A stretch of 64,000 nt of DNA. It comes from Metabacillus sediminilitoris. Its GTDB lineage: Bacteria; Bacillota; Bacilli; Bacillales; Bacillaceae. The stretch is taken from contig NZ_CP046266.1 of the NCBI RefSeq assembly GCF_009720625.1, forward strand, positions 1,993,501-2,057,500. Direction: 5' to 3'. Each line of letters starts with the position of its first letter. Position 1 is the stretch's first letter. Positions 1-64,000 of this stretch are shown here, piece by piece. Below the pieces are notes generated by a model, which made no database searches, was not told the origin of the DNA, and worked only from the letters and a program-made list of their open reading frames with translations. Position numbers and translations under genes: made by a program.

Positions 1-2
1 TA

Positions 3-113
3 CAAGGGAAAACGGTTCAATTATTAACAAATTCATATGACTCAACTTGGCAATATGGAAGTGAGGTGTATGTTGGATGGAACCCATCAGACATTATGCT
101 GATCAAGAAGTAA
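3..113 (+). CDS. ABC transporter ATP-binding protein, C-terminal end (PotA-like), partial
   Basis: An open frame enters from the window edge and stops at 111-113. Its last residues (…VYVGWNPSDIMLIKK) have the look of the C-terminal TOBE-type domain that closes PotA/CysA-type importer ATPases. It overlaps the start of the next permease gene by 37 bases, the usual tight coupling in these operons. Only about 36 residues are visible, so Walker motifs cannot be checked. The assignment rests on this tail and on the two PotB/PotC-type permeases that follow. Confidence 0.6.
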   Translation, partial: QGKTVQLLTNSYDSTWQYGSEVYVGWNPSDIMLIKK

Positions 114-1018
114 GTGAACAAGTAAAAGTAGAACCGCAAAAAAAGACGAAAGTGAGAAAAAGAAGAAGTTGGATCGCTGGGCTGCTTCTTTTAGTCCCTA
201 TCCTTTTATTCATTTTTGGATTTTTTGTTGTTCCTATGCTATATATTTTGTATTTAAGTTTTATTTCTACTGATAAATTGAATGGTACGGATGCTGTTTA
301 TAGCTTACAAAACTATATAACTTTATTTACCGATAGCTATTACTTATCTTCGATGTGGCTGACAGTGAAAATCAGTTTATATTCTGTGCTTGTTTCCCTT
401 ATCCTAGGATATCCAATCGCGTTAACGATGGCGAAAAGCTCACCTAAAGTTCGGGGATATATTACTTTATTAATTGCTTCTCCTCTTTTGGTAAGCATCG
501 TCGTACGTAACTTTGGATGGTACTTATTATTATTGCCGAACGGTACAATCAATCAAGTATTAATGAATCTAGGCCTTATTAATAAGCCGCTAAATCTATT
601 ATTCTCTGAACTTGGTGTCGTAATTGGGCTCTCAAACGCCTATTTGCCTTTCATGGTTTTAGCAATTGTGACTAGCTTGTATAATATTGACCCTTCATTA
701 GAGAAAGCGGGAGCAATTCTTGGGGCAAGTCCACTGCGCAGTTTTTTTTCCATTACACTTCCGCTTAGCTTGCCAGGAATCGTATCAGGTTGTGTGCTTG
801 TCTTTAGTTTATCGATGAGTGCCTATGTCACTCCTTCTTTAATGGGAGGAGCGAATGTTCCTATGATGCCAGTTGTTGTATACGATCAAATTAACAACCT
901 GTTGAAATGGACGTTTGGTTCAGCATTGTCGTACGTACTTCTAATCATTACGCTTCTTTCAGTATTCGTCTTTACACGAGCATTTGAAAAAAGTAAGTTT
1001 AGGGAGGTGTTCCGATGA
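77..1018 (+). CDS. ABC transporter permease, PotB-like
   Basis: A 313-residue inner-membrane protein with a short basic cytoplasmic N-terminus (residues 1-33, many K/R) followed by six hydrophobic segments. The EAA loop that docks to the ATPase is near residues 210-230 (EKAGAILGASPLRSFFSITL), as in PotB/PotH-type permeases. The ATG at 77 is preceded by GAGGTG at 62-67 and overlaps the ATPase gene. It would form a heterodimeric channel with the next gene. Polyamine import is the commonest role of the family, but anion and amino-acid-derived substrates are also known. No substrate-binding protein gene lies in this window, so the substrate is open. Confidence 0.85.
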   Translation: MEPIRHYADQEVSEQVKVEPQKKTKVRKRRSWIAGLLLLVPILLFIFGFFVVPMLYILYLSFISTDKLNGTDAVYSLQNYITLFTDSYYLSSMWLTVKISLYSVLVSLILGYPIALTMAKSSPKVRGYITLLIASPLLVSIVVRNFGWYLLLLPNGTINQVLMNLGLINKPLNLLFSELGVVIGLSNAYLPFMVLAIVTSLYNIDPSLEKAGAILGASPLRSFFSITLPLSLPGIVSGCVLVFSLSMSAYVTPSLMGGANVPMMPVVVYDQINNLLKWTFGSALSYVLLIITLLSVFVFTRAFEKSKFREVFR

Positions 1019-1815
1019 TGAAAATACTTGGAAAGTTCCGAACGATCCTTGCTGTGTTGGGGATCATCTATATATTAATTCCATTAGTTGTTGTCGTTCC
1101 TGCATCTTTTACAAGTGCAAATTATCCAAGCTTTCCACCAAAAGGTTTTTCTCTGCAATGGTATACAATGATTTTGGAACGTTCTGAATTCATCGAAGCC
1201 TTCTATAATAGTTTGCAATTTGCTTTCTTAGCCGCATTTTTTGCTGTTTTATTCGGGACGCTAGGTGCACTGGCAATTGCGAAGTATGATATTCCAGGAA
1301 AGAACTATATTACATCAATATTGACAGCGCCGTTAAGTGTACCACAACTAGTATTGGGGATTGCCCTGCTTATTTATTTCACACCGATGATGCTTGCAGG
1401 TACATCAACAGGCTTTTTGATTGCACACACGATCATTTGTATCCCGTATGTTATTCGCTTGGTACTAACAGGATTAAGTGGATTTGATTACAATTTGGAA
1501 AAAGCTGCAGCTATTCTTGGGGCAAATCCATTAATCGTCTTTTGGAAGGTGACACTGCCGCTCATCAGACCGGCAATGATATCTGGAGGATTATTTGCCT
1601 TCTTGACATCTTTTGATAATGTCACAATCTCATTGTTTATGATTTCCCCTGATATGCGAACACTTCCAATCGAGATTTTCTCAACGATGCAGGATGCTTA
1701 TAATCCAATAGTAGCTTCCGTTTCAAGTGTGGTTATTTTTATTTCTGTCATATTAATAGTAGTACTTGAAAAAATTCATGGGGTTGGAAAGGTATTCGGT
1801 GGCACTCAGCATTAG
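1015..1815 (+). CDS. ABC transporter permease, PotC-like
   Basis: A 266-residue membrane protein, partner of the preceding permease, starting in an ATGA overlap with its stop. A strong GGGAGGTG lies just upstream. An ATGATG start allows initiation at 1015 or 1018. It has six membrane segments and an EAA-type loop around residues 160-180 (EKAAAILGANPLIVFWKVTL). It is the last gene of the visible operon and is followed by a hairpin. The position downstream matches potABC(D) order, but a potD-type binding protein is missing here. The neighbouring racemase-family gene on the other strand gives no firm substrate clue. Confidence 0.85.
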   Translation: MMKILGKFRTILAVLGIIYILIPLVVVVPASFTSANYPSFPPKGFSLQWYTMILERSEFIEAFYNSLQFAFLAAFFAVLFGTLGALAIAKYDIPGKNYITSILTAPLSVPQLVLGIALLIYFTPMMLAGTSTGFLIAHTIICIPYVIRLVLTGLSGFDYNLEKAAAILGANPLIVFWKVTLPLIRPAMISGGLFAFLTSFDNVTISLFMISPDMRTLPIEIFSTMQDAYNPIVASVSSVVIFISVILIVVLEKIHGVGKVFGGTQH

Positions 1816-1845
1816 GAAATTATGAGGTGAAAAAAATAACATAGC

Positions 1846-1877
1846 CGGCCGTTTTACTTGTTAAAGCAAAACGGCCG
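1846..1877. terminator. Hairpin after the PotABC-like operon
   Basis: Perfect 10-bp arms CGGCCGTTTT and AAAACGGCCG are separated by 12 bases. There is no good T-run on the + side. On the reverse strand the stem is followed by a T-rich stretch, so it may serve transcripts from the right. A terminator or mRNA-end hairpin is the likely role. Confidence 0.55.
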
Positions 1878-1937
1878 ACTGTTTCAGTTCAAGAAGAATG
1901 ATTTTTTAAAATAATAAGTATAAATTTTGAACTTAGT

Positions 1938-2064
1938 GTCGGTGTCTAGCTCCAGCGCCTAGTCCCTCGGGTCATAAGCCACGTATGAATTGAAGGTAAA
2001 ATACACCTTCTATTCATACGCGTCTTATGCCTGTCGGGCCTGAACAAGGCGCTTGTGCTTTTCT
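1938..2064. repeat. Long palindromic intergenic repeat (Bacillus REP-like), copy A
   Basis: A nested palindrome. The outer arms are AGCGCCT and AGGCGCT. The inner arms pair ATGAATTGAAGGT with ACCTTCTATTCAT. A diverged relative lies at 32590-32755 and shares the inner GAATTGAAGGTAAAA and ACACCTTCTATTCA arms. I recall this class (beginning GTGTCTAGCTCCAGCGCCTA) as dispersed in Bacillus genomes. It has no coding sequence of its own and overlaps the 3' end of the racemase gene. Confidence 0.75.
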
Positions 2065-2688
2065 TAAATAGCTTATACACCTATTCACAGTTGCTTGTGG
2101 AGCAGTAAGAATAGGAACAGAGGTCTGAACCTGATGGGCAATATGATCCATGCTGTACTGAGAAAGGATTATTACATCCACTATTCCGTCCATTTGCTGT
2201 ATCATGTTTCGTACTCTTTCGTCATGTTCATCGTTCCTCCCTTTAAAAAGAAGATGGATAATTCCTGGATCTACTAGAGATTCAATGTTACAATCCGGTT
2301 TTTTTTCTCTTAAATAACTCATTAAGGCAACTGGTGTTTCTTTAACTGTGGAAATTAGGCCAATTCGTTCATAGGCAAGTGCTTCATCTAACATGGCTTC
2401 ATCTGATCGAAAAAGTTTAACTGCATGCATTGGCTGCAAAATCGATGTGATGTTATTAAAGGCTGAACAAGTCAATTGAATGCAATTTGCTTCAGATTCA
2501 GCAGCAAGGTTTACCAATGCCGAAAATCTGCGAATAATTTCCGGGGTTAAGCCCCCGGACCTTTCCATCATGGAAAGCAAATTTGTATCCATAAAATGCA
2601 ACAGTTCAATTTCAGGGGCTGCTTTCTGAAAAGCTTTTTCAATAGGCTTTAAGGCTGTGGTCGTTGCATGGATCAAGGCTACTTTCAA
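2014..2688 (-). CDS. Aspartate/glutamate racemase family protein
   Basis: A 224-residue cytoplasmic protein of the Asp/Glu/hydantoin racemase fold (MKVALIHAT start, duplicated half-domains). The first catalytic cysteine is visible in QLTCSAFNN near residue 74. The position expected to hold the second cysteine reads ILSQYSM, so only one of the two proton-transfer cysteines appears to be present. This would fit a decarboxylase, isomerase or inactive member rather than a classic two-base racemase. About the last 15 residues (from RKAQAPCSG) are encoded by palindromic repeat A, so the native C-terminus has been replaced. The true substrate is unknown. Confidence 0.7.
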   Translation of the reverse strand: MKVALIHATTTALKPIEKAFQKAAPEIELLHFMDTNLLSMMERSGGLTPEIIRRFSALVNLAAESEANCIQLTCSAFNNITSILQPMHAVKLFRSDEAMLDEALAYERIGLISTVKETPVALMSYLREKKPDCNIESLVDPGIIHLLFKGRNDEHDERVRNMIQQMDGIVDVIILSQYSMDHIAHQVQTSVPILTAPQATVNRCISYLRKAQAPCSGPTGIRRV

Positions 2689-2739
2689 AATTTTTCATCC
2701 TCTTTCATTCTTATTTTGTTCATTATTATTATAATATTG

Positions 2740-3216
2740 GGAATGATGCAGATTATCTCTTTTATCGTGAAATCGTAAAAGCCTCTGGTAGCCGCTATTT
2801 AATGGAGTTTATGAAAAATCTTGATGAGCTTAATCGTGGAGGATTGGCCTTTTCTTTGAGGAAAAATATAGGACTCCCATGGAGAAGAGAACAGGTGTAT
2901 AAAGAACATTTACAAGTTTTTAACTTTATTCAGCAGAAGTCTCCCACTTTTATAAGTGGTGGGATGAATGCAATAAAAGCCATACAATTTTAGTTTGGGT
3001 TCAAACTCCACTGAATAAAGTTAAAGCCTCCGGCGGATGCCTCAGATTTTTTAAAGGAAGTTTTTCGAGCAAGCTCGAAAAAAATCTTGGCGTAAATACG
3101 CCAAGGCGCATTTGATTGGAATTTAAAAAAGAGATGCCGTTTCAGCTGCTCATGCAATTAAGCAGCATATTACTAACGCAAGATTAAAACTAGGAGATAC
3201 GAGAACGTTACAATAG
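2740..3216 (+). pseudogene. GntR-family regulator remnant (FCD domain only), interrupted by a repeat
   Basis: The translation at 2740-2921 gives an FCD effector-domain core (FYREIVKASGS, then YKEHLQVFN). After a roughly 200-base insertion the same domain resumes at about 3122 with KRDAVSAAHAIKQHI, the typical end of an FCD domain, and stops at 3216. The N-terminal winged helix is gone. FCD-type GntR proteins commonly regulate lactate or glycolate oxidation genes, and this fragment sits directly upstream of glcD in the same orientation. It is probably the lost regulator of glcDF. The reading is by eye, but both halves fit one domain. Confidence 0.7.
2922..3117 (+). mobile_element. Small palindromic mobile repeat (PATE/IS200-IS605-like), copy 1
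   Basis: Bounded by a perfect 12-bp inverted repeat, AACTTTATTCAG (2922-2933) and CTGAATAAAGTT (3011-3022). It contains a CCCAC…GTGGTGGG stem-loop and a conserved tail AAAGCCTCCGGCGGATGCC. Two more perfect hairpins follow in this copy (TTTTCGAGC/GCTCGAAAA, and CTTGGCGT/ACGCCAAG). It interrupts the FCD domain of the GntR remnant, which shows it moved. It has no open reading frame. The compact structured form resembles non-autonomous relatives of IS200/IS605, whose ends also fold into guide-RNA-like hairpins. Family assignment is an inference. Confidence 0.6.
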
Positions 3217-3250
3217 GATATTAGATATTTTTTCAAAGGGAGGTTGGGTC

Positions 3251-4663
3251 TTGATACATGCAGAAATAGAAAAAGAAATACGCCAAGTGATCAATAATAA
3301 ACGTCGAGTACTTACAAATGAAGCGGATCTTGCCAGTTATTCATATGATGCCTCTTTCGGCGTTTTTCCCCCGGATGTTGTTGTACAGCCAACTTCTACG
3401 AATGAAGTGGTTGGAATTGTCAAAGTGGCCAATAAACATAAAACCCCGATTTATCCAAGGGGAAAGGGAACAAGCTTAAGCGGGGGACCACTACCTGTTC
3501 ATGGAGGAATTGTTCTTGATTTTTCTAAATGGACAGATACTTTAATTATCGAACCAGATGATTTAGTCGCCATTGTTTCCCCAGGAGTTATAACGGCAGA
3601 TATTAATAAAATGGCCAATAAATTTGGTCTTATGTATCCTCCTGATCCGAGCAGCTCTCATGTTTCAACGATTGGTGGAAATTTATCGGAAAACGCCGGT
3701 GGCCCGCGTGGACTTAAATATGGGGTTACGAAAGATTATGTGCTCGGCCTTGAAGTTGTTACTGCTGACGGTGAAGTAATCCAAACTGGGGGAAGAACTG
3801 TAAAAAATGTAACAGGATATGACTTAACAAAATTAATTGTTGGATCTGAAGGGACCTTAGGGATTATAACAAAAGCGATTTTACAGCTAATCCCTAAACC
3901 ACAGTCTACAGGAACTTTAATGGTCCTTTTTGATGATCTATTCATTGCCGGAAAAGCCATTTCTAGCATCCTGACAGGTGGCATTTTACCATCTAAATTA
4001 GAAATTATGGATCAAGCATCTGTTGTCGCTGTAGAGCAATTTGATCCATTAGGGTTACCTACCGATATAGAAGCACTTTTATTAATAGAATTGGACGGAC
4101 ATCCTGCTGCCATAGAGGCAGAAGCCAAAAGGGTGAAGGAAATTTGCTTAGAAATTGGCGCTATTAAAGTGAAAACAGCAGAAACAAAGGAAGAAGAAGC
4201 CGAACTTTGGAAGGCGAGAAAACTAGTTTCTCCAGCGATAGTCCGAAAAAAGCCAACGAAAATTTCAGAAGATGCTACTGTTCCGCGCAGTAGGATTCCA
4301 GAAATGTTTCAACGCTTAAAGGAAATAAGAGATAAGTATAACATCGATTTAGTTGTATTTGGCCATGCTGGAGATGGGAATTTACATCCCAATATAATAG
4401 CGGATAAACGTAATATCGAAGAAATGAAGCGAGTTGAAAAAGCAGTCGAGGAGATTTTTAAAGCCGCATTGGAAATGGGTGGCACTTTATCAGGAGAGCA
4501 TGGAATTGGAATGATGAAGACCCCTTTTATGGAGATGGAGCTTGGTACAACCGGTTTATACATGATGAAACGGATTAAAGAAGCCTGGGATCCTCATAAC
4601 CTCTTAAATCCCGGGAAAATGTTTCCTGATCCTGGACAAAGGTTTGCATTAACAAATGAGTAA
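3251..4663 (+). CDS. glcD: FAD-linked glycolate/lactate oxidase subunit GlcD
   Basis: A 470-residue flavoprotein that oxidises 2-hydroxy acids such as glycolate and passes electrons to the iron-sulfur partner GlcF. A PCMH-type FAD-binding domain spans about residues 40-215 (PRGKGTSLSGG, NAGGPRGLKYG and GSEGTLGIIT motifs). The FAD-linked oxidase C-domain follows, with FGHAGDGNLHPN and GGTLSGEHGIG. The length is normal for the family. The start is TTG at 3251, 6 bases after GGGAGGT. It overlaps glcF by 8 bases. The remnants of GntR and IclR regulators on either side suggest local control was lost. D-lactate dehydrogenase activity is an alternative. Confidence 0.9.
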   Translation: MIHAEIEKEIRQVINNKRRVLTNEADLASYSYDASFGVFPPDVVVQPTSTNEVVGIVKVANKHKTPIYPRGKGTSLSGGPLPVHGGIVLDFSKWTDTLIIEPDDLVAIVSPGVITADINKMANKFGLMYPPDPSSSHVSTIGGNLSENAGGPRGLKYGVTKDYVLGLEVVTADGEVIQTGGRTVKNVTGYDLTKLIVGSEGTLGIITKAILQLIPKPQSTGTLMVLFDDLFIAGKAISSILTGGILPSKLEIMDQASVVAVEQFDPLGLPTDIEALLLIELDGHPAAIEAEAKRVKEICLEIGAIKVKTAETKEEEAELWKARKLVSPAIVRKKPTKISEDATVPRSRIPEMFQRLKEIRDKYNIDLVVFGHAGDGNLHPNIIADKRNIEEMKRVEKAVEEIFKAALEMGGTLSGEHGIGMMKTPFMEMELGTTGLYMMKRIKEAWDPHNLLNPGKMFPDPGQRFALTNE

Positions 4664-5924
4664 AAGCTATCGATTAGCCTATGAAGAAACGTTTGCATGT
4701 GTCCAATGCGGCTATTGTTTGCCAAAATGCCCAACCTACGAGACGACAGGTGTGGAAACCCAGTCACCACGGGGGCGAATTAATTTAGTGAAGTTATTAG
4801 CAGAAGAAAAAATTTCGATAGATTCTGCAGCTTCTTCCATTGAATTATGTTTAGGCTGTAGAGCCTGTGAAACAGCTTGTCCGACCAATGTTCAATACGG
4901 GACAATTTTACAATCTGCCAAGGAATTAATCACAAAAGAGATGCCTTCTTCTAAAATGGAATTGCTACTCCTTGAAAAAGGATTACCAAATAAAAAGTGG
5001 CAAAAAGCTGCTGGAAGAGGGTTAGAAATAGCACAAAAAACAGGAATGGTATCTTTAGCGAGAAAAGCAGGCATCATGAGGGTATTTCCAGAAAGTATTC
5101 AGGCAATGGAATCAATTGCACCCATGATAAAGATGCCGAAAAAAAAAGAAAGAAAATACAGAGTATTACCTCCAATTGGGAAGAAGACCTATACTGTTGG
5201 ATTTTTTGTTGGCTGTATTATGGATATGATGTTCTCAAAAATCAATGATGACAGTATGAAATTGCTACAGCTCGCTGGCTATGAAGTCACCTTAATTGAA
5301 GAACAAACATGCTGTGGAGCTCTTTTACATCATAGCGGGAAAAAAAGAGAGACAATTGCACTAGCCAAAAAAAATATTGCAGTTTTTGAAAAATATGATT
5401 TTGATTTTATTATCAATAGTATCGGTGGCTGTGGTGCGATGTTAGTGGAGTATCCTGAATTGTTTGACGAACACTCAGAATGGCATTCTCGAGCAGAAAA
5501 ATTTGCCTTGCGGTGTAAAGATATTAGCGTTTTATTAGCTGAGAGTTCATTGCCATTTACCAAAGAAATTCGAAAAGTCGTAGCATACCAACCTTCGTGT
5601 CATTTACGGCATGTTCAAAAAGTCATTGATGAGCCCCACCAATTAATAAAGAAGATTCCGGGAATTGATTATCGTACTTTTGAAAAACAGGACATGTGCT
5701 GCGGATCTGCAGGAATTTACAATGTTGTCCACTACAATGAAGCAATGGAAGTGTTGGATCAAAAGATGACTCATATTGAAAAAGTGGAGCCAGATATCAT
5801 CGTCACAAGTAATCCAGGATGCCATTTACAGATGAAATTAGGTGTTGAGCGCGAAGGGAAAACAGAAAAAATAAAAGTTGTTCATATTGTTGAGCTTCTA
5901 GCCGAAGCCTGTGAGATATACTAG
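4656..5924 (+). CDS. glcF: Glycolate oxidase iron-sulfur subunit GlcF
   Basis: A 422-residue (Fe-S)-binding protein. Two 4Fe-4S clusters are visible near the N-terminus: CVQCGYCLPKCP (about residues 15-26) and CLGCRACETACP (about 68-79). Two cysteine-rich CCG domains follow (…EEQTCCGALLHH… and …QDMCCGSAG…), which bind further iron-sulfur or heterodisulfide-type centres in this family. It would relay electrons from GlcD to the membrane quinone pool. It is translationally coupled to glcD by an 8-base overlap. No GlcE homologue is present, as in many Firmicutes. Confidence 0.9.
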   Translation: MSKSYRLAYEETFACVQCGYCLPKCPTYETTGVETQSPRGRINLVKLLAEEKISIDSAASSIELCLGCRACETACPTNVQYGTILQSAKELITKEMPSSKMELLLLEKGLPNKKWQKAAGRGLEIAQKTGMVSLARKAGIMRVFPESIQAMESIAPMIKMPKKKERKYRVLPPIGKKTYTVGFFVGCIMDMMFSKINDDSMKLLQLAGYEVTLIEEQTCCGALLHHSGKKRETIALAKKNIAVFEKYDFDFIINSIGGCGAMLVEYPELFDEHSEWHSRAEKFALRCKDISVLLAESSLPFTKEIRKVVAYQPSCHLRHVQKVIDEPHQLIKKIPGIDYRTFEKQDMCCGSAGIYNVVHYNEAMEVLDQKMTHIEKVEPDIIVTSNPGCHLQMKLGVEREGKTEKIKVVHIVELLAEACEIY

Positions 5925-5930
5925 TTCATA

Positions 5931-6127
5931 AACAACGACAATCAAGGCTATGCTTTGACAAAAGGGAAACGGGTCAAAAGTGCTACTTCCATTAGTGTTC
6001 CAATTATTGCTAATCGGCAATATTACTAGGTGCGTTGTCTATAACATTTCGTTACATTCGTCACGATGAGTATGATATCGAACATCTTATCTTGCTTTTA
6101 CAACAAGCTGCTCAGAGTATCTCGTGA
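5931..6127 (+). pseudogene. IclR-family regulator remnant (C-terminal effector domain)
   Basis: The first frame reads NDNQGYALTKGKRVKSATSI and SVPIIANRQYY. After a frameshift near 6030 a second frame reads GALSITFRYIRHDEYDIEHL, continuing to LQQAAQSIS and a stop at 6125. This matches the closing part of IclR effector domains (GYA…, …S.PI…, GALSI…, …A..IS). The HTH and most of the effector domain are missing. With the GntR remnant upstream it is the second broken regulator flanking glcDF. Confidence 0.7.
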
Positions 6128-6355
6128 ATGTAAACTCGGATTGTCTTATTCAAGAGGAATGGGCTGAACGATTGGGTTAGGACAAAAACTAATTAAAAGA
6201 AATATTAACTCAAATGGAAGAGTTTCAATTATGTGACGAAACCAATCAACGATATATTCAGTTAAATGCTGCGTTTCATGCAACGCTTTCGACAGGGAGT
6301 TCATGTTATAAAAAAAATATTCTATTAAACTATACGAAAAAGAAGGTGTTTAGAT
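6128..6355 (+). other. Decayed coding sequence, unidentified
   Basis: Short open stretches read like old protein sequence (NVNSDCLIQEEWAERLG; then YIQLNAAFHATLSTGSS). The second could be from an FCD-type regulator, but this is too short to call. It ends where the ribosome binding site of the SDR gene begins (AGAAGGTG, 6340-6347). Confidence 0.3.
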
Positions 6356-7141
6356 TTGGAGCTAAATTTACATAATAAAGTTGCACTTGTAATAGCCTCC
6401 AGTCAAGGTCTAGGGAAAGCAATAGCAATGCAACTAGTAAAAGAAGGAGCAAATGTTATGCTAACTAGCCGAGATGCTGAAAAGTTAGCTATTGTTCAAA
6501 AAGAATTAGAGACCTTAAATAAAGGAAGAGTTTCCTATTGCCCAGCTGATATTACAAAAGTAGAAGACATTAAATCGTTAGTCCGCAAAACTAATGATGT
6601 GTTCGGTAAAATTGATATATTAATTAATAATGCTGGTGGACCTCCTGTAGGATCATTTGAATCATTTTCTGATAAAGACTGGCAAAATGCATTTGAGCTA
6701 AATTTGTTGAGTTATATTAGAATAATCCGTGGGGTTCTTCCAGATTTGAAAGAGGCAGGTGGACGAATTGTTAATATTGCTTCTTCTTCTGTTAAACAAC
6801 CTATACCTGGACTTATTCTTTCGAATACATTTCGATTAGGTATTGTAGGACTGGCTAAAACATTGGCAGAAGAACTGGCTCCATATAACATATTAGTTAA
6901 TACAGTTAGCCCAGGAAGAATTGCAACAGAGCGTGTTGCACACCTTGATAAAATGAATGCCGAGAGATTAGGCGTTTCTAAAGAGCAAATTAAAGAAAGA
7001 ACCCAAAATACAATTCCCTTAAAACGGTATGGAACTCCAGAGGAATTTGCTAATGTAATAGTATTTTTAGTTTCTGATGCAAGTACTTATGTAACTGGCA
7101 GTTCAATTTTAGTTGACGGAGGAATGATTAAATCAATTTAA
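6356..7141 (+). CDS. SDR family oxidoreductase lacking the YxxxK catalytic pair
   Basis: A 261-residue Rossmann-fold protein of the short-chain dehydrogenase family. The cofactor motif is ASSQGLGKAIA (about residues 14-24), a variant of TGxxxGIG. NNAGG (about 90-94) is present, as is the C-terminal GSSILVDGG. The active-site segment reads IASSSVKQPIPGLILSNTFR, so the usual YxxxK is replaced by SNTFR while the upstream serines remain. A distinct SDR subgroup with this change exists, and its reaction is not settled. The start is TTG at 6356 after AGAAGGTG. The stop codon TAA overlaps the first bases of repeat copy 2. The gene may travel with glcDF, but a functional link is not shown. Confidence 0.8.
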   Translation: MELNLHNKVALVIASSQGLGKAIAMQLVKEGANVMLTSRDAEKLAIVQKELETLNKGRVSYCPADITKVEDIKSLVRKTNDVFGKIDILINNAGGPPVGSFESFSDKDWQNAFELNLLSYIRIIRGVLPDLKEAGGRIVNIASSSVKQPIPGLILSNTFRLGIVGLAKTLAEELAPYNILVNTVSPGRIATERVAHLDKMNAERLGVSKEQIKERTQNTIPLKRYGTPEEFANVIVFLVSDASTYVTGSSILVDGGMIKSI

Positions 7142-7300
7142 CTTTATTCAGCAGAAGTCCCCCACTACTATAAGTGGTGGGATGAATGCGATAAAAGCCC
7201 TACAATTCAGTCGGGGTTCAAACTTCGACTGAATAAAGTTAAAGCCTCCGGCGGATGCCACAGATTTTTTAAAGGAAGTTAATTAGTGGGCAATTGATTA
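7140..7300 (+). mobile_element. Small palindromic mobile repeat, copy 2
   Basis: Same element as at 2922: AACTTTATTCAG at 7140-7151, CCCAC…GTGGTGGG stem, CTGAATAAAGTT at 7229-7240 and the AAAGCCTCCGGCGGATGCC tail. It is in the same orientation and lacks the two extra hairpins of copy 1. It starts exactly on the SDR stop codon. The left junction is TTT|AAC in both copies. Confidence 0.65.
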
Positions 7301-7642
7301 CTTAATAAACAATCCATTTCGAAAACTTCAAAAAGAAAAATAATCTTCGGCGGACTATTGTGTTCGCTTTTTTTCATCTTCTATATAGAAAAAACTACCT
7401 TTCAATTATTCAACAAAAAAATCACAAATAAAACTATATTTTTCACAAAAAGTCCCAAAGTTATCACAATTCAAAATAGAAAGATATTTTATACAATAGA
7501 ATCAACACCATGTGAAAGCGCTTAAATGAGACGTAATCCTAAATGAAAAAAAGAGGAGGTGTGTTGAAACAGTTTAACGATAATGAGAAAGCTATTAGTA
7601 ATTTAATCTTAATGAAACAAAATGAAGGGGAGGATTGAAACA
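7301..7642 (+). promoter_or_regulatory. Leader of the first GH3 gene with a cre box
   Basis: An AT-rich leader. A -10-like TACAAT lies at 7492-7497 with a weak TTCAAA 16 bases upstream. TGAAAGCGCTTAAA at 7513-7526 matches the CcpA cre consensus over its first 11 bases and sits just downstream of the -10, where it would act as a roadblock. Nothing else was recognised here. Confidence 0.55.
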
Positions 7643-9679
7643 TTGGGTAGTTTATCGAAACGCTTAAGAAAAATAGTAATGGCGTCACTAGTGACTACTG
7701 TAGCAGCAACAACCATTGCAAGCGGGGCATTAGCTGCTCCACCAGAACATTCAAATGCTGGTGGTAAGAAGGCTCCATCAGTTGAGGCTCATGTTAAGCC
7801 AATCATTAAAGTTGGTCAACGCAAGTTCAAGGATCTCAATAACAACGGCAAGCTTGACCGTTACGAGGACTGGCGCTTGTCTACAGAGGAGCGTGTAGCT
7901 GACCTCCTGCCGCGGATGAGCATGGAGGAAAAGGCAGGGATGATGCAAATCACGTCTCTTGGAGCAAACGCTGATGTGGTGAAGGACTACGTTAATAACC
8001 GACACATTCGATATATGATTATTCGCGACAACCCAACAGCTCAAGATTTAGCAAAGCGTGCGAACAGTTACCAGGAGATCGCAGAGGCTTCACCACTAGG
8101 TATCCCGATTGTTTTTACTTCTAACCCGCGTAACCATATCAATGAGCAAAACCAATTTGGTATCAGTGAGGCTTCTGGTCAATTCTCGACATGGCCAGGT
8201 ACTTTAGGGCTTGCGGCAACACGTGATCTTGAGCTAATCCGTGATTTCGCTGAAATTGCTCAGGATGAATGGCGCTCAGCAGGAATCCAGAAAAATTACG
8301 GCTACCAAATTGAAACAGTGACTGAGCCACGCTGGCGACGTATTTCTGGTACCTTTGGTGAGGACCCTACGTTAAATGCCGAGATTGCCCGTGAGGTAAC
8401 ACTAGGCTTCCAAGGAAATAAGCTAAGTAGCCAGTCTGTTGCACAAACGGTGAAACATTTTCCTGGTGATGGTGCGGTCTTAAACGGTCTTGATCCACAC
8501 AATGAGCAAGGCCAGTGGGCCATCTATCCGACTGAGGGAAGCTTATATAAATACCATCTCCCACCGTTCCAAGCTGCGATTGACGCTGGGACAAGCTCAA
8601 TTATGTCATATTATAATGTCCCTAAAAATGATATGAGTGCAGTCCAGCTTCCGAAGGAGCTTTGGTACTCTGAGACTCAGCAATTCGAAGAAGTAGCAGC
8701 TGCTTATAATAAGAAAATCATAACCGACTTGCTTCGTGGTGAAATGGGCTTCAAGGGCTACGTGAACAGTGATAGCGGTGTGCTGACTAACCGTGACTGG
8801 GGTGTACAAGATCTAACGATCGAGGAGAAATTCGCAAAAGCGATTGATGCTGGAACGAATATTTTCTCAGACAACAACGATCCAAGCGGGTTGATATCTG
8901 CGATAAATAAAGGCCTAGTTAAAGAAGAGGAACTTGATCCATCAGTGTCGCAGCTTCTTACTGAGATTTTCAATCTTGGACTGTTCGAGGATCCGTATAC
9001 TGACCCGACAGAGGCGCAAAAAATCGCTGACTCGGATGAATCTCAGGCACGTGCTGACGAGGCTCACCTGAAATCAGTGACACTTCTGCGTAACGACGAA
9101 AATATGCTGCCACTGACTGATGAAAAAATTGCAACGACTAAGCTTTACGTTGAAGTATTCGCTGGTAATAACAGTGCTATACGTACATCTTCGCTGAAGG
9201 AACTTATTAAAAAAGAAGATCCGTCAGTGACAATTGTCAACACGCTTGAAGAGGCAAATGCCGCTCTCGTTATGCTGCGTCCAAGTCCATTTGAAAACCC
9301 AGTCAACCTTGATGCACCTGTTGACATCAAGCTAGGTACACTGACTGGTATTGACGTTGACAGAGTGAAGGAGATTGAAAACACTGTTCCAACAGCTCTC
9401 GTCATCAATATGAACAATCCGTGGGTTATTGATGAGGTCGAGCCTCATGCTGCAGCAGTTGTAGCAACCTACAATGTGAAGGGTGAAGCACTGTTAGACG
9501 TGCTACGTGGTCGCTTTAACCCAACGGGTAAACTGCCAATCACAATCCCTGCGAACCAAGAAGCCGTTGATAAAAACGCTTCAGATGTTCCAGGCTATGC
9601 TGAATCGTTCGACTACACCTACAGAAATAAAGCTGGTGACGATTACTCATTCGGCTTCGGTTTAAGCTACGACAAGTAG
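7643..9679 (+). CDS. Exported glycoside hydrolase family 3 protein (beta-glucosidase-like)
   Basis: About 678 residues. A TTG at 7643 is preferred as start because AGGGGAGG ends 10 bases before it. An in-frame ATG at 7622 has no ribosome binding site. A signal peptide ends near ALA-APPEH. An EF-hand-like loop (DLNNNGKLDRYEDW) follows, then the GH3 N-domain (TVKHFPGDG) with the nucleophile region GYVNSDSG, and a GH3 C-domain (VTLLRNDENMLPL). No fibronectin-like third domain is present, and it ends shortly after FGFGLSYDK. It probably releases sugars from beta-glucans or xylo-oligosaccharides outside the cell. Codon use looks more G+C-rich than in the two GH3 genes downstream, which hints at separate origin. 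Control by CcpA is likely. Confidence 0.85.
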   Translation: MGSLSKRLRKIVMASLVTTVAATTIASGALAAPPEHSNAGGKKAPSVEAHVKPIIKVGQRKFKDLNNNGKLDRYEDWRLSTEERVADLLPRMSMEEKAGMMQITSLGANADVVKDYVNNRHIRYMIIRDNPTAQDLAKRANSYQEIAEASPLGIPIVFTSNPRNHINEQNQFGISEASGQFSTWPGTLGLAATRDLELIRDFAEIAQDEWRSAGIQKNYGYQIETVTEPRWRRISGTFGEDPTLNAEIAREVTLGFQGNKLSSQSVAQTVKHFPGDGAVLNGLDPHNEQGQWAIYPTEGSLYKYHLPPFQAAIDAGTSSIMSYYNVPKNDMSAVQLPKELWYSETQQFEEVAAAYNKKIITDLLRGEMGFKGYVNSDSGVLTNRDWGVQDLTIEEKFAKAIDAGTNIFSDNNDPSGLISAINKGLVKEEELDPSVSQLLTEIFNLGLFEDPYTDPTEAQKIADSDESQARADEAHLKSVTLLRNDENMLPLTDEKIATTKLYVEVFAGNNSAIRTSSLKELIKKEDPSVTIVNTLEEANAALVMLRPSPFENPVNLDAPVDIKLGTLTGIDVDRVKEIENTVPTALVINMNNPWVIDEVEPHAAAVVATYNVKGEALLDVLRGRFNPTGKLPITIPANQEAVDKNASDVPGYAESFDYTYRNKAGDDYSFGFGLSYDK

Positions 9680-9724
9680 GTAGTTAGGTTTTCCTAATAA
9701 GTTAACTCGAATATTTGAAAGGGG

Positions 9725-9749
9725 GCTGTCCAATAGGGCAGCTCTTTTT
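9725..9749 (+). terminator. Rho-independent terminator of the first GH3 gene
   Basis: Stem GCTGTCC/GGGCAGC with a 4-base loop, followed by TCTTTTT. It lies about 45 bases after the stop codon. Confidence 0.7.
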
Positions 9750-9778
9750 GTTCTCGAGAATTCCTTTCAAAGATTAAA

Positions 9779-9868
9779 TTAGTAAATAACTGTTACAGCT
9801 GGTACAAGTTGATCTAAAGCGATCATTTCGATTTGATCTCGTTGGTTTAAATTGTGTTTTGAAAGCAT
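9779..9868 (-). pseudogene. IS1182-type transposase, N-terminal fragment
   Basis: A start codon with GGTGATG-type ribosome binding site leads into MLSKHNLNQRDQIEMIALDQ and then LVP, the conserved beginning of IS1182-family transposases. It stops after 29 codons with foreign sequence (AVTVIY). The rest of the element is gone. Confidence 0.65.
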
Positions 9869-9902
9869 GGTCATCACCTCAAGAATTAAGTTACTTCCAA
9901 AT

Positions 9903-9950
9903 AAAAAAGAGTGTAGGCAAACTCGAATTTCATCGAGTTTGTCTACACTC
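9903..9950 (-). terminator. Strong terminator, minus strand
   Basis: Arms GAGTGTAGRCAAACTCGA and TCGAGTTTGYCTACACTC (one mismatch) form an 18-bp stem. Read on the minus strand it is followed by six Ts. A smaller AAATCCCCACA/TGTGGGGATTT hairpin precedes it. It lies downstream of the cell-wall hydrolase remnant. Confidence 0.75.
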
Positions 9951-9975
9951 TGAAATCCCCACAATATGTGGGGAT

Positions 9976-10277
9976 TTACCAAGTATAAGCACCTTCACAT
10001 GTATTAGCCTGTGGCTCATAATAACAATGCTGTTTATATTGTCCTGCAATTGGTTGGTTGTACCAGGTTGGGGGCATGGAGCATACGGGTTAAAATACCA
10101 AAGAGCATACTTTGAAGGATGTTCTCTCCAATAGTCTAACGTTTGTTTGGCTAATCTTTTTTCTTCGCTTCTTGCTCTTTGATAAAAAACATTACCTTTT
10201 TGTACGGCTTCAAAAGAAAAATTTCCTCCCTGTACTTGAAAAATCACGTGAGGTATTGTTTTTAGTGATTCCGACAA
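9976..10277 (-). pseudogene. Cell wall hydrolase (SleB/CwlJ type) remnant
   Basis: The minus strand encodes VIFQVQGGNFSFEAVQKGNV, then ALWYFNPYAPCP, which is the second half of the SleB/CwlJ-type spore-cortex hydrolase domain. The frame then breaks at a C-run near 10070. In the next frame it continues CPPTWYNQPIAGQYKQHCYY… to a stop at 9976. The N-terminal half with the catalytic glutamate region is missing. It is a dead gene by both truncation and frameshift. Its presence supports a spore-forming host. Confidence 0.7.
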
Positions 10278-10403
10278 GAGCTATTATCTGATGATCATTT
10301 CCACCTAAACACGAGCGGATATAAACTCATGGCAAAGCGGATCTTAGAGAACATGGAAGAAGTTAGTGTCGAACAAGAGGTCATTAATAAGGATGTAGAA
10401 TAA
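10276..10403 (+). pseudogene. SGNH/GDSL-type hydrolase, C-terminal remnant
   Basis: The open stretch reads LLSDDHFHLNTSGYKLMAKR and then ILENMEEV… to a stop at 10401. The DxxH…N..GY..MA pattern is the block V catalytic Asp-His end of SGNH hydrolases. Everything upstream is replaced by the divergent cell-wall hydrolase remnant, so this is the product of a deletion. Confidence 0.6.
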
Positions 10404-10512
10404 AGATCTCTTATTATTTTTGAAAAGGAATCCGATTTACTGCTTTGTAATAGATTGGTGTTTCAAACATTTTTTAGACGAAAAATAACCCAGCCTTGAG
10501 CATAGCACGGAG

Positions 10513-10606
10513 ATAGGGTGGATTATTTGCCAACATCGCTGATCCCTTGAAGTGAATCTAGCTATTGTGTGACTGTTTGGTGTTCTACCACCGAACAGTC
10601 TTTTTT
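10513..10606 (+). repeat. IS-end-like repeat with terminator, copy 1
   Basis: Contains CGCTGATCCCTTGA and a hairpin GACTGTTTGGTG/CACCGAACAGTC (10571-10600) followed by TTTTTT. The same arrangement recurs at 62498-62590. The two copies probably derive from the end of one insertion-sequence family, since both lie among IS or gene remnants. Confidence 0.55.
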
Positions 10607-10642
10607 AGTTTATGCTTTTTCTACTATCTGAATAATTCTTGA

Positions 10643-11428
10643 TTATTGCTCAGACTCAGACATAAATCGAATATTGTTTCTTACCAATATATTTTTCTCA
10701 TCTTTACTCAAGTTTTTATCTGTTATGATATAGTCTATATCATGATTACTTAAACTTTGTCTCATATAACGGTGATTAAACTTCTCTGAAGTAATAATTA
10801 AAGCTACTTCTTTGGATTGCTTACGAAAAGCCTGCTTGATATAAGCCTCTCCTTCTGTGGTTTCCGTAGCCCCTAGGGTAAAATCATATCCTCTACAAGA
10901 AACGAAAGTGATATCTGCATAATAAGTAGTTATATCATGCAGAGCTTTTGAACCATTTATAGTGAATCTTTTCGGAACGATAGAGCCGCCAACAATATTA
11001 ACCCGTGCAGTTGTGTACTCTGATAAAAGGCTTGCGGTAATTAATCCGTTCGTAATGATCTGTAGTCCGTCATATTTTGTTAAAACATCTACTAAATGTA
11101 AAGCCGTACTACTGGAATCTATGAAAATGACCATATCATCTTTTAATAGTTTCTGAGCAATCTTAGCTAGCATTACCATCTTTTTATCATTATTAAATCT
11201 ATTTATTTTCATTAGATATGGAATATCAATTTTTCCCTTATCAATGATCATCGCACCGCCGCGAGTTCTGCGAATTAATTCTTTGTTCTCTAAATCAACA
11301 AGGTCTCTTTTGATTGTTGCTTCACTATAACGTAACATCTCAACTAAATCTAACGTTTTTACAAACCCTTCTGATTGTAGGTAGTTTATGATTTTATTTT
11401 GCCTTACTTGTCTAGCGTTAGTAACCAC
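10643..11428 (-). CDS. DeoR/GlpR family transcriptional regulator
   Basis: A 261-residue cytoplasmic regulator. The N-terminal DeoR helix-turn-helix spans about residues 8-60 (RQNKIINYLQSEGFVKTLDL, SEATIKRDLVDLE). The DeoRC sugar-phosphate sensor domain covers about 75-235 with IDSSSTALHLVDVL, IITNGL and IVGGS motifs. The start is GTG at 11428 preceded by GAGGTGA. It lies at the end of the PTS-aldolase cluster, all on the minus strand, and probably represses it in response to a ketose phosphate. A hairpin between it and the aldolase gene means it may also be transcribed alone. Confidence 0.9.
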   Translation of the reverse strand: MVTNARQVRQNKIINYLQSEGFVKTLDLVEMLRYSEATIKRDLVDLENKELIRRTRGGAMIIDKGKIDIPYLMKINRFNNDKKMVMLAKIAQKLLKDDMVIFIDSSSTALHLVDVLTKYDGLQIITNGLITASLLSEYTTARVNIVGGSIVPKRFTINGSKALHDITTYYADITFVSCRGYDFTLGATETTEGEAYIKQAFRKQSKEVALIITSEKFNHRYMRQSLSNHDIDYIITDKNLSKDEKNILVRNNIRFMSESEQ

Positions 11429-11527
11429 AATATCACCTCATTTTGCTACAATACTTTCTAAGTTAACTAGAGATTGATCACTTCGCTTACAATTTTTCCA
11501 GTACGGTAGATGAAAAGAATGAACAAA

Positions 11528-11563
11528 GCATGAGCACCTTTCATGTGCCCATGCTGTTTTTTT
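11528..11563. terminator. Hairpin between the aldolase and DeoR genes
   Basis: Arms GCATGAGCAC and GTGCCCATGC pair with one mismatch. A run of seven Ts follows on the + side and TTTGTTC on the minus side. For the minus-strand operon it would reduce readthrough into the regulator gene. Confidence 0.6.
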
Positions 11564-12425
11564 AATTATATAACTCTGCTTTTCCTACAGTATTTAATAC
11601 TTGTAATTTATGTCTTACTACTTCTTTTACTTTTTCATTTGGTATAGGAAAAATCTCGCCTGGTTCATACATAGTTGGGTTTTCTAATAATATTTTTCGA
11701 ATTTCATTAAAGAACACACTTTTTAGGTCCGATGATAAGTTTACTTTTCCAATGCCATATTTTACTGATTCGCTTACTTCATGATCCGGATTTCCTGATC
11801 CGCCATGAAGTACAAATGGAATATCAATTTTATCGTTTAATTCTTTTAATAATTCCATATTCAACTTTGGAGTGAAATCTTTTGGATATAAGCCATGAGC
11901 CGTTCCGATAGCGATAGCTAAGGTATCAATTCCTGTCTGTTCAACAAAGTCGATTGCCTGTTCAGGATCGGTATAAATAATTTGGTCTGAACCGCCTTCA
12001 TAAGAACCATTGTTTCCTATTGTTCCTAACTCAGCTTCAACAGAAACATTTACTTCATGTGCTAGTTCCACAATCTTCTTTGTGATTTCCACATTTTTCT
12101 CATAACTTTCTAAGGAGGCATCAATCATGACGGAAGTATATCCATTTCTGATGGCACGCATCACATCATAAATGGAACCTCCATGATCCAAGTGAATAAC
12201 TACTGGAACAGCGCTTCTTAAGGCGAATTCTCGAACGCTTGCAACAAATTCGTCTTTAAGATAGGCAATTTCGTCGGGATGAATTTCGAATATAACTGGT
12301 GCGTTTTGTTCTTCTACTTCTTCCATGATTGCTTTCAACATGTCATAACTACAAATATTAAAGGCAGGAACAGCAAACTTATTTTCTTTTGCTACTTTCA
12401 GCAAATCTTTCATATTATATAACAT
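11562..12425 (-). CDS. Class II ketose-bisphosphate aldolase (fructose/tagatose type)
   Basis: A 287-residue zinc aldolase cleaving fructose-1,6- or tagatose-1,6-bisphosphate to glyceraldehyde-3-phosphate and DHAP. The chosen start ATG at 12425 gives MLYNMKDLLKVAK, the family's usual beginning. The longer frame upstream runs inside the PTS gene. Catalytic Asp80 and zinc ligand His81 sit in VVIHLDHGG. IGTAHG and VLHGGSG carry further metal and phosphate-binding residues. It overlaps the end of the PTS EIIBC gene by 11 bases, so the two are co-translated. No 1-phosphofructokinase or tagatose-6-phosphate kinase gene is in the cluster. The kinase step must come from elsewhere. Confidence 0.88.
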   Translation of the reverse strand: MLYNMKDLLKVAKENKFAVPAFNICSYDMLKAIMEEVEEQNAPVIFEIHPDEIAYLKDEFVASVREFALRSAVPVVIHLDHGGSIYDVMRAIRNGYTSVMIDASLESYEKNVEITKKIVELAHEVNVSVEAELGTIGNNGSYEGGSDQIIYTDPEQAIDFVEQTGIDTLAIAIGTAHGLYPKDFTPKLNMELLKELNDKIDIPFVLHGGSGNPDHEVSESVKYGIGKVNLSSDLKSVFFNEIRKILLENPTMYEPGEIFPIPNEKVKEVVRHKLQVLNTVGKAELYN

Positions 12426-13848
12426 TCGTACGATCCCCATTTCTTTGAAGTGATTCAGTTGAATATTCATCCTTATTAGAGACAACTTCTTTTTTTAATA
12501 GTCCAACCATTACTGCCGTTACAATCGTTCCTGCAACGATGGCTAATAGATAGATAGGAACATTATTAATCACATTAGGAATAAACATGACCCAAATACC
12601 GCCATGTGGTGCCATTGATGTAATTCCTGCTCCCATTGATATAGATGCAGTTACTGCTGAACCCACCATTAAGCTTGGAATGACTCGGATTGGATCTGCT
12701 ACAGCGAATGGAATAGCACCTTCAGTGATATAAGAGGAACCTAAAACCCAACATGATTTACCTGAAGTCTTTTCTTCTTTTGTAAATTTGTTTTTAAAGA
12801 GTATTGTTGCCAGTGCTAGCCCTAAAGGTGGAACCATACCAGCAGCCATACAAGCCGCAATCGGGGCATTTACACCAGCAGACATTAATCCTATGGAGAA
12901 AGTTGAAATGGATTTATTGATAGGACCACCCATATCAGCTGCCATCATGATTCCGATTAATAATCCAAATATAATGCCGCTTGTTTCACCTAAACCGTTT
13001 AAGAAACCTGTCAAAAGGTTCAAAAGAGCTGTGACTGGGGCTTCTACCAAAAATATCATGATGAAACCTGTTAAAGAAATAGCTAGTAATGGAACAACAA
13101 TTAATTGATAGATGGGAGCAATAGATGCCTTGATATTTACTTTATTAGCAAACAAATTCGTAATGTATCCCGCTAAAAGACCACCAATCATCCCGCCTAG
13201 AAATCCAGAACCACCAGCGGCAGCTAAAGTACCTGCAACAAAGCCAGTTGCCAGTCCTGCTCTCCCTGCAATCGATATACTAATACCTGCTGCTAGGGCA
13301 GGTACCATTAAAGCAAAGGCTGTATCTCCACCGATCTTGCTTAATGCTCCAGCTAGCGCATTATAACTTTCACTTTCAGGATTCGAAGCATCAATTCCAA
13401 AAGCAAAACTAATAGCGATTAAAATTCCGCCCGCAATGACAAATGGAAGCATGTAATTGACACCGTTCATAAAATGATTGTATAAGTTCTTCATTATACC
13501 TTGGTTATTAGTCGTATGTGTATCACTTGTTATTTTACTTGTATAGGTTCCGATTTCATTTATTGCTTCGTCAATGATAGTATCTGCATCTCTTATTGCC
13601 TTTGCAGTAGAAACCTTTTTAATTTTTTTACCACTAAACCGGCTCATATCAACTTCTTTATCTATTGCTAATATCACAACATCTGCTTCTTCAATCTCTT
13701 GTGTGGTCAAGATATTTTCACTTCTAGCTCCTTGAGTTTCAATCTTTATTTCATACCCTTTGGCTTCAGCCGTCTTTTGTAATTTCTCGGCTGCCATATA
13801 CGTGTGAGCAATTCCAGTGGGACATGATGTAATTCCAACAATTTTCAC
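12415..13848 (-). CDS. PTS fructose-type EIIBC component
   Basis: A 477-residue membrane permease of the phosphotransferase system. The EIIB domain (about residues 1-100) carries the phosphorylated cysteine in GITSCPTGIAHTY (Cys9). A linker leads to the EIIC domain (about 125-465) with the GGPINKSISTFS and EGAIPFA motifs of the fructose subfamily. It imports and phosphorylates a ketose, taking phosphate from the EIIA encoded upstream. The start is GTG at 13848, 9 bases after AAGGAGG. A gap of 269 bases separates it from the EIIA gene. I see no gene in that gap, only AT-rich sequence. Tagatose or another ketose is possible besides fructose. Confidence 0.9.
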   Translation of the reverse strand: MKIVGITSCPTGIAHTYMAAEKLQKTAEAKGYEIKIETQGARSENILTTQEIEEADVVILAIDKEVDMSRFSGKKIKKVSTAKAIRDADTIIDEAINEIGTYTSKITSDTHTTNNQGIMKNLYNHFMNGVNYMLPFVIAGGILIAISFAFGIDASNPESESYNALAGALSKIGGDTAFALMVPALAAGISISIAGRAGLATGFVAGTLAAAGGSGFLGGMIGGLLAGYITNLFANKVNIKASIAPIYQLIVVPLLAISLTGFIMIFLVEAPVTALLNLLTGFLNGLGETSGIIFGLLIGIMMAADMGGPINKSISTFSIGLMSAGVNAPIAACMAAGMVPPLGLALATILFKNKFTKEEKTSGKSCWVLGSSYITEGAIPFAVADPIRVIPSLMVGSAVTASISMGAGITSMAPHGGIWVMFIPNVINNVPIYLLAIVAGTIVTAVMVGLLKKEVVSNKDEYSTESLQRNGDRTNVI

Positions 13849-14117
13849 CTAAAAACCTCCTTATAAATTGGTTGAAACCACAATACATTGACCAAGTGTG
13901 ATAAGGTTTTTTCACAAGAGTAAAGGAGTAATCATTCTAAGTAATATTAGACACCGAGTATTGTTAGTTGCACTTAGCGGGAGTTTGAACAATTGTTGAA
14001 TATTCCGAAAACTTCGTGTGTGTTTCGGGTGGAATCTTTATTATTCAATAGATAATTAGTTTAATTTCATTACCATGTCATAAGTAAGTTAAAGCAATGG
14101 CAATGATTTCAATTAAG

Positions 14118-14564
14118 CTAGTCTGATAGAATGGTCATAACTTCTTCTTGTGTCTTTGCTTGTTTTAACTTGTTTCTAAAATCTTCATTCATTAATTTTC
14201 TTGATAACGAACTCAAAATGTCTAAATGAAGATCATTTGAATCGGAAGGAATAGCTAGCAAAAAACTACATTGAACCTTCGTATCATCTAAAGCAATATA
14301 ATCTGAGATCTCATTCGTATGGGCAAAAGCGATTGTAGGTTTCACTACACATTTACTTTTAGCATGAGGGATACCAAAACCATCTTCTATACCTGTAGAA
14401 ACAACCTTTTCCCTTTTTTCTAAATCCACGATTAATTTCTTTTTGTTTTTGATACACCCATTTTTTTCAAGTAATTCAGCCATCGTTCTAAATAAATCTT
14501 TTTTTGAATGAATGGTTTCATCAAATAGAATATTTTTGGGCTGCAACAGTGAAGAAATATCCAT
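14118..14564 (-). CDS. PTS fructose-type EIIA component
   Basis: 148 residues from the ATG at 14564, chosen because GGAGGG lies 6 bases upstream. A longer frame to 14621 would run through the cre box. The phospho-acceptor is His67 in GFGIPHAKS, the EIIA-fructose/mannitol signature. It transfers phosphate from HPr to the EIIB domain. It is the first gene of the minus-strand operon EIIA-EIIBC-aldolase-(DeoR). It sits directly behind a consensus promoter and a perfect cre palindrome, so catabolite repression is very likely. Confidence 0.9.
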   Translation of the reverse strand: MDISSLLQPKNILFDETIHSKKDLFRTMAELLEKNGCIKNKKKLIVDLEKREKVVSTGIEDGFGIPHAKSKCVVKPTIAFAHTNEISDYIALDDTKVQCSFLLAIPSDSNDLHLDILSSLSRKLMNEDFRNKLKQAKTQEEVMTILSD

Positions 14565-14588
14565 ATTTACCCTCCATTTCATATTTTT

Positions 14589-14640
14589 AGAAAGCGCTTT
14601 CTTATGAATTGAGAATAGCACCGTGAGCGAAATACGTCAA
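14589..14640 (-). promoter_or_regulatory. SigA promoter and cre box of the PTS operon
   Basis: On the minus strand TTGACG (14640-14635) and TATTCT (14617-14612) are separated by 17 bases. AGAAAGCGCTTTCT at 14589-14602 is a perfect 14-bp palindromic CcpA site located at or just after the expected start of transcription. Confidence 0.8.
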
Positions 14641-15260
14641 ACCTTTGAACGGTTTTTTATTATTAAACTATAAATAAACGTTTTGGCTCAAAAATATGAA
14701 CGATTTAGATCAATTGTGAAGGAAGACTCGGAGGACAAGTTAACCATCTCAATAGTAAGTTAGCCTAAGTCTGCAATCTATATATTACACGCACCTTTTA
14801 TATAAAAATTAGTACTTAACAAGTATCAACCATGACATCTGCTAATGACTATTTTAACCATTGGCAAGGGTGGAAGAGGTCGCTAAATCAATTACCATAT
14901 CAAACAAATAATCTAGTAATCCCAGGAAAGGGCTAGTTAAGATGCAAGTCATAACCTTTTCTAAATTTCCATTAATAGTTTAATGAAAATATTTTTCAAA
15001 AAGACGTGTAGATTCAAATCGAGGATCGAAAGAAATTCAGATGCAGAAAATGAACCTATTCTGTTCGACGAAATTTTAAAGTTAATGTAAAGATTGACGA
15101 ATACCCTCTTACCAGTGAATGGTGAGAGGTATTTTAATTAAGATTAAGAACATGGTTTGAATCACTAGCAAAACATTCTTAGAACAATAGTAATAAAAAA
15201 ATGCTAGGAATAACAAAATAGTCCATATATAACAGGCTAAAAAGCGCGATAAAATAGAAT
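14641..15260. other. Gene-poor gap with one possible protein remnant
   Basis: About 620 bases without an intact gene. One short + strand stretch near 14840-14937 reads like protein (NDYFNHWQGWKRSLNQL, ending VIPGKG). This might be the tail of an MBL-fold enzyme, but the evidence is thin. A terminator lies at 15103-15130. The last bases lead into the promoter region of the second GH3 gene. Confidence 0.35.
15103..15136 (+). terminator. Hairpin upstream of the second GH3 gene
   Basis: ACCCTCTTACCA pairs with TGGTGAGAGGT around a 5-base loop, followed by ATTTTAATT. It would end transcripts from the decayed region before the GH3 gene. Confidence 0.6.
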
Positions 15261-15274
15261 TGGAAGCGTTAACA
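15261..15274 (+). promoter_or_regulatory. cre box of the second GH3 gene
   Basis: TGGAAGCGTTAACA matches the CcpA consensus at all but one position. A -10-like TAAAAT lies at 15250-15255, so the box covers the transcription start. Confidence 0.65.
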
Positions 15275-15304
15275 ATAAATCGCAGGAAACCGAGGGGATG
15301 GAAC

Positions 15305-17692
15305 ATGTTAAAAAAAATGAAGAAGAAAAGAAGACAAATGTTAGCCATCGCATTAGCAACGGGTGTCGCATTTTCGGGTTTTAGCTTTCAATCAGCTTTA
15401 GCTGCAAACGAGGGAAAAGCAGGAAGCCAACAATCGGATCAGATATCAAAGGAAGTGCCTCAGCTTATAGACAAGGCGTCAATTGATGCTGTTATAGCAG
15501 CCATGACTGTTGAGGAAAAAGCTAAGTTAGTTGTTGGTGTAGGTATGCCTGGTATGACAATCCCTAAACTATCAGTTGCAGGTGCTGTAGGGGGAACTCC
15601 TGCTATTGAACGTTTGGGAATACCTGCCATGTTTTATGCTGATGGACCCGCTGGATTAAGAATAAGTCCAACACGACCTGGGGAAACGAAGACGTATTAT
15701 TCAACAGCCTTTCCGATCGCAACATCCCTTGCTTCAACATGGGATACTAGTGTTGTAAACAAAGTTGGCCAAGCACAAGGAAATGAAGTGAAGGAATATG
15801 GTGTTGATGTTTTATTAGCACCAGCATTAAACCTTCACCGTAACTTGCTGAACGGCCGGAATTTTGAGTATTTTTCTGAAGATCCAGTAATTACAGGGAA
15901 AATGACAGCTGCGTTAGTAAATGGTGTCCAATCAAATGGTGTAGGAGCAACAGTTAAGCACTTTGCAGCAAACAATCAGGAAACCAATCGATTTACGATA
16001 GATACAATTGTATCAGAGAGGGCTTTAAGAGAGCTGTATTTAAAGGGCTTTGAAATTGCTGTGAAGGAGTCTAATCCTAAAGCTGTTATGAGCTCTTATA
16101 ATCTACTAAATGGTACACCAGCCTCCCAAAATGAAGAATTATTAACAACTGTTTTAAGAGGTGACTGGGGATATAAGGGCTATGTCATGACAGATTGGTT
16201 TGCTGGGACAGACCCTGTAGCACAAATGAAAGCTGGAAATGATCAGATTATGCCTGGTTCTCCTCAGAGTTCAGATAAAATAGTTGATGCTGTTAAGAAT
16301 GGAAAATTAGATGAGGCAATCTTAGATCGCAATGTAAAGAATATCTTAAATTTTGTAGTAGAATCTCCAAGCTTTAAGAACTATGCTCATTCAGATAATC
16401 CAGACTTGGATGCACATGCAAAAGTTGCACGTCAGGCTGCTGCGGACGGCATGGTCCTCTTAAAGAATGATTATAAAGCACTCCCGCTTAAGAAGGAAAA
16501 CAAAATTGCATTATTTGGCACTGCGCAAATTGAAACAGTTAAAGGCGGTACTGGCAGCGGAGATGTAAACGCAGCTTATACAGTTTCGGTTGTAGATGGA
16601 CTAAAACATGGAGGCTACAAATTACATGATGAGCTCATTAGTGAGTACAATGACTATATAAGTGAATTAAGAGCAATGGATGAATACAAGATTAAACCAA
16701 GTCCATGGGGAGAAGACTTTGGAAAAGTCATTCCTGTTATCCCTGAAAAGGTTCTAAATACTGAACATATAGAAAAAATTCAGAATGAATCAGACATCGG
16801 TGTAATCGTCATTGGCCGAAATTCAGGCGAAGGAGTAGACCGCCAAAATGTAAAGGGAGATTATTTACTAACAGATGCAGAACAAGAAATGATTGAAAAC
16901 ATCTCAAAAGCATATCATGAAGCTGGAAAAAAAGTAGCGGTTGTCCTTAATATTGGAGGACCTGTTGAAGTAGCCAGCTGGAGAGATAAAGTGGACTCAA
17001 TCCTTGTAGCATGGCAGCCTGGACAGGAAGCTGGAGATGCCATTGCAGATGTTTTAACAGGGGCAGTTAACCCGTCTGGCAAACTTGCAACAACCTTCCC
17101 TGTTCAATATAGTGATGTACCTTCAGCGGAGAACTTCCCTGGAACACCTGAAGAAAATCCAACACAGGTTGTCTATGAAGAGGATATCTACGTAGGTTAT
17201 CGCTATCATTCAACATTCAATGTGAAGCCTGCCTATGAGTTTGGCTATGGATTATCTTATACTAGCTTTGATTATAGCAATATTAGAGTAAGTAACGGCG
17301 GAACATTCAAGGATGAGATCACAGTATTTACAAATGTTAAGAATACAGGTGCTATTTCAGGAAAAGAGGCTGTCCAAGTATATGTAACGGCTCCAGATGG
17401 GAAACTCGAAAAGCCTGAAATTGAATTAAAAGCATTCGGAAAAACAAAGGAGCTAAATGCTAACCAAAGTCAGCTGCTGAAGTTTGATTTAAATGCAAAG
17501 GATTTAGCTTCTTATGATGAAGAAAATGACCAATGGATTGTTGAAAAAGGTACGTATACTGTGAAAGTTGGCGCGTCATCAGAAAATATTAAAGGTACTG
17601 CTACATTTAAGGTTGCTAAGGATATTGTTGTAGAAGAAGTAAGTAATTCTTTAGAACCACAGGTTGAGATCAATAAATTAACTAAAAATTAA
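15305..17692 (+). CDS. Exported GH3 beta-glucosidase with fibronectin-like domain (paralog 1)
   Basis: 795 residues from ATG 15305, which follows GAGGGGATGG. The longer frame to 15260 would overlap the cre box. A signal peptide (KKKRRQMLAIALATGVAFSG, cleavage near ALA-ANEG) directs export. The GH3 N-domain (about residues 65-340) has the KHFAANNQE motif and nucleophile Asp in GYVMTDWF. The GH3 C-domain follows at about 375-600, and a fibronectin-like domain at about 680-770 after FGYGLSYTSFDY. The architecture matches BglB-type beta-glucosidases. It is closely related to the GH3 protein at 18360 (same domain order, signal peptide style and C-terminal VEINKL). The pair is a tandem duplication separated by sda. 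Confidence 0.9.
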   Translation: MLKKMKKKRRQMLAIALATGVAFSGFSFQSALAANEGKAGSQQSDQISKEVPQLIDKASIDAVIAAMTVEEKAKLVVGVGMPGMTIPKLSVAGAVGGTPAIERLGIPAMFYADGPAGLRISPTRPGETKTYYSTAFPIATSLASTWDTSVVNKVGQAQGNEVKEYGVDVLLAPALNLHRNLLNGRNFEYFSEDPVITGKMTAALVNGVQSNGVGATVKHFAANNQETNRFTIDTIVSERALRELYLKGFEIAVKESNPKAVMSSYNLLNGTPASQNEELLTTVLRGDWGYKGYVMTDWFAGTDPVAQMKAGNDQIMPGSPQSSDKIVDAVKNGKLDEAILDRNVKNILNFVVESPSFKNYAHSDNPDLDAHAKVARQAAADGMVLLKNDYKALPLKKENKIALFGTAQIETVKGGTGSGDVNAAYTVSVVDGLKHGGYKLHDELISEYNDYISELRAMDEYKIKPSPWGEDFGKVIPVIPEKVLNTEHIEKIQNESDIGVIVIGRNSGEGVDRQNVKGDYLLTDAEQEMIENISKAYHEAGKKVAVVLNIGGPVEVASWRDKVDSILVAWQPGQEAGDAIADVLTGAVNPSGKLATTFPVQYSDVPSAENFPGTPEENPTQVVYEEDIYVGYRYHSTFNVKPAYEFGYGLSYTSFDYSNIRVSNGGTFKDEITVFTNVKNTGAISGKEAVQVYVTAPDGKLEKPEIELKAFGKTKELNANQSQLLKFDLNAKDLASYDEENDQWIVEKGTYTVKVGASSENIKGTATFKVAKDIVVEEVSNSLEPQVEINKLTKN

Positions 17693-17749
17693 ATTCGTTA
17701 GAAAGTTAGAGATTTTAACCAACCTGATATCAAAAATGAAATAATAAAG

Positions 17750-17770
17750 AGGCTCTCATTTAGAGAGCCT
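17750..17770 (+). terminator. Hairpin after the second GH3 gene
   Basis: AGGCTCTC pairs with GAGAGCCT around a 5-base loop. There is no T-run, so termination may be weak and could allow some readthrough toward sda. Confidence 0.5.
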
Positions 17771-17882
17771 AGAATGGTGTATGGGAGAAGGGATTTACCT
17801 GTCACTTGAATCAATTGCTGCACATCATGCTATTTTTATAGGGTTCAATGTTTTAACTTGTTTTGAGGAGGAAAGAGTAAGA

Positions 17883-18011
17883 ATGATTCGGATAAGTAAT
17901 GATTTACTCATACTTTCTTATATGAAAGCAAAAGAATTAAAACTTGATTCTACTTTTATTTCTTTATTAAAAGTAGAAATCCAAAATAGAAAGTTAATCT
18001 CAATACAGTAG
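17883..18011 (+). CDS. sda: Sporulation histidine kinase inhibitor Sda
   Basis: 42 residues beginning MIRISNDLLILSYMKAKELK. The pattern (S-N/D-LL..SY.KA..L.L...FI.L...EI..R) is that of Sda, the helical-hairpin protein that binds sporulation kinases such as KinA and blocks phosphorelay activation when replication is disturbed. GAGGAGG lies 11 bases before the ATG at 17883. The family is usually about 46-52 residues, so this copy is slightly short. It sits alone between two GH3 paralogs. No DnaA boxes were clearly seen upstream, so its usual replication control is not evident. Confidence 0.8.
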   Translation: MIRISNDLLILSYMKAKELKLDSTFISLLKVEIQNRKLISIQ

Positions 18012-18088
18012 CTAGATGTCAACTGATGTTTTTAATCGAACTTATATGATTCAAAAAGAATTTGAACGAACTTTATAGCATGATTAAA

Positions 18089-18140
18089 AAAAGAAATAGG
18101 AAGTTATTTTTCATGAATGAAATAACTTCCTATTTCTTTT
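18089..18140. terminator. Bidirectional terminator after sda
   Basis: A perfect 20-bp stem AAAAGAAATAGGAAGTTATT paired with AATAACTTCCTATTTCTTTT around a 12-base loop. Stem ends supply T-runs in both directions. Confidence 0.8.
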
Positions 18141-18306
18141 AATACGGTATAATAACAAGCATTTTGCAGATGAGAGTACAACAAAACGAATAAAGAAGTT
18201 GAAGTTCTTAATCTTCAGGTAGAAGATAACAAGAAAATACTAGAAATAATAAAAAAGTCAGTATTTTAAAAAGTCCCCTCACAGTAAAGCTCTTGTAAAC
18301 TTAATT

Positions 18307-18320
18307 TGTAATCGTTTTCA
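18307..18320 (+). promoter_or_regulatory. cre box of the third GH3 gene
   Basis: TGTAATCGTTTTCA fits the CcpA consensus (TGTAANCGNTNNCA). It lies 40 bases before the start codon. Upstream, 18141-18300 holds only a short decayed reading frame and no recognised gene. Confidence 0.65.
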
Positions 18321-18359
18321 TAACGACTTGAAATGACATGTTGAGAGGGGTAGAGAATA

Positions 18360-20762
18360 TTGTTAAAAAAGTGGAAAAAACAAAGGAGGAAGCTTCTAGC
18401 AATTGCTTTAGCTTCGGGGGTTATTGTAAGTGGAACTTACACTGATTCAGCCTTTGCTTCTAATTCAAATGCTAATACTAATGAAACCGTTTCACAGTCA
18501 GCAGAAGAGCAACAACAAGTTCCACAATTGGTAGATGCAGCTTCAATTGATGCTGTCATTGCGGCTATGACATTACAAGAAAAAGCTGCGATGGTAGTTG
18601 GAGCAAATACTGTGGCGCTAGACCCAGTTAATGGGGAGATTATCGGCGCACAAGCACGAAAAGTACCTGGAGCAGCTGGTCAAACACAAGCAATCCCGCG
18701 TTTAGGAATTCCATCAATTGTCCTAGCAGATGGACCAATGGGGGTTCGAATTGACCCAACAAGACCAGGGACTGAACAAACATTTCATGCCACAAAATTC
18801 CCTTCACCTAATGTACTTGCCTCAACTTGGGATACAGAATTAGTGAACAAAGTTGGGAGTGCGACTGCAGATGAACTAAAGGCGTATGGCATTGACCTAC
18901 TACTCGCACCAGGTATGAATATCCAAAGTTATTTGTTAAATGGCAGAAATTATGAATACTTTTCAGAAGATCCTTTAGTAACAGGTATCATGACATCTGA
19001 ATTTGTAAATGGTGTTCAAGACAAGGGTGTTGGAACGACAATTAAGCATTTTGCTGCTTATAATCAAAGAACGTTAAATAATGGAAATATGAATGTAAGC
19101 CAAAGAGCATTAAGAGAAATCTACCTAAAAGGCTTTGAAATAGCTGTTAAAGAATCTGACCCTTGGGCGGTAATGGATTCCTACAATGCAATTAACGGTA
19201 CGTATGCAACAGAAAACAAGGATCTTTTAACAAGCGTGTTAAGAGAAGACTGGGGATTTAAAGGCTTTACGATGACGGATTGGGAAAATGGAAATAATAG
19301 AGATATTGTTAAACAGGTCGTTGCAGGAACAGATCTGTTTATGCCAGGTAACTTGAATCAGATTAATCGAATCATAAATGCAGTGAAAGATGGAAGTCTT
19401 GATGAAAAGTATCTTGATCGTAATATTAAATCAATTCTTACTATTGTTGTCCAAACGCCAACATTTAAGGGACATGAAGCAACAAATACACCGGATTTAG
19501 AAGCAGGTGCTAAGCTTGCACGTCAAGCAGCAGCAGATGGAATGGTTCTTCTAAAAAATGAAGAGAAAGCATTACCAATAGATAACGATGTAAGCGTTTC
19601 ATTGTTTGGAACACCAAACATTGAGAAAATGACAGGGGGACGTGGAAGTGCACTTGTGTACGCACCATACCAAGTAGGCTTTCCTGAAGGTTTACAAAAT
19701 GCCGGCTTACAGATTAATGAAGAGTTGTTAGGTAAATATGAAACATATGTAGAAGAACTAAGGGCAACAGATGAATATAAACAAACACCAGGAAATTTCT
19801 TTGTCTCTACATTCCCGACACTTCCTGAAATGGATGTAAAAGAGGATGCTGTTGCAGCTGCTAAAAACACAGATGTAGGTATTATCGTACTTTCAAGTGA
19901 ATTTGGTACTTATGGATCGGACCGATCAAAGGGTGACTTCTATTTATCAGAATCTAAACGAAAGATGATTGATGATGTATCAAAGGCTTATCATGCAGAA
20001 GGGAAACCTGTTATTGCTGTCCTTAATGTCGAAGGACCACTTGAAACAGCAAGCTGGGAAGATAAAGTTGATGGAATTCTCCTCGGGTGGCAACCAGGGC
20101 AAGAATTAGGAAATTCAGTTGCGGATGTCCTCACTGGGAAAGTCAACCCATCAGGTAAACTTGCACAAACCTTCCCAGTTGACTATGCAGACCTTCCTTA
20201 TGCAGACCGTTATCCTGGTGAAAATAATGAATTTACGTATGAAGAAGATATTTATGTAGGATATCGCTACAATTCAACATTTGGATTAAAACCTGCTTAT
20301 GAATTCGGTTACGGCTTGTCATATACAACGTTTGATTATGAGAATGTAAGGGTCAACCGAAACGGGCAAATAAAGGACAAAATGACCGTATTTGCAACAG
20401 TTGAAAATACAGGTGATGTTGCGGGTCGAGAGGCTGTTCAAGTTTACGTTTCTGCTCCAGATGGAAAGCTTGAAAAACCAGAATTAGAATTGAAGGCATT
20501 TGCGAAAACAAACGAATTAAGACCTGGTAAAAAAGAGAATCTTACATTTGATTTGGATCTAAAGGATTTAGCCTCTTTTGATGAAGAGAAATCCGCTTGG
20601 CTAGTTGAAAAAGGCACTTATGAAGTCCTTGTAGGTGCATCTTCAACTGATATTAGAGGAGCTGCTTCATTTAAGGTTGATAAAGATATCGTAGTTGAAA
20701 CGGTAAATGATGTATTAGCACCACAAGTCGAGATCAACAAACTTTCTAAACTAAATGAATAA
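18360..20762 (+). CDS. Exported GH3 beta-glucosidase with fibronectin-like domain (paralog 2)
   Basis: 800 residues from TTG at 18360, with GAGAGGGG 9 bases upstream. The signal peptide is LLAIALASGVIVSGTY with cleavage near AFA-SNSN. The GH3 N-domain has IKHFAAYNQ and the nucleophile Asp in GFTMTDWENG. The GH3 C-domain and a fibronectin-like domain follow, ending in PQVEINKLSK. It is a diverged tandem copy of the 15305 gene. Differences cluster around the acid/base region and the loop after the nucleophile, so the two may split substrate range or chain-length preference. A cre box precedes it. Confidence 0.9.
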   Translation: MLKKWKKQRRKLLAIALASGVIVSGTYTDSAFASNSNANTNETVSQSAEEQQQVPQLVDAASIDAVIAAMTLQEKAAMVVGANTVALDPVNGEIIGAQARKVPGAAGQTQAIPRLGIPSIVLADGPMGVRIDPTRPGTEQTFHATKFPSPNVLASTWDTELVNKVGSATADELKAYGIDLLLAPGMNIQSYLLNGRNYEYFSEDPLVTGIMTSEFVNGVQDKGVGTTIKHFAAYNQRTLNNGNMNVSQRALREIYLKGFEIAVKESDPWAVMDSYNAINGTYATENKDLLTSVLREDWGFKGFTMTDWENGNNRDIVKQVVAGTDLFMPGNLNQINRIINAVKDGSLDEKYLDRNIKSILTIVVQTPTFKGHEATNTPDLEAGAKLARQAAADGMVLLKNEEKALPIDNDVSVSLFGTPNIEKMTGGRGSALVYAPYQVGFPEGLQNAGLQINEELLGKYETYVEELRATDEYKQTPGNFFVSTFPTLPEMDVKEDAVAAAKNTDVGIIVLSSEFGTYGSDRSKGDFYLSESKRKMIDDVSKAYHAEGKPVIAVLNVEGPLETASWEDKVDGILLGWQPGQELGNSVADVLTGKVNPSGKLAQTFPVDYADLPYADRYPGENNEFTYEEDIYVGYRYNSTFGLKPAYEFGYGLSYTTFDYENVRVNRNGQIKDKMTVFATVENTGDVAGREAVQVYVSAPDGKLEKPELELKAFAKTNELRPGKKENLTFDLDLKDLASFDEEKSAWLVEKGTYEVLVGASSTDIRGAASFKVDKDIVVETVNDVLAPQVEINKLSKLNE

Positions 20763-20802
20763 AACATGAATTCATCTCCATAGGTTACAAAAAAGGAAAA
20801 TG

Positions 20803-20828
20803 CGCCTCTACAAGAAGAGGCGTATTTA
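20803..20828 (+). terminator. Terminator of the third GH3 gene
   Basis: CGCCTCT pairs with AGAGGCG across a 6-base loop, followed by a short TATTTA stretch. Confidence 0.6.
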
Positions 20829-21003
20829 GTCCTATAATCGCTTCTAAAAAAACTCTTTCTATATGCTAGTTTTTTATTGTAAGGGCTTATAAGTTAGAGA
20901 GGAAAAAAGTTATGACGGACATCCAAGTTTGTCTCATGCTACATCAGGTTTAACAAGAAACGTATTTGCTAAAAACACAGGTAAGATGGGGGAGGTAGAA
21001 GAT

Positions 21004-22323
21004 ATGCTAAAAAAACACGTAAGAACTGGATTGTTATGTATTTTAACAATTGTTATGTCACTTTCTTTCAGCATTGGTGTACTTGCTAAGGAAGGAATTA
21101 CAAAACAAACATCTTACCGTACTGTTACAGAAATCCATGACTGGGGTGCAGCGGTTACAAAAGTAATTGTTGATATTGGTCAACCAGTACCAAATAATTC
21201 GGTGACAGAGGATACTTTTAACGTACATGTTTCAAGAAGTGACGATCGATTAGCAACTCCATTATTGGAAGAAGGCGATCGTACAGTCACAAACGCTTAT
21301 GTTTCTGATAAAGAAGGAAGCCCTGCTGCAAGAGGAAAATATGTCGTTTTAGAAATGGAAATTGGACCAAATATCTCTTTAGGTTCACCACTTAATTATG
21401 ATTGGGCTAATACGCGATTAAACGCATGGATTGATACGAAGTATACGATTACTCAGGTGCAAGATATTGCTTTGAATTCAGGAACAATTTCAGAATTGAT
21501 GATCGATACATTTGCAGGTGGCACGAGAGAACTTGTAGATGATTTCTCTTCTGGATCAAAAACATATAATGACGTTACTTTAACATATGCAGATTATGCA
21601 CCAGCAAAAGATAAGGAAAAGAATCCATTAATTATTTGGTTACACGGTGGCGGAGAAGGTGGCACGGATACAACTATTCCACTTTCTGCCAATAAAGCTG
21701 TTAGCTTTGCCAGTGAAGAAATTCAATCGTATTTTGATGGAGCATACGTTTTAGCACCTCAGGCACCAACTAAATGGATGGACGGTTTTACAGGAGTAGC
21801 TGATGGAACTTCCATCTATCAGGAAGCACTTATGGCATTAATAAAAGATTATGTTGCTAATAATCCTGATATCGATCCGAATCGAATTTACATTGGTGGT
21901 GCTTCAAATGGTGGATATATGACGATGCTTATGATTCGCGATTATCCAGGATACTTTGCAGCTGCATATCCGGTATGTGAAGGTTTAAATGATACATTGA
22001 TTACAGATGAAGACATACAAAATTTGACAAAGACTCCGACCTGGTTCGTTACAGCAGCAAATGATACAACATTGCTGCCAGAACTCAATACACTTCCGAC
22101 TTTTGACCGTTTAATTGATGCAGGTGCTGAAAATGTTCATTTAACACTGTTTGATGATGTACGTGATACGACGGGATTATACAAAAATGCAGATGGTACA
22201 CCATATGAATACAATGGGCATTGGTCATGGATTCCAGTATACAATAACGAAGTTGAAGCAACAAACGATGGGGAAACTACAACTGTTATGGAATGGATGG
22301 CTGCTCAGTCATTAAATAAATAA
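21004..22323 (+). CDS. Exported alpha/beta-hydrolase esterase (CE1/PHB-depolymerase-like)
   Basis: 439 residues from ATG 21004, placed after GGGGGAGG. The longer frame upstream lacks a ribosome binding site. Residues 1-28 form a signal peptide (VLAKEG boundary). Residues about 35-165 form a beta-rich Ig-like module. The hydrolase domain has an oxyanion loop IWLHGGGEGG and the nucleophile Ser301 in GGASNGGYM, with His in YNGHWSW. This arrangement is typical of secreted esterases with a phospholipase/carboxylesterase fold that remove acyl or feruloyl groups from plant polysaccharides. Its place after the GH3 pair fits accessory debranching. Substrate is not proven. Confidence 0.8.
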   Translation: MLKKHVRTGLLCILTIVMSLSFSIGVLAKEGITKQTSYRTVTEIHDWGAAVTKVIVDIGQPVPNNSVTEDTFNVHVSRSDDRLATPLLEEGDRTVTNAYVSDKEGSPAARGKYVVLEMEIGPNISLGSPLNYDWANTRLNAWIDTKYTITQVQDIALNSGTISELMIDTFAGGTRELVDDFSSGSKTYNDVTLTYADYAPAKDKEKNPLIIWLHGGGEGGTDTTIPLSANKAVSFASEEIQSYFDGAYVLAPQAPTKWMDGFTGVADGTSIYQEALMALIKDYVANNPDIDPNRIYIGGASNGGYMTMLMIRDYPGYFAAAYPVCEGLNDTLITDEDIQNLTKTPTWFVTAANDTTLLPELNTLPTFDRLIDAGAENVHLTLFDDVRDTTGLYKNADGTPYEYNGHWSWIPVYNNEVEATNDGETTTVMEWMAAQSLNK

Positions 22324-22609
22324 GTTACGCAAATGATGTAACTAATATATTGACATTTAAAAGCGGAGGTCAGGATCTTTTTATGATTTCCGTTTTTTCC
22401 TTTCACTAATGCTCTATAAGGGGTTCTGCCAACTAAACGCGGGTCGCACGCTAAGAGATTTTTGACTATCAACAATGCTTTTATTCCTACACTAAGGAAC
22501 TTTCCCGGTTCTTTACCAACACCCACGTTAATATCACCATCATTAACAATTCCGGATTTTAATTCATATGTTATCGTAAACAGCCTATATTAGGAAAGGA
22601 ATTGTAAAT
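22324..22609 (-). other. Decayed coding sequence, unidentified
   Basis: The minus strand has one stretch that looks like old protein (DGDINVGVGKEPGKFLSVG, LLACDPRLVGRTPYRALVKG) without an intact start. I do not recognise the family. The last bases carry AGGAAAGGA, the ribosome binding site of the first lipase gene. Confidence 0.3.
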
Positions 22610-23440
22610 ATGGTTTTTTCAGATAAAAACAATATTTTTAATAGTAAAGCCGCAATATTACTTGCAGCAATGAGCTATCAGACATATCCATTCTTTTTAG
22701 AAGGGAAACTTATCTTACCAAAAGGCTTTAAACTTCGATATACCATTCGTGCTTTTGCTAACGTAGAGGATCCTACGGAATTAGTATTCGGTTTTATTGC
22801 CGAGTCACAAGATCAAATCATTATAGCGTTTAGAGGATATGCTGCATATCCTGCAGATCTTTTAGCATCCTATGACATATTTCAAGTTCTCTATCCCTAT
22901 GTTAAAAATGGAGGAAAAACCTCCCGTGGATTTACATGTCTTTATCAATCAACAAGAAACAATTTAATCAGACAATTAAACAAACTTTCTACATCAAAAA
23001 AGCTGTTTGTCACCGGACACAACTACGGAGGAGCTTTGGCAACGTTAGCTGCTTTAGATATTGCAGTGAACACCGGGTTTAAGAATCCTTTCGTGTACAC
23101 GTATGGCAGTCCGCGTATCGGAGACCCTGTCTTTGCTTCCCGATTCAACCAAGTGGTAAAAAATAGTATACGCATTGTAAATATTCATGACTCTTTTCCA
23201 ACTTTCCCAGCAAAAAAGTATCCACCTCCTTTTACGGAGGAAGGATTATACTATCAACATGTAAAAACAAAGTATCCAATCTCATTTCAGTTAAATAATA
23301 CGCCGCGCAATGATGCGATTGCCTGTTATTTTAAATACCTCAGCAAAATGAATCCTGATTTTTCCAAAGCATTATGCAATGAAAATCTGGGTTTTTGTCC
23401 CGATACCGAAATGTGTGTTCCGTTTCGAGGAACATGCTAG
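22610..23440 (+). CDS. Class 3 lipase family protein, catalytic serine replaced by Asn
   Basis: 276 residues with the lipase class 3 fold. The nucleophile elbow reads TGHNYGG where the family has GHSxGG, so Asn138 stands in place of serine (codon AAC). The Asp (NIHDSFP) and His (YYQHVKTKYP) positions remain. The oxyanion region AFRGYAAY also differs from the AFRGT of its neighbour. The conserved C-terminal tail has spaced cysteines (LGFCPDTEMCVPFRGTC). There is no signal peptide. It is very similar to the next gene, so this is a tandem duplicate that has lost hydrolase chemistry or acquired a binding role. Confidence 0.8.
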   Translation: MVFSDKNNIFNSKAAILLAAMSYQTYPFFLEGKLILPKGFKLRYTIRAFANVEDPTELVFGFIAESQDQIIIAFRGYAAYPADLLASYDIFQVLYPYVKNGGKTSRGFTCLYQSTRNNLIRQLNKLSTSKKLFVTGHNYGGALATLAALDIAVNTGFKNPFVYTYGSPRIGDPVFASRFNQVVKNSIRIVNIHDSFPTFPAKKYPPPFTEEGLYYQHVKTKYPISFQLNNTPRNDAIACYFKYLSKMNPDFSKALCNENLGFCPDTEMCVPFRGTC

Positions 23441-23477
23441 TGTCTGAAGCCTTGAATAAAAGAACGGAGCTGCATAG

Positions 23478-24332
23478 ATGAATATCACAAGCATAAAGTA
23501 TATTTTTAACACGAAAGATGCGATATTGCTTTCGGCCATGATCTATCAGTCATACCAACTCTTTGAAACGGAACCACTTGTCTTGCCAAAAGGATATAGC
23601 CTCCGATATACCATACGAGCTCTTGCTGGTGTCGAGGAGCCGGAAGAGGAAGTATTTGGTTTTATTGCAGAGTCACAAGATAAAATTATTGTAGCTTTTA
23701 GAGGAACCCGAACATTTAAGGACAATGAGTCGGACCAAGACTTATATCAAGTACCATATCCTTTTGTCATAAATGCAGGAAAAACTCATCGCGGATTTAC
23801 ATGTATTTATCAATCGACAAGAAATGACTTGATCAGAGAATTAAACAAGCTTTCTACAACAAAAAAACTATTTGTAGCAGGCCACAGTTTAGGCGGAGCT
23901 TTAGCCGTATTAGCTGCTTTAGATTTTGCGGTAAACACCAGGTTTAAAAATCCTTTCGTGTATACGTATGGCAGTCCGCGTGTCGCAGACCCTGACTTTG
24001 CTTCCCGCTTCAACCAAACGGTAAAGAATAGTGTTCGTATTTACAATGTCCATGACATTATTCCTACTTTACCGGATCATGCGTATCCGCCTCCGTTTAC
24101 AAAGAAAGGATTATACTATCGGCATGTAAACATGAAGTATCCGCTCTCTTTCCAACTGAATAGTTTACCTGTACGGAATCATGAGATTGTCTGCTATTTT
24201 AAAAACCTCAGCCAACAGAATCCTGATTTTACTAAAGTATTTTGTGCTAAAAACCCGGGTTTTTGTCCCGATACGGGATTATGTGTTCCGTTTATAGGAA
24301 TATGCGGTGAGAAGACATCCACAAACAATTAA
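23478..24332 (+). CDS. Class 3 lipase
   Basis: 284 residues with an intact triad: Ser137 in AGHSLGGA, Asp in NVHDIIP and His in YYRHVNMKYP. AFRGTRTFKD supplies the oxyanion region. Class 3 lipases hydrolyse acylglycerols. It lies 37 bases after its paralog, with a weak GGAGC ribosome binding site, so the two are probably co-transcribed. It shares the C-terminal cysteine tail (GFCPDTGLCVPFIGIC), which may form a small disulfide- or metal-stabilised knot. No signal peptide is visible, so the site of action is cytoplasmic or via non-classical release. Confidence 0.85.
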   Translation: MNITSIKYIFNTKDAILLSAMIYQSYQLFETEPLVLPKGYSLRYTIRALAGVEEPEEEVFGFIAESQDKIIVAFRGTRTFKDNESDQDLYQVPYPFVINAGKTHRGFTCIYQSTRNDLIRELNKLSTTKKLFVAGHSLGGALAVLAALDFAVNTRFKNPFVYTYGSPRVADPDFASRFNQTVKNSVRIYNVHDIIPTLPDHAYPPPFTKKGLYYRHVNMKYPLSFQLNSLPVRNHEIVCYFKNLSQQNPDFTKVFCAKNPGFCPDTGLCVPFIGICGEKTSTNN

Positions 24333-24387
24333 AGCTCAGAAGTGTGGATCTTTGTTTCGTAATTCCTCTTAGAAATAAATGAACCAA

Positions 24388-24424
24388 AGCCGGATATTCT
24401 TAGCATGCGGAAATCCGGCTTATT
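24388..24424 (+). terminator. Terminator after the lipase pair
   Basis: AGCCGGAT pairs with ATCCGGCT around a 17-base loop, followed by TATTTA. Confidence 0.55.
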
Positions 24425-24501
24425 TACTGTATTATTTTTCTTAGCGTGAGAAATCCGCGTTTTGTGGGCACTACTCTTATAATAATTAGATAACACAATG
24501 G

Positions 24502-24539
24502 TGAAAGCGTTGACATTATTAAAAAATAACGATTATAAT
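24502..24539 (+). promoter_or_regulatory. Consensus SigA promoter overlapped by a cre box
   Basis: TTGACA (24510-24515) and TATAAT (24534-24539) are 18 bases apart. TGAAAGCGTTGACA (24502-24515) is a cre-like site that includes the whole -35 box, so CcpA would block polymerase binding. The transcript starts just before the antiterminator leader. Confidence 0.8.
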
Positions 24540-24562
24540 GAAAAATAATATCTATTAATCTA

Positions 24563-24652
24563 GGGTTGTTACTGGTGATGCAGGCAAAACCTAAGTCGTG
24601 AAAAATTGTGGGACAGGAATTGTCTTCTTTTTTCAATGGCTTAGGTTTTTTG
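24563..24652 (+). promoter_or_regulatory. LicT/BglG-type RNA antiterminator (RAT) leader with terminator
   Basis: GGGTTGTTACTGGTGATGCA and the following GGCAAAACCTAA reproduce the RAT element bound by BglG/LicT/SacY antiterminators. The 3' part of the RAT (AAAACCTAAG, 24587-24596) is also the 5' arm of a terminator closed by CTTAGGTTTT and more Ts (24640-24652). This mutual exclusion is the hallmark of beta-glucoside PTS leaders. No licT-type gene is in the window. The downstream operon is not the expected bglPH. Confidence 0.85.
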
Positions 24653-24672
24653 TTTCCCGAAAAAAGACTAGC

Positions 24673-24732
24673 ATGGAAGGCATAAGCTACGGAAAATCAG
24701 CCAAAAAAATTTTAGAGATTGTGGGGAGAAAA
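24673..24732 (+). pseudogene. bglP: bglP (beta-glucoside PTS EII) N-terminal stub
   Basis: Right after the RAT terminator an ATG opens into MEGISYGKSAKKILEIVG, close to the start of beta-glucoside EIIBCA proteins (…Y..LAK.IL..VGG.ENI). Homology ends after about 18 codons and the frame continues into unrelated sequence. A deletion has removed the rest of the PTS gene and joined its leader to the sensor/ABC locus. Confidence 0.65.
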
Positions 24733-24803
24733 ACGTTAAAGTGTTATAAAAAATACTTAATTGCAAGTCACAGAGAACTCTTATTGAAAGGTGGTTCCCA
24801 TAC

Positions 24804-25811
24804 ATGCGATTTATTCAGCGTTTCATGTACGTTCTGACTTTTCTCGTACTCTTACTAACCTGTTTTCTAACTTTATATTACGGAGAAAAAACCTTCCACT
24901 TTTATGAGGAAACAGAAGCTATGACAAAAGAATCCGAACCATATTACCACTTCGTCCTCATTCCAGAAGAGCTCGATAACGACTATTGGCACCTTGTCGA
25001 ACAGGGTGCAAGAGATGCGGCAAAATTTCATAATGTATACCTTGAGTATCTAGGTCCGAAGCAGGCAAACAATGATGAACATCTTAAAACGATCGATATG
25101 GCGATTGCTGGCCTTGTCGACGGAGTCATTACACAAGGTGTAGCTGAACCTGAATTTGAAACCCTTGTGACCAAAGCAAAGGAAAAGCAGATTCCAGTTG
25201 TCACAATTGATACAGATGCACCTGAAAGTGATCGAGCTGTTTATGTTGGAACAGATAACTACTATTCTGGTTTTCTAGCCGGAAAAGCATTACTAAATGA
25301 TACAACGGGAGAACAAAAGGTAGCAATTATCACGGGGCGACATGATGCCCCACATCAAAAGCTTCGTGTTCAAGGTTTTAAGGATGCTGTCGCTACAGAA
25401 CCACGCATTGAAATTATTGCTGTAGAGGAATCTAATATAACCAAACTTGGAGCAGTAGAAGCGGCACATCGAATTCTTCAGTTATATCCAAATACGACTG
25501 CCTTTTATGGAACAAGTGCACTTGATGGAATTGGCATTGCCCAAGTCGTTAAAAAGCAACAGGCTGAAAATGATCAGTATATCATTAGTTTTGATATACT
25601 GCCTGAAACACTTGAATACATAAAGGAAGGAACGATTGAAGCAACGGTTGTGCAGTTTCCTTATCAAATGGGCTATGAGGCTGTTGAAAAAATGATTATG
25701 CTCAATAGAGGAGAGGATATAGAGCCTCTTCAGCATACTGATACAAAGGTGATCTATAAGGAGGATTTACCAATTTCTCCAGACTCTATGGATGGGGGAA
25801 ATCAGCCATGA
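24804..25811 (+). CDS. Membrane-anchored sugar-binding protein (RbsB/XylF-like sensor component)
   Basis: 335 residues. A single N-terminal membrane segment (about residues 5-25) without a lipobox is followed by a periplasmic-binding-protein type 1 domain (VLIPEELDNDYWHLVEQGAR, VDGVITQGVA, VVTIDTDAP, YVGTDNYYSG). The start ATG is at 24804 after GGTGG. It overlaps the histidine kinase gene by 4 bases, which points to a sensing role rather than transport. In clostridia a comparable anchored XylFII protein partners LytS/YesN to sense xylose. The ligand here is unknown but probably a pentose or oligosaccharide. Confidence 0.8.
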   Translation: MRFIQRFMYVLTFLVLLLTCFLTLYYGEKTFHFYEETEAMTKESEPYYHFVLIPEELDNDYWHLVEQGARDAAKFHNVYLEYLGPKQANNDEHLKTIDMAIAGLVDGVITQGVAEPEFETLVTKAKEKQIPVVTIDTDAPESDRAVYVGTDNYYSGFLAGKALLNDTTGEQKVAIITGRHDAPHQKLRVQGFKDAVATEPRIEIIAVEESNITKLGAVEAAHRILQLYPNTTAFYGTSALDGIGIAQVVKKQQAENDQYIISFDILPETLEYIKEGTIEATVVQFPYQMGYEAVEKMIMLNRGEDIEPLQHTDTKVIYKEDLPISPDSMDGGNQP

Positions 25812-27247
25812 CAAGCATTCGTAACAAGCTATTAGTATACTTTTTAGCCTTCGTTCTTTTATTCAATATTGTTTCATATGCGATCTACTTTAGCAGCTCG
25901 CAAATCGTGTCAGAGTATCATGGCAGCTTTGAGAGATTTCTCTTGTTTAATGAAATTTCACAGCAATCAACACAAGTCTATGAAAAAGTCAATGCCTATG
26001 TTGTCGAGAAGGATCCGGTATTTATTGAAGAATATGAGGATATTAAAAAGCGGCTTCAAAAAAATAACGTAAGACTGCAGGAGGATGCAATCACAGGCAT
26101 TAACAAGGAAGAGCTTGAAAAATATCAACGAATGATTAAAAACCTCCTTTTTGAAAGTGATCTGACCATATGGGCTGTCCGTTATGATAACCTTGATCAA
26201 TACACAACACATGTAAAGGAAGTTCGAAATATTTCATCTTATATTCTTGAATCAACATTACAGCTTTTAAACTTTGAACTAGCAGAATACCAAATCTTTT
26301 ATCAAGAAATGGAACAACGGCAGCATTCATTCAAATGGTTTGCGATTAACCTTTTTAGTTCAACTTTAATATTGGCCTTATTAACGGCTGTTTGGTTTTC
26401 AAAAGGGTTAACAAACCCACTTCGAAATTTATCAAAAGCTGCAAAGGAGGTATCTGCAGGAAACTTCGACGGTCCTCCAATTAAGGTAAAAACAAAGGAT
26501 GAAGTAAAGGTACTTAGTGAAACCTTCCAGAATATGCGAGAAAATATTAAACAATTAGTAGAAGAAATTAAGGAGAAATCTGAGCTAGACAAGCTTCTAA
26601 AGGAGCTTGAACTAAATCATTTACAAAATCAAATTAATCCGCACTTTTTATTTAATACTCTAAACACGATCTCTAGAATGGCTTACCTAGAGGATGCCAA
26701 TGTCACGTCTCGACTGATCCAATCCGTGTCAACACTTCTCAGATCAAGCCTTGGTGACATAAATAAATCGGTAACATTAAAAGAAGAGGTCAATGTTGTC
26801 AAAGAGTATTTTTACATTCAGAAAACGAGATTCGTAGAAAGGATTTCCTTTAAAATCGAGATGGATGAAAGCTGCTTAGATACTAAAATTCCGGCCCTAA
26901 CCCTGCAGCCACTCGTTGAAAATTCATTTATTCATGGAGTTGAAGGTTTAGAGGAGGGCGGGGTAATTAGTCTCAAAATCTATCAAGATGATCAAAACAT
27001 TATTGTTGAGGTAACGGATAATGGAAAAGGCATAGATGATGAAACGAAGCAACGAATCTTTTCAAGAGAACCAATTGACTTACATGAAGAGCATAGCGGC
27101 CATTCCACAGGCATCGGCTTAAGAAATGTGATCAAGCGGCTAGAGCTTGTCTATAAACAACAAGGAATCTTAGACATCTCATCTGAACTAAACAAAGGGA
27201 CCACAATCCGATTAAAGCTTCCAGATCGTAAGGGGGAAATCGTATGA
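25808..27247 (+). CDS. Sensor histidine kinase, YesM/LytS-like
   Basis: 479 residues with two membrane segments (about 8-28 and 177-197) enclosing a helical extracellular domain of about 150 residues. A HAMP linker (about 198-250), His_kinase domain with the phospho-acceptor His279 in NQINPHFLFNTLN, and an ATPase domain (PLVENSFIHG, DNGKGI, GIGLRN) follow. It is coupled by ATGA overlaps to the binding-protein gene upstream and the response-regulator gene downstream. It likely reads the ligand state of the anchored binding protein and phosphorylates the partner regulator. Confidence 0.92.
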   Translation: MTSIRNKLLVYFLAFVLLFNIVSYAIYFSSSQIVSEYHGSFERFLLFNEISQQSTQVYEKVNAYVVEKDPVFIEEYEDIKKRLQKNNVRLQEDAITGINKEELEKYQRMIKNLLFESDLTIWAVRYDNLDQYTTHVKEVRNISSYILESTLQLLNFELAEYQIFYQEMEQRQHSFKWFAINLFSSTLILALLTAVWFSKGLTNPLRNLSKAAKEVSAGNFDGPPIKVKTKDEVKVLSETFQNMRENIKQLVEEIKEKSELDKLLKELELNHLQNQINPHFLFNTLNTISRMAYLEDANVTSRLIQSVSTLLRSSLGDINKSVTLKEEVNVVKEYFYIQKTRFVERISFKIEMDESCLDTKIPALTLQPLVENSFIHGVEGLEEGGVISLKIYQDDQNIIVEVTDNGKGIDDETKQRIFSREPIDLHEEHSGHSTGIGLRNVIKRLELVYKQQGILDISSELNKGTTIRLKLPDRKGEIV

Positions 27248-28704
27248 AAATCATCATTGCCGATGATGAATTAATTGAGAGAAAAGCTATGAGGAAATTC
27301 ATTTCAGAGAGTTTTAATCATATAGAGGTAATAGGAGAAGCGGCAAATGGAAGAGTTGCGATTGAATTAGCAAGAAAACATAAGCCAGACGTGATGATTA
27401 TGGACATTCATATGCCAGGAATTGATGGTCTTGAAGCGATTAGACAAATCCTCGTAGAGCTTCCGCATACCAAATTCATTCTGGTTTCCGCTTATGACTC
27501 CTTTGAATATGCAAAGGTAGCGATGAAGCAGGGAGTCAAGGAATATATTCTTAAACCGAGTAATAAACAGGAAACATTAGAATCACTTTTAAGAGTGGAA
27601 TTGGAAATTAAAGAAGCGAAAAAGCTTGAAGAGCAACTAAAGCAACAACTGAATGAGTCCGAGAAACTAGCAAAACAGCAGATCATCACAGCCATTATTC
27701 AAAATGAAATCACAGTTGAGATCGAACGGATGTATCAAAATTTCTTTCCTAATGCTCATATGGCCTACTTTCAGGTCATCACTGGTTGTGATAGAGAAGT
27801 TGTAACAGAATTACTAAACAAAAAGACGATGCTTCCTACTATTATAAAGAAATTAGGAGACAAACTTATTCTCCTTTTCATAACAGATAAAAAGTCAGCC
27901 CACCATGTTAAGGCAGATTCACTTACTCTTGCTCGAGCTATGAGTCATTCATTGCCATCCTCAACTACCATAGGGATAGGGACTCCGTTTATCGAGCTAG
28001 ATAAACTAATCATTTCTTATCAGCAGGCATTACTGGCTTCTGCACAGCTTACAAAGGAAGCAAGTGTTACATATGGTTTCCCGTTATTAGATGAAAATAA
28101 GGATGGCACGATTCGTAAGCTGGAAAAAGCACTCTATCATGAATTAATCGCCGGAAGAGTCGAACAAGCAATTGATTACTTTCACTTATATTACGAGCAG
28201 CTTACCAGACAAAAGAACATGACAACTATCATTCAATATTTAACAGAGTGGGGGATTCGGTTAAAGCATTCGCTCGAAACCGAGGGCGCCAATCTTCGAG
28301 ACTTTTCTGTAATGGGTGCAACAGCAAAGGAAGACTTTGTTGAAATCATTCGCCAATTTGGTGAAAGGATCTTTATTCAAAGTGAAGGCAATCAATTAAT
28401 CTCAAAAGCGAAGTCCTATATACATGATCATTATAAAGAACCCTTTAGTCTTGAGGATGTAGCAGCAAATGTGGGGCTAACACCAACGTATTTTACAAAA
28501 ATGTTTAAGGAGCAAACAAAACAAACCTTTATCGACTATGTGACGGATTATCGAATTGAAAAGTCAAAAGAGCTATTGCTTCAGACAAACCTAAGCTTGA
28601 AGGAGATCGCCTTTGAGGTTGGCTATGATCCGAACTACTTTAGCCGGGTATTTAAAAAGTGGACAAATTTATCACCAAAACAGTATAGGTCAACCACAAA
28701 ATAA
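27244..28704 (+). CDS. AraC-type response regulator, YesN-like
   Basis: 486 residues. The receiver domain (about 1-120) has the phospho-acceptor Asp54 in MIMDIHMPG, with the switch Ser and Lys (LVSAYDS, ILKPSN). A coiled region and middle domain follow. Two AraC helix-turn-helix motifs occupy about residues 385-486 (FSLEDVAANVGLTPTYFTKM, LKEIAFEVGYDPNYFSRVFK). It is the usual partner of YesM kinases and most likely activates the sugar ABC operon that begins 110 bases downstream. Confidence 0.92.
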   Translation: MKIIIADDELIERKAMRKFISESFNHIEVIGEAANGRVAIELARKHKPDVMIMDIHMPGIDGLEAIRQILVELPHTKFILVSAYDSFEYAKVAMKQGVKEYILKPSNKQETLESLLRVELEIKEAKKLEEQLKQQLNESEKLAKQQIITAIIQNEITVEIERMYQNFFPNAHMAYFQVITGCDREVVTELLNKKTMLPTIIKKLGDKLILLFITDKKSAHHVKADSLTLARAMSHSLPSSTTIGIGTPFIELDKLIISYQQALLASAQLTKEASVTYGFPLLDENKDGTIRKLEKALYHELIAGRVEQAIDYFHLYYEQLTRQKNMTTIIQYLTEWGIRLKHSLETEGANLRDFSVMGATAKEDFVEIIRQFGERIFIQSEGNQLISKAKSYIHDHYKEPFSLEDVAANVGLTPTYFTKMFKEQTKQTFIDYVTDYRIEKSKELLLQTNLSLKEIAFEVGYDPNYFSRVFKKWTNLSPKQYRSTTK

Positions 28705-28762
28705 TACAGAAATAAATAAAATAGTGAAGAATTTAGATCATTAAAATGCTTCCAACCCCCTT

Positions 28763-28788
28763 TATACTGAATATAGTAAGCGATTACA
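28763..28788 (+). promoter_or_regulatory. Promoter and cre-like box of the sugar ABC operon
   Basis: TATACT at 28763-28768 is a fair -10 element with a poor -35, as expected for an activator-dependent promoter. AGTAAGCGATTACA at 28775-28788 is cre-like (one mismatch at the first base) and covers the start region. Confidence 0.5.
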
Positions 28789-28813
28789 ACATAAATAAGG
28801 GGGATGTACTTAA

Positions 28814-30112
28814 ATGAAAAAGACTGTCCTATTATCACTATTTTTAGTCTTTACTTTAATCGTTTCAGCTTGCAGCTCAAAATCAAGCACAGACGAAACA
28901 TCAGAGGGGAACAAAGAAGGCAGCGGCGGAGACGCTTCCGCACCACTCGATATTTTTAGCTGGTGGACTGGTGCAGGTGAAGAAGACGGGTTAAAAGCCC
29001 TTATTCAATTATTTGAAGAAAAACATCCAGATATTCCAATTGAAAACGCAGCAGTAGCAGGTGGAGCAGGTACAAATGCAAAGGCTGTTTTAGCAAGCCG
29101 TATGCAAGGTGACGATCCTCCGGCAACATTCCAAGTTCATGGTGGTGCGGAACTAAATGAAGCTTGGGTGGCAGCAGGGAAAATGGAATCGCTTAACGAC
29201 TTTTATGAAGCAGAAGGTCTAAATGACAAATTTCCACAGGAATTGATTGACATGGTAAGTAAAGATGGCAACATTTATTCAGTACCAGTAAACATTCACC
29301 GTTCAAACGTACTTTGGTATAACAAAAAAGTACTAGAAGAGAATGGCTTAGAGGCTCCAACATCATTTGATGAATTTTTTGAAGTAGCTGACGCATTAAA
29401 AGCAAAAGGGATCACACCATTAGCTCTTGGTGATAAAGAGCCATGGGCAGCTACACACTTATATGAAACAGTTCTTCTAGGTGTATTAGGTGCTGAAGAT
29501 TATGGAAAGCTTTGGACTGGAGAACTAGCATTTGATGATGCAAAAGTAGTAGAAGCAGCAGAAATATTTAAAAAGATGCTTTCATATGTAAACGAAGATC
29601 ACGCATCGCGCAACTGGCAGGATGCATCTCAATTAGTTGCTAACGGTGAGGCAGCAATGAATGTCATGGGTGACTGGGCAAAAGGATATCTTGTAAATGA
29701 CTTGAAATTAGCAGTGAACGAAGACTTTGGCTATGTCCCAACACCAGGTACAGATGGTCAATTTATGGTTATAACAGACACATTTGGTTTACCGAAGGGT
29801 GTTAAAAACCCTGAAGGTGTTAAGCAATTCTTAAGCGTACTAGCATCTGTTGAAGGGCAGGACGCATTCAACCCGCTTAAAGGGTCGATTCCAGCACGCA
29901 TAGATGCAGACATTGAAAAATATGACCAATACGGAAAAGACACAATCGAAGACTTTAAATCCGCTACGCTGGCACCGAGCTTAGCACACGGTTCAGCAGC
30001 TTCAGAAGGCTTCGTAACAAAAGTAAACCAAAATATCAACATTTTCGTTACACAGCAGGACGTAGGTCAATTCACAGATTCCTTAGTTGCAGCAGCAGCA
30101 GAGCTTAAGTAA
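28814..30112 (+). CDS. Sugar ABC transporter substrate-binding lipoprotein (family 1)
   Basis: 432 residues. A lipoprotein signal peptide ends in the lipobox IVSAC (Cys about residue 20), so it is tethered outside the membrane. A Ser/Gly/Asp-rich linker leads to an extracellular solute-binding protein family 1 domain (IFSWWTGAGEEDGLKALIQL, NRSNVLWYNKKV-type region at about 160-175). It captures an oligosaccharide or sugar and delivers it to the two permeases downstream. No ATPase gene is in the operon. A shared MsmX-type ATPase encoded elsewhere is usual for this family in Bacillus. Confidence 0.9.
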   Translation: MKKTVLLSLFLVFTLIVSACSSKSSTDETSEGNKEGSGGDASAPLDIFSWWTGAGEEDGLKALIQLFEEKHPDIPIENAAVAGGAGTNAKAVLASRMQGDDPPATFQVHGGAELNEAWVAAGKMESLNDFYEAEGLNDKFPQELIDMVSKDGNIYSVPVNIHRSNVLWYNKKVLEENGLEAPTSFDEFFEVADALKAKGITPLALGDKEPWAATHLYETVLLGVLGAEDYGKLWTGELAFDDAKVVEAAEIFKKMLSYVNEDHASRNWQDASQLVANGEAAMNVMGDWAKGYLVNDLKLAVNEDFGYVPTPGTDGQFMVITDTFGLPKGVKNPEGVKQFLSVLASVEGQDAFNPLKGSIPARIDADIEKYDQYGKDTIEDFKSATLAPSLAHGSAASEGFVTKVNQNINIFVTQQDVGQFTDSLVAAAAELK

Positions 30113-30193
30113 TGACCAAGGGGATGAGCATTAGTCTCTTCCCCTTTTTTAAAGAGGCCATTTGTGGGCAAACCCTTATAAATGACCTCTCGT

Positions 30194-30483
30194 AAAGCGA
30201 GACTTCCATTAGTGGGGGTTTTCCACTGATGGTTAGCGAGACTTATCGGGCATTTACGGGCAGTTATCCTTGTGGCTTCGCTTCTTTGTATCACTAATGC
30301 TTAGAGGTTGGGGGGCTTACTGCCCGTTAATGCGGGATAAAGCGAGACTACTATCAGTGGGGGTTTTCCACTGATGGTTAGCGAGACTTATCGGGCATTT
30401 ACGGGCAGTTATCCTAATGTCTTCGCTTCTTGTATCACTTAAGCTTTGAGGTAGGGGATTACTGCCCGTTAATGCGGGATAAA
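30194..30483 (+). repeat. Two tandem copies of a 145-bp structured repeat inside the ABC operon
   Basis: Unit 1 (30194-30338) and unit 2 (30339-30483) both run from AAAGCGAGAC to GCCCGTTAATGCGGGAT. Each holds CAGTGG…CCACTGATGG and GCCCGTTAATGCGGG stem-loops plus TTAGCGAGACTTATCGGGCA. The sequence lies in the 387-base gap between the binding-protein gene and its permease genes and ends at the permease ribosome binding site. There is no reading frame. I recall similar units dispersed in Bacillus relatives. In an operon they could trim or stabilise the mRNA so the binding protein is made in excess. Confidence 0.8.
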
Positions 30484-30499
30484 GGAGGAGAAACGTAAG

Positions 30500-31468
30500 A
30501 TGGAAACAGTCAAACCTACACATTTAACTGAACAGACCGTTGCATCCTTGTCAAAAAAGAAAAGGCTCTCAAGTGATCAACTAATGGCTATTGGATTTAT
30601 TTTGCCATCATTCATTCTGATTTTGATCTTTGTTTATGGTTTTATTGGATGGACCGGCTATGTGTCTTTTAGTAATTGGAACACTCTTGTACCAGACTTT
30701 TCATTCGCTGGTCTAAAAAACTATCTTTTTTTATTCCAGGATTTCCGTTTCCAAGCTGATCTCCGAAATACGATCTTCTTCACGATCTTATTTATTGGCT
30801 TTGTTATTATAAGTGGAATGGGTCTAGCGATTTTACTAGATCAAAAAATAAAAGCAGAGCCCGTTTTTCGAAATCTGTTTTTCTTCCCTATGGCCCTTTC
30901 ATTCGTTGTAACAGGGGTTGTCTGGCAGTGGTTATTAAACCCATCAACAGGTGTGAACCTATTTTTAAATAAACTAGGAATGAACCCGAAATGGTATACA
31001 GATACAAACATTCTTGCAGGATTTCAGTGGGGGAAAATTGAATTTGGGATTCCAGCAGCACTCATTGCAGTTGTCATTGCAGCTGTATGGCAAATGACTG
31101 GGTTCTCCCTTGCGATGTACTTAGCAGGCTTACGCGGCATTCCAGATGAAGTGAGAGAAGCTGCACGTATGGATGGTGCATCAGAATTTTTAATTTATCG
31201 TAAAATCATTCTTCCATTATTACGTCCAATTACTGTGAGTGTCATCATCATTATGGCCCATATTTCATTAAAGATTTTTGATTTAATTTATGCCATGACT
31301 GGACCTGGAGCAAACTTTGTCACAGACGTACCAGGCGTGTACATGTTTGAAACAACATTCCGTGGTAACTACTATGCAAATGGGGCGGCCATTGCGATGA
31401 TCATGCTTGTATCAGTGGCGATCTTCATCGTACCATATTTAATCCACAGCAGAAAGGCGGAGAGGTAA
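30500..31468 (+). CDS. Sugar ABC transporter permease, MsmF/MalF-like
   Basis: 322 residues with six membrane segments. The EAA loop is near residues 228-247 (EAARMDGASEFLIYRKIILP). AAAGGAGGAG directly precedes the ATG at 30500. It pairs with the next permease 1 base after its stop. The family imports oligosaccharides and sugar alcohols. The first about 25 residues are a soluble basic tail. Confidence 0.92.
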   Translation: METVKPTHLTEQTVASLSKKKRLSSDQLMAIGFILPSFILILIFVYGFIGWTGYVSFSNWNTLVPDFSFAGLKNYLFLFQDFRFQADLRNTIFFTILFIGFVIISGMGLAILLDQKIKAEPVFRNLFFFPMALSFVVTGVVWQWLLNPSTGVNLFLNKLGMNPKWYTDTNILAGFQWGKIEFGIPAALIAVVIAAVWQMTGFSLAMYLAGLRGIPDEVREAARMDGASEFLIYRKIILPLLRPITVSVIIIMAHISLKIFDLIYAMTGPGANFVTDVPGVYMFETTFRGNYYANGAAIAMIMLVSVAIFIVPYLIHSRKAER

Positions 31469-31469
31469 C

Positions 31470-32291
31470 ATGGTACTGCAACGTATAAGCAAACCGATTA
31501 TCTATTTCATCTTAATAGCCATGAGTCTCTTCTTCCTCATGCCAGTATACGTCATGATTATCACAAGTTTAAAGCCATTTGATGAAGTAACATTAGCGAC
31601 GATGTGGCAGCTGCCAACCACACTGGATTTCAGTGGTTACGCGGAGGCATTTGGAAAGCTTGCGCCAAACCTAATGAACTCATTTTATCTTGTAATCCCA
31701 GCAACACTTCTTTCTGCAATACTTGGAGCAATGAACGGGTATGTATTAGCAAAATGGAAATTCAAAGGTGCGGATGTCTTATTTACGGTCATCTTATTCG
31801 GAATGTTCATCCCATATCAAAGTATCCTTATTCCATTAATTCAATTTTTACGTGAGGCAGGTCTTTATAACTCGATTTTAGGATTAATCTTTGTTCATGT
31901 CGTATACGGCTTACCAATTACAACACTGATGTTCCGTAACTTCTACGCGAACATCCCAGACGAAATGATCGAATCAGCGCAAATTGACGGGGCAGGATTC
32001 CTAGGGATCTTCCGTCACATCATGATTCCATTATCGGTTACTAGCTTTGTCGTTGTGGCAATCTGGCAATTTACGAATATATGGAACGAGTTCTTGTTCG
32101 CGGTAACAATTACAACCTCTGATCAACAGCCAGTTATGGTAGCGTTGCAGAATCTATCTGGCAGTCAGATTGTACACTGGAACGTGCAAATGGCTGGGGC
32201 GCTGTTAGCGGCATTACCGACATTGTTGGTTTACATTCTGCTAGGAAAGTATTTTGTAAAGGGATTATTAGCTGGGTCAGTGAAAGGTTAA
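31470..32291 (+). CDS. Sugar ABC transporter permease, MsmG/MalG-like
   Basis: 273 residues, six membrane segments, EAA-type loop near residues 167-190 (ESAQIDGAGFLGIFRHIMIP). GGCGGAGAGG precedes the ATG. It completes the two-subunit channel with the preceding gene. The operon ends at a hairpin about 15 bases downstream without an ATPase gene. Confidence 0.92.
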   Translation: MVLQRISKPIIYFILIAMSLFFLMPVYVMIITSLKPFDEVTLATMWQLPTTLDFSGYAEAFGKLAPNLMNSFYLVIPATLLSAILGAMNGYVLAKWKFKGADVLFTVILFGMFIPYQSILIPLIQFLREAGLYNSILGLIFVHVVYGLPITTLMFRNFYANIPDEMIESAQIDGAGFLGIFRHIMIPLSVTSFVVVAIWQFTNIWNEFLFAVTITTSDQQPVMVALQNLSGSQIVHWNVQMAGALLAALPTLLVYILLGKYFVKGLLAGSVKG

Positions 32292-32306
32292 GTGGAACCC
32301 ATACAA

Positions 32307-32347
32307 AAAATGACGATCTCCTTAAACAATGAGCGGATCGTCATTTT
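32307..32347 (+). terminator. Terminator of the sugar ABC operon
   Basis: AAAATGACGATC pairs with GATCGTCATTTT around a 17-base loop. Confidence 0.75.
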
Positions 32348-32506
32348 GAAAATTTCTAGGGAGATTCTTAATCCCAATCATTGGGTTCAGCGAAGGAGCA
32401 AAGGTTGTCATGGCCGTTGTTGATGAGATCTCAGGTAATAAGATAGTATAAATTTAAAAATAAAAACAATGAGAGTAGAATCTTTTGAAATTCCCTTTCA
32501 CTAAAG

Positions 32507-32547
32507 AAAAAGCATGGATTGAATTCAAATTCAATCCATGCTTTTTT
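32507..32547. terminator. Second strong terminator
   Basis: AAAAGCATGGATTGAATT pairs with AATTCAATCCATGCTTTT, ending in TTTTTT. Between the two terminators (32350-32460) is a short frame IPIIGFSEGAKVVMAVV… ending at 32451. It looks like the tail of a lost gene that I cannot identify. Confidence 0.75.
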
Positions 32548-32589
32548 ATCGTTTAGGAAATAATAAAATTCTTGTACTGTGGATAGTTG

Positions 32590-32755
32590 CTCGGCATCGC
32601 TCCGAAGCACAGGACCTGCAAGTGCAGTTACAGTGAATAACGTCGCGTCTGTAACTGCCTCGAGTCATAGGCTGCTCTTGAATTGAAGGTAAAAAAACAC
32701 CTTCTATTCAAGAGCGTCTTATTTGCCCGAGGCTGATCAAGGCTCTTGCGCTTTT
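32590..32755. repeat. Palindromic intergenic repeat, diverged copy B
   Basis: Shares the inner palindrome GAATTGAAGGT…ACACCTTCTATTCA and GATCAAGGC with copy A at 1938, with different outer arms. A further perfect stem GCAGTTACAG/CTGTAACTGC lies in its left half (about 32616-32654). It ends just after the stop of the MatC-like gene. Confidence 0.6.
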
Positions 32756-32772
32756 GTTCCTAGTATAAAGGA

Positions 32773-34071
32773 TCATCCTCCTATTAACACAAATATGAGC
32801 CAAGCAAGGCCTGGTCCAAGAGCGACGACGATGGCTGTAACAAACAAAAGCTGTCTAAAAAACACTCGTTCGCTTATACCTTGAACATTTGCAAGGAGTA
32901 ACGCACCATTTGTTGAGAAAGGACTTAAATCCACGATGCTGGATGATATTGCGATTGCTGAGATTACGCCGATGGATGAAATAGTCGGATCTTGTAGGAT
33001 TGGTGCTGCAAGCGGAATGATAGCCGCCAAGAAACCTGTTGTTGAAGCAAATGCTGAGACAAACCCTCCCACGTAAGACGCTGTAAGAGCCGCGATGACG
33101 GGATTCCCTACACTGGCTATTAATTCTGTAACGTAGTCAATGGTTCCAATCTCTTCTAGCACCCCCACGTATGTAACGATTCCTGTAATTAGTAGGATGA
33201 CCGACCATGGCATTTTTCCTAGCACTGCGGCTTGTTTTTTGGGGGCAATCAATGCTAGTGCCAAACCAATTGCAAATGCCGCAAAACCAATGTTTATTTT
33301 GAAGCCAAGAGCCAACACGACAAGGAGTACTAAGCCAAAAACCGAGGCTCCTTTATAAAAAGTCATACCGTCTTGCTTTTCTTTGCTGTTTTCGGATTTT
33401 TCAATTTTATTTTCAGGATTTACGTCTATCGTAGCTGCTACATACGTGTGATGATTGGCCTGGTTTTTAAACATCCGGAGCCCGCCGAGAACGATAAATA
33501 CAATCAGCGATGCTACAACTCCGTATATAAATGCGTTTGCGAAGAGCATACCAGGAGAATATGGCAAATCCCTAGACTGCATGACACCGTTAACAATAAC
33601 ACCATACGGATTTAGCGGGGAGAAGGAGCCCGCAGTTGAACCGATTACAACCATTACGCCCATCAAGAGAGGATTGATGTTGTATTGAAAAGCAAATCGT
33701 AACGAGATAGGAGCTAGAATTGCGATAGCAGCTGGACCTAATGTACCGACACTGGTTAGCAGAGTACAAAGTGAAAACATAACCCAAGGTATCAGACCGA
33801 GGTTTCCTTTAACTAAGCGGAGGCCCCATCCTGTGATTAAATCAATAGTCCCGTTGTTCTGGATAATAGAAAACAGGTAGGTTACCCCGGCAAGAAGAAT
33901 AAAGAGATCCTCTGGAAAGCCGTTAAAGATGTCGTCAACACTCAACCCACTGGCAAGAGAGCCAACCACAAAAGCAGCGATGAAACTCAAAATGCCAAGA
34001 TTTATAGGCAAACATGCACCAATGACAAACATTAAAAGAAGGACAATAATACCAACAAGTTCTAAGCTCAT
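32773..34071 (-). CDS. Dicarboxylate/malonate carrier, MatC-like (SLC13/IT superfamily)
   Basis: A 432-residue membrane protein with about 11-12 hydrophobic segments and a charged cytoplasmic loop around residues 210-235. The N-terminus (MSLELVGIIVLLLMFVIGAC, LPINLGILSF) resembles the MatC N-terminal dicarboxylate-carrier domain. AGGAGGAGG precedes the ATG at 34071. It is divergent from the GntR-mdc operon, with the operators between them, so malonate uptake is the likely role. Other C3/C4 dicarboxylates are possible. Confidence 0.8.
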   Translation of the reverse strand: MSLELVGIIVLLLMFVIGACLPINLGILSFIAAFVVGSLASGLSVDDIFNGFPEDLFILLAGVTYLFSIIQNNGTIDLITGWGLRLVKGNLGLIPWVMFSLCTLLTSVGTLGPAAIAILAPISLRFAFQYNINPLLMGVMVVIGSTAGSFSPLNPYGVIVNGVMQSRDLPYSPGMLFANAFIYGVVASLIVFIVLGGLRMFKNQANHHTYVAATIDVNPENKIEKSENSKEKQDGMTFYKGASVFGLVLLVVLALGFKINIGFAAFAIGLALALIAPKKQAAVLGKMPWSVILLITGIVTYVGVLEEIGTIDYVTELIASVGNPVIAALTASYVGGFVSAFASTTGFLAAIIPLAAPILQDPTISSIGVISAIAISSSIVDLSPFSTNGALLLANVQGISERVFFRQLLFVTAIVVALGPGLAWLIFVLIGG

Positions 34072-34299
34072 AAGAACCTCCTCCTATTTTTTAGAAGTGT
34101 TTTAAAAGGTTAGCGGAGAGGATGATTGTATAAGAATGTTGAAGCTTTTCCCCAATTTACTATTTATCTACGATATTCGATATAATCCTCCTTTCGTTAA
34201 ACCTTAAAAATTGAGATAATCAACAATCGACTACAATGCTAAAGTTGGTAGTAGTAAGATGTGGTAAGAGTATGGCAATGGAGAGGAAATAGTTCTGAA

Positions 34300-34313
34300 A
34301 GTAAGCGTTTACA
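34300..34313. promoter_or_regulatory. cre box in the malonate intergenic region
   Basis: AGTAAGCGTTTACA differs from the CcpA consensus only at the first base. It lies between the divergent carrier and mdc transcription units, next to operator 1. Confidence 0.6.
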
Positions 34314-34323
34314 AAAATGTTTT

Positions 34324-34339
34324 ATACAGTCGACTGTAT
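34324..34339. promoter_or_regulatory. GntR-type operator 1
   Basis: ATACAGTCGACTGTAT is a perfect 16-bp palindrome. A -10-like TATAAT (34349-34354) lies beside it. The core AGTCGACT recurs in operator 2. Confidence 0.7.
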
Positions 34340-34439
34340 TCTAAGATTTATAATAATGGCAATAAATTAAAAAAGCAAACATTATTTTTAATATTTAAAA
34401 AACATTGAATAATCAGTTATTTATTGATAAAATAAAAAT

Positions 34440-34455
34440 CGACAGTCGACTATAT
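34440..34455. promoter_or_regulatory. GntR-type operator 2
   Basis: CGACAGTCGACTATAT contains the same AGTCGACT core, 25 bases before the gntR start codon and 116 bases from operator 1. Two spaced sites suggest cooperative or looping autoregulation by the adjacent regulator. Confidence 0.65.
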
Positions 34456-34479
34456 ATAAATTAAGGAGGGGGCTGCAAT

Positions 34480-35133
34480 ATGAAATCGAACTTTATGAAT
34501 AATGCATTATCAAATTCAATCGCAGAACATATCTCTGAACAAATTATTACAGGTGAACTGAAGCCAGGTGAAAAATTGGTTGAACACATCTATGCAGAAG
34601 AATATGGTACGAGCAGAGCCCCAGTTCGTGAAGCAATATACCTACTTGCAATAGAAGGACTGGTTGAAAGAATTCCGCGAAAGGGAGCGCTTGTAAAAAA
34701 ATATACTAAAAATGAAATATACGATCTTCTTGAAATTCGGAATATGCTTGAGAATATGTGTATGGATCGAATAAAAAAGCATGGAACAGATAAAGGTTTG
34801 ATAAAAAAGATGAGCGAACTTCTCGGCCAAATGAAACAGGTTAAGGATGTTTATTCCTATACGAAATTGAATCACTCCTTTCATATGTGCCTTATCGAGA
34901 TGAGCAAAAGTGAAACAATTAAAAATATGTACTTGCGCCTTGGCTGGCCGTTGTTAAGAATTCAAAGCATCTCTTTTTCTAATGAGGGAAATATTGAAAA
35001 ATCCATTGCAGAACATGAAATCATCATCAAATTATTGAAGGAACAAAACATGGTGCAATTGTCATCCGTTTTATCAAAACATAATCATGACGTGATCTCT
35101 AGTATCGAAAAAAACTTCTTCATAGTTGATTAA
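34480..35133 (+). CDS. GntR family (FCD domain) regulator of malonate genes
   Basis: 217 residues. The N-terminal winged helix (about 10-75) contains EQIITGELKPGEKL and TSRAPVREAIYLLAIEGLVE. The C-terminal FCD domain (about 85-205) includes LNHSFHMCLIEMSKS and the metal/effector histidine in IAEHEIIIKLL. GGAGGGGG lies before the ATG. It starts the mdc operon, 20 bases upstream of mdcH, and sits downstream of two AGTCGACT operators. It probably represses carrier and mdc genes until malonate or malonyl-CoA binds. Confidence 0.88.
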   Translation: MKSNFMNNALSNSIAEHISEQIITGELKPGEKLVEHIYAEEYGTSRAPVREAIYLLAIEGLVERIPRKGALVKKYTKNEIYDLLEIRNMLENMCMDRIKKHGTDKGLIKKMSELLGQMKQVKDVYSYTKLNHSFHMCLIEMSKSETIKNMYLRLGWPLLRIQSISFSNEGNIEKSIAEHEIIIKLLKEQNMVQLSSVLSKHNHDVISSIEKNFFIVD

Positions 35134-35152
35134 TACGAAGGAGGTGTATCTT

Positions 35153-36085
35153 TTGAGGCTTGCATTTTTGTTTCCAGGGCAAGGTTCCCAAAAACCGGAA
35201 TTTCTGAATGAGCTGCAGACATGTGCTGCTGTGGAAAATGTCCTGGAAACAGTAACTGATTTGCTTGGTAAAAGCGTATACAAATTAGATTCAAAGGAGG
35301 CACTTGCTTCAACAAAAGCAGTACAGCTCTCACTTTTGATTGCAGGAGTAGCTACTTTTAAAGCATTTGAAGCAGAAGGAGTGAAACCCGATTTTGTTGC
35401 AGGTCATTCCGTCGGTGCATTTAGTGCCGCGGTTGCAGCTGGTGTCATTGAATTAAAAGACGCATTAAAAATCGTTAAGCTACGCGGGGAGTTAATGGAA
35501 CAAGCATATCCTGAAGGATATGGTATGGGAGTTATACTAGGGATGGAATTTTATAAATTGCAGTCACTTGTATCATATCATTTCGATGAAAAATATCCGG
35601 TTTTTATTGCGAATCAAAATGCATTAGATCAAATTACGATCTCGGGTGCCTTACATGGGATACAGAAAGTACTAGATGATGCAAGACAGAATGGTGCACG
35701 TTGTGCATCAATGTTAAATGTTAATACTCCTTCACATTGTCAGCTTCTTTCATCTGTATCAGATGCTCTCACTACAGCTCTTCATAATATTAAATTTCAT
35801 GATCCTGTTATTCCATACGCTGGGAATCGAAGAGCACGTCTTTTGTCTGATCCGGTCGACATTCGACTAGATCTCGCTGAAAGTGTTTCTTCTCCAGTTC
35901 AATGGCATGATGCTTCTACGGTTTTGTATGAAAAAGGGGCGAGATTATTTATCGAAATGCCTCCGGGAAACGTACTATCACGCTTAGCAGCAAAGGCATT
36001 TCCTGATGCAAGAGTTTTATCTGTAGCAGAGAATGGATTTGATAATTGTCAGTTTATAGCAAAGCTCGAACGATTGAAAAGATGA
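35153..36085 (+). CDS. mdcH: Malonate decarboxylase subunit epsilon (malonyl-CoA:ACP transacylase MdcH)
   Basis: 310 residues from TTG 35153, which follows AAGGAGGTG and gives LRLAFLFPGQGSQ, the standard FabD-like beginning. The upstream in-frame codons overlap the regulator gene. The nucleophile Ser is in AGHSVGAFSAAV (about residue 87). His is in TPSHCQLL (about residue 194). MdcH loads malonyl groups onto the special carrier protein MdcC to start the catalytic cycle. First structural gene of the mdc operon. Confidence 0.9.
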   Translation: MRLAFLFPGQGSQKPEFLNELQTCAAVENVLETVTDLLGKSVYKLDSKEALASTKAVQLSLLIAGVATFKAFEAEGVKPDFVAGHSVGAFSAAVAAGVIELKDALKIVKLRGELMEQAYPEGYGMGVILGMEFYKLQSLVSYHFDEKYPVFIANQNALDQITISGALHGIQKVLDDARQNGARCASMLNVNTPSHCQLLSSVSDALTTALHNIKFHDPVIPYAGNRRARLLSDPVDIRLDLAESVSSPVQWHDASTVLYEKGARLFIEMPPGNVLSRLAAKAFPDARVLSVAENGFDNCQFIAKLERLKR

Positions 36086-36099
36086 AAGGGGAATAAGAG

Positions 36100-37761
36100 A
36101 TGGAAGTGATGAAACAAGGAGTTAATCAAAAAAGATCTTGGACGACACGACTTGATGAGAAAAAGAAGCGAATGGATAGTGTCAAAGGCTTGGTAGACGG
36201 GATGGTGATTCCAACCGAACATATAGTAGAGGCAATGGAAAAGCTAATCAGACCGGGAGATCGTGTTGTTCTAGAGGGAAACAATCAAAAGCAAGCTTCG
36301 TTTTTATCAGAAGCACTTGCCCAGACAAATCCCAAAAAGTTATTTGATTTACACATGATTATTTCGAGTATTTCAAGACCGGAACATCTTGATCTTTTCG
36401 AGCGGGGTATTGCAAAGAAAGTGGATTTTGCGTACTCAGGTCCGCAAAGTCTTAGAATGGCGCAAATGCTTGAAGACGGGCAATTAATGATGGGTGAAAT
36501 TCATACATACATTGAATTGTATGGGCGGCTTTTCATCGATTTGATTCCCTCTATCGCACTTGTAGCTGCGGATAAAGCAGATAAATTCGGAAATTTATAT
36601 ACAGGGCCAAATACGGAAGAAACACCGACACTTGTTGAGGCTGCTGCCTTTCGTGATGGCATTGTCATCGTTCAGGTGAATGAATTAACTGATGAGCTGC
36701 CACGTGTCGATATACCTGGATCTTGGGTTGACTATCTTGTTGTTGCTGATAGACCGTATGAGCTTGAACCGTTATTTACACGGGATCCCCGTCACATTAC
36801 TGATATTCAAATTTTACAGGCGATGATGGTCATCCGCGGTATTTATGAGAAGCACCAGGTACAATCGTTGAATCATGGTATAGGATACAACACAGCTGCA
36901 ATTGAATTACTGCTACCGACATATGCAGAATCACTTGGTTTAAAAGGAAAGATTTGCAAACATTGGGCATTGAATCCACATCCTACACTGATTCCAGCGA
37001 TTGAGAGCGGCTGGGTCGATAGTGTTCATTGTTTCGGTGGGGAAGTAGGCATGGAGAAATATGTGGCTGCTCGACGTGATGTCTTTTTTACAGGACATGA
37101 TGGCAGTTTGCGCTCGAACCGGACTCTTTGTCAAATGGCCGGACAATATGCGGTTGATTTATTTATCGGTTCCACTTTACAAATAGATTCAGAAGGAAAT
37201 TCGTCTACTGTAACACGAGGCAGATTGGCTGGTTATGGCGGTGCACCGAATATGGGGCATAATCCTGGAGGACGTCGTCATTCAACACCTGCTTGGTTAA
37301 ATATGATGACGTCAACCGATCCATTAGCTCGTGGGAAAAAACTGGTCGTGCAAGTGGTAGAAACCTTTCAAACTGGTAATAAGCCTGTTTTTGTTGAGTC
37401 ACTTGATGCAATTAATGTGAAAAAAGATTCTGGACTAAGTATAGCACCGGTCATGATTTACGGAGATGATGTCACACATGTTGTTACAGAAGATGGGATT
37501 GCCTATTTGTACAAGGCAGATTGTATCGAAACAAGGAAAGAAGCCATTGCAGCAATAGCAGGTGTTACACAAGTTGGATCGAGTTATAATACGAAAAAAG
37601 TAGATAAGTTACGAAGTGAAGGATTGATTGCCTTTCCGGAAGATTTAAACATTCGTCGTACGAATGCAAAACGCTCACTGCTGGCGGCCAAAAATGTAGA
37701 GGAGCTTGTCGAGTGGTCAGATGGGTTGTATGAGCCGCCTTCAAAATTCAGGAGTTGGTAA
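36100..37761 (+). CDS. mdcA: Malonate decarboxylase subunit alpha MdcA
   Basis: 553 residues, the usual length. MdcA exchanges acetyl for malonyl on the MdcC carrier (acetyl-S-ACP:malonate ACP transferase). Family features include the N-terminal QKRSWTTRLDEKKKR region, GEIHTYIELYGRLFIDLIPS and GAPNMGHNPGGRRHSTPAW. GAAAGGGGA precedes the ATG 14 bases after mdcH. Soluble cytoplasmic complex subunit. Confidence 0.93.
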   Translation: MEVMKQGVNQKRSWTTRLDEKKKRMDSVKGLVDGMVIPTEHIVEAMEKLIRPGDRVVLEGNNQKQASFLSEALAQTNPKKLFDLHMIISSISRPEHLDLFERGIAKKVDFAYSGPQSLRMAQMLEDGQLMMGEIHTYIELYGRLFIDLIPSIALVAADKADKFGNLYTGPNTEETPTLVEAAAFRDGIVIVQVNELTDELPRVDIPGSWVDYLVVADRPYELEPLFTRDPRHITDIQILQAMMVIRGIYEKHQVQSLNHGIGYNTAAIELLLPTYAESLGLKGKICKHWALNPHPTLIPAIESGWVDSVHCFGGEVGMEKYVAARRDVFFTGHDGSLRSNRTLCQMAGQYAVDLFIGSTLQIDSEGNSSTVTRGRLAGYGGAPNMGHNPGGRRHSTPAWLNMMTSTDPLARGKKLVVQVVETFQTGNKPVFVESLDAINVKKDSGLSIAPVMIYGDDVTHVVTEDGIAYLYKADCIETRKEAIAAIAGVTQVGSSYNTKKVDKLRSEGLIAFPEDLNIRRTNAKRSLLAAKNVEELVEWSDGLYEPPSKFRSW

Positions 37762-37773
37762 AGGAGGATAGAA

Positions 37774-38628
37774 ATGAAAAGTGAGATGCAATCTTTCAGT
37801 GACATCGCTGCTAAAGTAGCCGTTCGTTCATTAATTGAAGAAGTGGAACTCACACCAAAACCAGGTCTTGTAGATCAAGTAAATACGGGTGCACATCAAG
37901 ATTTGACCCTTCAACTAATGATAAAATCAGCAGAAACACTTACAGATACGTTTAAAAATATTGCATTCGTTAGCTATGGCCGTAATCCTTCACAAGCTTT
38001 AAGAGAAGAAATTGCTGCGATTGGACGGATTGGAGAAAGAAAAATGTTTGAGGCAACTGGCGGCGTAAATACCCATAAAGGAGCCATTTGGGCAATTGGT
38101 CTGCTCGTCTCGGCTGCCTCGATTGGAAAAGGAAGGTTTACCATTAAAGAGATCGTAAAACGAGCCGGAGAAATAGCTTCCTTTCCTGATCGGCATTGTC
38201 CAAACACTAATACAAATGGTAGGATTGTCACTTTAAAATACGGTGTTGGAGGAGCGAGAGGAGAAGCACAGCAAGGATTTCCCCATATTATGAAATTTTC
38301 TCTCCCTATGTTATATCGCTCTAGAGCGTACGGTTTAACAGAAGAAAAAGCCAGATTGAAGACGCTTCTTTCATTAATTGCTCATGTAGATGATACGTGC
38401 ATATTACACAGGGGCGGTACGGAAGCTCTGATGTTTGCAAAAAAAAAGGCCGCTTATTTTTTAACAAAAGACAATCTTGAGTGCATCAACACACTTGATG
38501 AAGAATTTATCAGTCGAAATATTTCACCAGGTGGCAGTGCTGATCTGTTAGCAGCAACATTGTTTTTGGATAAAATTCATGCACTTAAAGCAGTTGATGA
38601 AGTACAAAAATATGAATTGATAAAATAA
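37774..38628 (+). CDS. mdcB: Triphosphoribosyl-dephospho-CoA synthase MdcB
   Basis: 284 residues of the CitG/MdcB family. It joins ATP and dephospho-CoA to make the precursor of the 2'-(5''-phosphoribosyl)-3'-dephospho-CoA prosthetic group of MdcC. Seen motifs: VELTPKPGLVDQVNTGAHQD, GGVNTHKGAIWAIGLL, and HVDDTCILHRGG near the C-terminus. AAAGGAGGATAG precedes the ATG. Tightly packed between mdcA and mdcC. Confidence 0.92.
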   Translation: MKSEMQSFSDIAAKVAVRSLIEEVELTPKPGLVDQVNTGAHQDLTLQLMIKSAETLTDTFKNIAFVSYGRNPSQALREEIAAIGRIGERKMFEATGGVNTHKGAIWAIGLLVSAASIGKGRFTIKEIVKRAGEIASFPDRHCPNTNTNGRIVTLKYGVGGARGEAQQGFPHIMKFSLPMLYRSRAYGLTEEKARLKTLLSLIAHVDDTCILHRGGTEALMFAKKKAAYFLTKDNLECINTLDEEFISRNISPGGSADLLAATLFLDKIHALKAVDEVQKYELIK

Positions 38629-38643
38629 ATGGGGGTGCTTCAT

Positions 38644-38949
38644 TTGGAAAAAATTACATACACATTTCCTGCAACAAAAAATATTCTTCGCATTTCCCAC
38701 GTAGGAGTCGTCGGATCTGGTGACCTGGAAATTATCATGGAACCATCTAGCCATACACAGTCAGAAGTAACCATTCGAACAGGAATCACCGGTTATAAAA
38801 ATACTTGGGATTCCGTTATTCAACGTTTTTTCACACAAAATGATGTCTCGGTGAAAGTGAAAATTAATGATTTCGGAGCAACACCTGGTGTGGTGAAACT
38901 TCGTCTTGAACAGGCATTGGAGGTTAGCTGTCATGATCAGAACATGTAA
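38644..38949 (+). CDS. mdcC: Malonate decarboxylase acyl carrier protein (delta) MdcC
   Basis: About 101 residues from TTG 38644. GGGGGTG lies 7 bases upstream, whereas an ATG at 38629 is itself part of that ribosome binding site. The prosthetic group is attached at the serine of VGVVGSGDLE (about residue 26). INDFGATPGVVKLRLEQAL is the conserved end. The last residues (EVSCHDQNM) arise because its end overlaps the next gene by 17 bases. Confidence 0.9.
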   Translation: MEKITYTFPATKNILRISHVGVVGSGDLEIIMEPSSHTQSEVTIRTGITGYKNTWDSVIQRFFTQNDVSVKVKINDFGATPGVVKLRLEQALEVSCHDQNM

Positions 38950-40618
38950 AGCTAGTTTTGTAGAATGTAGTGGACGGGAGCGTGCTCAAAACCTATTAGA
39001 TTATGATACTTTTAAAGAATTGCTTGGCCCGTGGGATCATTTAGAGTCACCTCATTTGGAACCACAGGGAATTGTACCGCAAAGTGATGATGGGGTTATC
39101 ATCGCAAAAGGAACAATAAACAAACACCCAGCTGTAGTGATCTCAATAGAGGGAAAATTCCAGGGGGGAGGAATAGGTGAAGTTTCCGGTGCGAAAATTG
39201 CTGGAATACTCGAAAAGGCGTTAAAAGACTGTGAAACTGGTATAAAAACGATCCCTGTGTTCGTATTTGATACTGGAGGAGTACGGCTTCAAGAAGCAAA
39301 TTATGGTCTACTTGCTATCGCTGAAATTAGTGCTGCAATTGTGGCACTTCGACGATATGTACCTGTCATTGCCGTCATTCCAGGGAAAATCGGGGCATTT
39401 GGAGGGATGTCCATTACAGCAGGTCTTTGCAGTGCAATTATTATGACACGTGAAGGTCGTCTTGGATTAAACGGTCCAGAAGTTATTGAACAGGAAGCTG
39501 GTATACGTGAATTTGATTCCAAAGACAGACCGCTTATCTGGAGTACGATTGGAGGAGAACAGCGTAAAGCTGCTGGTTTTGCAGATGTATTAATTGAAGA
39601 TGATACAGAGTCAATAAAAGAGGTAATTTCTTCTATTATTAAGGATAATATTATTCCTGTTCCTAGAACAGAACAAGTAAGAAGGTACGAAGCCTTTTTG
39701 GATTTGGTCAATCCAGAACAGCGGTTGTCGTCTGATGATGCGCGGTTGCTCTGGGCTCAGTCTGAAAATGAAGTGGTTGAAGCAAAGCAAGTTAATTTAG
39801 AAGGTATTAATAATATGGGTCGGGGGCATACATGGTTCGATTTACTACGTGGAGACGCCATGGAAATAGGGGATCTTTCATCTGTTCGAGTAGCTGACGG
39901 CGTAATCGGAGAGAAAAAAGTTCGGTTTATTGCTGTTGTTCCAGATGTTAATAATCGTTTTCCACGTGCGAGAAAAGGGGAAGTAGGTCTGCAGGAAGGC
40001 TGGTCAATTGCAAAATATATTCGAGAAGCCATCAAAGAAGATCAAAATAGTGAAAAGCGTGCTATTGTAGCAATTGTTGATGTTCCGAGTCAGGCGTATG
40101 GCTACCATGAAGAACTGCTAGGTATACATCAAGCATGTGCAGCAGCAGTTGATGCTTATGCTTCTGCAAGATTAAGTGGTCATCCTGTCATTTCATTTAT
40201 ACCAGGAAATGCAATTTCCGGCGCTTTTTTGGCACATGGCTTACAGGCAAATCGACTGATTGCACTTCGTGATGCTGGTGTGAATGTCCACGTCATGTCG
40301 AAGGAATCAGCCGCCCGGATTACACAGCGAAGTCTTGAAGAATTAGAATTCGCAACAAAAAAAGTACCGGCAATGGCCTATGATATTGAATCATTTGAAA
40401 AGCTCGGTGCTCTATTCTCGTTAGTGGATGGAATAGAGGCAGACATTCCCGGAAAAAAAGACCTTGACATCATCTATAAAGAGTTAGAACGTGCAATTAA
40501 AGATGTATGCATGGCTCGTTCAAAGGATTTACACGAACGATTAACTTCATCTTTTGCTCAGTCAGGCAGAAAAGCATCAATTTTGGTAAGAGAAAAGTTG
40601 AGTGAGCAATGGAACTAA
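38933..40618 (+). CDS. mdcD: Fused malonate decarboxylase subunits beta and gamma (MdcD-MdcE)
   Basis: 561 residues from ATG 38933 behind GGAGG. An upstream frame extension lies inside mdcC. Residues about 1-265 match the beta subunit (GGGIGEVSGAKIAG, FDTGGVRLQEANYGL, GKIGAFGGMSITAGLC). Residues about 275-560 match the gamma subunit (GRGHTWFDLLRGD, RFPRARKGEVGLQEGW, FIPGNAISGAFLAHG). In Pseudomonas and Klebsiella these are two genes. Here one continuous frame joins them. The pair catalyses decarboxylation of malonyl-S-MdcC to acetyl-S-MdcC. Acetyl-CoA carboxyltransferase-like crotonase folds are expected. Confidence 0.92.
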   Translation: MIRTCKASFVECSGRERAQNLLDYDTFKELLGPWDHLESPHLEPQGIVPQSDDGVIIAKGTINKHPAVVISIEGKFQGGGIGEVSGAKIAGILEKALKDCETGIKTIPVFVFDTGGVRLQEANYGLLAIAEISAAIVALRRYVPVIAVIPGKIGAFGGMSITAGLCSAIIMTREGRLGLNGPEVIEQEAGIREFDSKDRPLIWSTIGGEQRKAAGFADVLIEDDTESIKEVISSIIKDNIIPVPRTEQVRRYEAFLDLVNPEQRLSSDDARLLWAQSENEVVEAKQVNLEGINNMGRGHTWFDLLRGDAMEIGDLSSVRVADGVIGEKKVRFIAVVPDVNNRFPRARKGEVGLQEGWSIAKYIREAIKEDQNSEKRAIVAIVDVPSQAYGYHEELLGIHQACAAAVDAYASARLSGHPVISFIPGNAISGAFLAHGLQANRLIALRDAGVNVHVMSKESAARITQRSLEELEFATKKVPAMAYDIESFEKLGALFSLVDGIEADIPGKKDLDIIYKELERAIKDVCMARSKDLHERLTSSFAQSGRKASILVREKLSEQWN

Positions 40619-41220
40619 ATCCACATGATTTGCTAGAATTGAAAAGTGTAAAGGGATTGATCAGTCATTCACCATTGCCAGAATGGGTAGAACCATCAAT
40701 TACAAGAGCACCTTTTGTAGTTGTAAGACGTTCCCGAGCAAGTGAAGGATTTGTGGCGGTCGGTGTACGAGGTAGGGCAAGAAATGAGCGATACGCTGCC
40801 TTCATGCCGGTTGATCATCTTTTAAAACGGATTACGCCAGAACAGCTGGCACAAGAAAGAAAATGGAAGAAGCATCCTCAAGAAATTTTTTCTTGCCTAG
40901 AACAGGTCAGTCATATCATGAATGATCATTCACTTATATGGGGACCGGTGGGAAGTGTAGGATTTGAGTTGTTAAGCGGGAAAAAGACAACGACTAAAAA
41001 AAGTGATATTGATATTGTTATTCGTATTTCAGAAGGGTTCACAACTGAGTTTGCAAAAAAAATAGAAGCTGAATTAAAAAAAATTCAGCATCGTGTGGAC
41101 GTTCAAGTGGAATCGACAATTGGAGCCTTTTCTCTAAGTGAGTATGCAGCTTCAGAAGGAAAACCGATTCTCATTCGAACAATCGATGGACCAATCTTAA
41201 AGAAAAGTAATTTACGATAA
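40609..41220 (+). CDS. mdcG: Malonate decarboxylase holo-ACP synthase MdcG
   Basis: 203 residues of the phosphoribosyl-dephospho-CoA transferase family. It attaches the prosthetic group to MdcC. The nucleotidyltransferase core is visible in IWGPVGSVGFELLSGKKTTT and KSDIDIVIRI, with two aspartates for metal binding. It overlaps the mdcDE gene by 10 bases and closes the operon. Confidence 0.9.
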   Translation: MELNPHDLLELKSVKGLISHSPLPEWVEPSITRAPFVVVRRSRASEGFVAVGVRGRARNERYAAFMPVDHLLKRITPEQLAQERKWKKHPQEIFSCLEQVSHIMNDHSLIWGPVGSVGFELLSGKKTTTKKSDIDIVIRISEGFTTEFAKKIEAELKKIQHRVDVQVESTIGAFSLSEYAASEGKPILIRTIDGPILKKSNLR

Positions 41221-41302
41221 AGACGGGGTATACCATTCATTACCTTAAATCTAACATTCAGACTGTGAAAATCTAGTAGGAATATGCTCAGTTGTTTAAA
41301 AA

Positions 41303-41341
41303 AAGCAAGGGGGATTAGCTAAATAATGGTCCCCCTTGCTT
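41303..41341. terminator. Shared terminator of mdc operon and the convergent MBL gene
   Basis: AAGCAAGGGGG pairs with CCCCCTTGCTT. The stem lies between convergent genes with A/T-rich edges on the mdc side. Confidence 0.75.
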
Positions 41342-41342
41342 C

Positions 41343-42128
41343 TTAGCATTTTTTAAAATTTATTTCCTCTCCATAACCAATGATAATTACTTCGGTTTTT
41401 TTATAATCTTTTAACAACTCTTTCAACTCCTGGTCCTTATCAATCATAAATTCTACGACAGGAAAGGCCTTTAATAATTGATTTAAAGACTCCTGTGAAG
41501 CTGCCGTTTTTTTAGTAGGAAAGGTATGACTTGGAATCACATATTTTACTTTTAATAAATGTTTAACTGCATAAGCTGCTTCTTTCGGCCCCATCGTAAA
41601 ATGGCCTGATGAGGATAAGATAGCAATGTCCGGATGATAAACGTCTTGAATCAGCTTCATATCTGACATGAGTGCCGTATCACCTGAATGGTAAAGGGTA
41701 TAATCGTGTAAAAAATCAAAAATATAGCCAGCTGCTTCACCGGCATACACTGGCGTACCTTGTGTCTCTTGATAGGAAGATGTATGTATTGCCTGCACCA
41801 TCGTCACAGTAACATCATCAAATGAGACTGCACCACCAATATTAATAGGAAGCACATTTTTAAGACCTTGTTGAAGGAGGATCAAAGCCAATTCATATTG
41901 TGCAACAATCATAATGTCAGGCTTGACTTCAACTAATTTAGAAAGTCCACTTGTATGATCAAAATGTCCATGAGTAAGGAAGACACAATCAATTGATTGA
42001 TAAAAATCCTCATGATCCAAATCTGGAGGAAACCCAGGGTTTAAATCAAAAAAAGGGTCAATTAAGTAGTTTTTTCCTTCATTACTTTTTAAAACATACA
42101 TGGCATGACCCAAACGTAAAATGTTCAT
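41343..42128 (-). CDS. MBL-fold metal-dependent hydrolase (UPF0173-like)
   Basis: 261 residues. The metal-binding signature is LTHGHFDHT (about residues 51-59). A further histidine lies at AIHTSSYQ, and Asp/His at YHSGDTALM and IPSHTFPTK. This is the pattern of the YtkL/UlaG-like MBL family with two-metal active sites. AAGGAGG precedes the ATG at 42128. The substrate is unknown. Its first about 50 codons and upstream region recur as a diverged fragment at 56428-56722, on the far side of the island. Confidence 0.85.
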   Translation of the reverse strand: MNILRLGHAMYVLKSNEGKNYLIDPFFDLNPGFPPDLDHEDFYQSIDCVFLTHGHFDHTSGLSKLVEVKPDIMIVAQYELALILLQQGLKNVLPINIGGAVSFDDVTVTMVQAIHTSSYQETQGTPVYAGEAAGYIFDFLHDYTLYHSGDTALMSDMKLIQDVYHPDIAILSSSGHFTMGPKEAAYAVKHLLKVKYVIPSHTFPTKKTAASQESLNQLLKAFPVVEFMIDKDQELKELLKDYKKTEVIIIGYGEEINFKKC

Positions 42129-42262
42129 AAATTGCCTCCTTTACGATTCGAAATAAATTCTCAAATCATTCTATTCTTAGTATTGGGAAATATGTACTTC
42201 TATTTGAATAGGGTGATAGTCATGATTATAAAGATAATCGTTCTAGGAAAGGTATCTGTTTA
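41970..42262. repeat. Direct repeat bracketing the island, left copy
   Basis: Covers the 5' part of the MBL gene and about 130 bases upstream. It aligns over roughly 295 bases with 56428-56722 in the same orientation, differing at scattered positions (by eye about one in eight). Shared blocks include ATAAATTGCCTCCTTTA and CATTCTATTCTTAGTATTGG. Confidence 0.8.
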
Positions 42263-42469
42263 ACAGTGGCATTAGCCGAGAACATATCATAAGAAAGGAC
42301 ATATAAATATTATGTAATTCTTTATTTATGCATAAGTAGATAGGAAAACCATACTTGGCACATAGGTAACCCTGTGAAAGTATTGCCGCAATTTGTTCTA
42401 AATTTCTTCCAACATACTATCCTGCATGGCGATACAAATGAAGTGCTGATCAAAGGATGATTTTACAGT

Positions 42470-43443
42470 ATTGCTGGAAATACGTTCGGCGAGATGTTCT
42501 AAATCACGACCTTGGAGAGTCGCATGGAGCGGCGGTCGGTGTCAGCGTGACTTCACCGCGCAAATAATACGTTATCGTCCATATTTTATCAGGTGTATTT
42601 GAGGGAAAGACGACCGGTACGTCGCTTTTTGTGATCCTGAACAATCATGACATAAGCCCGGCAGCTTACAGCATGATTCAACATGTTTTCCGCCCGGGCC
42701 ATGCGGACTTTACTTAGCTCAAGAAGTACGGAATTCGTGATTACCGAGGGAGTTGGAGGGCATCAGGAAGGGAATCAGCAGGCCGAGTGGTAGGAGGGCA
42801 GTGGCGTGTATACTACTGGAACGAAGAGGTGTGCAGGTGCTGGCTTATACGAAAGAAATAGGGGGAAAATGCATGCCGGCATTCGAAGAGCAAGCCATCG
42901 AGCAAAATATCGTCCGTGCCTGCGACCCGACATCAGCAACTGAAATGGCGAAGAAGATCGAGCAGTTGGCGACGGTAGGCAACAGCTGCGGAGGCATCGT
43001 AGAATGCCGGATCCACGGTGTCGTCATCCGGCCTCGGTGAACAGGTATTCGATAAGTTGGATGCAGAGTTGGCCAAGGTAATGTTATCTATCGACGTGGT
43101 GAAAGGCATAGAATAGGTTCTGGCTTCTCCGCAGCTTCAATGCTTGGAAGCGAGCATAACGGCGAGTTGAGTTCCTCTGGTTTTTTGTCTAATCATTCGG
43201 GTGGGATTATCGACGGAATAAGTACAGGACAAGAAATCATTTTCGTACCGAGTTGTCGAAAAGCCGACGTCATCGATTTCAGTTCCGCAGAAGACGATTA
43301 ACTTTAGAGGAGAAGAACAGGAGATTTGGACAGAAGGCAGGCATGATCCGTGTATTTGCCCGAGAATCGTATCGGTCATCGAGGCGATGGCATGCCTGGT
43401 ATTGGAAGATCATTATAAACGACAATCCGCTATGCTGGGCTGA
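42470..43443 (+). pseudogene. aroC: Chorismate synthase pseudogene
   Basis: Piecewise translation in three frames matches chorismate synthase in order. It runs NTFGEMF, then [33 protein letters not shown], and EEQAIEQNIVRACDP at 42880-42920. [34 protein letters not shown], and [20 protein letters not shown] to a stop at 43441 follow. The start codon appears changed (ATT before GCTGGAAAT), with at least five frameshifts and an in-frame stop. At 324 codons it is shorter than the usual 360-390, so internal pieces are lost. It is G+C-richer than the mdc genes, like the island that follows. Confidence 0.85.
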
Positions 43444-43469
43444 AGGTTATTTGGAAAGGAGAGTTATCC

Positions 43470-45233
43470 ATGTCTGATGAAAAGCTGGAGAGAGAGAGGA
43501 AATTAAAGGATTTACTGGTACGTTTAACGGATTCGCCATTTTACAATCGAAAATTAGCGGATTATAATCTGATGAACATAGGACTAAAACAAATCTCTAC
43601 ATTGCCGATTACAGTAAAAGGCGAACTTCGAAAGGCAGGATCATTTGATCATCTTGCTGTTGACCATAAAGAAGCGGTACATTATTGCGAATCGTTCGGT
43701 ACTACTGGAGAACCAACATCTGCTTGGTTGACGAAGGAGGATTTGGAAACAGGCATAAGACAAATAAAAGGGTGCGGGGTACGGATTGACAAAGAAGACA
43801 TTGTACTGCTTCGATTTCCACATGGATTGACGGCTACCGCATTTCTTATGCAGCAAACCTGCCTTCAAGTGGGGGCGACGATTATCCCCGAGTACAGTAC
43901 GATTACCCCTTATCCTAAGTTGCTTGATCTCATGAATCGACTGTACGTCACGATCATTGCAGGATCTCCTCGAGAGATAGAATTGTTGGCCGAGACGACG
44001 CGCTTGCTTGGTTTAAACAGTAGCGAGCATTTCCCCTCTCTCCGGGCGATCATTGTTACCGGAGAAGTAGTGGGTGAACGTCGAAAGGAGCATTTGAAAC
44101 GGAGGTGGGGTGTTCCAATAATTGATATATACGGTACTGCCGAGACTGCTAATATTGCAGCAATGTGCGAGCATGGCGCAATGCATGTCTTAGAGCAGGA
44201 CGTTTTGGTTGAAACGCTTAAGGAAGATGGTTCCCGACTTGCCAAACCGGGGGAGAGGGGGCTCGCTGCAATTACGACATTGTCCCATCAAGCTTCACCG
44301 CTGCTGCGGTATCTCAACGAAGACGTGATCTCCGTCGAGCAGGGTTTATGCGCATGCGGCCAAACCGAAAGCAAGCTCGTCCATTATGGTCGACTGAAGG
44401 ATAGAACTAGATTTGGGGAGATTGTGTTGGATGAAAAGGATATTCAGGACGCCGTATACTCGTTGGCTCCCGTACCCGATGCTTGGAAAGCTATGCAGCG
44501 AGAGAACGGATTTCATATGATTCTCGATTCGGAGCGATATGCCGATTGGTCGTTGGAGAGAATTCAGGTTCAATTATCCGAAATGCTGAAGGTGACGGTA
44601 ACCGCGGAGATCGGCTTCAACACGCTGCTTAACCGGGATGAGCTCACACGAAATGTTGCTCCAAAGAGAGAGGTCTATATATGTAAGGGCGACAACGAAG
44701 ATCCTGACACAAGCAGCTCCATTCTATTGCGAGACTTGCTTCGTCGCGGTTACAGCGAGTTTATGAGCGACAAGTACAAGAAAGCACAGAAATTGTTTGA
44801 AGAGGCGGTTGCGCTGATTCCCCATAGTGCTGAAGCGCATGCATGGCTGGCTGCGGTTTACGGTCGGCAGATCGATGCGGCTTGGAGTTTGAAGGAGAAA
44901 ATTGAACTTTTTTCGATGCTGGAAAACGAAATAACGACCGCCCTTGGAATCGACCCGACATTGCCGCTCGCTAGGAGAATGAACGGATCGAAATTGTTAA
45001 ATACGCCGGATATGCTAGGGGGAGACCCCTCCTTAGCAGCCAATGAATTCCGTTATTGTATCGACCAGGGGATGAATGACGTTGAAATATGGGTATCGCT
45101 GGCTGAATGTTATATGAAAATGGATGATCCGGTTAAAGCGAAAGAAGTATTAAAAGTAGCATTGGCTCTAGAGCCAATGCATGAAAGAGCGACACAATTA
45201 TTGGAGCAAGCAAAAAAACGCGAGGATTTATGA
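43470..45233 (+). CDS. PaaK-like adenylate-forming enzyme fused to TPR domain
   Basis: 587 residues. Residues about 1-405 resemble phenylacetate-CoA ligase/F390 synthetase-type adenylating enzymes. They carry ESFGTTGEPTSAWLTKED (P-loop-like), DIYGTAETANI, a CACGQ zinc-like pair and HYGRLKDRTRFGEIVLDEKD. Residues about 425-587 form TPR-like helices (YKKAQKLFEEAVALIPHSAE, …AKEVLKVALALEPMHERATQ). The C-terminal catalytic lysine motif seen in the 49429 protein (FGKATR) is not evident. GGAAAGGAGA precedes the ATG. It is closely related to the 411-residue protein at 50807, which lacks the TPR part. A role in activating an aromatic acid for a protein-scaffolded assembly is inferred. Confidence 0.8.
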   Translation: MSDEKLERERKLKDLLVRLTDSPFYNRKLADYNLMNIGLKQISTLPITVKGELRKAGSFDHLAVDHKEAVHYCESFGTTGEPTSAWLTKEDLETGIRQIKGCGVRIDKEDIVLLRFPHGLTATAFLMQQTCLQVGATIIPEYSTITPYPKLLDLMNRLYVTIIAGSPREIELLAETTRLLGLNSSEHFPSLRAIIVTGEVVGERRKEHLKRRWGVPIIDIYGTAETANIAAMCEHGAMHVLEQDVLVETLKEDGSRLAKPGERGLAAITTLSHQASPLLRYLNEDVISVEQGLCACGQTESKLVHYGRLKDRTRFGEIVLDEKDIQDAVYSLAPVPDAWKAMQRENGFHMILDSERYADWSLERIQVQLSEMLKVTVTAEIGFNTLLNRDELTRNVAPKREVYICKGDNEDPDTSSSILLRDLLRRGYSEFMSDKYKKAQKLFEEAVALIPHSAEAHAWLAAVYGRQIDAAWSLKEKIELFSMLENEITTALGIDPTLPLARRMNGSKLLNTPDMLGGDPSLAANEFRYCIDQGMNDVEIWVSLAECYMKMDDPVKAKEVLKVALALEPMHERATQLLEQAKKREDL

Positions 45234-45277
45234 AAAATTGCGATAATATAAAAGGTAAGAAAGTATAAAGTCTTTAG

Positions 45278-45310
45278 AATATCACAGCCATTGTAACTGT
45301 GATATTTTTT
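45278..45310 (+). terminator. Terminator of the ligase-TPR gene
   Basis: AATATCACAG pairs with CTGTGATATT, followed by TTTTTT. Confidence 0.8.
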
Positions 45311-45429
45311 GTTAAAATAATTATTGAATCAATAACCAAGAAAAACACCCCCAATATGTCGATCATTGTAGATACGAAGTTGAGGGGTGTTATTTCCTTT
45401 GTCTCCTTTAATAAGGTAACCCTAAAGAA

Positions 45430-45950
45430 TGGGGAAGGCTTCTATGTGCATTCATCGAAACAGAAAGGGAATGTAAAAGAGCTGTTACAATATATTGCAT
45501 GCTATATTCATTGACCTGCTGTTAGGAGGTCGAGGGATATGGCGGGGAGTATGTAACGTTTAAGTACGTCGATTAAACCAATGAGAAAGATAAGCGATAA
45601 ATGCTCTCGATAGAAGCATTTATCAGACGATTAGTACCTCATATACAGGATGAACAATTTAAAACAATTCGTTATTATGAGGTGAATTGACGTCGCCTCA
45701 AACGTTAAAGCAAAGAAAAAATCAGTTTATTTCACAAACCAGTCGTCGTCTAATCGTGAAAGAGAAACGAATGGTGCGTAAAAGAAATTGGAGAGAGCGA
45801 ATACAACACCAGACAGGGAAAGATCCGATGATTTGCCTCAAGTGTTCGTGTTATTTTGAATACAAAGGAGAAGTCTATATTCCGGATTGCGAGTTAGTGA
45901 AAAAGGCAGTGTGTGAAAAAAGCCATCAACTATCATTGCTTGGCTTGTCA
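45430..45950 (+). pseudogene. IS91-type transposase remnant
   Basis: Fragments in several frames read GFYVHSSKQKGNVKELLQYI, then RRNWRERI-like and DPMICLKCSCYFEYKGEVY with a CxxC pair, the C-terminal order of IS91-family (Y2 rolling-circle) transposases known in Bacillus. Stops and frameshifts are frequent. IS91-type elements can move adjacent DNA by one-ended events. Confidence 0.65.
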
Positions 45951-46124
45951 GGAGGAAGAGGTAATTCCTTATGATGTCGTACTAGATTATGGCATCATGG
46001 ATGGAGGAGATCCGATCGTCCCACCACAATTTAGCTGTGAAAATGTAGAGCAGAAATTTATCCAGAATCCTACAAAGGCATTCATGGCCAGGAATATAAA
46101 CTATCGGATGTCCTCTCATCTTGA
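45913..46124 (+). pseudogene. Small zinc-finger-like protein, frameshifted
   Basis: ATG 45913 opens MKKAINYHCLACQEEEVIPY, then DGGDPIVPPQFSCEN. A one-base shift near 46035 is needed to continue into AEIYPESYKGIHGQEYKLSD and a stop at 46122. The C..C…C pattern suggests a small metal-binding protein, found as a conserved hypothetical in Bacillus. It overlaps the IS91 remnant end. Confidence 0.5.
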
Positions 46125-46140
46125 CAAAGGACCGGGCTGG

Positions 46141-46383
46141 TTATTCCCGGTTTTTCTTAATACTCTTCATCATTTCTTGTCCGGCTGCTACGGCACCACT
46201 CTTTAAGATAGTAGGGAGTTTTCCCAATATGAGTTGTGGAGACTGATTCTGATTTACTCCACTCACCGCACCTTTCATATCATTGCCGACTTGGTTAACA
46301 CCGGTGATTAAACCGGTTGTAATGATAGGTTTGGATTGTTCCTTTATTTTCCCAAAGATCTTCTTTATATCAACTTTTGACAT
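46141..46383 (-). CDS. Small hypothetical protein in the island
   Basis: 80 residues from ATG 46383, directly behind AAGGAGGTG. A GTG at 46392 lies inside that ribosome binding site and is rejected. The sequence (MSKVDIKKIFGKIKEQSKPI, then TTGLITGVNQVGNDMKG) looks amphipathic or weakly hydrophobic in the middle with a basic tail. I do not recognise the family. It is first downstream of the two TPR genes on the same strand. Confidence 0.6.
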   Translation of the reverse strand: MSKVDIKKIFGKIKEQSKPIITTGLITGVNQVGNDMKGAVSGVNQNQSPQLILGKLPTILKSGAVAAGQEMMKSIKKNRE

Positions 46384-46482
46384 GCGTGTCACCTCCTTTC
46401 AAAAGAAACTTTCCCTCCCTATGGTCTGTTACAGCATGAAATAGCGCCGTCCTTTCTGATTGAGCCGGTTGCGAGGAGTTTT

Positions 46483-47169
46483 TTATTTCTTTTGCTCCTC
46501 CGCCCAGCTTTGGAGAGCGTTCCCTGCAGCAGTAACGGTCCTTCTTATCAAAATTGATGTGATGCTCTCGGTGTTCGGTATATGCTCAACAGCCGGTTTT
46601 CCTTCCAAATTCTTAAGCTTTAGCTTGAGGAGATGCAGAAAATCAGGATCCAGCGTTTGGTTCATCAGCCTTTTCCAGCACATAGCCGCAGACTGATTTT
46701 GACCGATCCGACAGTATACCTCGCCAAGTTCGTAGACAAGCTGCAAGTATATTTCGTTCTCAAGGAACCCTTCTTTATGCATTTCCCGTTCGATGAGAAA
46801 GGTATAATCTTCAATCGCCGTGTGGGCACGGTGGAAATGCTTTTCAGGCAACTTATATGCGGCCTTGCCTCGCAGGATTCGGATCATGCCATCCTGAGGG
46901 GCGGCACTTACCGCTCCGTCAAGAAGCTTCAGCCCTGCTTTCGACCACCTCAATTTTTCCAAAGGTTTTGTCTTATCCCGAGCGATTAGAATCATGGTGC
47001 TTCCATGGTATGCATCCACAAGCGGGTGGCTTAGAGAGTCTGATCGCACCCGTTCCAACAACTGATGCAAGTCTTGAACGGCCTTTTCATTGCCCTCGAC
47101 GGCGTCCTTGTGTAGTTGAATAACCTGCTTAAGTAAAATCTCAATATCCGTCTCGTTTATATTCACCAA
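46483..47169 (-). CDS. TPR-like helical protein
   Basis: 228 residues, all-alpha. It shares AYHGSTMILIARDKTKPLEK, LDGAVSAAPQDGMIRILRG and AIEDYTFLIER with the 174-residue protein at 47201 (…AYYGSTLALLGRD…AIEDYSFLLER). The two are paralogs with TPR-like repeats. The start is TTG 47169 with AGGAGAGG 9 bases upstream. A GTG at 47166 is an alternative. Similar repeats occur in the C-terminal part of the ligase at 43470, so these may be scaffold or partner proteins of the ligases. Confidence 0.7.
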   Translation of the reverse strand: MVNINETDIEILLKQVIQLHKDAVEGNEKAVQDLHQLLERVRSDSLSHPLVDAYHGSTMILIARDKTKPLEKLRWSKAGLKLLDGAVSAAPQDGMIRILRGKAAYKLPEKHFHRAHTAIEDYTFLIEREMHKEGFLENEIYLQLVYELGEVYCRIGQNQSAAMCWKRLMNQTLDPDFLHLLKLKLKNLEGKPAVEHIPNTESITSILIRRTVTAAGNALQSWAEEQKK

Positions 47170-47200
47170 TTGTCTATTCCTCTCCTGTCATTTTTTCCTG

Positions 47201-47725
47201 TTACTTTTTCTTTGATGTAAACTGTTTTAATCGTTGCAATACTTCATTTGCTTCGCTCAATTTTCCTACATTTTTGTAAGCGGTACTTAGATCCTCCATA
47301 ATTCCCCTCACTTGCGTATTAGTAAGGTAACTGGGATCTTTTTTATAACGTTCCAGCAGGAAGGAGTAGTCTTCGATCGCAGTCTGTGTGCAATGGAAGA
47401 AGGACTCTGGCAGCCGCAGACATACATTCGCACGCAACATCCGAATTTCCTTCTGGTTCGGGTCCATGGAAATCGCTTGATTCAATGAATCTAGTCCTTC
47501 TTGCGCTTTATCTGCTTTTTCCAGAGGCTGAACAGCATCTCGCCCTAATAGCGCAAGAGTGCTGCCGTAATAGGCTTCAATAAGAGCATTGTCGGGCTCG
47601 ATATTGCGAAGCTTTAAGAAAATTTCATAGGCGTTTTTCACCGACTTTTTATCTCCGTCTACGCCTTTCATAAGAACCTTTTTTCCTTCTTCAAATTGAT
47701 TCATATTTGTGTTGTTTTTTTTCAT
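47201..47725 (-). CDS. TPR-like helical protein
   Basis: 174 residues with two or three TPR-like units (EEGKKVLMKGVDGDKKSVKN, LDSLNQAISMDPNQKEIRML, LSTAYKNVGKLSEANEVLQR). AGGAGG precedes the ATG at 47725. It lies 1 base after the stop of the beta-propeller gene, so the two are co-transcribed. Paralog of the 46483 protein, shorter at the C-terminus. Confidence 0.75.
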   Translation of the reverse strand: MKKNNTNMNQFEEGKKVLMKGVDGDKKSVKNAYEIFLKLRNIEPDNALIEAYYGSTLALLGRDAVQPLEKADKAQEGLDSLNQAISMDPNQKEIRMLRANVCLRLPESFFHCTQTAIEDYSFLLERYKKDPSYLTNTQVRGIMEDLSTAYKNVGKLSEANEVLQRLKQFTSKKK

Positions 47726-47726
47726 T

Positions 47727-48641
47727 TCAATTTCCTCCTAACGAAAAATTCGGATCAAGAACAAGAATCTGATACACCTGTTGTACTGGCAATGATACAA
47801 ATCGAGAGATTCTAAATTCGGGATTGTAGACATAGATTCCGCCATCCAAGCAGCAATTCGAGAACTCGTGTGGTATTCGTAAAACATGCCTCATCTTGCT
47901 CTGTCCGATAAAGATCGTATCGTCCGTTATTGCAAGTCCGCGTGTAAAACCTGGTAGTTGAATCGGCGTCTCGTTCCCGGTTATGACACTGAACGACATA
48001 GAGTCGCAATAAGATAGTTTGTTTTGATGCACCATTATCGAATGAGGCATATACAAACTCTTTACGACGACATGATTTGCCGGGTCTATGTCGAGGTGTT
48101 GACTGGGATCAAAATCAGTCAAATCAATCGCGACAATCCCACCGTTTTTATGAGTAGGGTCCAGATACCATTTACCATAAGGAGAAAACATAGAAACATA
48201 TAAAGTATGACCATCCAACCAAATGTCATTAATATGATGAACGTCTTTGTCCTCAGAATTGAATCGAATCTCCCCTATTCGGGTGAACGTTTCGGTCTCA
48301 TAGCATCCGATTGCATTAATCGCTGTTTCCACAACCAAAACAACATGATCATTAAACTTAACGATGTCGTGAAAATCGAGTCTCATGTGTTTCGTTTTCT
48401 GAATGACCTCGAACCTCTGGTCCATAGTAATGATCTGATTATCGTCGGACGCTATGAATAATCGATCCTTAACAAATGTCATTCCCGAACAACTACCGGT
48501 GTAAAGCTTCTCCAAAGCGTTATTTTTAAAGTCTAGTAAAAAAAGTCCACCCTGATCTGAACCACTGGCTGGACAGCTTACCAGAAGACGTGTATTTAGA
48601 TACTCAAAATCTGGATCATTCTCTAATCCGAATAACAACAC
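47727..48641 (-). CDS. DUF4915-like beta-propeller protein
   Basis: 304 residues from GTG 48641 behind AAGGAGGGG. Repeating beta-strand blocks (LFIASDDNQIITMDQRF, VVLVVETAINAIGCYETETF, HHINDIWLDGHTLYVSMFS) match a propeller. The HD at LDFHDIVKF and HHIND resemble the DUF4915 (TIGR03032) family, often found near glycosyltransferase or lipid-related clusters. No signal peptide is visible. A binding or lactonase-like role is possible. It is coupled to the TPR genes. Confidence 0.65.
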   Translation of the reverse strand: MLLFGLENDPDFEYLNTRLLVSCPASGSDQGGLFLLDFKNNALEKLYTGSCSGMTFVKDRLFIASDDNQIITMDQRFEVIQKTKHMRLDFHDIVKFNDHVVLVVETAINAIGCYETETFTRIGEIRFNSEDKDVHHINDIWLDGHTLYVSMFSPYGKWYLDPTHKNGGIVAIDLTDFDPSQHLDIDPANHVVVKSLYMPHSIMVHQNKLSYCDSMSFSVITGNETPIQLPGFTRGLAITDDTIFIGQSKMRHVLRIPHEFSNCCLDGGIYVYNPEFRISRFVSLPVQQVYQILVLDPNFSLGGN

Positions 48642-48796
48642 GGATCAAACCCCTCCTTAAAATAAAAGATTTGTGCTTGCTAAGATATGTAAGGTTTATA
48701 TGAACGGTTTGGATGGAATACTCATTTTTTAAAAAATGTATGTTTATCCGAGGCAAGTCTGAATTTCCTGCATTACATAAAGATTAGAGGAAGGAG

Positions 48797-48868
48797 GAGA
48801 GAACATGTGTAATGGAAATCTAAATAAAGACGGAGAGAACATGTGTCATGGAAATCTAAATAAAGACG
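48797..48868 (+). repeat. 36-bp tandem duplication carrying a ribosome binding site and start codon
   Basis: Two copies of GGAGAGAACATGTGTNATGG plus AAATCTAAATAAAGAC, at 48797-48832 and 48833-48868, differ by one base. Each copy has GGAGAGAACATG, so the small lysine-rich protein can start at either. Confidence 0.85.
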
Positions 48869-48996
48869 ACAGCAAAAAAGCAGAAAAAGCAAAAAAAAGA
48901 GAAGAGAAGTTGGCAAGAAAAAAGGCAGAGAAGCAGGCAAAAGAAAAAAAGAAACAAGAAAAGGAAGCAGCAAAAAATAATGAAGATATAGATTAA
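48805..48996 (+). CDS. Small lysine-rich protein
   Basis: 63 residues. GGAAGGAGGAG precedes ATG 48805. A second in-frame ATG at 48841 has its own GGAGAG and would give 51 residues. The N-terminus repeats MCxGNLNKD twice. Residues 22-60 are almost entirely Lys, Glu, Ala and Arg (KKREEKLARKKAEKQAKEKK), a likely single charged helix. There is no known family. It precedes the ligase genes and resembles in composition the long repeat protein at 54477. Confidence 0.65.
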   Translation: MCNGNLNKDGENMCHGNLNKDDSKKAEKAKKREEKLARKKAEKQAKEKKKQEKEAAKNNEDID

Positions 48997-49428
48997 TTTA
49001 GATGGATCAAAACTGTCCAAGGAAACAATTCACATTATTCATGTGGGTGATTTTATCAAATTTATGTGTTTTGTTTCCTCGGCGAACGCGAAAGACAAGA
49101 ACCTAAAGGTCTTTATAAAAAGGTCAAAGCAGGTGAAACCCTTGGAGTCTACGTGTGTGTCCGATCCTTATGAATCCTAGTCCATAAGAGACGTTATAGA
49201 AATCCGATAGGCAATCGGCAGGAGATTTCGTTGCGCAGATCCTGGCTGCTTTACATTTCTATAACTATATTTTTCAAGAGTCGCAATGAAAGTTTGAGAT
49301 AGGATCGCCACAATTGATATTAGGCTTCAAATGGTTGTAGGATGTTGTCCTATCTCAGGGTACTGGTACAAGCAGTTTAGCCCGCATAATTCTATGAGTA
49401 TTAAGAATACATGGAATGGAGGATTTAG
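48997..49428 (+). other. Intergenic leader of the ligase/DAHP synthase operon
   Basis: About 430 bases without a gene. It holds no clear terminator. GGAGGATTTAG (49415-49425) is the ribosome binding site of the ligase gene. A short palindrome CCGATAGGCAATCGG lies at about 49205. Promoter not located. Confidence 0.4.
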
Positions 49429-50772
49429 ATGAAGTTTCAAACTCATAAGATGACAGTTTCCATTGACGAACATTCATCCCATCTAGAACAATTCAAGGAA
49501 TTTTATAAGCAATTGGATGATGAAGGGAAAACCATTGAAATAATTCCTCATGAAAAAAAAGAAGATTATCAGTTAAAAGCTGTTAACGCTACTCTTGCAC
49601 ATGTGTGGAACCGAAATGAATACTACCGTTCGACGTTGGAAGAGGCAGGCTTCACAGAGCCTAAAATCGATAGTCTAGAACAATTAGCTTCCGTACCGAT
49701 GCTGAAGAAAGATGTCATTAGAGGTGATAAAACAAAGATTTTATGCGTCGATCCAAAAGAAATAGGTCAAGTTCACCTAACTAGCGGCACATCGGGTAAG
49801 CCGATATATACCTCTTACACATTAGCTGATCAATATGTTTACGATCTGCTCCCGAAGTATTTGGAGCTGTTTAAGGAGTCGGACGATGATGTCGCTGCGA
49901 TTGCGCTGCCTTATGAATTTGCGCTGCCCGGCCTTGGATTTCAGCGATTATTTCAATTTGCGTTTGGTACGGCGGTTCTGTCGCTTGGCAAAGGCGGTTA
50001 CATGGCTCCTATCGATAAGTCGTTGGAATTAATGAAGGAATATCAAGCCACTGTCCTTACTACAACCCCTTCTTACGCAGCGCTCTTGGCAGAAGAAAGC
50101 GAGAAGTTCGGTATAAAAATTGGTGAAGATATTCGCCTAAAAAAAATTTGGCTTACCGGCGAAGGATGCTCCTCCACCTTTCGCGAACGGCTGGAAAAGT
50201 GGTGGGGATGTGAGGTCTCCTTCTTCTACGGCTCAACCGAGTGCGGAGTTATCGGTGTAGAATGCAGTAAGCATAAAGGGTATCACGTCATGGAAGGGCA
50301 TGTAAAAGTCGAAATCGTTGATCCGGTTTCGGAGGAAGTGCTTCCGTACGGTCGAACGGGAGAAATTGTTGTGACGACGCTACTGCGTGAAGGAATGCCG
50401 ATGGTACGCTACCGGACCGGGGATCTTGGCAACTTGCAAAAATCCAAATGTGATTGCGGAATCACAATGGACGTTATGCAGCTAAGGGGCCGAAGTGAGC
50501 ACATGCTGCGAATAGGCACCGAAGACTATTCTCCATTTTTGATCGAGCACTTTCTCATGGAGATTCCCGAAGTAGGTTTATGGTATCACCTTAAGCTGGA
50601 TCAAGGAGTGCTCACAATCGAAGCCGAGAAGTTTCGCACGAAGCTAAGCGACGAGCAATTGGCGGCAAAAATTCAAAAGCATATGGCTGATCGGATTGGA
50701 ATACATTGCGAAGTCGTAATCAGACACGATATCCCTCGTACGTTCGGCAAAGCGACGAGAGTATTCAATTAG
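49429..50772 (+). CDS. Phenylacetate-CoA ligase (PaaK) family adenylate-forming enzyme
   Basis: 447 residues with the full PaaK motif set: LTSGTSGKPIYTSYT (phosphate loop), FFYGSTECGVIG, YRTGDLG, a CDCG metal pair, and C-terminal FGKATR with the catalytic lysine. PaaK enzymes activate aryl acids to acyl-AMP and then CoA thioesters. GGAGG precedes ATG 49429. It starts the operon of ligase, ligase, DAHP synthase and chorismate-lyase-like protein. That context suggests an aromatic acid from chorismate as substrate, most simply 4-hydroxybenzoate. Confidence 0.85.
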   Translation: MKFQTHKMTVSIDEHSSHLEQFKEFYKQLDDEGKTIEIIPHEKKEDYQLKAVNATLAHVWNRNEYYRSTLEEAGFTEPKIDSLEQLASVPMLKKDVIRGDKTKILCVDPKEIGQVHLTSGTSGKPIYTSYTLADQYVYDLLPKYLELFKESDDDVAAIALPYEFALPGLGFQRLFQFAFGTAVLSLGKGGYMAPIDKSLELMKEYQATVLTTTPSYAALLAEESEKFGIKIGEDIRLKKIWLTGEGCSSTFRERLEKWWGCEVSFFYGSTECGVIGVECSKHKGYHVMEGHVKVEIVDPVSEEVLPYGRTGEIVVTTLLREGMPMVRYRTGDLGNLQKSKCDCGITMDVMQLRGRSEHMLRIGTEDYSPFLIEHFLMEIPEVGLWYHLKLDQGVLTIEAEKFRTKLSDEQLAAKIQKHMADRIGIHCEVVIRHDIPRTFGKATRVFN

Positions 50773-50806
50773 CTATATACAAAAAACGAGAAAGGAAGGT
50801 GCCTTA

Positions 50807-52042
50807 ATGAGCGACATCGATAGAGAGAGGGCGCGAAAGTTTCAGGAGATGTATATGCGTATTCTAAAATCCCCTCTGTATAAGAGGAAATTATCGGACT
50901 ATGCTTTAAACGGCATTGGGTTGAGTCAAATCCAGACACTTCCGTTAACGACAAAGGAAGATCTGCGGAAAGCCGGCCTCTTCGGTCACCTCGCCGTCGA
51001 TATGAAGGAAATCGCTCAATACCACGAATCGACCGGTACGACCGGGGAGCCCTCTGCCGCCTGGTTTACGCAAAAAGATTTGATAACTGGCGGAAGACAA
51101 TTGAAGGAATGCGGTGTGCATCTGACGTCTGAAGATCTGGTGCTGATCCGTTTTCCTTACGCAATGGCGCTGCCTGCATTCTTAATGCAGCATGCAGCTT
51201 GGCAGACAGGAGCCGGGGTCGTTCCCGCAAGCGGACGTACTGTAGTTACCCCTTACCCCAGAGTGTTAAGCCTGATGAAACATCTTTCTGTCACGGTGTT
51301 GGCGGGACTCCCGCGTGAGATGGAACTGCTGGCCGAAGCGGCTCGTCTCAGCGGTTCTGAGCCGAGTAAGGACTTTCCGGCTTTGCGCGCCATATGCGTA
51401 GCCGGTGAATTGATGAGCGACAAGCGTAGGGAACATATAGAAAAGCTGTGGAACGTGCCTGTATTTAATATGTACGGTTCGACGGAAACTGCTAATATCG
51501 CGACAATGTGCGAGTATGGCACAATGCATATCGTTGAAGAAGATTTTTACGTAGAAGTACTAAATGAGGACGGTTCAAGTCCTATCGCTTATGGAAAAAA
51601 AGGGTTTGCGGCGATCACGACGCTTTCCCATCAAGGTTCACCTCTGCTGCGATACTTTAATGAAGACATTATCTCTGTAGAGCCCTGTTTATGCGATTGC
51701 GGCCGGGCAGGAGCCAAGTTGGTTCATTACGGCAGAAGCAAGGATCGAATCCGTTTCGGAAACATCGTGCTAGACGCAATGGATATTCAGGAAGCCGTAT
51801 ATTCTTTGTCTCCTGCTCCGGATGCTTGGAAGGTGCTAGAGCAGGAAGAGGGGTTGCACATTTTAATAGATTCACATGATTCCGGGAAATGGTCAGAGGA
51901 AAAAGTCCGTTCTCGATTATCTTCTCGACTTCAAGTGCCCGTTACCGTTGAAATCACTAAGTTGCTTGATCGTGGCGATCTCATGAGTAACGTTCCATCA
52001 GTAAAGCCTGTTTATATCCAAAAGCGAAGTATCGGCTCATAG
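50807..52042 (+). CDS. PaaK-like adenylate-forming enzyme, single-domain form
   Basis: 411 residues with STGTTGEPSAAWFTQKDL, NMYGSTETANIATM and HYGRSKDRIRFGNIVLDAMD. It aligns along its length with the N-terminal part of the 43470 protein (shared LRKAG, GHLAVD and RYFNEDIISVE blocks) but lacks the TPR extension. The C-terminal lysine motif is not clear (end: NVPSVKPVYIQKR). GAAAGGAAGGTG precedes the ATG 34 bases after the PaaK gene. It may work as a paired or regulatory ligase subunit, or transfer an acyl-AMP to a carrier or protein. Confidence 0.8.
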   Translation: MSDIDRERARKFQEMYMRILKSPLYKRKLSDYALNGIGLSQIQTLPLTTKEDLRKAGLFGHLAVDMKEIAQYHESTGTTGEPSAAWFTQKDLITGGRQLKECGVHLTSEDLVLIRFPYAMALPAFLMQHAAWQTGAGVVPASGRTVVTPYPRVLSLMKHLSVTVLAGLPREMELLAEAARLSGSEPSKDFPALRAICVAGELMSDKRREHIEKLWNVPVFNMYGSTETANIATMCEYGTMHIVEEDFYVEVLNEDGSSPIAYGKKGFAAITTLSHQGSPLLRYFNEDIISVEPCLCDCGRAGAKLVHYGRSKDRIRFGNIVLDAMDIQEAVYSLSPAPDAWKVLEQEEGLHILIDSHDSGKWSEEKVRSRLSSRLQVPVTVEITKLLDRGDLMSNVPSVKPVYIQKRSIGS

Positions 52043-52127
52043 AAAATAGATCCATTGAATTCGATAGATAACGATAATTGATTAGGGAGATTCCCATTAA
52101 TTAGATTTAAAGAAAGGATTGTTCATC

Positions 52128-52955
52128 ATGAGTGATAAATTGCAACAGGAGAAATCACGGCTGCTCGTAAGCCGCCACCATAAAAGCGAGGATACGATTA
52201 TTGATATTAAGCAAGCGGTGATCGGTGGTTCTTCACATACGCTGATCGCAGGTCCCTGCTCAATCGAATCGAGAGATCAGCTTGTAACTGTTGCTTCCGC
52301 TTTAAAGGAAGCTGGCTTACCGGTCTTACGCGGCGGGGCGTTCAAACCGAGAACTTCTCCTTACGATTTTCAAGGACTCGGTGAAGAGGGATTAAAAATT
52401 ATGAAGGATGTGGCTGATGAATTTGGATTGGTGACCATCAGCGAAATTATGAGTTCCTCTCAAATCGATACAGCCGCCCGTTATATCGATATCTTTCAAA
52501 TAGGGGCGCGCAACATGCAGAACTTCGACCTGCTGAAAGCTGTCGGTCAAACGAAGAAGCCCGTACTTCTGAAACGCGGCCTTTCTGCTACTTTGGAGGA
52601 GTTTATGCTTGCAGCAGAATATATTCTGCATCAAGGAAATGACCAGGTCATGTTAATCGAACGTGGTATACGCACTTTCGAGAAAGCGACTCGCAATACG
52701 CTTGATATTTCCGCTGTTCCAATCTTAAAGCTGGAGACCCACCTTCCCGTGCTAGTGGATGTCAGTCATTCTACCGGGCGGAAAGATATTCTGCTGCCTT
52801 GTGCAAAGGCAGCGCTTGCCGCTGGTGCCGACGGGATTATGGTTGAGGTGCACCCGAATCCCTCAGCCGCTCTCTCTGATGCGAAGCAGCAAGTCAACAT
52901 TGATGAGTTTCATGCGTTCTGGAAGGGGCTCTGCGATTCCGGTTTGTACCATTAA
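52128..52955 (+). CDS. aroF: 3-deoxy-7-phosphoheptulonate (DAHP) synthase
   Basis: 275 residues from ATG 52128 behind AAAGAAAGGA. A TTG at 52119 is less likely. DAHP synthase condenses phosphoenolpyruvate and erythrose-4-phosphate, the first step to chorismate. It is of the AroF/KDO8P-synthase-like type: [43 protein letters not shown] and [11 protein letters not shown] with metal-binding His. There is no fused chorismate mutase or regulatory domain, so it may resist feedback control. It sits between ligase and lyase genes. Confidence 0.92.
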
Positions 52956-53012
52956 CAAATTTCAATAAATGTCGAAGAGAGTCGCGGATATTAGTCTAAT
53001 GGAGGTTAGAGT

Positions 53013-53609
53013 ATGGCAGACTCACAGTTTGAGAGAAAGGCGTCTGATTTTTTACACGGATTGATATTCGACTTACTGTTAGTAACAGATGGACGTACAA
53101 CAGATTTGCTGGAAATGCTGTTGAACGAAAAAATTATTGTAGATGTGATCCGGCAAGAAGAAATAGGTGGAGAGGATGCAAATCTGATGGGTGAATCCTC
53201 GGGAGGTCCGTACTATATTCGTGAATCCGTTTTGATCGGCGAGAAAAGTGGATTTGTCGTGTCACACAACATTGCGGTTGTATATTCGAAGCATATACCT
53301 CCCGATTTGTTCGAGAAAATTGCGCATCAACAAGAGGGAATTGGAAAAGCAATCAGCTCATTCGGAATGCCTACATTCCGAAAGGTGGTCGACTCCGGTT
53401 TCATGAACGAAGCGGAAACGATCGATCTTTTTCAACGGCCAATCAAGGTTCACTTTTCTAATCTGCAAAATAAGGTGCCTTACAAAAGATACTACATTTA
53501 TTTCGGCCGTAAACCGGGGATTCAGCTGCTCGAATATTTCCATCCGAGCATTATCGGACACCGTTTACAGCAGGGGATGACGAAAGAGCAATCGAACAAA
53601 GAAGAATAG
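53013..53609 (+). CDS. Chorismate lyase-like protein (DUF98/UbiC fold)
   Basis: 198 residues. LLLVTDGRTTDLLEMLLNEK, YYIRESVLIG with the pocket arginine, GIGKAISSFGMPTFRKVV, YKRYYIYFGRKPGIQLLEYF match the order of DUF98 chorismate lyases, which release pyruvate from chorismate to give 4-hydroxybenzoate. GGAGG precedes the ATG. It follows DAHP synthase by 57 bases in the same direction. Product could be another hydroxybenzoate, since the fold also covers related enzymes. Confidence 0.7.
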   Translation: MADSQFERKASDFLHGLIFDLLLVTDGRTTDLLEMLLNEKIIVDVIRQEEIGGEDANLMGESSGGPYYIRESVLIGEKSGFVVSHNIAVVYSKHIPPDLFEKIAHQQEGIGKAISSFGMPTFRKVVDSGFMNEAETIDLFQRPIKVHFSNLQNKVPYKRYYIYFGRKPGIQLLEYFHPSIIGHRLQQGMTKEQSNKEE

Positions 53610-53731
53610 GTTCTAAAAGAAGAGTAACTGAATAATGGCTGACTCTACTGGAGAAACGCATCCCTTAGAGATCAGCCATTGCTTTTTGAATATGAGGGCC
53701 TCAGCAGTGAATTATATGCTAACAGGCTTTC

Positions 53732-54010
53732 TTATTTTTTTCTTGATTTTGCTTTCATTTGTTCGAAGATATCGCCCCCGGAGACGACCATTTGTTCACC
53801 AGCATATTGTACACCCTTCTTTACGGCTTCAAATAAATTTCCTACAACGATATCGACGGGTTTATCACGATCTTTTAAAGCTTCAATGAATTCTTTCTCG
53901 GCTACGTCTGCTCCATTTTTGACTGCCGTCGTGTAGTTAGCGACAAAGTATCTAAATCTTTGATTGATTTCGCGAAAAAAATTCGAAACCTCTTGATTAT
54001 CCCTTAACAA
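53732..54010 (-). CDS. Small helical protein in the island
   Basis: 92 residues from TTG 54010, which follows AAGGAGGTG. A GTG inside the ribosome binding site gives 95. The sequence is charged and helical (EVSNFFREINQRFRYFVANY, AVKNGADVAEKEFIEALKDR, AVKKGVQYAGEQMVVSGGDI). It is not recognised. Its position, size and strand resemble the 80-residue protein at 46141, with no clear sequence similarity. Confidence 0.6.
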   Translation of the reverse strand: MLRDNQEVSNFFREINQRFRYFVANYTTAVKNGADVAEKEFIEALKDRDKPVDIVVGNLFEAVKKGVQYAGEQMVVSGGDIFEQMKAKSRKK

Positions 54011-54109
54011 CTGTTTCACCTCCTTACGATTCTACATTAGTTGCTTTCCAAATGGAGTCTACACTTCCTGCTACCCTTCATCATGAAACTGAATTGCTTC
54101 AGCCATCCT

Positions 54110-54307
54110 TTACTCGTCGGATGCGGCTTTCAACGCGGTCGCACCCTCGTGATCCTGCATCGGAAGGGAATCAATCGCCGTTCGTTTATTGCCGTCCCTA
54201 GATGTAACCAATGCAACGATAACGCCCACCACTAGTACGAAAACAAACACGCCGCATAAACTCATACCCAGAATGAATAAAATTCTATCCCCAATCCTTG
54301 TTTTCAT
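54110..54307 (-). CDS. Small single-pass membrane protein
   Basis: 65 residues. One membrane segment at about residues 9-34 (ILFILGMSLCGVFVFVLVVG), with a charged outside or inside tail (SRDGNKRTAIDSLPMQDHEG). AAGGAAGGAG precedes ATG 54307. No family recognised. It may anchor a partner of the island's pathway. Confidence 0.6.
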   Translation of the reverse strand: MKTRIGDRILFILGMSLCGVFVFVLVVGVIVALVTSRDGNKRTAIDSLPMQDHEGATALKAASDE

Positions 54308-54476
54308 TCTACTTGGACTCCTTCCTTATAAGGTTAGTTCAGTATATGATTAAATATCCTAGATCATATAGGTAATGGACTATTATTCGGTGAATTCCAC
54401 TTTAGTCCAATCCAGGTTAGCAAACTCACATATAAATATAAGTGTCATCAACCCTATAAAAGGAGGTTCCCCATCA

Positions 54477-55409
54477 ATGGATCATATTCAGAGGAAAACT
54501 GATTCTAATCCGTTCACAGATGAAGAAGCACTTTCAACCGTTTCGAACCAGGAGGGCAATTTGGAGTGGAAGCAGTTTATCCAAAAAGAGTTAGAGAAAC
54601 TAGAAAATCAGGAAAAGGATGAAGGGAAAGAAGACTCGGAGACGACCTCATCGGCTAAGACGGAGTTTACACTCAGTTCCCTTATCGAGCAGATACCTCT
54701 AGAAAAAATGATCGATTCAGCAATACGAATTTTTAATAAGAAGACAGAAGCGGAAAAAACAAAACCAGAAAAAACAGAAGCGGAAAAAACAAAACCAGAA
54801 AAGACAGAAGCGGAAAAAACAAAACCAGAAAAGACAGTAGCGGAAAAGACAAAACCAGAAAAGACAAAACCAGAAAAGAAAGTAGCGGAAAAGACAAAAC
54901 CAGAAAAAACAAAACCAGAAAAGACAGTAGCGGAAAAGACAAAACCAGAAAAAACAAAACCAGAAAAGACAGTAGCGGAAAAGACAAAACCAGAAAAAAC
55001 AAAACCAGAAAAAACAAAACCAGAAAAGACAGTAGCGAAAAAAACAAAACCAGAAAAGACAGTAGCGGAAAAAACAAAACCAGAAAAGACAAAAGCGAAA
55101 AAAACAGAACAAAAAAAACAGAACCGGAAAAAAGAGATAGTTCTAAGTGGCACCTACATGAATCAAGAATATGACAGTAATTCATTGTTAAATGAGTTAA
55201 AAGAAAAAGTAAAACGCCGCGGCCAGCAACTACATTTACAGCGTGTTGAAGCTGAAAAAGAAAAAGCACTAAGAGATGGTAAAGAAAAATTCATTGAAGC
55301 ATTTAAAATACCATCTTCCTTAAAAACCTCTGACGAATTGAATGATCTTATTTTGAGGTTATATGAGTTGAAAAAGCAAATGAAAAATTCCAAGAAAATA
55401 GAGGAATGA
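54477..55409 (+). CDS. Lysine/glutamate-rich repeat protein
   Basis: 310 residues from ATG 54477 behind AAAGGAGG. The frame upstream has no ribosome binding site. Residues about 1-90 are acidic and polar. Residues about 90-215 consist of repeats of KTKPE, KTEAE and KTVAE type (54740-55110). The last about 95 residues are helical (NELKEKVKRRGQQLHLQRVE, ELNDLILRLYELKKQMK). There is no signal peptide or membrane segment. Repeats carry about one lysine per 2-3 residues with prolines, an extended charged rod. It is the last gene before the pglX remnant. The similar small lysine-rich protein at 48805 and the ligases suggest a possible substrate or scaffold, but this is inference. Confidence 0.75.
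   Translation: MDHIQRKTDSNPFTDEEALSTVSNQEGNLEWKQFIQKELEKLENQEKDEGKEDSETTSSAKTEFTLSSLIEQIPLEKMIDSAIRIFNKKTEAEKTKPEKTEAEKTKPEKTEAEKTKPEKTVAEKTKPEKTKPEKKVAEKTKPEKTKPEKTVAEKTKPEKTKPEKTVAEKTKPEKTKPEKTKPEKTVAKKTKPEKTVAEKTKPEKTKAKKTEQKKQNRKKEIVLSGTYMNQEYDSNSLLNELKEKVKRRGQQLHLQRVEAEKEKALRDGKEKFIEAFKIPSSLKTSDELNDLILRLYELKKQMKNSKKIEE
54740..55110 (+). repeat. Coding tandem repeats, EKTKPEKT type
   Basis: About 370 bases of near-identical units (GAAAAGACAAAACCAG and GAAAAGACAGTAGCG) in varying order. Units differ mainly by AAA/AAG third-base swaps. Such an array expands and contracts easily, so length should vary between strains. Antisense frames through it are low-complexity artefacts. Confidence 0.85.
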
Positions 55410-55414
55410 TGAAA

Positions 55415-56428
55415 ATGGCATTTGACCAAGGTACACAAAGTAAACTTAAAAGTTTGTAAGTGGAGCACCATTTTGCTCTTGTCAAATGAGTATATTAGAC
55501 AAATGCCAGATGAATATGGATTAGACCCAAATACCGTACTCGTTAGCGACTTAAGTAAACTTAAACATCTTGTTGATGCGTGAAGACAAACGGCAAGTTT
55601 AATAAGAGATACAATTAATCATTACATTGCTTCAAGTCCTACCAGTGGTATATTCAAAGTAATGAAACGTATAGTTCGTGAACAGGCTTTCACAATTCAC
55701 AATCGTTTATGTGCTATGCGAATGGCTGAGGCTCGCGGAATAGTTGATCTTATTGGAAATGGTTACAATTCGAAAGGTTTCAATTATATACAAGTTTATC
55801 GAGAACAGTTCGTGGAGAAAAGGGTGATGCCTATAAAAGTTTTATATATAGTTTATTTGATGAGTTCGCGAATGACTTGCCTGTCTTTTTTGATAGATAC
55901 TCTCGAATGGGGCGCCTTTTCCACCGCGAATCAGTGCTCTTAGAATTGTTATCTTTGATTAATGATCCGAAAATAATTCAATTATGGACAGAGGATGAAA
56001 CAATAGGTTGGATATATCAGTAATGTAATTCCACTGAAGAGCGGAGACAGATAAAATCCAAGTCTAGGGTTCTCGGAATAGTCGGGAATTAGCAGTGCGT
56101 AACCAGGTTTTTACACAAAGATATGTTTTTCAAGTAGTTGAAGGATAATACGCTAGGACGTATTTGGTATGAGATAACGCAAGGTGAAACATCTTTTCTC
56201 GATGAATGTTCTTACTTGGTCAAACGTCCAAATGAAATCTTCCTAAGAAAAGGTAAGGAAGTTTCAGAGGCTAATGAATCTACTGAGGATATCAGCCAAG
56301 AGAATTTATTGAACCAGCATTTTTATTTTCCATACAGACAAATGAAAGATCAAAGCGTGAAAAAAGATTGCTAGATCCAGCATGCGGGTCTATGCATTTG
56401 GCTAGTGTGCTTTCGATTTATTTATGAA
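55415..56428 (+). pseudogene. pglX: BREX-type adenine-specific DNA methyltransferase (PglX) remnant
   Basis: Blocks in three frames follow the PglX N-terminus in order. MAFDQGTQSKLKSL starts at 55415, then IVREQAFTIHNRLCAMRMAE, FDRYSRMGRLFHRESVLLEL, LWTEDETIGWIYQ, and SRELAVRNQVFTQRY. NTLGRIWYEITQGETSFLDE, YLVKRPNEIFL, and LLDPACGSMHLASVL near 56360-56420 complete the series. Sequence stops after the SAM-binding motif and runs directly into the right copy of the island's direct repeat. It is a truncated and frameshifted phage-defence gene. No other brx genes are in the window. Confidence 0.8.
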
Positions 56429-56722
56429 GATAAGTAAGCAAGATACCATCAATCGATAGATAAAAATCCTCATTATCCAAATGTGGAGGTAACCCATGGT
56501 TTAAATCAAAAAAAAGGATCAATTAAGTAGTTTTTTCCTTTATTACTTATCAAAACATACATAGCATGACTAAGACGTAAAATGTTCATAAATTGCCTCC
56601 TTTATGATTCGAAATAAATTCTCACATCATTCTATTCTTAGTATTGGGAAATATATACTTCTAATTGAATAGGGTGATAGTCATAACAATAAAGGTAAGC
56701 GTTCTAGGAAGGGTACTTCTAT
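56428..56722. repeat. Direct repeat bracketing the island, right copy (MBL gene fragment)
   Basis: Matches 41970-42262 with scattered changes. It contains the first about 50 codons (minus strand, ATG at about 56588) and upstream region of an MBL-fold gene. The rest of that gene is absent, cut where the pglX remnant ends. It looks like a homologous but not recent copy. Confidence 0.8.
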
Positions 56723-56883
56723 TAAAAATAAGGATTTACATGACAAAGTTAACTAATAAACTTGAAGTAGATTTGATTGGAGGAGAGCGATCGTTGTCGA
56801 CTTTTCAGGCATTTTCCTAACTTGAATATCAATTTTTTATCGATCATACTAGTAATAGAATCGTATAGAAAGGTGTTATCAAA

Positions 56884-57165
56884 ATGGATGCTGCCAAAAA
56901 CACTCAAAACAAACGTAAGCGTGTCCGCAGGAAAGGAACCCCCATCACAAAAATCTTACGAGCTTTCTTATTTATAACAATTGGACTTCTCATTGTCTTT
57001 ACTTACTATTTATATACGGAAGATAAATTACTAATCTATATATTACAGTTGTCCACTACCTTTATTACCTTTATTAAATCGATTCCAATGCCTATTTTTA
57101 TGATAATCGGTTATACGATTTTGATTTTTTATGTTGGTTATCTAGTAGGAAAGAGAAGGGGTTAG
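56884..57165 (+). CDS. Small two-pass membrane protein
   Basis: 93 residues. A basic N-terminus (about residues 1-22, KRKRVRRK) precedes two membrane segments (about 27-46 and 68-88) and a short KRRG end. AGAAAGGTG precedes ATG 56884. No family recognised. It sits just outside the island. Confidence 0.55.
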   Translation: MDAAKNTQNKRKRVRRKGTPITKILRAFLFITIGLLIVFTYYLYTEDKLLIYILQLSTTFITFIKSIPMPIFMIIGYTILIFYVGYLVGKRRG

Positions 57166-57291
57166 AGAAGGGGTATCATTCTGATCTATACTTATGTTTA
57201 TTATTTTGCACTTTATAGTGGAGAAATCGAGAGTATAAATTTTAAATGAATACTGCAAATTGATACTGATAAACAAGTAGGAGTGTTATTT

Positions 57292-57363
57292 ATGAATAAC
57301 GGAAAGACCTTTACCTATAATATTTTGTCAGAATCGACAGTAACTTTAAAGTTTGAGTTTTAA
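57292..57363 (+). CDS. Possible 23-residue small protein
   Basis: TAGGAGTG precedes an ATG that opens MNNGKTFTYNILSESTVTLK and stops after 23 codons. A hairpin follows at 57391. It could be a small peptide or a decayed gene start. Evidence is only the ribosome binding site and terminator placement. Confidence 0.3.
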   Translation: MNNGKTFTYNILSESTVTLKFEF

Positions 57364-57390
57364 AGGGCTTTCGTTGTTTTTGTTAAATAA

Positions 57391-57417
57391 AAGCTTCTGT
57401 ACCTAGTACAAAAGCTT
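57391..57417. terminator. Bidirectional terminator
   Basis: AAGCTTCTGTAC pairs with GTACAAAAGCTT with one mismatch. It lies between convergent small genes and has T-rich sequence on both sides. Confidence 0.6.
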
Positions 57418-57441
57418 CATCGTTATTATTTTATTTTTTAC

Positions 57442-57588
57442 TTACATATAATCGTAAACAGAATCTTCAAAATAGAGCCAGTGGTAATATTCAATCTGTG
57501 GATCAGACATCTTAGCAATATCTTTTTCACTGAATTTTTGTTTGTCTAATAAATCCTTCACTTTTGAATCTCTGGCTAATTTACTCAT
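57442..57588 (-). CDS. BH0509-family small protein
   Basis: 48 residues from ATG 57588 with TAGGAGGA 5-6 bases upstream. The sequence runs MSKLARDSKVKDLLDKQKFS, then MSDPQIEYYHWLYFEDS. The pattern SD.QIEYYHWLY.ED is what I recall for the BH0509 family of short Bacillus proteins of unknown function. A cre-like box and a palindrome lie in its upstream region. Confidence 0.6.
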   Translation of the reverse strand: MSKLARDSKVKDLLDKQKFSEKDIAKMSDPQIEYYHWLYFEDSVYDYM

Positions 57589-57634
57589 TTTAAATCCTCC
57601 TAATATATAAGAAGTAACGAAGCAGTTACCACTT

Positions 57635-57686
57635 TGTAAACGATTGCTTTAATTTCTTACTTTTATTATATATCTCAATTTGAGAT
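57635..57686 (-). promoter_or_regulatory. cre-like box and ATCTCAATTTGAGAT operator upstream of the small gene
   Basis: TGTAAACGATTGCT (57635-57648) is one change from the CcpA consensus. ATCTCAATTTGAGAT (57672-57686) is a near-perfect palindrome beside ATTATA, the reverse of a TATAAT -10. A related half-site CAAGTTGAGAT follows at about 57698. A dedicated repressor is likely, identity unknown. Confidence 0.5.
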
Positions 57687-57835
57687 TAAACTAATATCAA
57701 GTTGAGATGATTTTGTTGGGAAAGGATATTTTATTGATATTTGAGTATAGATGCAGCTTAATAAGTAGCTGGTATATAAAGAGATAGCGATAGTTACGAA
57801 AATACATCAAGCCATTGCCATGATTTAGTTCGAAC

Positions 57836-58267
57836 TTGAAAGCCCTTTATAAAGTGACGCCGGCCTTTAATATGTCAGAAAGGCTGCTGCTTGAGAAAAT
57901 TGATTATGACCAAAACGAAATAACGATTCATGAAAAAAAGTACCCTCTGGAAAATACCTCCTTTGCAACAGTTAATACAGAGCAGCCTGATCAATTAATT
58001 AGAGGAAGAAGCTCAAGTGATGGAAAACTGTTATTCTTAGTCCAGCATTCGGAAAAGCACGCCAGACAGATTAATTTTCTTATGAAAAAAGCAGTCTTTA
58101 TTAGCGATATAAATGTAAGCAACCATTATTTACTCGAACAAGGCGGTTACCTTTTACGTATTGGAGACCGGTTTGAAATCGAACCAGACAGCTTACTTCG
58201 TGTGTATGCTGGTCAAGGAACAACCGTCCTGGACACTATTACAATGGCTAGGAAGTTGGATTCATAA
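57836..58267 (+). pseudogene. Chimeric fragment with class 3 fructose-1,6-bisphosphatase segment
   Basis: A 143-codon frame from TTG. Residues about 9-85 ([49 protein letters not shown]) resemble an internal segment of the Bacillus-type class 3 Fbp, a protein of over 600 residues. The remainder ([36 protein letters not shown]) does not continue Fbp and looks fused from another gene. No ribosome binding site. Best seen as a deletion junction. Confidence 0.5.
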
Positions 58268-58973
58268 ACAACACCAGCGGAGACACCATAACTTACTATT
58301 ATGATGACCATACTATTCTGGACATCTATTCTTATATTTTACTTAAAGTAAGAGATATTAAAGGGGATGGTCCATTTCATTCTAAACCCATGTATACCTA
58401 CGTTGTTTAGCAACCTACATTTATTAAGATTTTGGTACAAATACCAAGACAAATAGAAAAAAAGCAGGTCAACTCTCAGATTGATATGAACCGTTCTGTA
58501 GTTAACGTTGTTGGTAACATTCGTTCTGTTTTTGCACCGGTTTATAGAAGTGGTGAACAAGATACCTGCTTGGTACAATTTCTAGTCGAATCCATTCAAA
58601 TGAAAGATATTTTAATTTGTTTCAAAATGTTTTACTTATTATTGCAATTAAATCAAAGATTTATTTAATGTAAATTTGTTAATTTATTGTAAAATTACAA
58701 TTCTAGTCATTTATCGACAAACAGTGCGTAATACCTATCAGGAGAGTGCAATGTTCGACATTATTTTGGATTTTCAGCTTAATTAACAGGTTTTTTCTTT
58801 AATAAATGTAAATAAAAGCAAATAATAATAGTGATTCTATGAAAATATTCCTGACTTTTCTAGATTTACAAAGTCAATAAAATACCTAAATACTGTCTTA
58901 ATTTTTTATAAATATAATATTTAATGAGTTAATTAAATAAACTATTATTTTTAAAAAAGGAGAGAGTAAACTA
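58268..58973 (+). other. Remnant sequence and leader of the PhoX-type gene
   Basis: At 58270-58408 a short frame continues protein-like (SGDTITYYYDDHTILDIYSY, KVRDIKGDGPFHSKP), perhaps the end of the chimeric fragment. Then 58430-58670 holds a weak 78-codon frame that I do not trust. From 58680 the DNA is AT-rich leader. TTAACA and TTTACA hexamers are present (about 58783, 58864) but not as a clear four-repeat Pho box. AAAAAAGGAGAGAG precedes the PhoX-type gene. Confidence 0.35.
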
Positions 58974-60617
58974 ATGGATCGTCGTAAGTTTTTAACATAT
59001 ATGGGGAGCGGTACAGCAGCAATCGTAGCAGCATCATCTGGGCTAGGGGTATTAGCATCTAAAGCAGATGCTGCAACAGCAAATCATTTAATGGATGGAC
59101 AACCTAACGGGAAAGGTAAGGCATTAACTGCGCCTTTTAAAGCGATTGGACGTACATGGGAAAATGAATTAGTACTTCCAAATGGTTATCACTATAACAT
59201 TATTGCTTCTTATGGAGATGTAATTAATTCAAAAGGTGAAAAATTTGGGGATGCAGCTGACCTTACAGTATATTTTCCAATTGATAGCCTAGAGGGCGGA
59301 AATAATTCTGAAGAGGGTTTAATCTGGGTAAATCATGAATTTCCTGAGCCAGATAACTATATGAAAATATTAGGAATTAACCCATCTTCATATAATAAAG
59401 CTAATCTTGCACAATACCCAGAGTTCTTAAAGATGCAAAAAGAAGCTGTTGGTGGATCTGTTATTCATGTTAAAAAGGAAAAAGGCAAATGGACATTAGT
59501 TCAAGATGACAACTACAACCGCCGTGTGGATGGGACAACCTCTATTCAATTAACGGGTGCTGCAGCTGGAAGTTCAGCAGTAAAAGGAGCAAAAGTAGTT
59601 GAAGGTTCACTTGGAAACTGCAGTGGTGGACGTACGCTTTGGAATACAGCTCTTTCTTGTGAAGAAAATACGGAATATGGTGACGACTATGGCTGGCCAA
59701 ACTTTACAGATGAACACTACGGCTGGGTAATGGAAGTAGATCCATTTAATGCAAAAGCACCTGTTCGTAAGCATACAGCACTTGGACGTTTTGCTCACGA
59801 AAATACGGCTATGGGACAAACGAAAGATGGCAGAGTTGTTGTTTATATGGGAGATGACGCTCGCGATCAAAGTTTCTATAAGTTTATTAGTAAAAAGAAA
59901 TTTAACCCAAATAACCGTGAAGCAAACTTTGATATTTTAGAAAGCGGAACATTATATGTTGCAGACCTTAATAAGCAAACATGGATCGCTTTAGACTATT
60001 CAACTAACACAAAGCTGCAAAACTATGTAAAAGATGGTAAAAAATTCTTCACTAGTCAAGCAGATGTATTAACACATGCTCGTGAAGCAGCTCTTGCTGT
60101 AGGTGCAACAAAGCTAGATCGCCCAGAAGACGTGGAAATTCATCCACATGACGGAAGTGTATTTTTATCATTAACAAATAACTCTAGTCACGGAAATTTC
60201 CACGGTCAAATTTATCGTTTTGTACCTGCAAATAGTGATCACGGCAGTGATACATTTACATTCGAAGTATTTGTTGCCGGCGGACAACAAAGCGGTATTA
60301 CTTGTCCTGATAATCTTCACTTTGACAGCAAGGGAAATCTATGGGTAGTAGAAGATTACGCTGCTACTGAAGATAACCAATATGCTGCTTATAAAAACTG
60401 TGGAGTATTCATGGTACCTACTGATGGAAAAAATTATGGTGAGCCATTCCAATTTGCTTCAGGTCCAAAAGGCTGTGAAGTAACAGGTCCATGGTTAACA
60501 CCAGATGAACGCACTTTATTCTTAGATGTACAACATCCTGAAACGTGGAATCCATATCCTGGTCAAAGTTTTGGACGTTCTTGCCTAGTAGCTGTTCAAG
60601 GCGGTCCATTAAAGTAA
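58974..60617 (+). CDS. PhoX family phosphatase with Tat signal (DUF839)
   Basis: 547 residues. The N-terminus has a twin-arginine motif DRRKFLTYMG, then a hydrophobic stretch ending ASKADA-ATA, so it is exported folded. The PhoX/DUF839 propeller domain includes GLIWVNHEFPEP, GNCSGGRTLWNTALSCEENT, RPEDVEIHP and CPDNLHFDSKGNLWVVEDY, with residues for calcium/iron binding. It hydrolyses phosphate esters outside the cell in the family. tatA and tatC follow, as with phoD-tatAd-tatCd in B. subtilis, so this is probably their dedicated cargo. Confidence 0.9.
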   Translation: MDRRKFLTYMGSGTAAIVAASSGLGVLASKADAATANHLMDGQPNGKGKALTAPFKAIGRTWENELVLPNGYHYNIIASYGDVINSKGEKFGDAADLTVYFPIDSLEGGNNSEEGLIWVNHEFPEPDNYMKILGINPSSYNKANLAQYPEFLKMQKEAVGGSVIHVKKEKGKWTLVQDDNYNRRVDGTTSIQLTGAAAGSSAVKGAKVVEGSLGNCSGGRTLWNTALSCEENTEYGDDYGWPNFTDEHYGWVMEVDPFNAKAPVRKHTALGRFAHENTAMGQTKDGRVVVYMGDDARDQSFYKFISKKKFNPNNREANFDILESGTLYVADLNKQTWIALDYSTNTKLQNYVKDGKKFFTSQADVLTHAREAALAVGATKLDRPEDVEIHPHDGSVFLSLTNNSSHGNFHGQIYRFVPANSDHGSDTFTFEVFVAGGQQSGITCPDNLHFDSKGNLWVVEDYAATEDNQYAAYKNCGVFMVPTDGKNYGEPFQFASGPKGCEVTGPWLTPDERTLFLDVQHPETWNPYPGQSFGRSCLVAVQGGPLK

Positions 60618-60656
60618 GAATGATTTATAGAAAACTCTGGTCTGCTTAAAAAGAAG

Positions 60657-60686
60657 GGTTTAAACGTATATGGGTACGTTTAAACC
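60657..60686 (+). terminator. Hairpin after the PhoX-type gene
   Basis: GGTTTAAACGTA and TACGTTTAAACC form a perfect 12-bp stem around a 6-base loop. No T-run follows, so partial readthrough into the tat genes is plausible. Confidence 0.6.
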
Positions 60687-60717
60687 TTCGTTCCTAAGTA
60701 AGAGAGGTGCATTTTTC

Positions 60718-60894
60718 ATGATCGTCGTGTGTAAAAAACATGTTAATAAAGGGTTGAAAATGATTTTTCTTCCACATGTTCAACCAATCTCCGACGAAAA
60801 TAAAATCTCTGGGAATTTTCATTGTCAAATCTGCGCCCAGAAAGCTGATTTTAAACTATATAACTTTGAATCTGTAAGGAAACAAGCTATTTAA
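60718..60894 (+). CDS. Small CxxC-type zinc-binding protein
   Basis: 58 residues from ATG 60718, behind GAGAGGTG. The longer frame upstream passes through the hairpin. Cys and His are spaced as CKKHVNKGL … FHCQICAQKADFKLY, a short metal-binding ribbon. Similar small proteins are known near tat or phosphatase genes in Bacillus, function unknown. It lies 18 bases before tatA. Confidence 0.6.
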   Translation: MIVVCKKHVNKGLKMIFLPHVQPISDENKISGNFHCQICAQKADFKLYNFESVRKQAI

Positions 60895-60912
60895 AATAAA
60901 GGAGGAATCTTT

Positions 60913-61152
60913 ATGTTACAGAATATTGGAATTCCTGGTCTTATTCTGATTCTTGTAATCGCGTTAGTTATTTTTGGTCCGAAAAAATTACCGGAAATTG
61001 GCCGTGCGTTTGGAACAACTTTAAAGGAATTTAAAAAATCAACACGTGAATTAGTTTCTGATGATGAACAGGAAGAAAAAGAAAAACAAAATAAACAAAA
61101 AAATGACGAGCCTAGCACAGAAGAAAAAACAAATAAACCAAAAGCAGTTTAA
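60913..61152 (+). CDS. tatA: Sec-independent protein translocase TatA
   Basis: 79 residues. One membrane helix (about 7-22) is followed by the [20 protein letters not shown] hinge and amphipathic helix. The tail is acidic and lysine-rich (from about residue 50). GGAGG precedes the ATG. TatA multimers form the channel used by the exported PhoX-type protein. Confidence 0.95.
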
Positions 61153-61165
61153 TAAAAATGAATTC

Positions 61166-61207
61166 AAAAGAGGTGTAGGTAGCTGATTCTTACTTGCATC
61201 TCTTTTT
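61166..61207 (+). terminator. Hairpin between tatA and tatC
   Basis: AAAAGAGGTGTAGGTAGC pairs with a downstream arm CTTACTTGCATCTCTTTT with a few mismatches, followed by TTA. It may reduce tatC expression relative to tatA. Confidence 0.5.
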
Positions 61208-61229
61208 AGTAATTAGAAAGTGGTGGCCT

Positions 61230-61958
61230 ATGGAAAACAGGGAAATGAATCTTATCGATCATTTAAGTGAAATGAGAAAACGCCTAATTATTATACTCGG
61301 CAGTTTCATTATTTTGATAATCTTGTCATTTATTTATGTGCAAGACATTTACAATTGGTTACTTCAAGATACATCACTAAAGTTAGCAGTTCTTGGACCT
61401 AGCGACATACTGTGGGTCTATTTATTACTGTCAGGTGTTATCGCCATTGCAGGTACAATACCGATAGCGGCACATCAAATTTGGCTATTTGTAAAGCCAG
61501 CATTATCCGAAAATGAAAGAAAGGTAACGTTGGCGTATATACCAGCATTGTTTATTCTCTTTATAATAGGAATTTCCTTCGGTTATTTTGTCATTTTTCC
61601 ATTAGTATTTGACTTCCTACTTTCATTATCTGATGAAATGTTTATGACCTTTTTTACTGCTGATAAATATTTTCGTTTTATGGTTCATATTATACTTCCT
61701 TTTGGATTCTTATTTGAGCTACCGGTGATTATTATGTTTTTAACTAGTCTTGGAATTTTAAATCCATACCGCTTGCAAAAAATGAGAAAGGTTTCTTATT
61801 TTATTTTAGTCGTAACAGCTATTCTCATAACACCACCAGATTTTGTTTCAGATGTTATCGTCGTTATACCACTGTTATTTTTATACGAATGTAGTGTTTT
61901 ATTATCTAAAGTTGTTTTTCGGAAAAAACAAAAGCAAGCCTTGGCACTTGATTCATGA
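61230..61958 (+). CDS. tatC: Sec-independent protein translocase TatC
   Basis: 242 residues from ATG 61230, after AAAGTGGTGG. The upstream in-frame extension lies in the hairpin. Starts MENREMNLIDHLSEMRKRL, the conserved signal-recognition N-terminus. Six membrane segments follow, with FVKPALSENERK and the FELPVIIMFL region. It receives the twin-arginine signal and recruits TatA. Confidence 0.95.
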   Translation: MENREMNLIDHLSEMRKRLIIILGSFIILIILSFIYVQDIYNWLLQDTSLKLAVLGPSDILWVYLLLSGVIAIAGTIPIAAHQIWLFVKPALSENERKVTLAYIPALFILFIIGISFGYFVIFPLVFDFLLSLSDEMFMTFFTADKYFRFMVHIILPFGFLFELPVIIMFLTSLGILNPYRLQKMRKVSYFILVVTAILITPPDFVSDVIVVIPLLFLYECSVLLSKVVFRKKQKQALALDS

Positions 61959-61987
61959 TGAATAAAATCTATTTCAAATAAAGGATG

Positions 61988-62031
61988 AGGCTGTCCCATA
62001 AATCAGTAATCTTGATTTAAAAGGACAGCCT
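61988..62031 (+). terminator. Terminator of the tat operon
   Basis: Outer stem AGGCTGTCC/GGACAGCCT and inner stem AAATCA/TGATTT. This hairpin type also occurs at ends of insertion sequences. Confidence 0.65.
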
Positions 62032-62064
62032 TATCTCTGTTTAATTTATAGTTAGATTCGTCTT

Positions 62065-62259
62065 ATCGAGTTTTTCTTTATACGTTGGGTTCATCAATAT
62101 GGACCCGAATTAAATGAAAGAGTACTTTGTCATCTTAAGACAACAAATGACCCTTGGAGAGTCGATGAAACATATATCAAAGTAAAAGGTCAATGGATGT
62201 ATCTGTATCGTGCATTGGATTCCAAAGGGAATACGATCGCTTTTATCTCAGTAAAATAA
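62065..62259 (+). pseudogene. IS6-family transposase remnant
   Basis: The frame reads IRWVHQYGPELNERVL, then TNDPWRVDETYIKVKGQWMY, LYRALDSKGNTIAF, and a stop at 62257. WRVDETYIKVKG is the first DDE-motif block of IS6/IS26-type transposases. Both ends of the gene are missing. Confidence 0.8.
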
Positions 62260-62497
62260 GGGACAGACAGGCTGCAAAGCTCTTCTTTAAGTAAGCTTTG
62301 CGGTCTTTACATGTTTCTAAACCTCGGGTGTTCCATGAATTTCAAATTTTGCACAATAACGGAACCCACAGTACTCGTTTACTTTTATTGTGTATAACCC
62401 CCTAATTGTGCGTTCAAGTTAATCCGGTCCTTTCTGCGAGCTGTTTTTGTTCTATTATTCTCGCTTGAACTGCACCCCAATTGTTAGACAGTGCAAT
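62260..62497 (+). other. IS-end debris
   Basis: No gene. TTGAACTGCACCCCAATTGT at about 62463 resembles an end of an IS3-type element. The remainder is unassigned. Confidence 0.35.
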
Positions 62498-62590
62498 AGG
62501 GCGAGTTATATTTCCCACAATCCGCTGATCCCCTTGATAGGACTTTCTATGTATAGCTGTTTGGTGTTTGAGCACCGAACAGTCTTTTTT
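62498..62590 (+). repeat. IS-end-like repeat with terminator, copy 2
   Basis: Matches copy 1 at 10513: CGCTGATCCCCTTGA, then CTGTTTGGTG/CACCGAACAG stem (62557-62582) and TTTTTT. Confidence 0.55.
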
Positions 62591-62703
62591 ATATAAGCAA
62601 CTTTCTACTTATAGTATAACCAAAGATTTCATGATACGAATGCCGTTAGAAATCAAGGATACTCCAAATAGGGGATTCCTTGATTTTTTTATTTTTAAGG
62701 TTT

Positions 62704-62748
62704 AGTTAAGGTACAGCCAATTAAGAGTTAAGGTACGTGGATTAGAAT
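62704..62748 (+). promoter_or_regulatory. Direct-repeat regulator site and -10 upstream of the ABC exporter
   Basis: AGTTAAGGTAC occurs at 62704-62714 and again at 62726-62736, 22 bases (two turns) apart. TAGAAT (about 62742-62747) could be the -10. This is the layout bound by OmpR-type response regulators in place of a -35 element. Confidence 0.55.
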
Positions 62749-62780
62749 AAGTGTAACGAAAGGTAATGGAGGAGAAATAA

Positions 62781-63692
62781 ATGTCTATTTATATTATTGA
62801 AACATCGAACTTAACGAAGAAGTTTGGAAAGTTTTTGGCAGTGGATCAAGTAAATATACAGGTTCCGATGGGTGGGATTTATGGATTTCTTGGGCCAAAT
62901 GGTGCCGGGAAATCAACAACAATTCGGATGCTGCTCGGACTAATTAAGGAAACAAAAGGGGAAGTAGCGGTATTTGGGAAATCGATAAAGAAAGAGCGAC
63001 TCGATATTTTAAAACGTGTTGGTTCGTTGGTTGAAACACCTTCTTATTACGGACATTTAACGGCATATGAAAACTTGGAGGTTACAAGAAAACTATTAGG
63101 CGTGGAAAAAAGTGAAATGACTCGAGTGTTAGAGATTGTAAAATTAGTCGATGTTCAGCATAAAGCGGTGAAGAAATTTTCACTTGGAATGAAGCAGCGG
63201 CTTGGAATAGCTCAGGCCCTTTTGGGAAATCCAGCGCTGTTAATCCTTGATGAGCCAACAAATGGCTTGGATCCATCAGGTATTATTGAAGTACGTGAGC
63301 TGATTAAAAGCTTGCCTGAAAAATATGGGATTACCGTTTTAATATCAAGCCACATTTTAAGTGAAATCGAATTAATGGCCACCCATGTAGGGATCATTAA
63401 CAAAGGGAAGTTGTTATTTCAAGGAACGATAGAGGATTTGCGGGATAAACAAAAAGCAGAAATCCAACTGGAGGCGGAACCTATGGACGAAGTGGAAACC
63501 TATTTAACTGATAGTGGTATTCCCTTTACGAAGGATCAGCGTTTTCTCTATTTTGACGCCGGGCTTCAACCAGCTAAAATCAATCGTGAGCTTATTTTGA
63601 ATGGGTATGAGGTGCACCAATTAATGATGAAAAAGCATTCTTTAGAGGAAATCTTTTTATCTATTATTGGGAGCAAGGAGGGGATGGTATGA
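62781..63692 (+). CDS. ABC transporter ATP-binding protein, BcrA/LanF-like
   Basis: 303 residues. Walker A GPNGAGKST (about 39-47), signature FSLGMKQRLG (about 137-146), Walker B LLILDEPTNGLD (about 154-165), H-loop SSHILSE. The C-terminal about 85 residues form the extension typical of BcrA-type exporters for bacitracin or lantibiotic self-protection. GGAGGAG precedes the ATG. It overlaps the permease start by 4 bases. The substrate is unknown. Confidence 0.9.
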   Translation: MSIYIIETSNLTKKFGKFLAVDQVNIQVPMGGIYGFLGPNGAGKSTTIRMLLGLIKETKGEVAVFGKSIKKERLDILKRVGSLVETPSYYGHLTAYENLEVTRKLLGVEKSEMTRVLEIVKLVDVQHKAVKKFSLGMKQRLGIAQALLGNPALLILDEPTNGLDPSGIIEVRELIKSLPEKYGITVLISSHILSEIELMATHVGIINKGKLLFQGTIEDLRDKQKAEIQLEAEPMDEVETYLTDSGIPFTKDQRFLYFDAGLQPAKINRELILNGYEVHQLMMKKHSLEEIFLSIIGSKEGMV

Positions 63693-64000
63693 AGCTTGGA
63701 ACGTTAATTTGGCTGGAAGGCTACAAACAGAAAAAGGGTTTGATCTGGTTATTTTTACTTGTCATTCCTGCTGGAACTACCCTGGCGATGTTTGTGGATT
63801 TTAGTCTCCGTTATGATTACCTGCTGGATACAGCAGAACCAGGATATAGCTCTTGGGATTTACTATTATTAGAAAATCATCTTGTACTAGGATGGGGAAT
63901 GTTTTTACCGATGTTTATCGCGATCATCTATGCCTTAATCTATCAAGTGGAAGAAAGCAAAAACAACTGGAAACAAATCTTAAGCTTGCCAGTCCGGCGT
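63689..64000 (+). CDS. ABC-2 type transporter permease, BcrB/LanG-like, partial
   Basis: Starts in an ATGA overlap with the ATPase gene behind AAGGAGGGG and runs off the window. The visible 104 residues include two membrane segments (about 19-37 and 67-88) and the phrase EESKNNWKQILSLPVRR, common in lantibiotic-immunity ABC permeases. It would pair with the ATPase to move peptides or lipids. Confidence 0.8.
   Translation, partial: MKLGTLIWLEGYKQKKGLIWLFLLVIPAGTTLAMFVDFSLRYDYLLDTAEPGYSSWDLLLLENHLVLGWGMFLPMFIAIIYALIYQVEESKNNWKQILSLPVRR

Follow-up and report, generated by a model that had tools for sequence, protein, structure and literature searches.

Gene organization of the cluster

The window, a 64,000-nucleotide stretch of contig NZ_CP046266.1 from Metabacillus sediminilitoris, carries a gene cluster between 42.4 and 55.4 kb. 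On the plus strand lie a decayed chorismate synthase (AroC) gene (42440–43440, left edge set by eye), LIG1, a PaaK-like domain fused to TPRs (43470–45233), the PaaK-type ligase LIG2 with a C-terminal domain (49429–50772), the PaaK-like ligase LIG3 (50807–52042), a DAHP synthase (52119–52955), a divergent DUF98-like chorismate lyase candidate (53013–53609) and the lysine-rich repeat protein LYSr (54477–55409), while a small lysine-rich ORF (48805–48996, plus strand) is located between divergent gene groups. The minus strand encodes SMa (46141–46392), the TPR-like proteins TPRa (46483–47169) and TPRb (47201–47725), PROP, a DUF4915/TIGR03032-like protein (47727–48641; DUF4915, E 1.7e-13), SMb (53732–54019) and TM1, which has 65 residues and a single hydrophobic stretch (54110–54307). 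All components named in a preliminary description of this DNA, including three PaaK-type ligases and two lysine-rich proteins, were present, and its statement that an exporter is absent agreed with the ORFs of the cluster, among which none was seen. The mutually homologous SMa and SMb, and TM1, lie beyond its list.

Predicted supply of 4-hydroxybenzoate

The DAHP synthase was recognized by Pfam with E 6.2e-86, and its match to NCBIfam PRK12595 was limited to profile positions 85–350 of 360, indicating a protein without the N-terminal part of this bifunctional model. The chorismate synthase gene had been described as decayed, and this was borne out: five of the seven frame pieces scanned matched PF01264 in profile order from 42568 to 43440, and a genome scan counted eight stops in the remnant and located an intact copy elsewhere in the genome. 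Among related loci, full-length chorismate synthase ORFs were found in L013, L024 and L026, and partial matches in L007 and L020.

The lyase candidate scored 17.3 bits against PF01947 (DUF98), under the Pfam gathering score of 22, and the Pfam label was carried by 10 of its 103 homologues. In the fold search its model showed a chorismate-lyase fold, equally close to GntR effector domains and to UbiC; the closest match by both fold and profile was the DUF98 structure 2nwi, with 20% identity in the structural alignment. R70 was invariant in the 43 rows of the family alignment, and an arginine was aligned to UbiC R76, the catalytic arginine, in 35 of 43 pairwise alignments. E174, located in the last strand, was also invariant, but a glutamate was placed at UbiC E155, the catalytic glutamate and second pocket residue, in only 3 of 43 sequence alignments, and hhalign gave no meaningful alignment of the family profile with the C-terminal part of UbiC. 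A lack of chorismate-pocket residues, named beforehand as counting against the preliminary description, was not observed: the fold and an arginine at R76 were found, and the glutamate was aligned in those three cases only. Taken with the linked DAHP synthase and the full-length chorismate synthase of three relatives, the proposed coupling of a 4-hydroxybenzoate supply to adenylate-forming ligases held up, and supply of this acid by the cluster is well supported, with the candidate as the putative lyase.

Three PaaK-type ligases

PF00501 was matched above its gathering score of 29.9 bits by LIG1 (49.9), LIG2 (61.7) and LIG3 (63.7). LIG2 also carries PF14535 above the cut-off, and its scores of 182.7 bits against TIGR02155 (PaaK; cut-off 646.3) and 209.3 bits against NF041878 (cut-off 700) did not reach the family thresholds. 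For both LIG1 and LIG3 the top-scoring named family was BagE/FevW (NF041217), with 141.4 and 190.1 bits, respectively, far under the cut-off of 800. LIG1, which also contains TPRs, has an arginine at the position of the conserved C-terminal lysine of LIG3. According to PMC6692506, BagE/FevW of Streptomyces forms an ester from an aromatic acid and a phenol; the suggested link of LIG1 and LIG3 to this bagremycin/ferroverdin synthetase is new here. No acyltransferase was recognized among the window proteins scanned.

Helical, TPR-like and lysine-rich proteins

Several conserved proteins of the cluster lack enzyme domains. SMa and SMb are homologous to each other (hhalign probability 98.3), and the model of SMb consists of two long helices forming a hairpin (pLDDT 84.9). 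The 49 SMb homologues bear no informative names. SMb had no Pfam match and SMa one weak unrelated match, and a phasin family was absent from the matches of both (all up to E 0.1). The PDB sequence search with SMb matched nothing but designed proteins and one subunit of dynein, and the PDB fold search gave no match at E ≤ 0.001 and none better than E 0.85. By eye, the helical motif looks repeated in the Cohnella versions. TPRa and TPRb gave sub-cut-off or no Pfam TPR matches and are called TPR-like because of their relatives.

The LYSr ORF is listed from 54375, but comparison with relatives places its conserved start probably at 54477; a repeat array occupies 54741–55133. Relatives differ strongly in the length and make-up of the lysine-rich stretch, which in some is arginine-rich or short. 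Lysine-rich ORFs like that at 48805–48996 were found in seven other loci (L005–L008, L019, L041 and L045).

Conservation of the cluster

Clustering of these genes in other genomes had been proposed as a check, and it was found: of 47 lyase loci, drawn from Bacillaceae, Paenibacillus, Cohnella and other groups, 44 have both LIG2 and a ligase of the LIG3 or LIG1 type no more than 10 kb from the lyase gene. The three exceptions are L048 and L051, both partial matches at contig ends, and L034, whose contig carries a further lyase locus, L033, that has the cluster. The pairs L033/L034 and L048/L049 come from one genome each, and the search for related loci may omit genomes very near that of the window. 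The genes, which recur in order among soil-dwelling spore formers, lie together more often than chance would give, and the cluster is conserved well beyond this genome. It is also rare, since LIG3 was found in 4 of 398 genomes of the class, the window's own genome counted, and the four strongest lyase matches in the 398 belonged to the same four.

Within the 47 loci, LIG2 was recognized in 44, as was a ligase of the LIG3 or full-length LIG1 type (the LIG3 labels in L034 and L051 being left out), the DAHP synthase in 35, SMb in 38 (36 at ≥30 bits), SMa in 30 (23 at ≥30 bits), TPRa in 37, TPRb in 34, PROP in 13, TM1 in 17 and LYSr in 24 (22 at ≥30 bits), where some LYSr labels may reflect composition. 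These counts come from our own ORF picks, each labelled by its best-scoring window protein, so that small genes may be undercounted and some labels are fragments or weak matches. An APS kinase gene was present in L011, L029, L030 and L041, with a fragment in L006; a role in sulfation was set aside, as no such gene was seen in the cluster of the window.

Ligases of these types also occur in sister clusters, L046 and L047 among them, beside ADH-synthase-like and DHQ-synthase-II-like genes. ABC transporter genes were found in L046 (permease by Pfam) and L047 (by similarity), and no exporter was seen in L050. The sister-cluster proteins also matched BagB/BagC under the cut-off, but the models of archaeal-type ADH synthase and DHQ synthase II gave the aldolase and synthase the better scores, which weakened a 3-amino-4-hydroxybenzoate route as their function. 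Because of these scores, the genes may supply the shikimate pathway, and ester chemistry does not have to follow from them; our confidence in the sporulation-linked ester proposed below was slightly lowered.

Conserved sites upstream of the gene groups

A sigma-E-like promoter site, ATA-N18-CATATACT (54341–54369, minus strand), lies upstream of TM1-SMb, and such a site was present in 12 of 18 regions upstream of this group, above background. Upstream of PROP lies a sigma-K-like site, AC-N17-CATATCTTA (48681–48708, minus strand); the sigma-K-type -10 was found in 25 of 36 regions upstream of the PROP/TPRb group, again above background. The background comprised 355 mechanically picked ORFs of at least 150 residues. 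Since related sequences enter the promoter counts, the Fisher values imply more independence than the data have. None of 17 Paenibacillus regions showed the full sigma-K pattern (12 had the -10), nor did any of four Cohnella regions (one had the -10) or Shimazuella. In the TM1 regions the -35/-10 letters also occurred at other spacings (six loci at 6, four at 22). The exact sigma-E-type pattern occurred 11 times in the genome, equal to the reversed control, so that the pattern alone is not evidence and its position and conservation are what count. Patterns for sigma-F, G, B, A, D and H showed no comparable excess, the largest being sigma-H upstream of TM1 (3 of 17 regions, 0.2 expected). These sites suggest that the minus-strand groups are under mother-cell sporulation control.

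Regions upstream of LYSr gave weak counts (sigma-E, 2 of 25 with 3.0 expected; sigma-K, 3 of 25 with 0.4 expected). Upstream of the enzyme operon from LIG2 to the lyase, sigma-E sites were counted in 0 of 46 regions (1.9 expected) and sigma-K sites in 2 of 46 (0.3 expected). The enzyme operon thus has no recognizable sigma-E or sigma-K site, and expression of its enzymes at sporulation is presumptive. It is preceded by a conserved block, TCCGAGGCAA-N13-GCATTACATA (48747–48779, plus strand), whose core TCCGARKCAA was found in 22 of 31 divergent regions (0.075 expected) and whose long pattern occurs once in the genome. By eye, this block fitted poorly as a sigma-54, sigma-A, sigma-E/K or SpoIIID site.

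Proposed function and alternatives

As a reading that we hold to be plausible rather than probable, we propose a sporulation-linked cluster that produces 4-hydroxybenzoate, turns it into an aryl ester and packages the product with helical and lysine-rich proteins. The cluster would be used in the mother cell during sporulation. The DAHP synthase, with chorismate synthase in some relatives, would lead to chorismate, from which the DUF98-type lyase would form 4-hydroxybenzoate, and LIG2 and LIG3 would convert this acid to the acyl-adenylate. By analogy with the bagremycin/ferroverdin synthetase, LIG3 may move the acyl group to the hydroxyl of a phenol, in the simplest case a second 4-hydroxybenzoate, so that an aryl ester of two or more units forms. 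LIG1, with its arginine for the C-terminal lysine, may only transfer a preformed adenylate. SMa and SMb would, together with the TPR and lysine-rich proteins, keep the product in place, with an outer spore layer as the most likely site; it is the promoter motifs that point to deposition in the spore. Against this reading stand the enzyme operon and LYSr, whose upstream regions gave few or no sigma-E or sigma-K sites, the absence of the full sigma-K pattern from the Paenibacillus, Cohnella and Shimazuella regions, the further spacings in TM1 regions, the genome count of the sigma-E-type pattern, the low BagE/FevW scores of LIG1 and LIG3, the better-matching models of the sister-cluster enzymes, the Pfam score, GntR-like fold and rarely aligned glutamate of the lyase candidate, and the want of a fold match for SMb. 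The promoter sites, the homologous helical proteins and the sister clusters are additions to the preliminary description.

Alternatively, the product could be a soluble aryl-ester small molecule, an antibiotic or metal chelator like bagremycin or ferroverdin, which leaves the cell while the small proteins aid synthesis or self-protection. BagE/FevW as the best-matching named family of LIG1 and LIG3 favours such a product, as do the ABC transporter genes of L046 and L047 and the sub-cut-off BagB/BagC matches there. However, neither the ORFs of the cluster in the window nor L050 showed an exporter, sporulation-type sites precede both minus-strand groups, and several conserved proteins are without enzyme domains; we consider such a product unlikely.

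Attachment of 4-hydroxybenzoyl by LIG3 or LIG1 to lysines of the lysine-rich or helical proteins, as put forward in the preliminary description, would account for the recurrence of lysine-rich proteins near the ligases, and the ligase-fused TPRs could bind protein substrates. Against this, no acyltransferase was recognized among the proteins scanned, the lysine-rich stretch is strongly variable, LYSr was recognized in just 24 of 47 loci, and the nearest named family of LIG1/LIG3 is credited with phenol esters in PMC6692506. We regard lysine aroylation as unsupported here and unlikely.

The homology of SMa and SMb, the two long helices of the SMb model and the apparent repetition in Cohnella would also suit a hydrophobic inclusion inside the cell, made of oligo- or poly-4-hydroxybenzoate, with SMa/SMb as a phasin-like coat and a lysine-rich protein as outer tether. 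This seems decidedly improbable given the lack of a phasin family among the Pfam matches up to E 0.1, PDB sequence matches that were all designed proteins or a subunit of dynein, the lack of a fold match, and the absence of natural poly-4-hydroxybenzoate among the literature matches listed. Finally, the DUF98-like protein could have a function other than that of a chorismate lyase, with the ligases acting on a different aromatic acid. This fits the protein's sub-cut-off Pfam score, its nearness to GntR effector domains and the rarely aligned glutamate, but is very improbable in view of 2nwi as closest fold and profile match and of the conserved association with DAHP synthase and, at some loci, with chorismate synthase.

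In its boldest form, which we think rather unlikely, the sporulation-linked ester would be a new spore-protective material: endospores of scattered Bacilli would carry a 4-hydroxybenzoate polyester or oligoester from a dedicated mother-cell shikimate branch, held by a new helical hairpin family and lysine-rich proteins. If true, this would place an aromatic ester in spores of some Bacilli, made by genes absent as a sporulation system among the literature matches listed, which contained nothing relevant on a chorismate route tied to spores or on DUF98 clusters of Bacilli either. It would also give a function to the unnamed families SMa/SMb, TM1 and LYSr, might matter for how spores resist UV or chemicals, and would extend PaaK-type ester synthetases beyond Streptomyces.

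Comparison with known systems

Compared with the DUF98/Rv2949c-like chorismate pyruvate-lyases and UbiC, the lyase candidate stands apart by its score under the Pfam threshold and its low identity to 2nwi. LIG2 resembles phenylacetate-CoA ligase (PaaK) in matching the PaaK models over most of its length and in having PF14535, but scores under the TIGR02155 and NF041878 cut-offs. The minus-strand groups share -10/-35 letters and spacing with mother-cell promoters of sigma-E and sigma-K, for which the mapped bclA promoter (PMC4750369) served as the yardstick, whereas the enzyme operon has a different conserved block. The bag/fev cluster of Streptomyces, as PMC6692506 describes it, likewise combines a PaaK-family ester synthetase (BagE/FevW) with an in-cluster DAHP synthase (BagF/FevY). 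In contrast to bag/fev, the window scores far under the family cut-offs and shows no BagB/BagC-like gene, and it has a chorismate-lyase-like protein and three ligases, to which it adds helical, TPR and lysine-rich proteins together with sporulation-type promoter sites.

Gene organization of the cluster

Every component of the gene set that the preliminary description had listed was found at 42.4–55.4 kb of the window, which belongs to a single-contig genome of 5.6 Mb. The plus strand carries a decayed chorismate synthase gene, LIG1 (PaaK-like with TPRs), a small lysine-rich ORF, the ligases LIG2 and LIG3, a DAHP synthase, a DUF98-like protein (the lyase candidate, 53013–53609) and a lysine-rich repeat protein (LYSr). 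The minus strand carries PROP (DUF4915), the TPR-like TPRb and TPRa and the small protein SMa, then TM1 (65 residues, one hydrophobic stretch) and the small protein SMb. In the chorismate synthase remnant, five of seven pieces matched PF01264 in profile order, and an intact second copy lies elsewhere in the genome. Small, broken-looking ORFs lie at 45687–46206, the second resembling by eye a short protein beside SMa in a related locus (L006, 2956–3282); a Pfam scan of them gave nothing over cut-off. A metallo-beta-lactamase-fold protein (41343–42128, minus strand) adjoins the cluster, and four consecutive plus-strand ORFs at 37774–41220 resemble a malonate decarboxylase operon by eye in the ORF list.

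SMa is homologous to SMb (hhalign probability 98.3), and the SMb model consists of two long helices with no fold match in the PDB. None of the 49 SMb homologues found carried a Pfam label or an informative name. Going by their appearance to the eye and by the lysine-rich tails, these small proteins may coat something hydrophobic or act as a scaffold for it.

Conservation and distribution

We built a lyase profile from 43 homologues and scanned one genome per species, which gave 47 matching loci. As the preliminary description had expected of a genuine cluster, the genes recur together elsewhere: in 44 of the 47 loci, both LIG2 and a second ligase, of LIG3 type (38 loci) or of full-length LIG1 type, are found no more than 10 kb from the lyase. 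The three exceptions are L034, a second locus on a contig whose first locus has the cluster, and L048 and L051, partial matches at contig ends. Judged by ORF labels, the other components among the 47 loci were SMb (38), TPRa (37), DAHP synthase (35), TPRb (34), SMa (30), LYSr (24), a CPBP-type membrane protein (21; Pfam run on the L046 member only), TM1 (17) and PROP (13). Gene order and strand are mostly conserved, with rearrangements in L037, L042 and the Cohnella versions.

LIG3 (E<=1e-90) was detected in four of 398 genomes drawn from the class, that of the window among them. These four also gave the four strongest lyase matches, and in six others lyase-like matches were weaker, at E 3e-38 to 1.6e-4. 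In short stretches fetched from the other three strong genomes, LIG3, DAHP synthase, lyase and SMb again occur together. Bacillus methanolicus also has close relatives of LIG3 and of SMb. A search by the gene order of the window matched 3 of 299 genomes, its own included and one match being weak. From these locus counts and the genome sampling, the cluster is real, linked and patchy in distribution.

Several loci differ in content. In the Cohnella loci L033, L034, L036, L043 and L044, DAHP synthase was not recognized, and a 4-hydroxy-2-oxovalerate-aldolase-like gene is present (families scanned in L034 only). L011, L029, L030 and L041 have an APS kinase gene between PROP and LIG2 (Pfam run for L011) and L006 has a fragment of one, a hint that certain cluster versions involve sulfation. 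A possible further variant is L078, in genome G040. Its divergent DUF98-like protein is separated by about 8 kb from a TPR protein and a gene resembling acyl-CoA synthetases; LIG2 gave no match there, and LIG3 a weak one only.

Proposed 4-hydroxybenzoate supply and ligases

The DAHP synthase lacks a front part, because it aligns to the bifunctional enzyme model from position 85 onward only. The missing part is presumably the chorismate mutase that mediates feedback control, and its loss would fit an unregulated supply. Chorismate synthase ORFs in the cluster region are full-length in L013, L024 and L026 and partial matches in L007 and L020; in L026, the ORF immediately upstream has a start resembling EPSP synthase by eye.

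The lyase candidate scores below the Pfam cut-off, and its family profile matches the DUF98 structure 2nwi (E 1.5e-4). Its model (pLDDT 85.6) has 2nwi as the best fold match, followed by UbiC and GntR effector domains. Of the chorismate-pocket residues on which the preliminary description had made its proposal depend, the arginine held, R70 standing opposite UbiC R76 in 35/43 pairwise alignments, whereas the counterpart of UbiC E155 was not confirmed by alignment: by strand and helix order E174 would occupy this place in the model, and a glutamate was aligned there in just 3/43. Chorismate lyase activity does not follow from the fold alone. The 4-hydroxybenzoate reading is well supported, short of proof.

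LIG2 resembles PaaK, including the C-terminal domain. LIG3-type proteins end in KP(V/I)Y(I/V), also in the TPR-fused Paenibacillaceae forms, as seen in the alignment and in loci with a readable end; we take the lysine to serve the adenylation half-reaction. The window's LIG1, that of L007, and the aligned proteins P0219 and P0220 have arginine in its place. In several Paenibacillaceae the TPRs are carried by LIG3 itself, and P0218 is a single protein in which a LIG3-like ligase is fused with DAHP synthase. The top named family of both LIG1 and LIG3 is bagremycin/ferroverdin synthetase (BagE/FevW), with scores far under cut-off. In the excerpts of the sources, FevW is described as similar to enzymes that use adenylation to condense a carboxylic acid with an alcohol moiety (PMC6692506), and p-hydroxybenzoic acid is proposed among the phenols it would use, the enzymes being stated as uncharacterized (PMC9221444).

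Promoter-like sites

An initial pass used more patterns. For each class of gene, we then scanned the 250 bp on its 5' side for matches to sigma-E and sigma-K patterns, both in the window and across the loci; Markov-chain shuffles and the other ORFs from these loci served as controls. A sigma-E-like site precedes TM1 in 12 of 18 cases (0.9 expected; other ORFs 13/355), with a spacer of 18 in 12/12. It is present in the window, Gracilibacillus (3/3), Shimazuella (1/1), Cohnella (1/1) and Paenibacillus (6/11), and was not detected in Peribacillus (0/1). A full sigma-K-like site precedes PROP, or TPRb where PROP was unrecognized, in 10/36 (other ORFs 1/355), and the −10 element alone in 25/36 (other ORFs 34/355). 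These sites were compared with the mapped SigK-dependent promoter of B. thuringiensis, CAC-N16-CATATGTTA, as given in an extract of the source (PMC4750369). Judging from the sites 5' of TM1 and PROP/TPRb, the putative packaging proteins look to be expressed in the mother cell.

The search upstream of the LIG2 operon detected no sigma-E- or sigma-K-type site. A conserved block, TCCGARKCAA, was found there in 22/31 divergent regions (0.075 expected), and its longer form occurs once in the genome of the window. At 48747–48779, as in the divergent regions of other loci, the block is roughly dyadic around TTGTCCGAGTCAA, followed by GCATTTCATA at a nearly fixed distance.

Taken as a whole, the cluster is tentatively best read as serving aryl-ester formation linked to sporulation, in place of the lysine aroylation of the repeat protein put forward in the preliminary description. 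An exported small molecule is a less probable product, lysine aroylation itself is unlikely, and an inclusion is slightly more doubtful still.

Sister clusters and the bagremycin cluster

In L046 and L047, LIG2, LIG3 and a divergent lyase are accompanied by an aldolase resembling ADH synthase and by a protein resembling DHQ synthase II; DAHP synthase was not recognized in either locus. Both enzyme types are also present by sequence in L050, where no transporter was seen. For L046, Pfam confirmed an ABC-2 permease as well as an amidohydrolase. A search of the 300 bp preceding the first genes in all three loci gave no site of sigma-E or sigma-K type. In L046 (10555–11847) and L047 (11406–12707), a TPR protein is preceded by an Asp/Glu-racemase-like domain, identified by Pfam in L046.

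Compared with the bagremycin and ferroverdin clusters of Streptomyces, the aldolase and DHQ-synthase-II-like proteins of L046 and L047 match BagB/FevI and BagC/FevH; archaeal-type models score higher, and all scores are below cut-off. These proteins may make 3-amino-4-hydroxybenzoate, as for bagremycin, or dehydroquinate that feeds the shikimate route.
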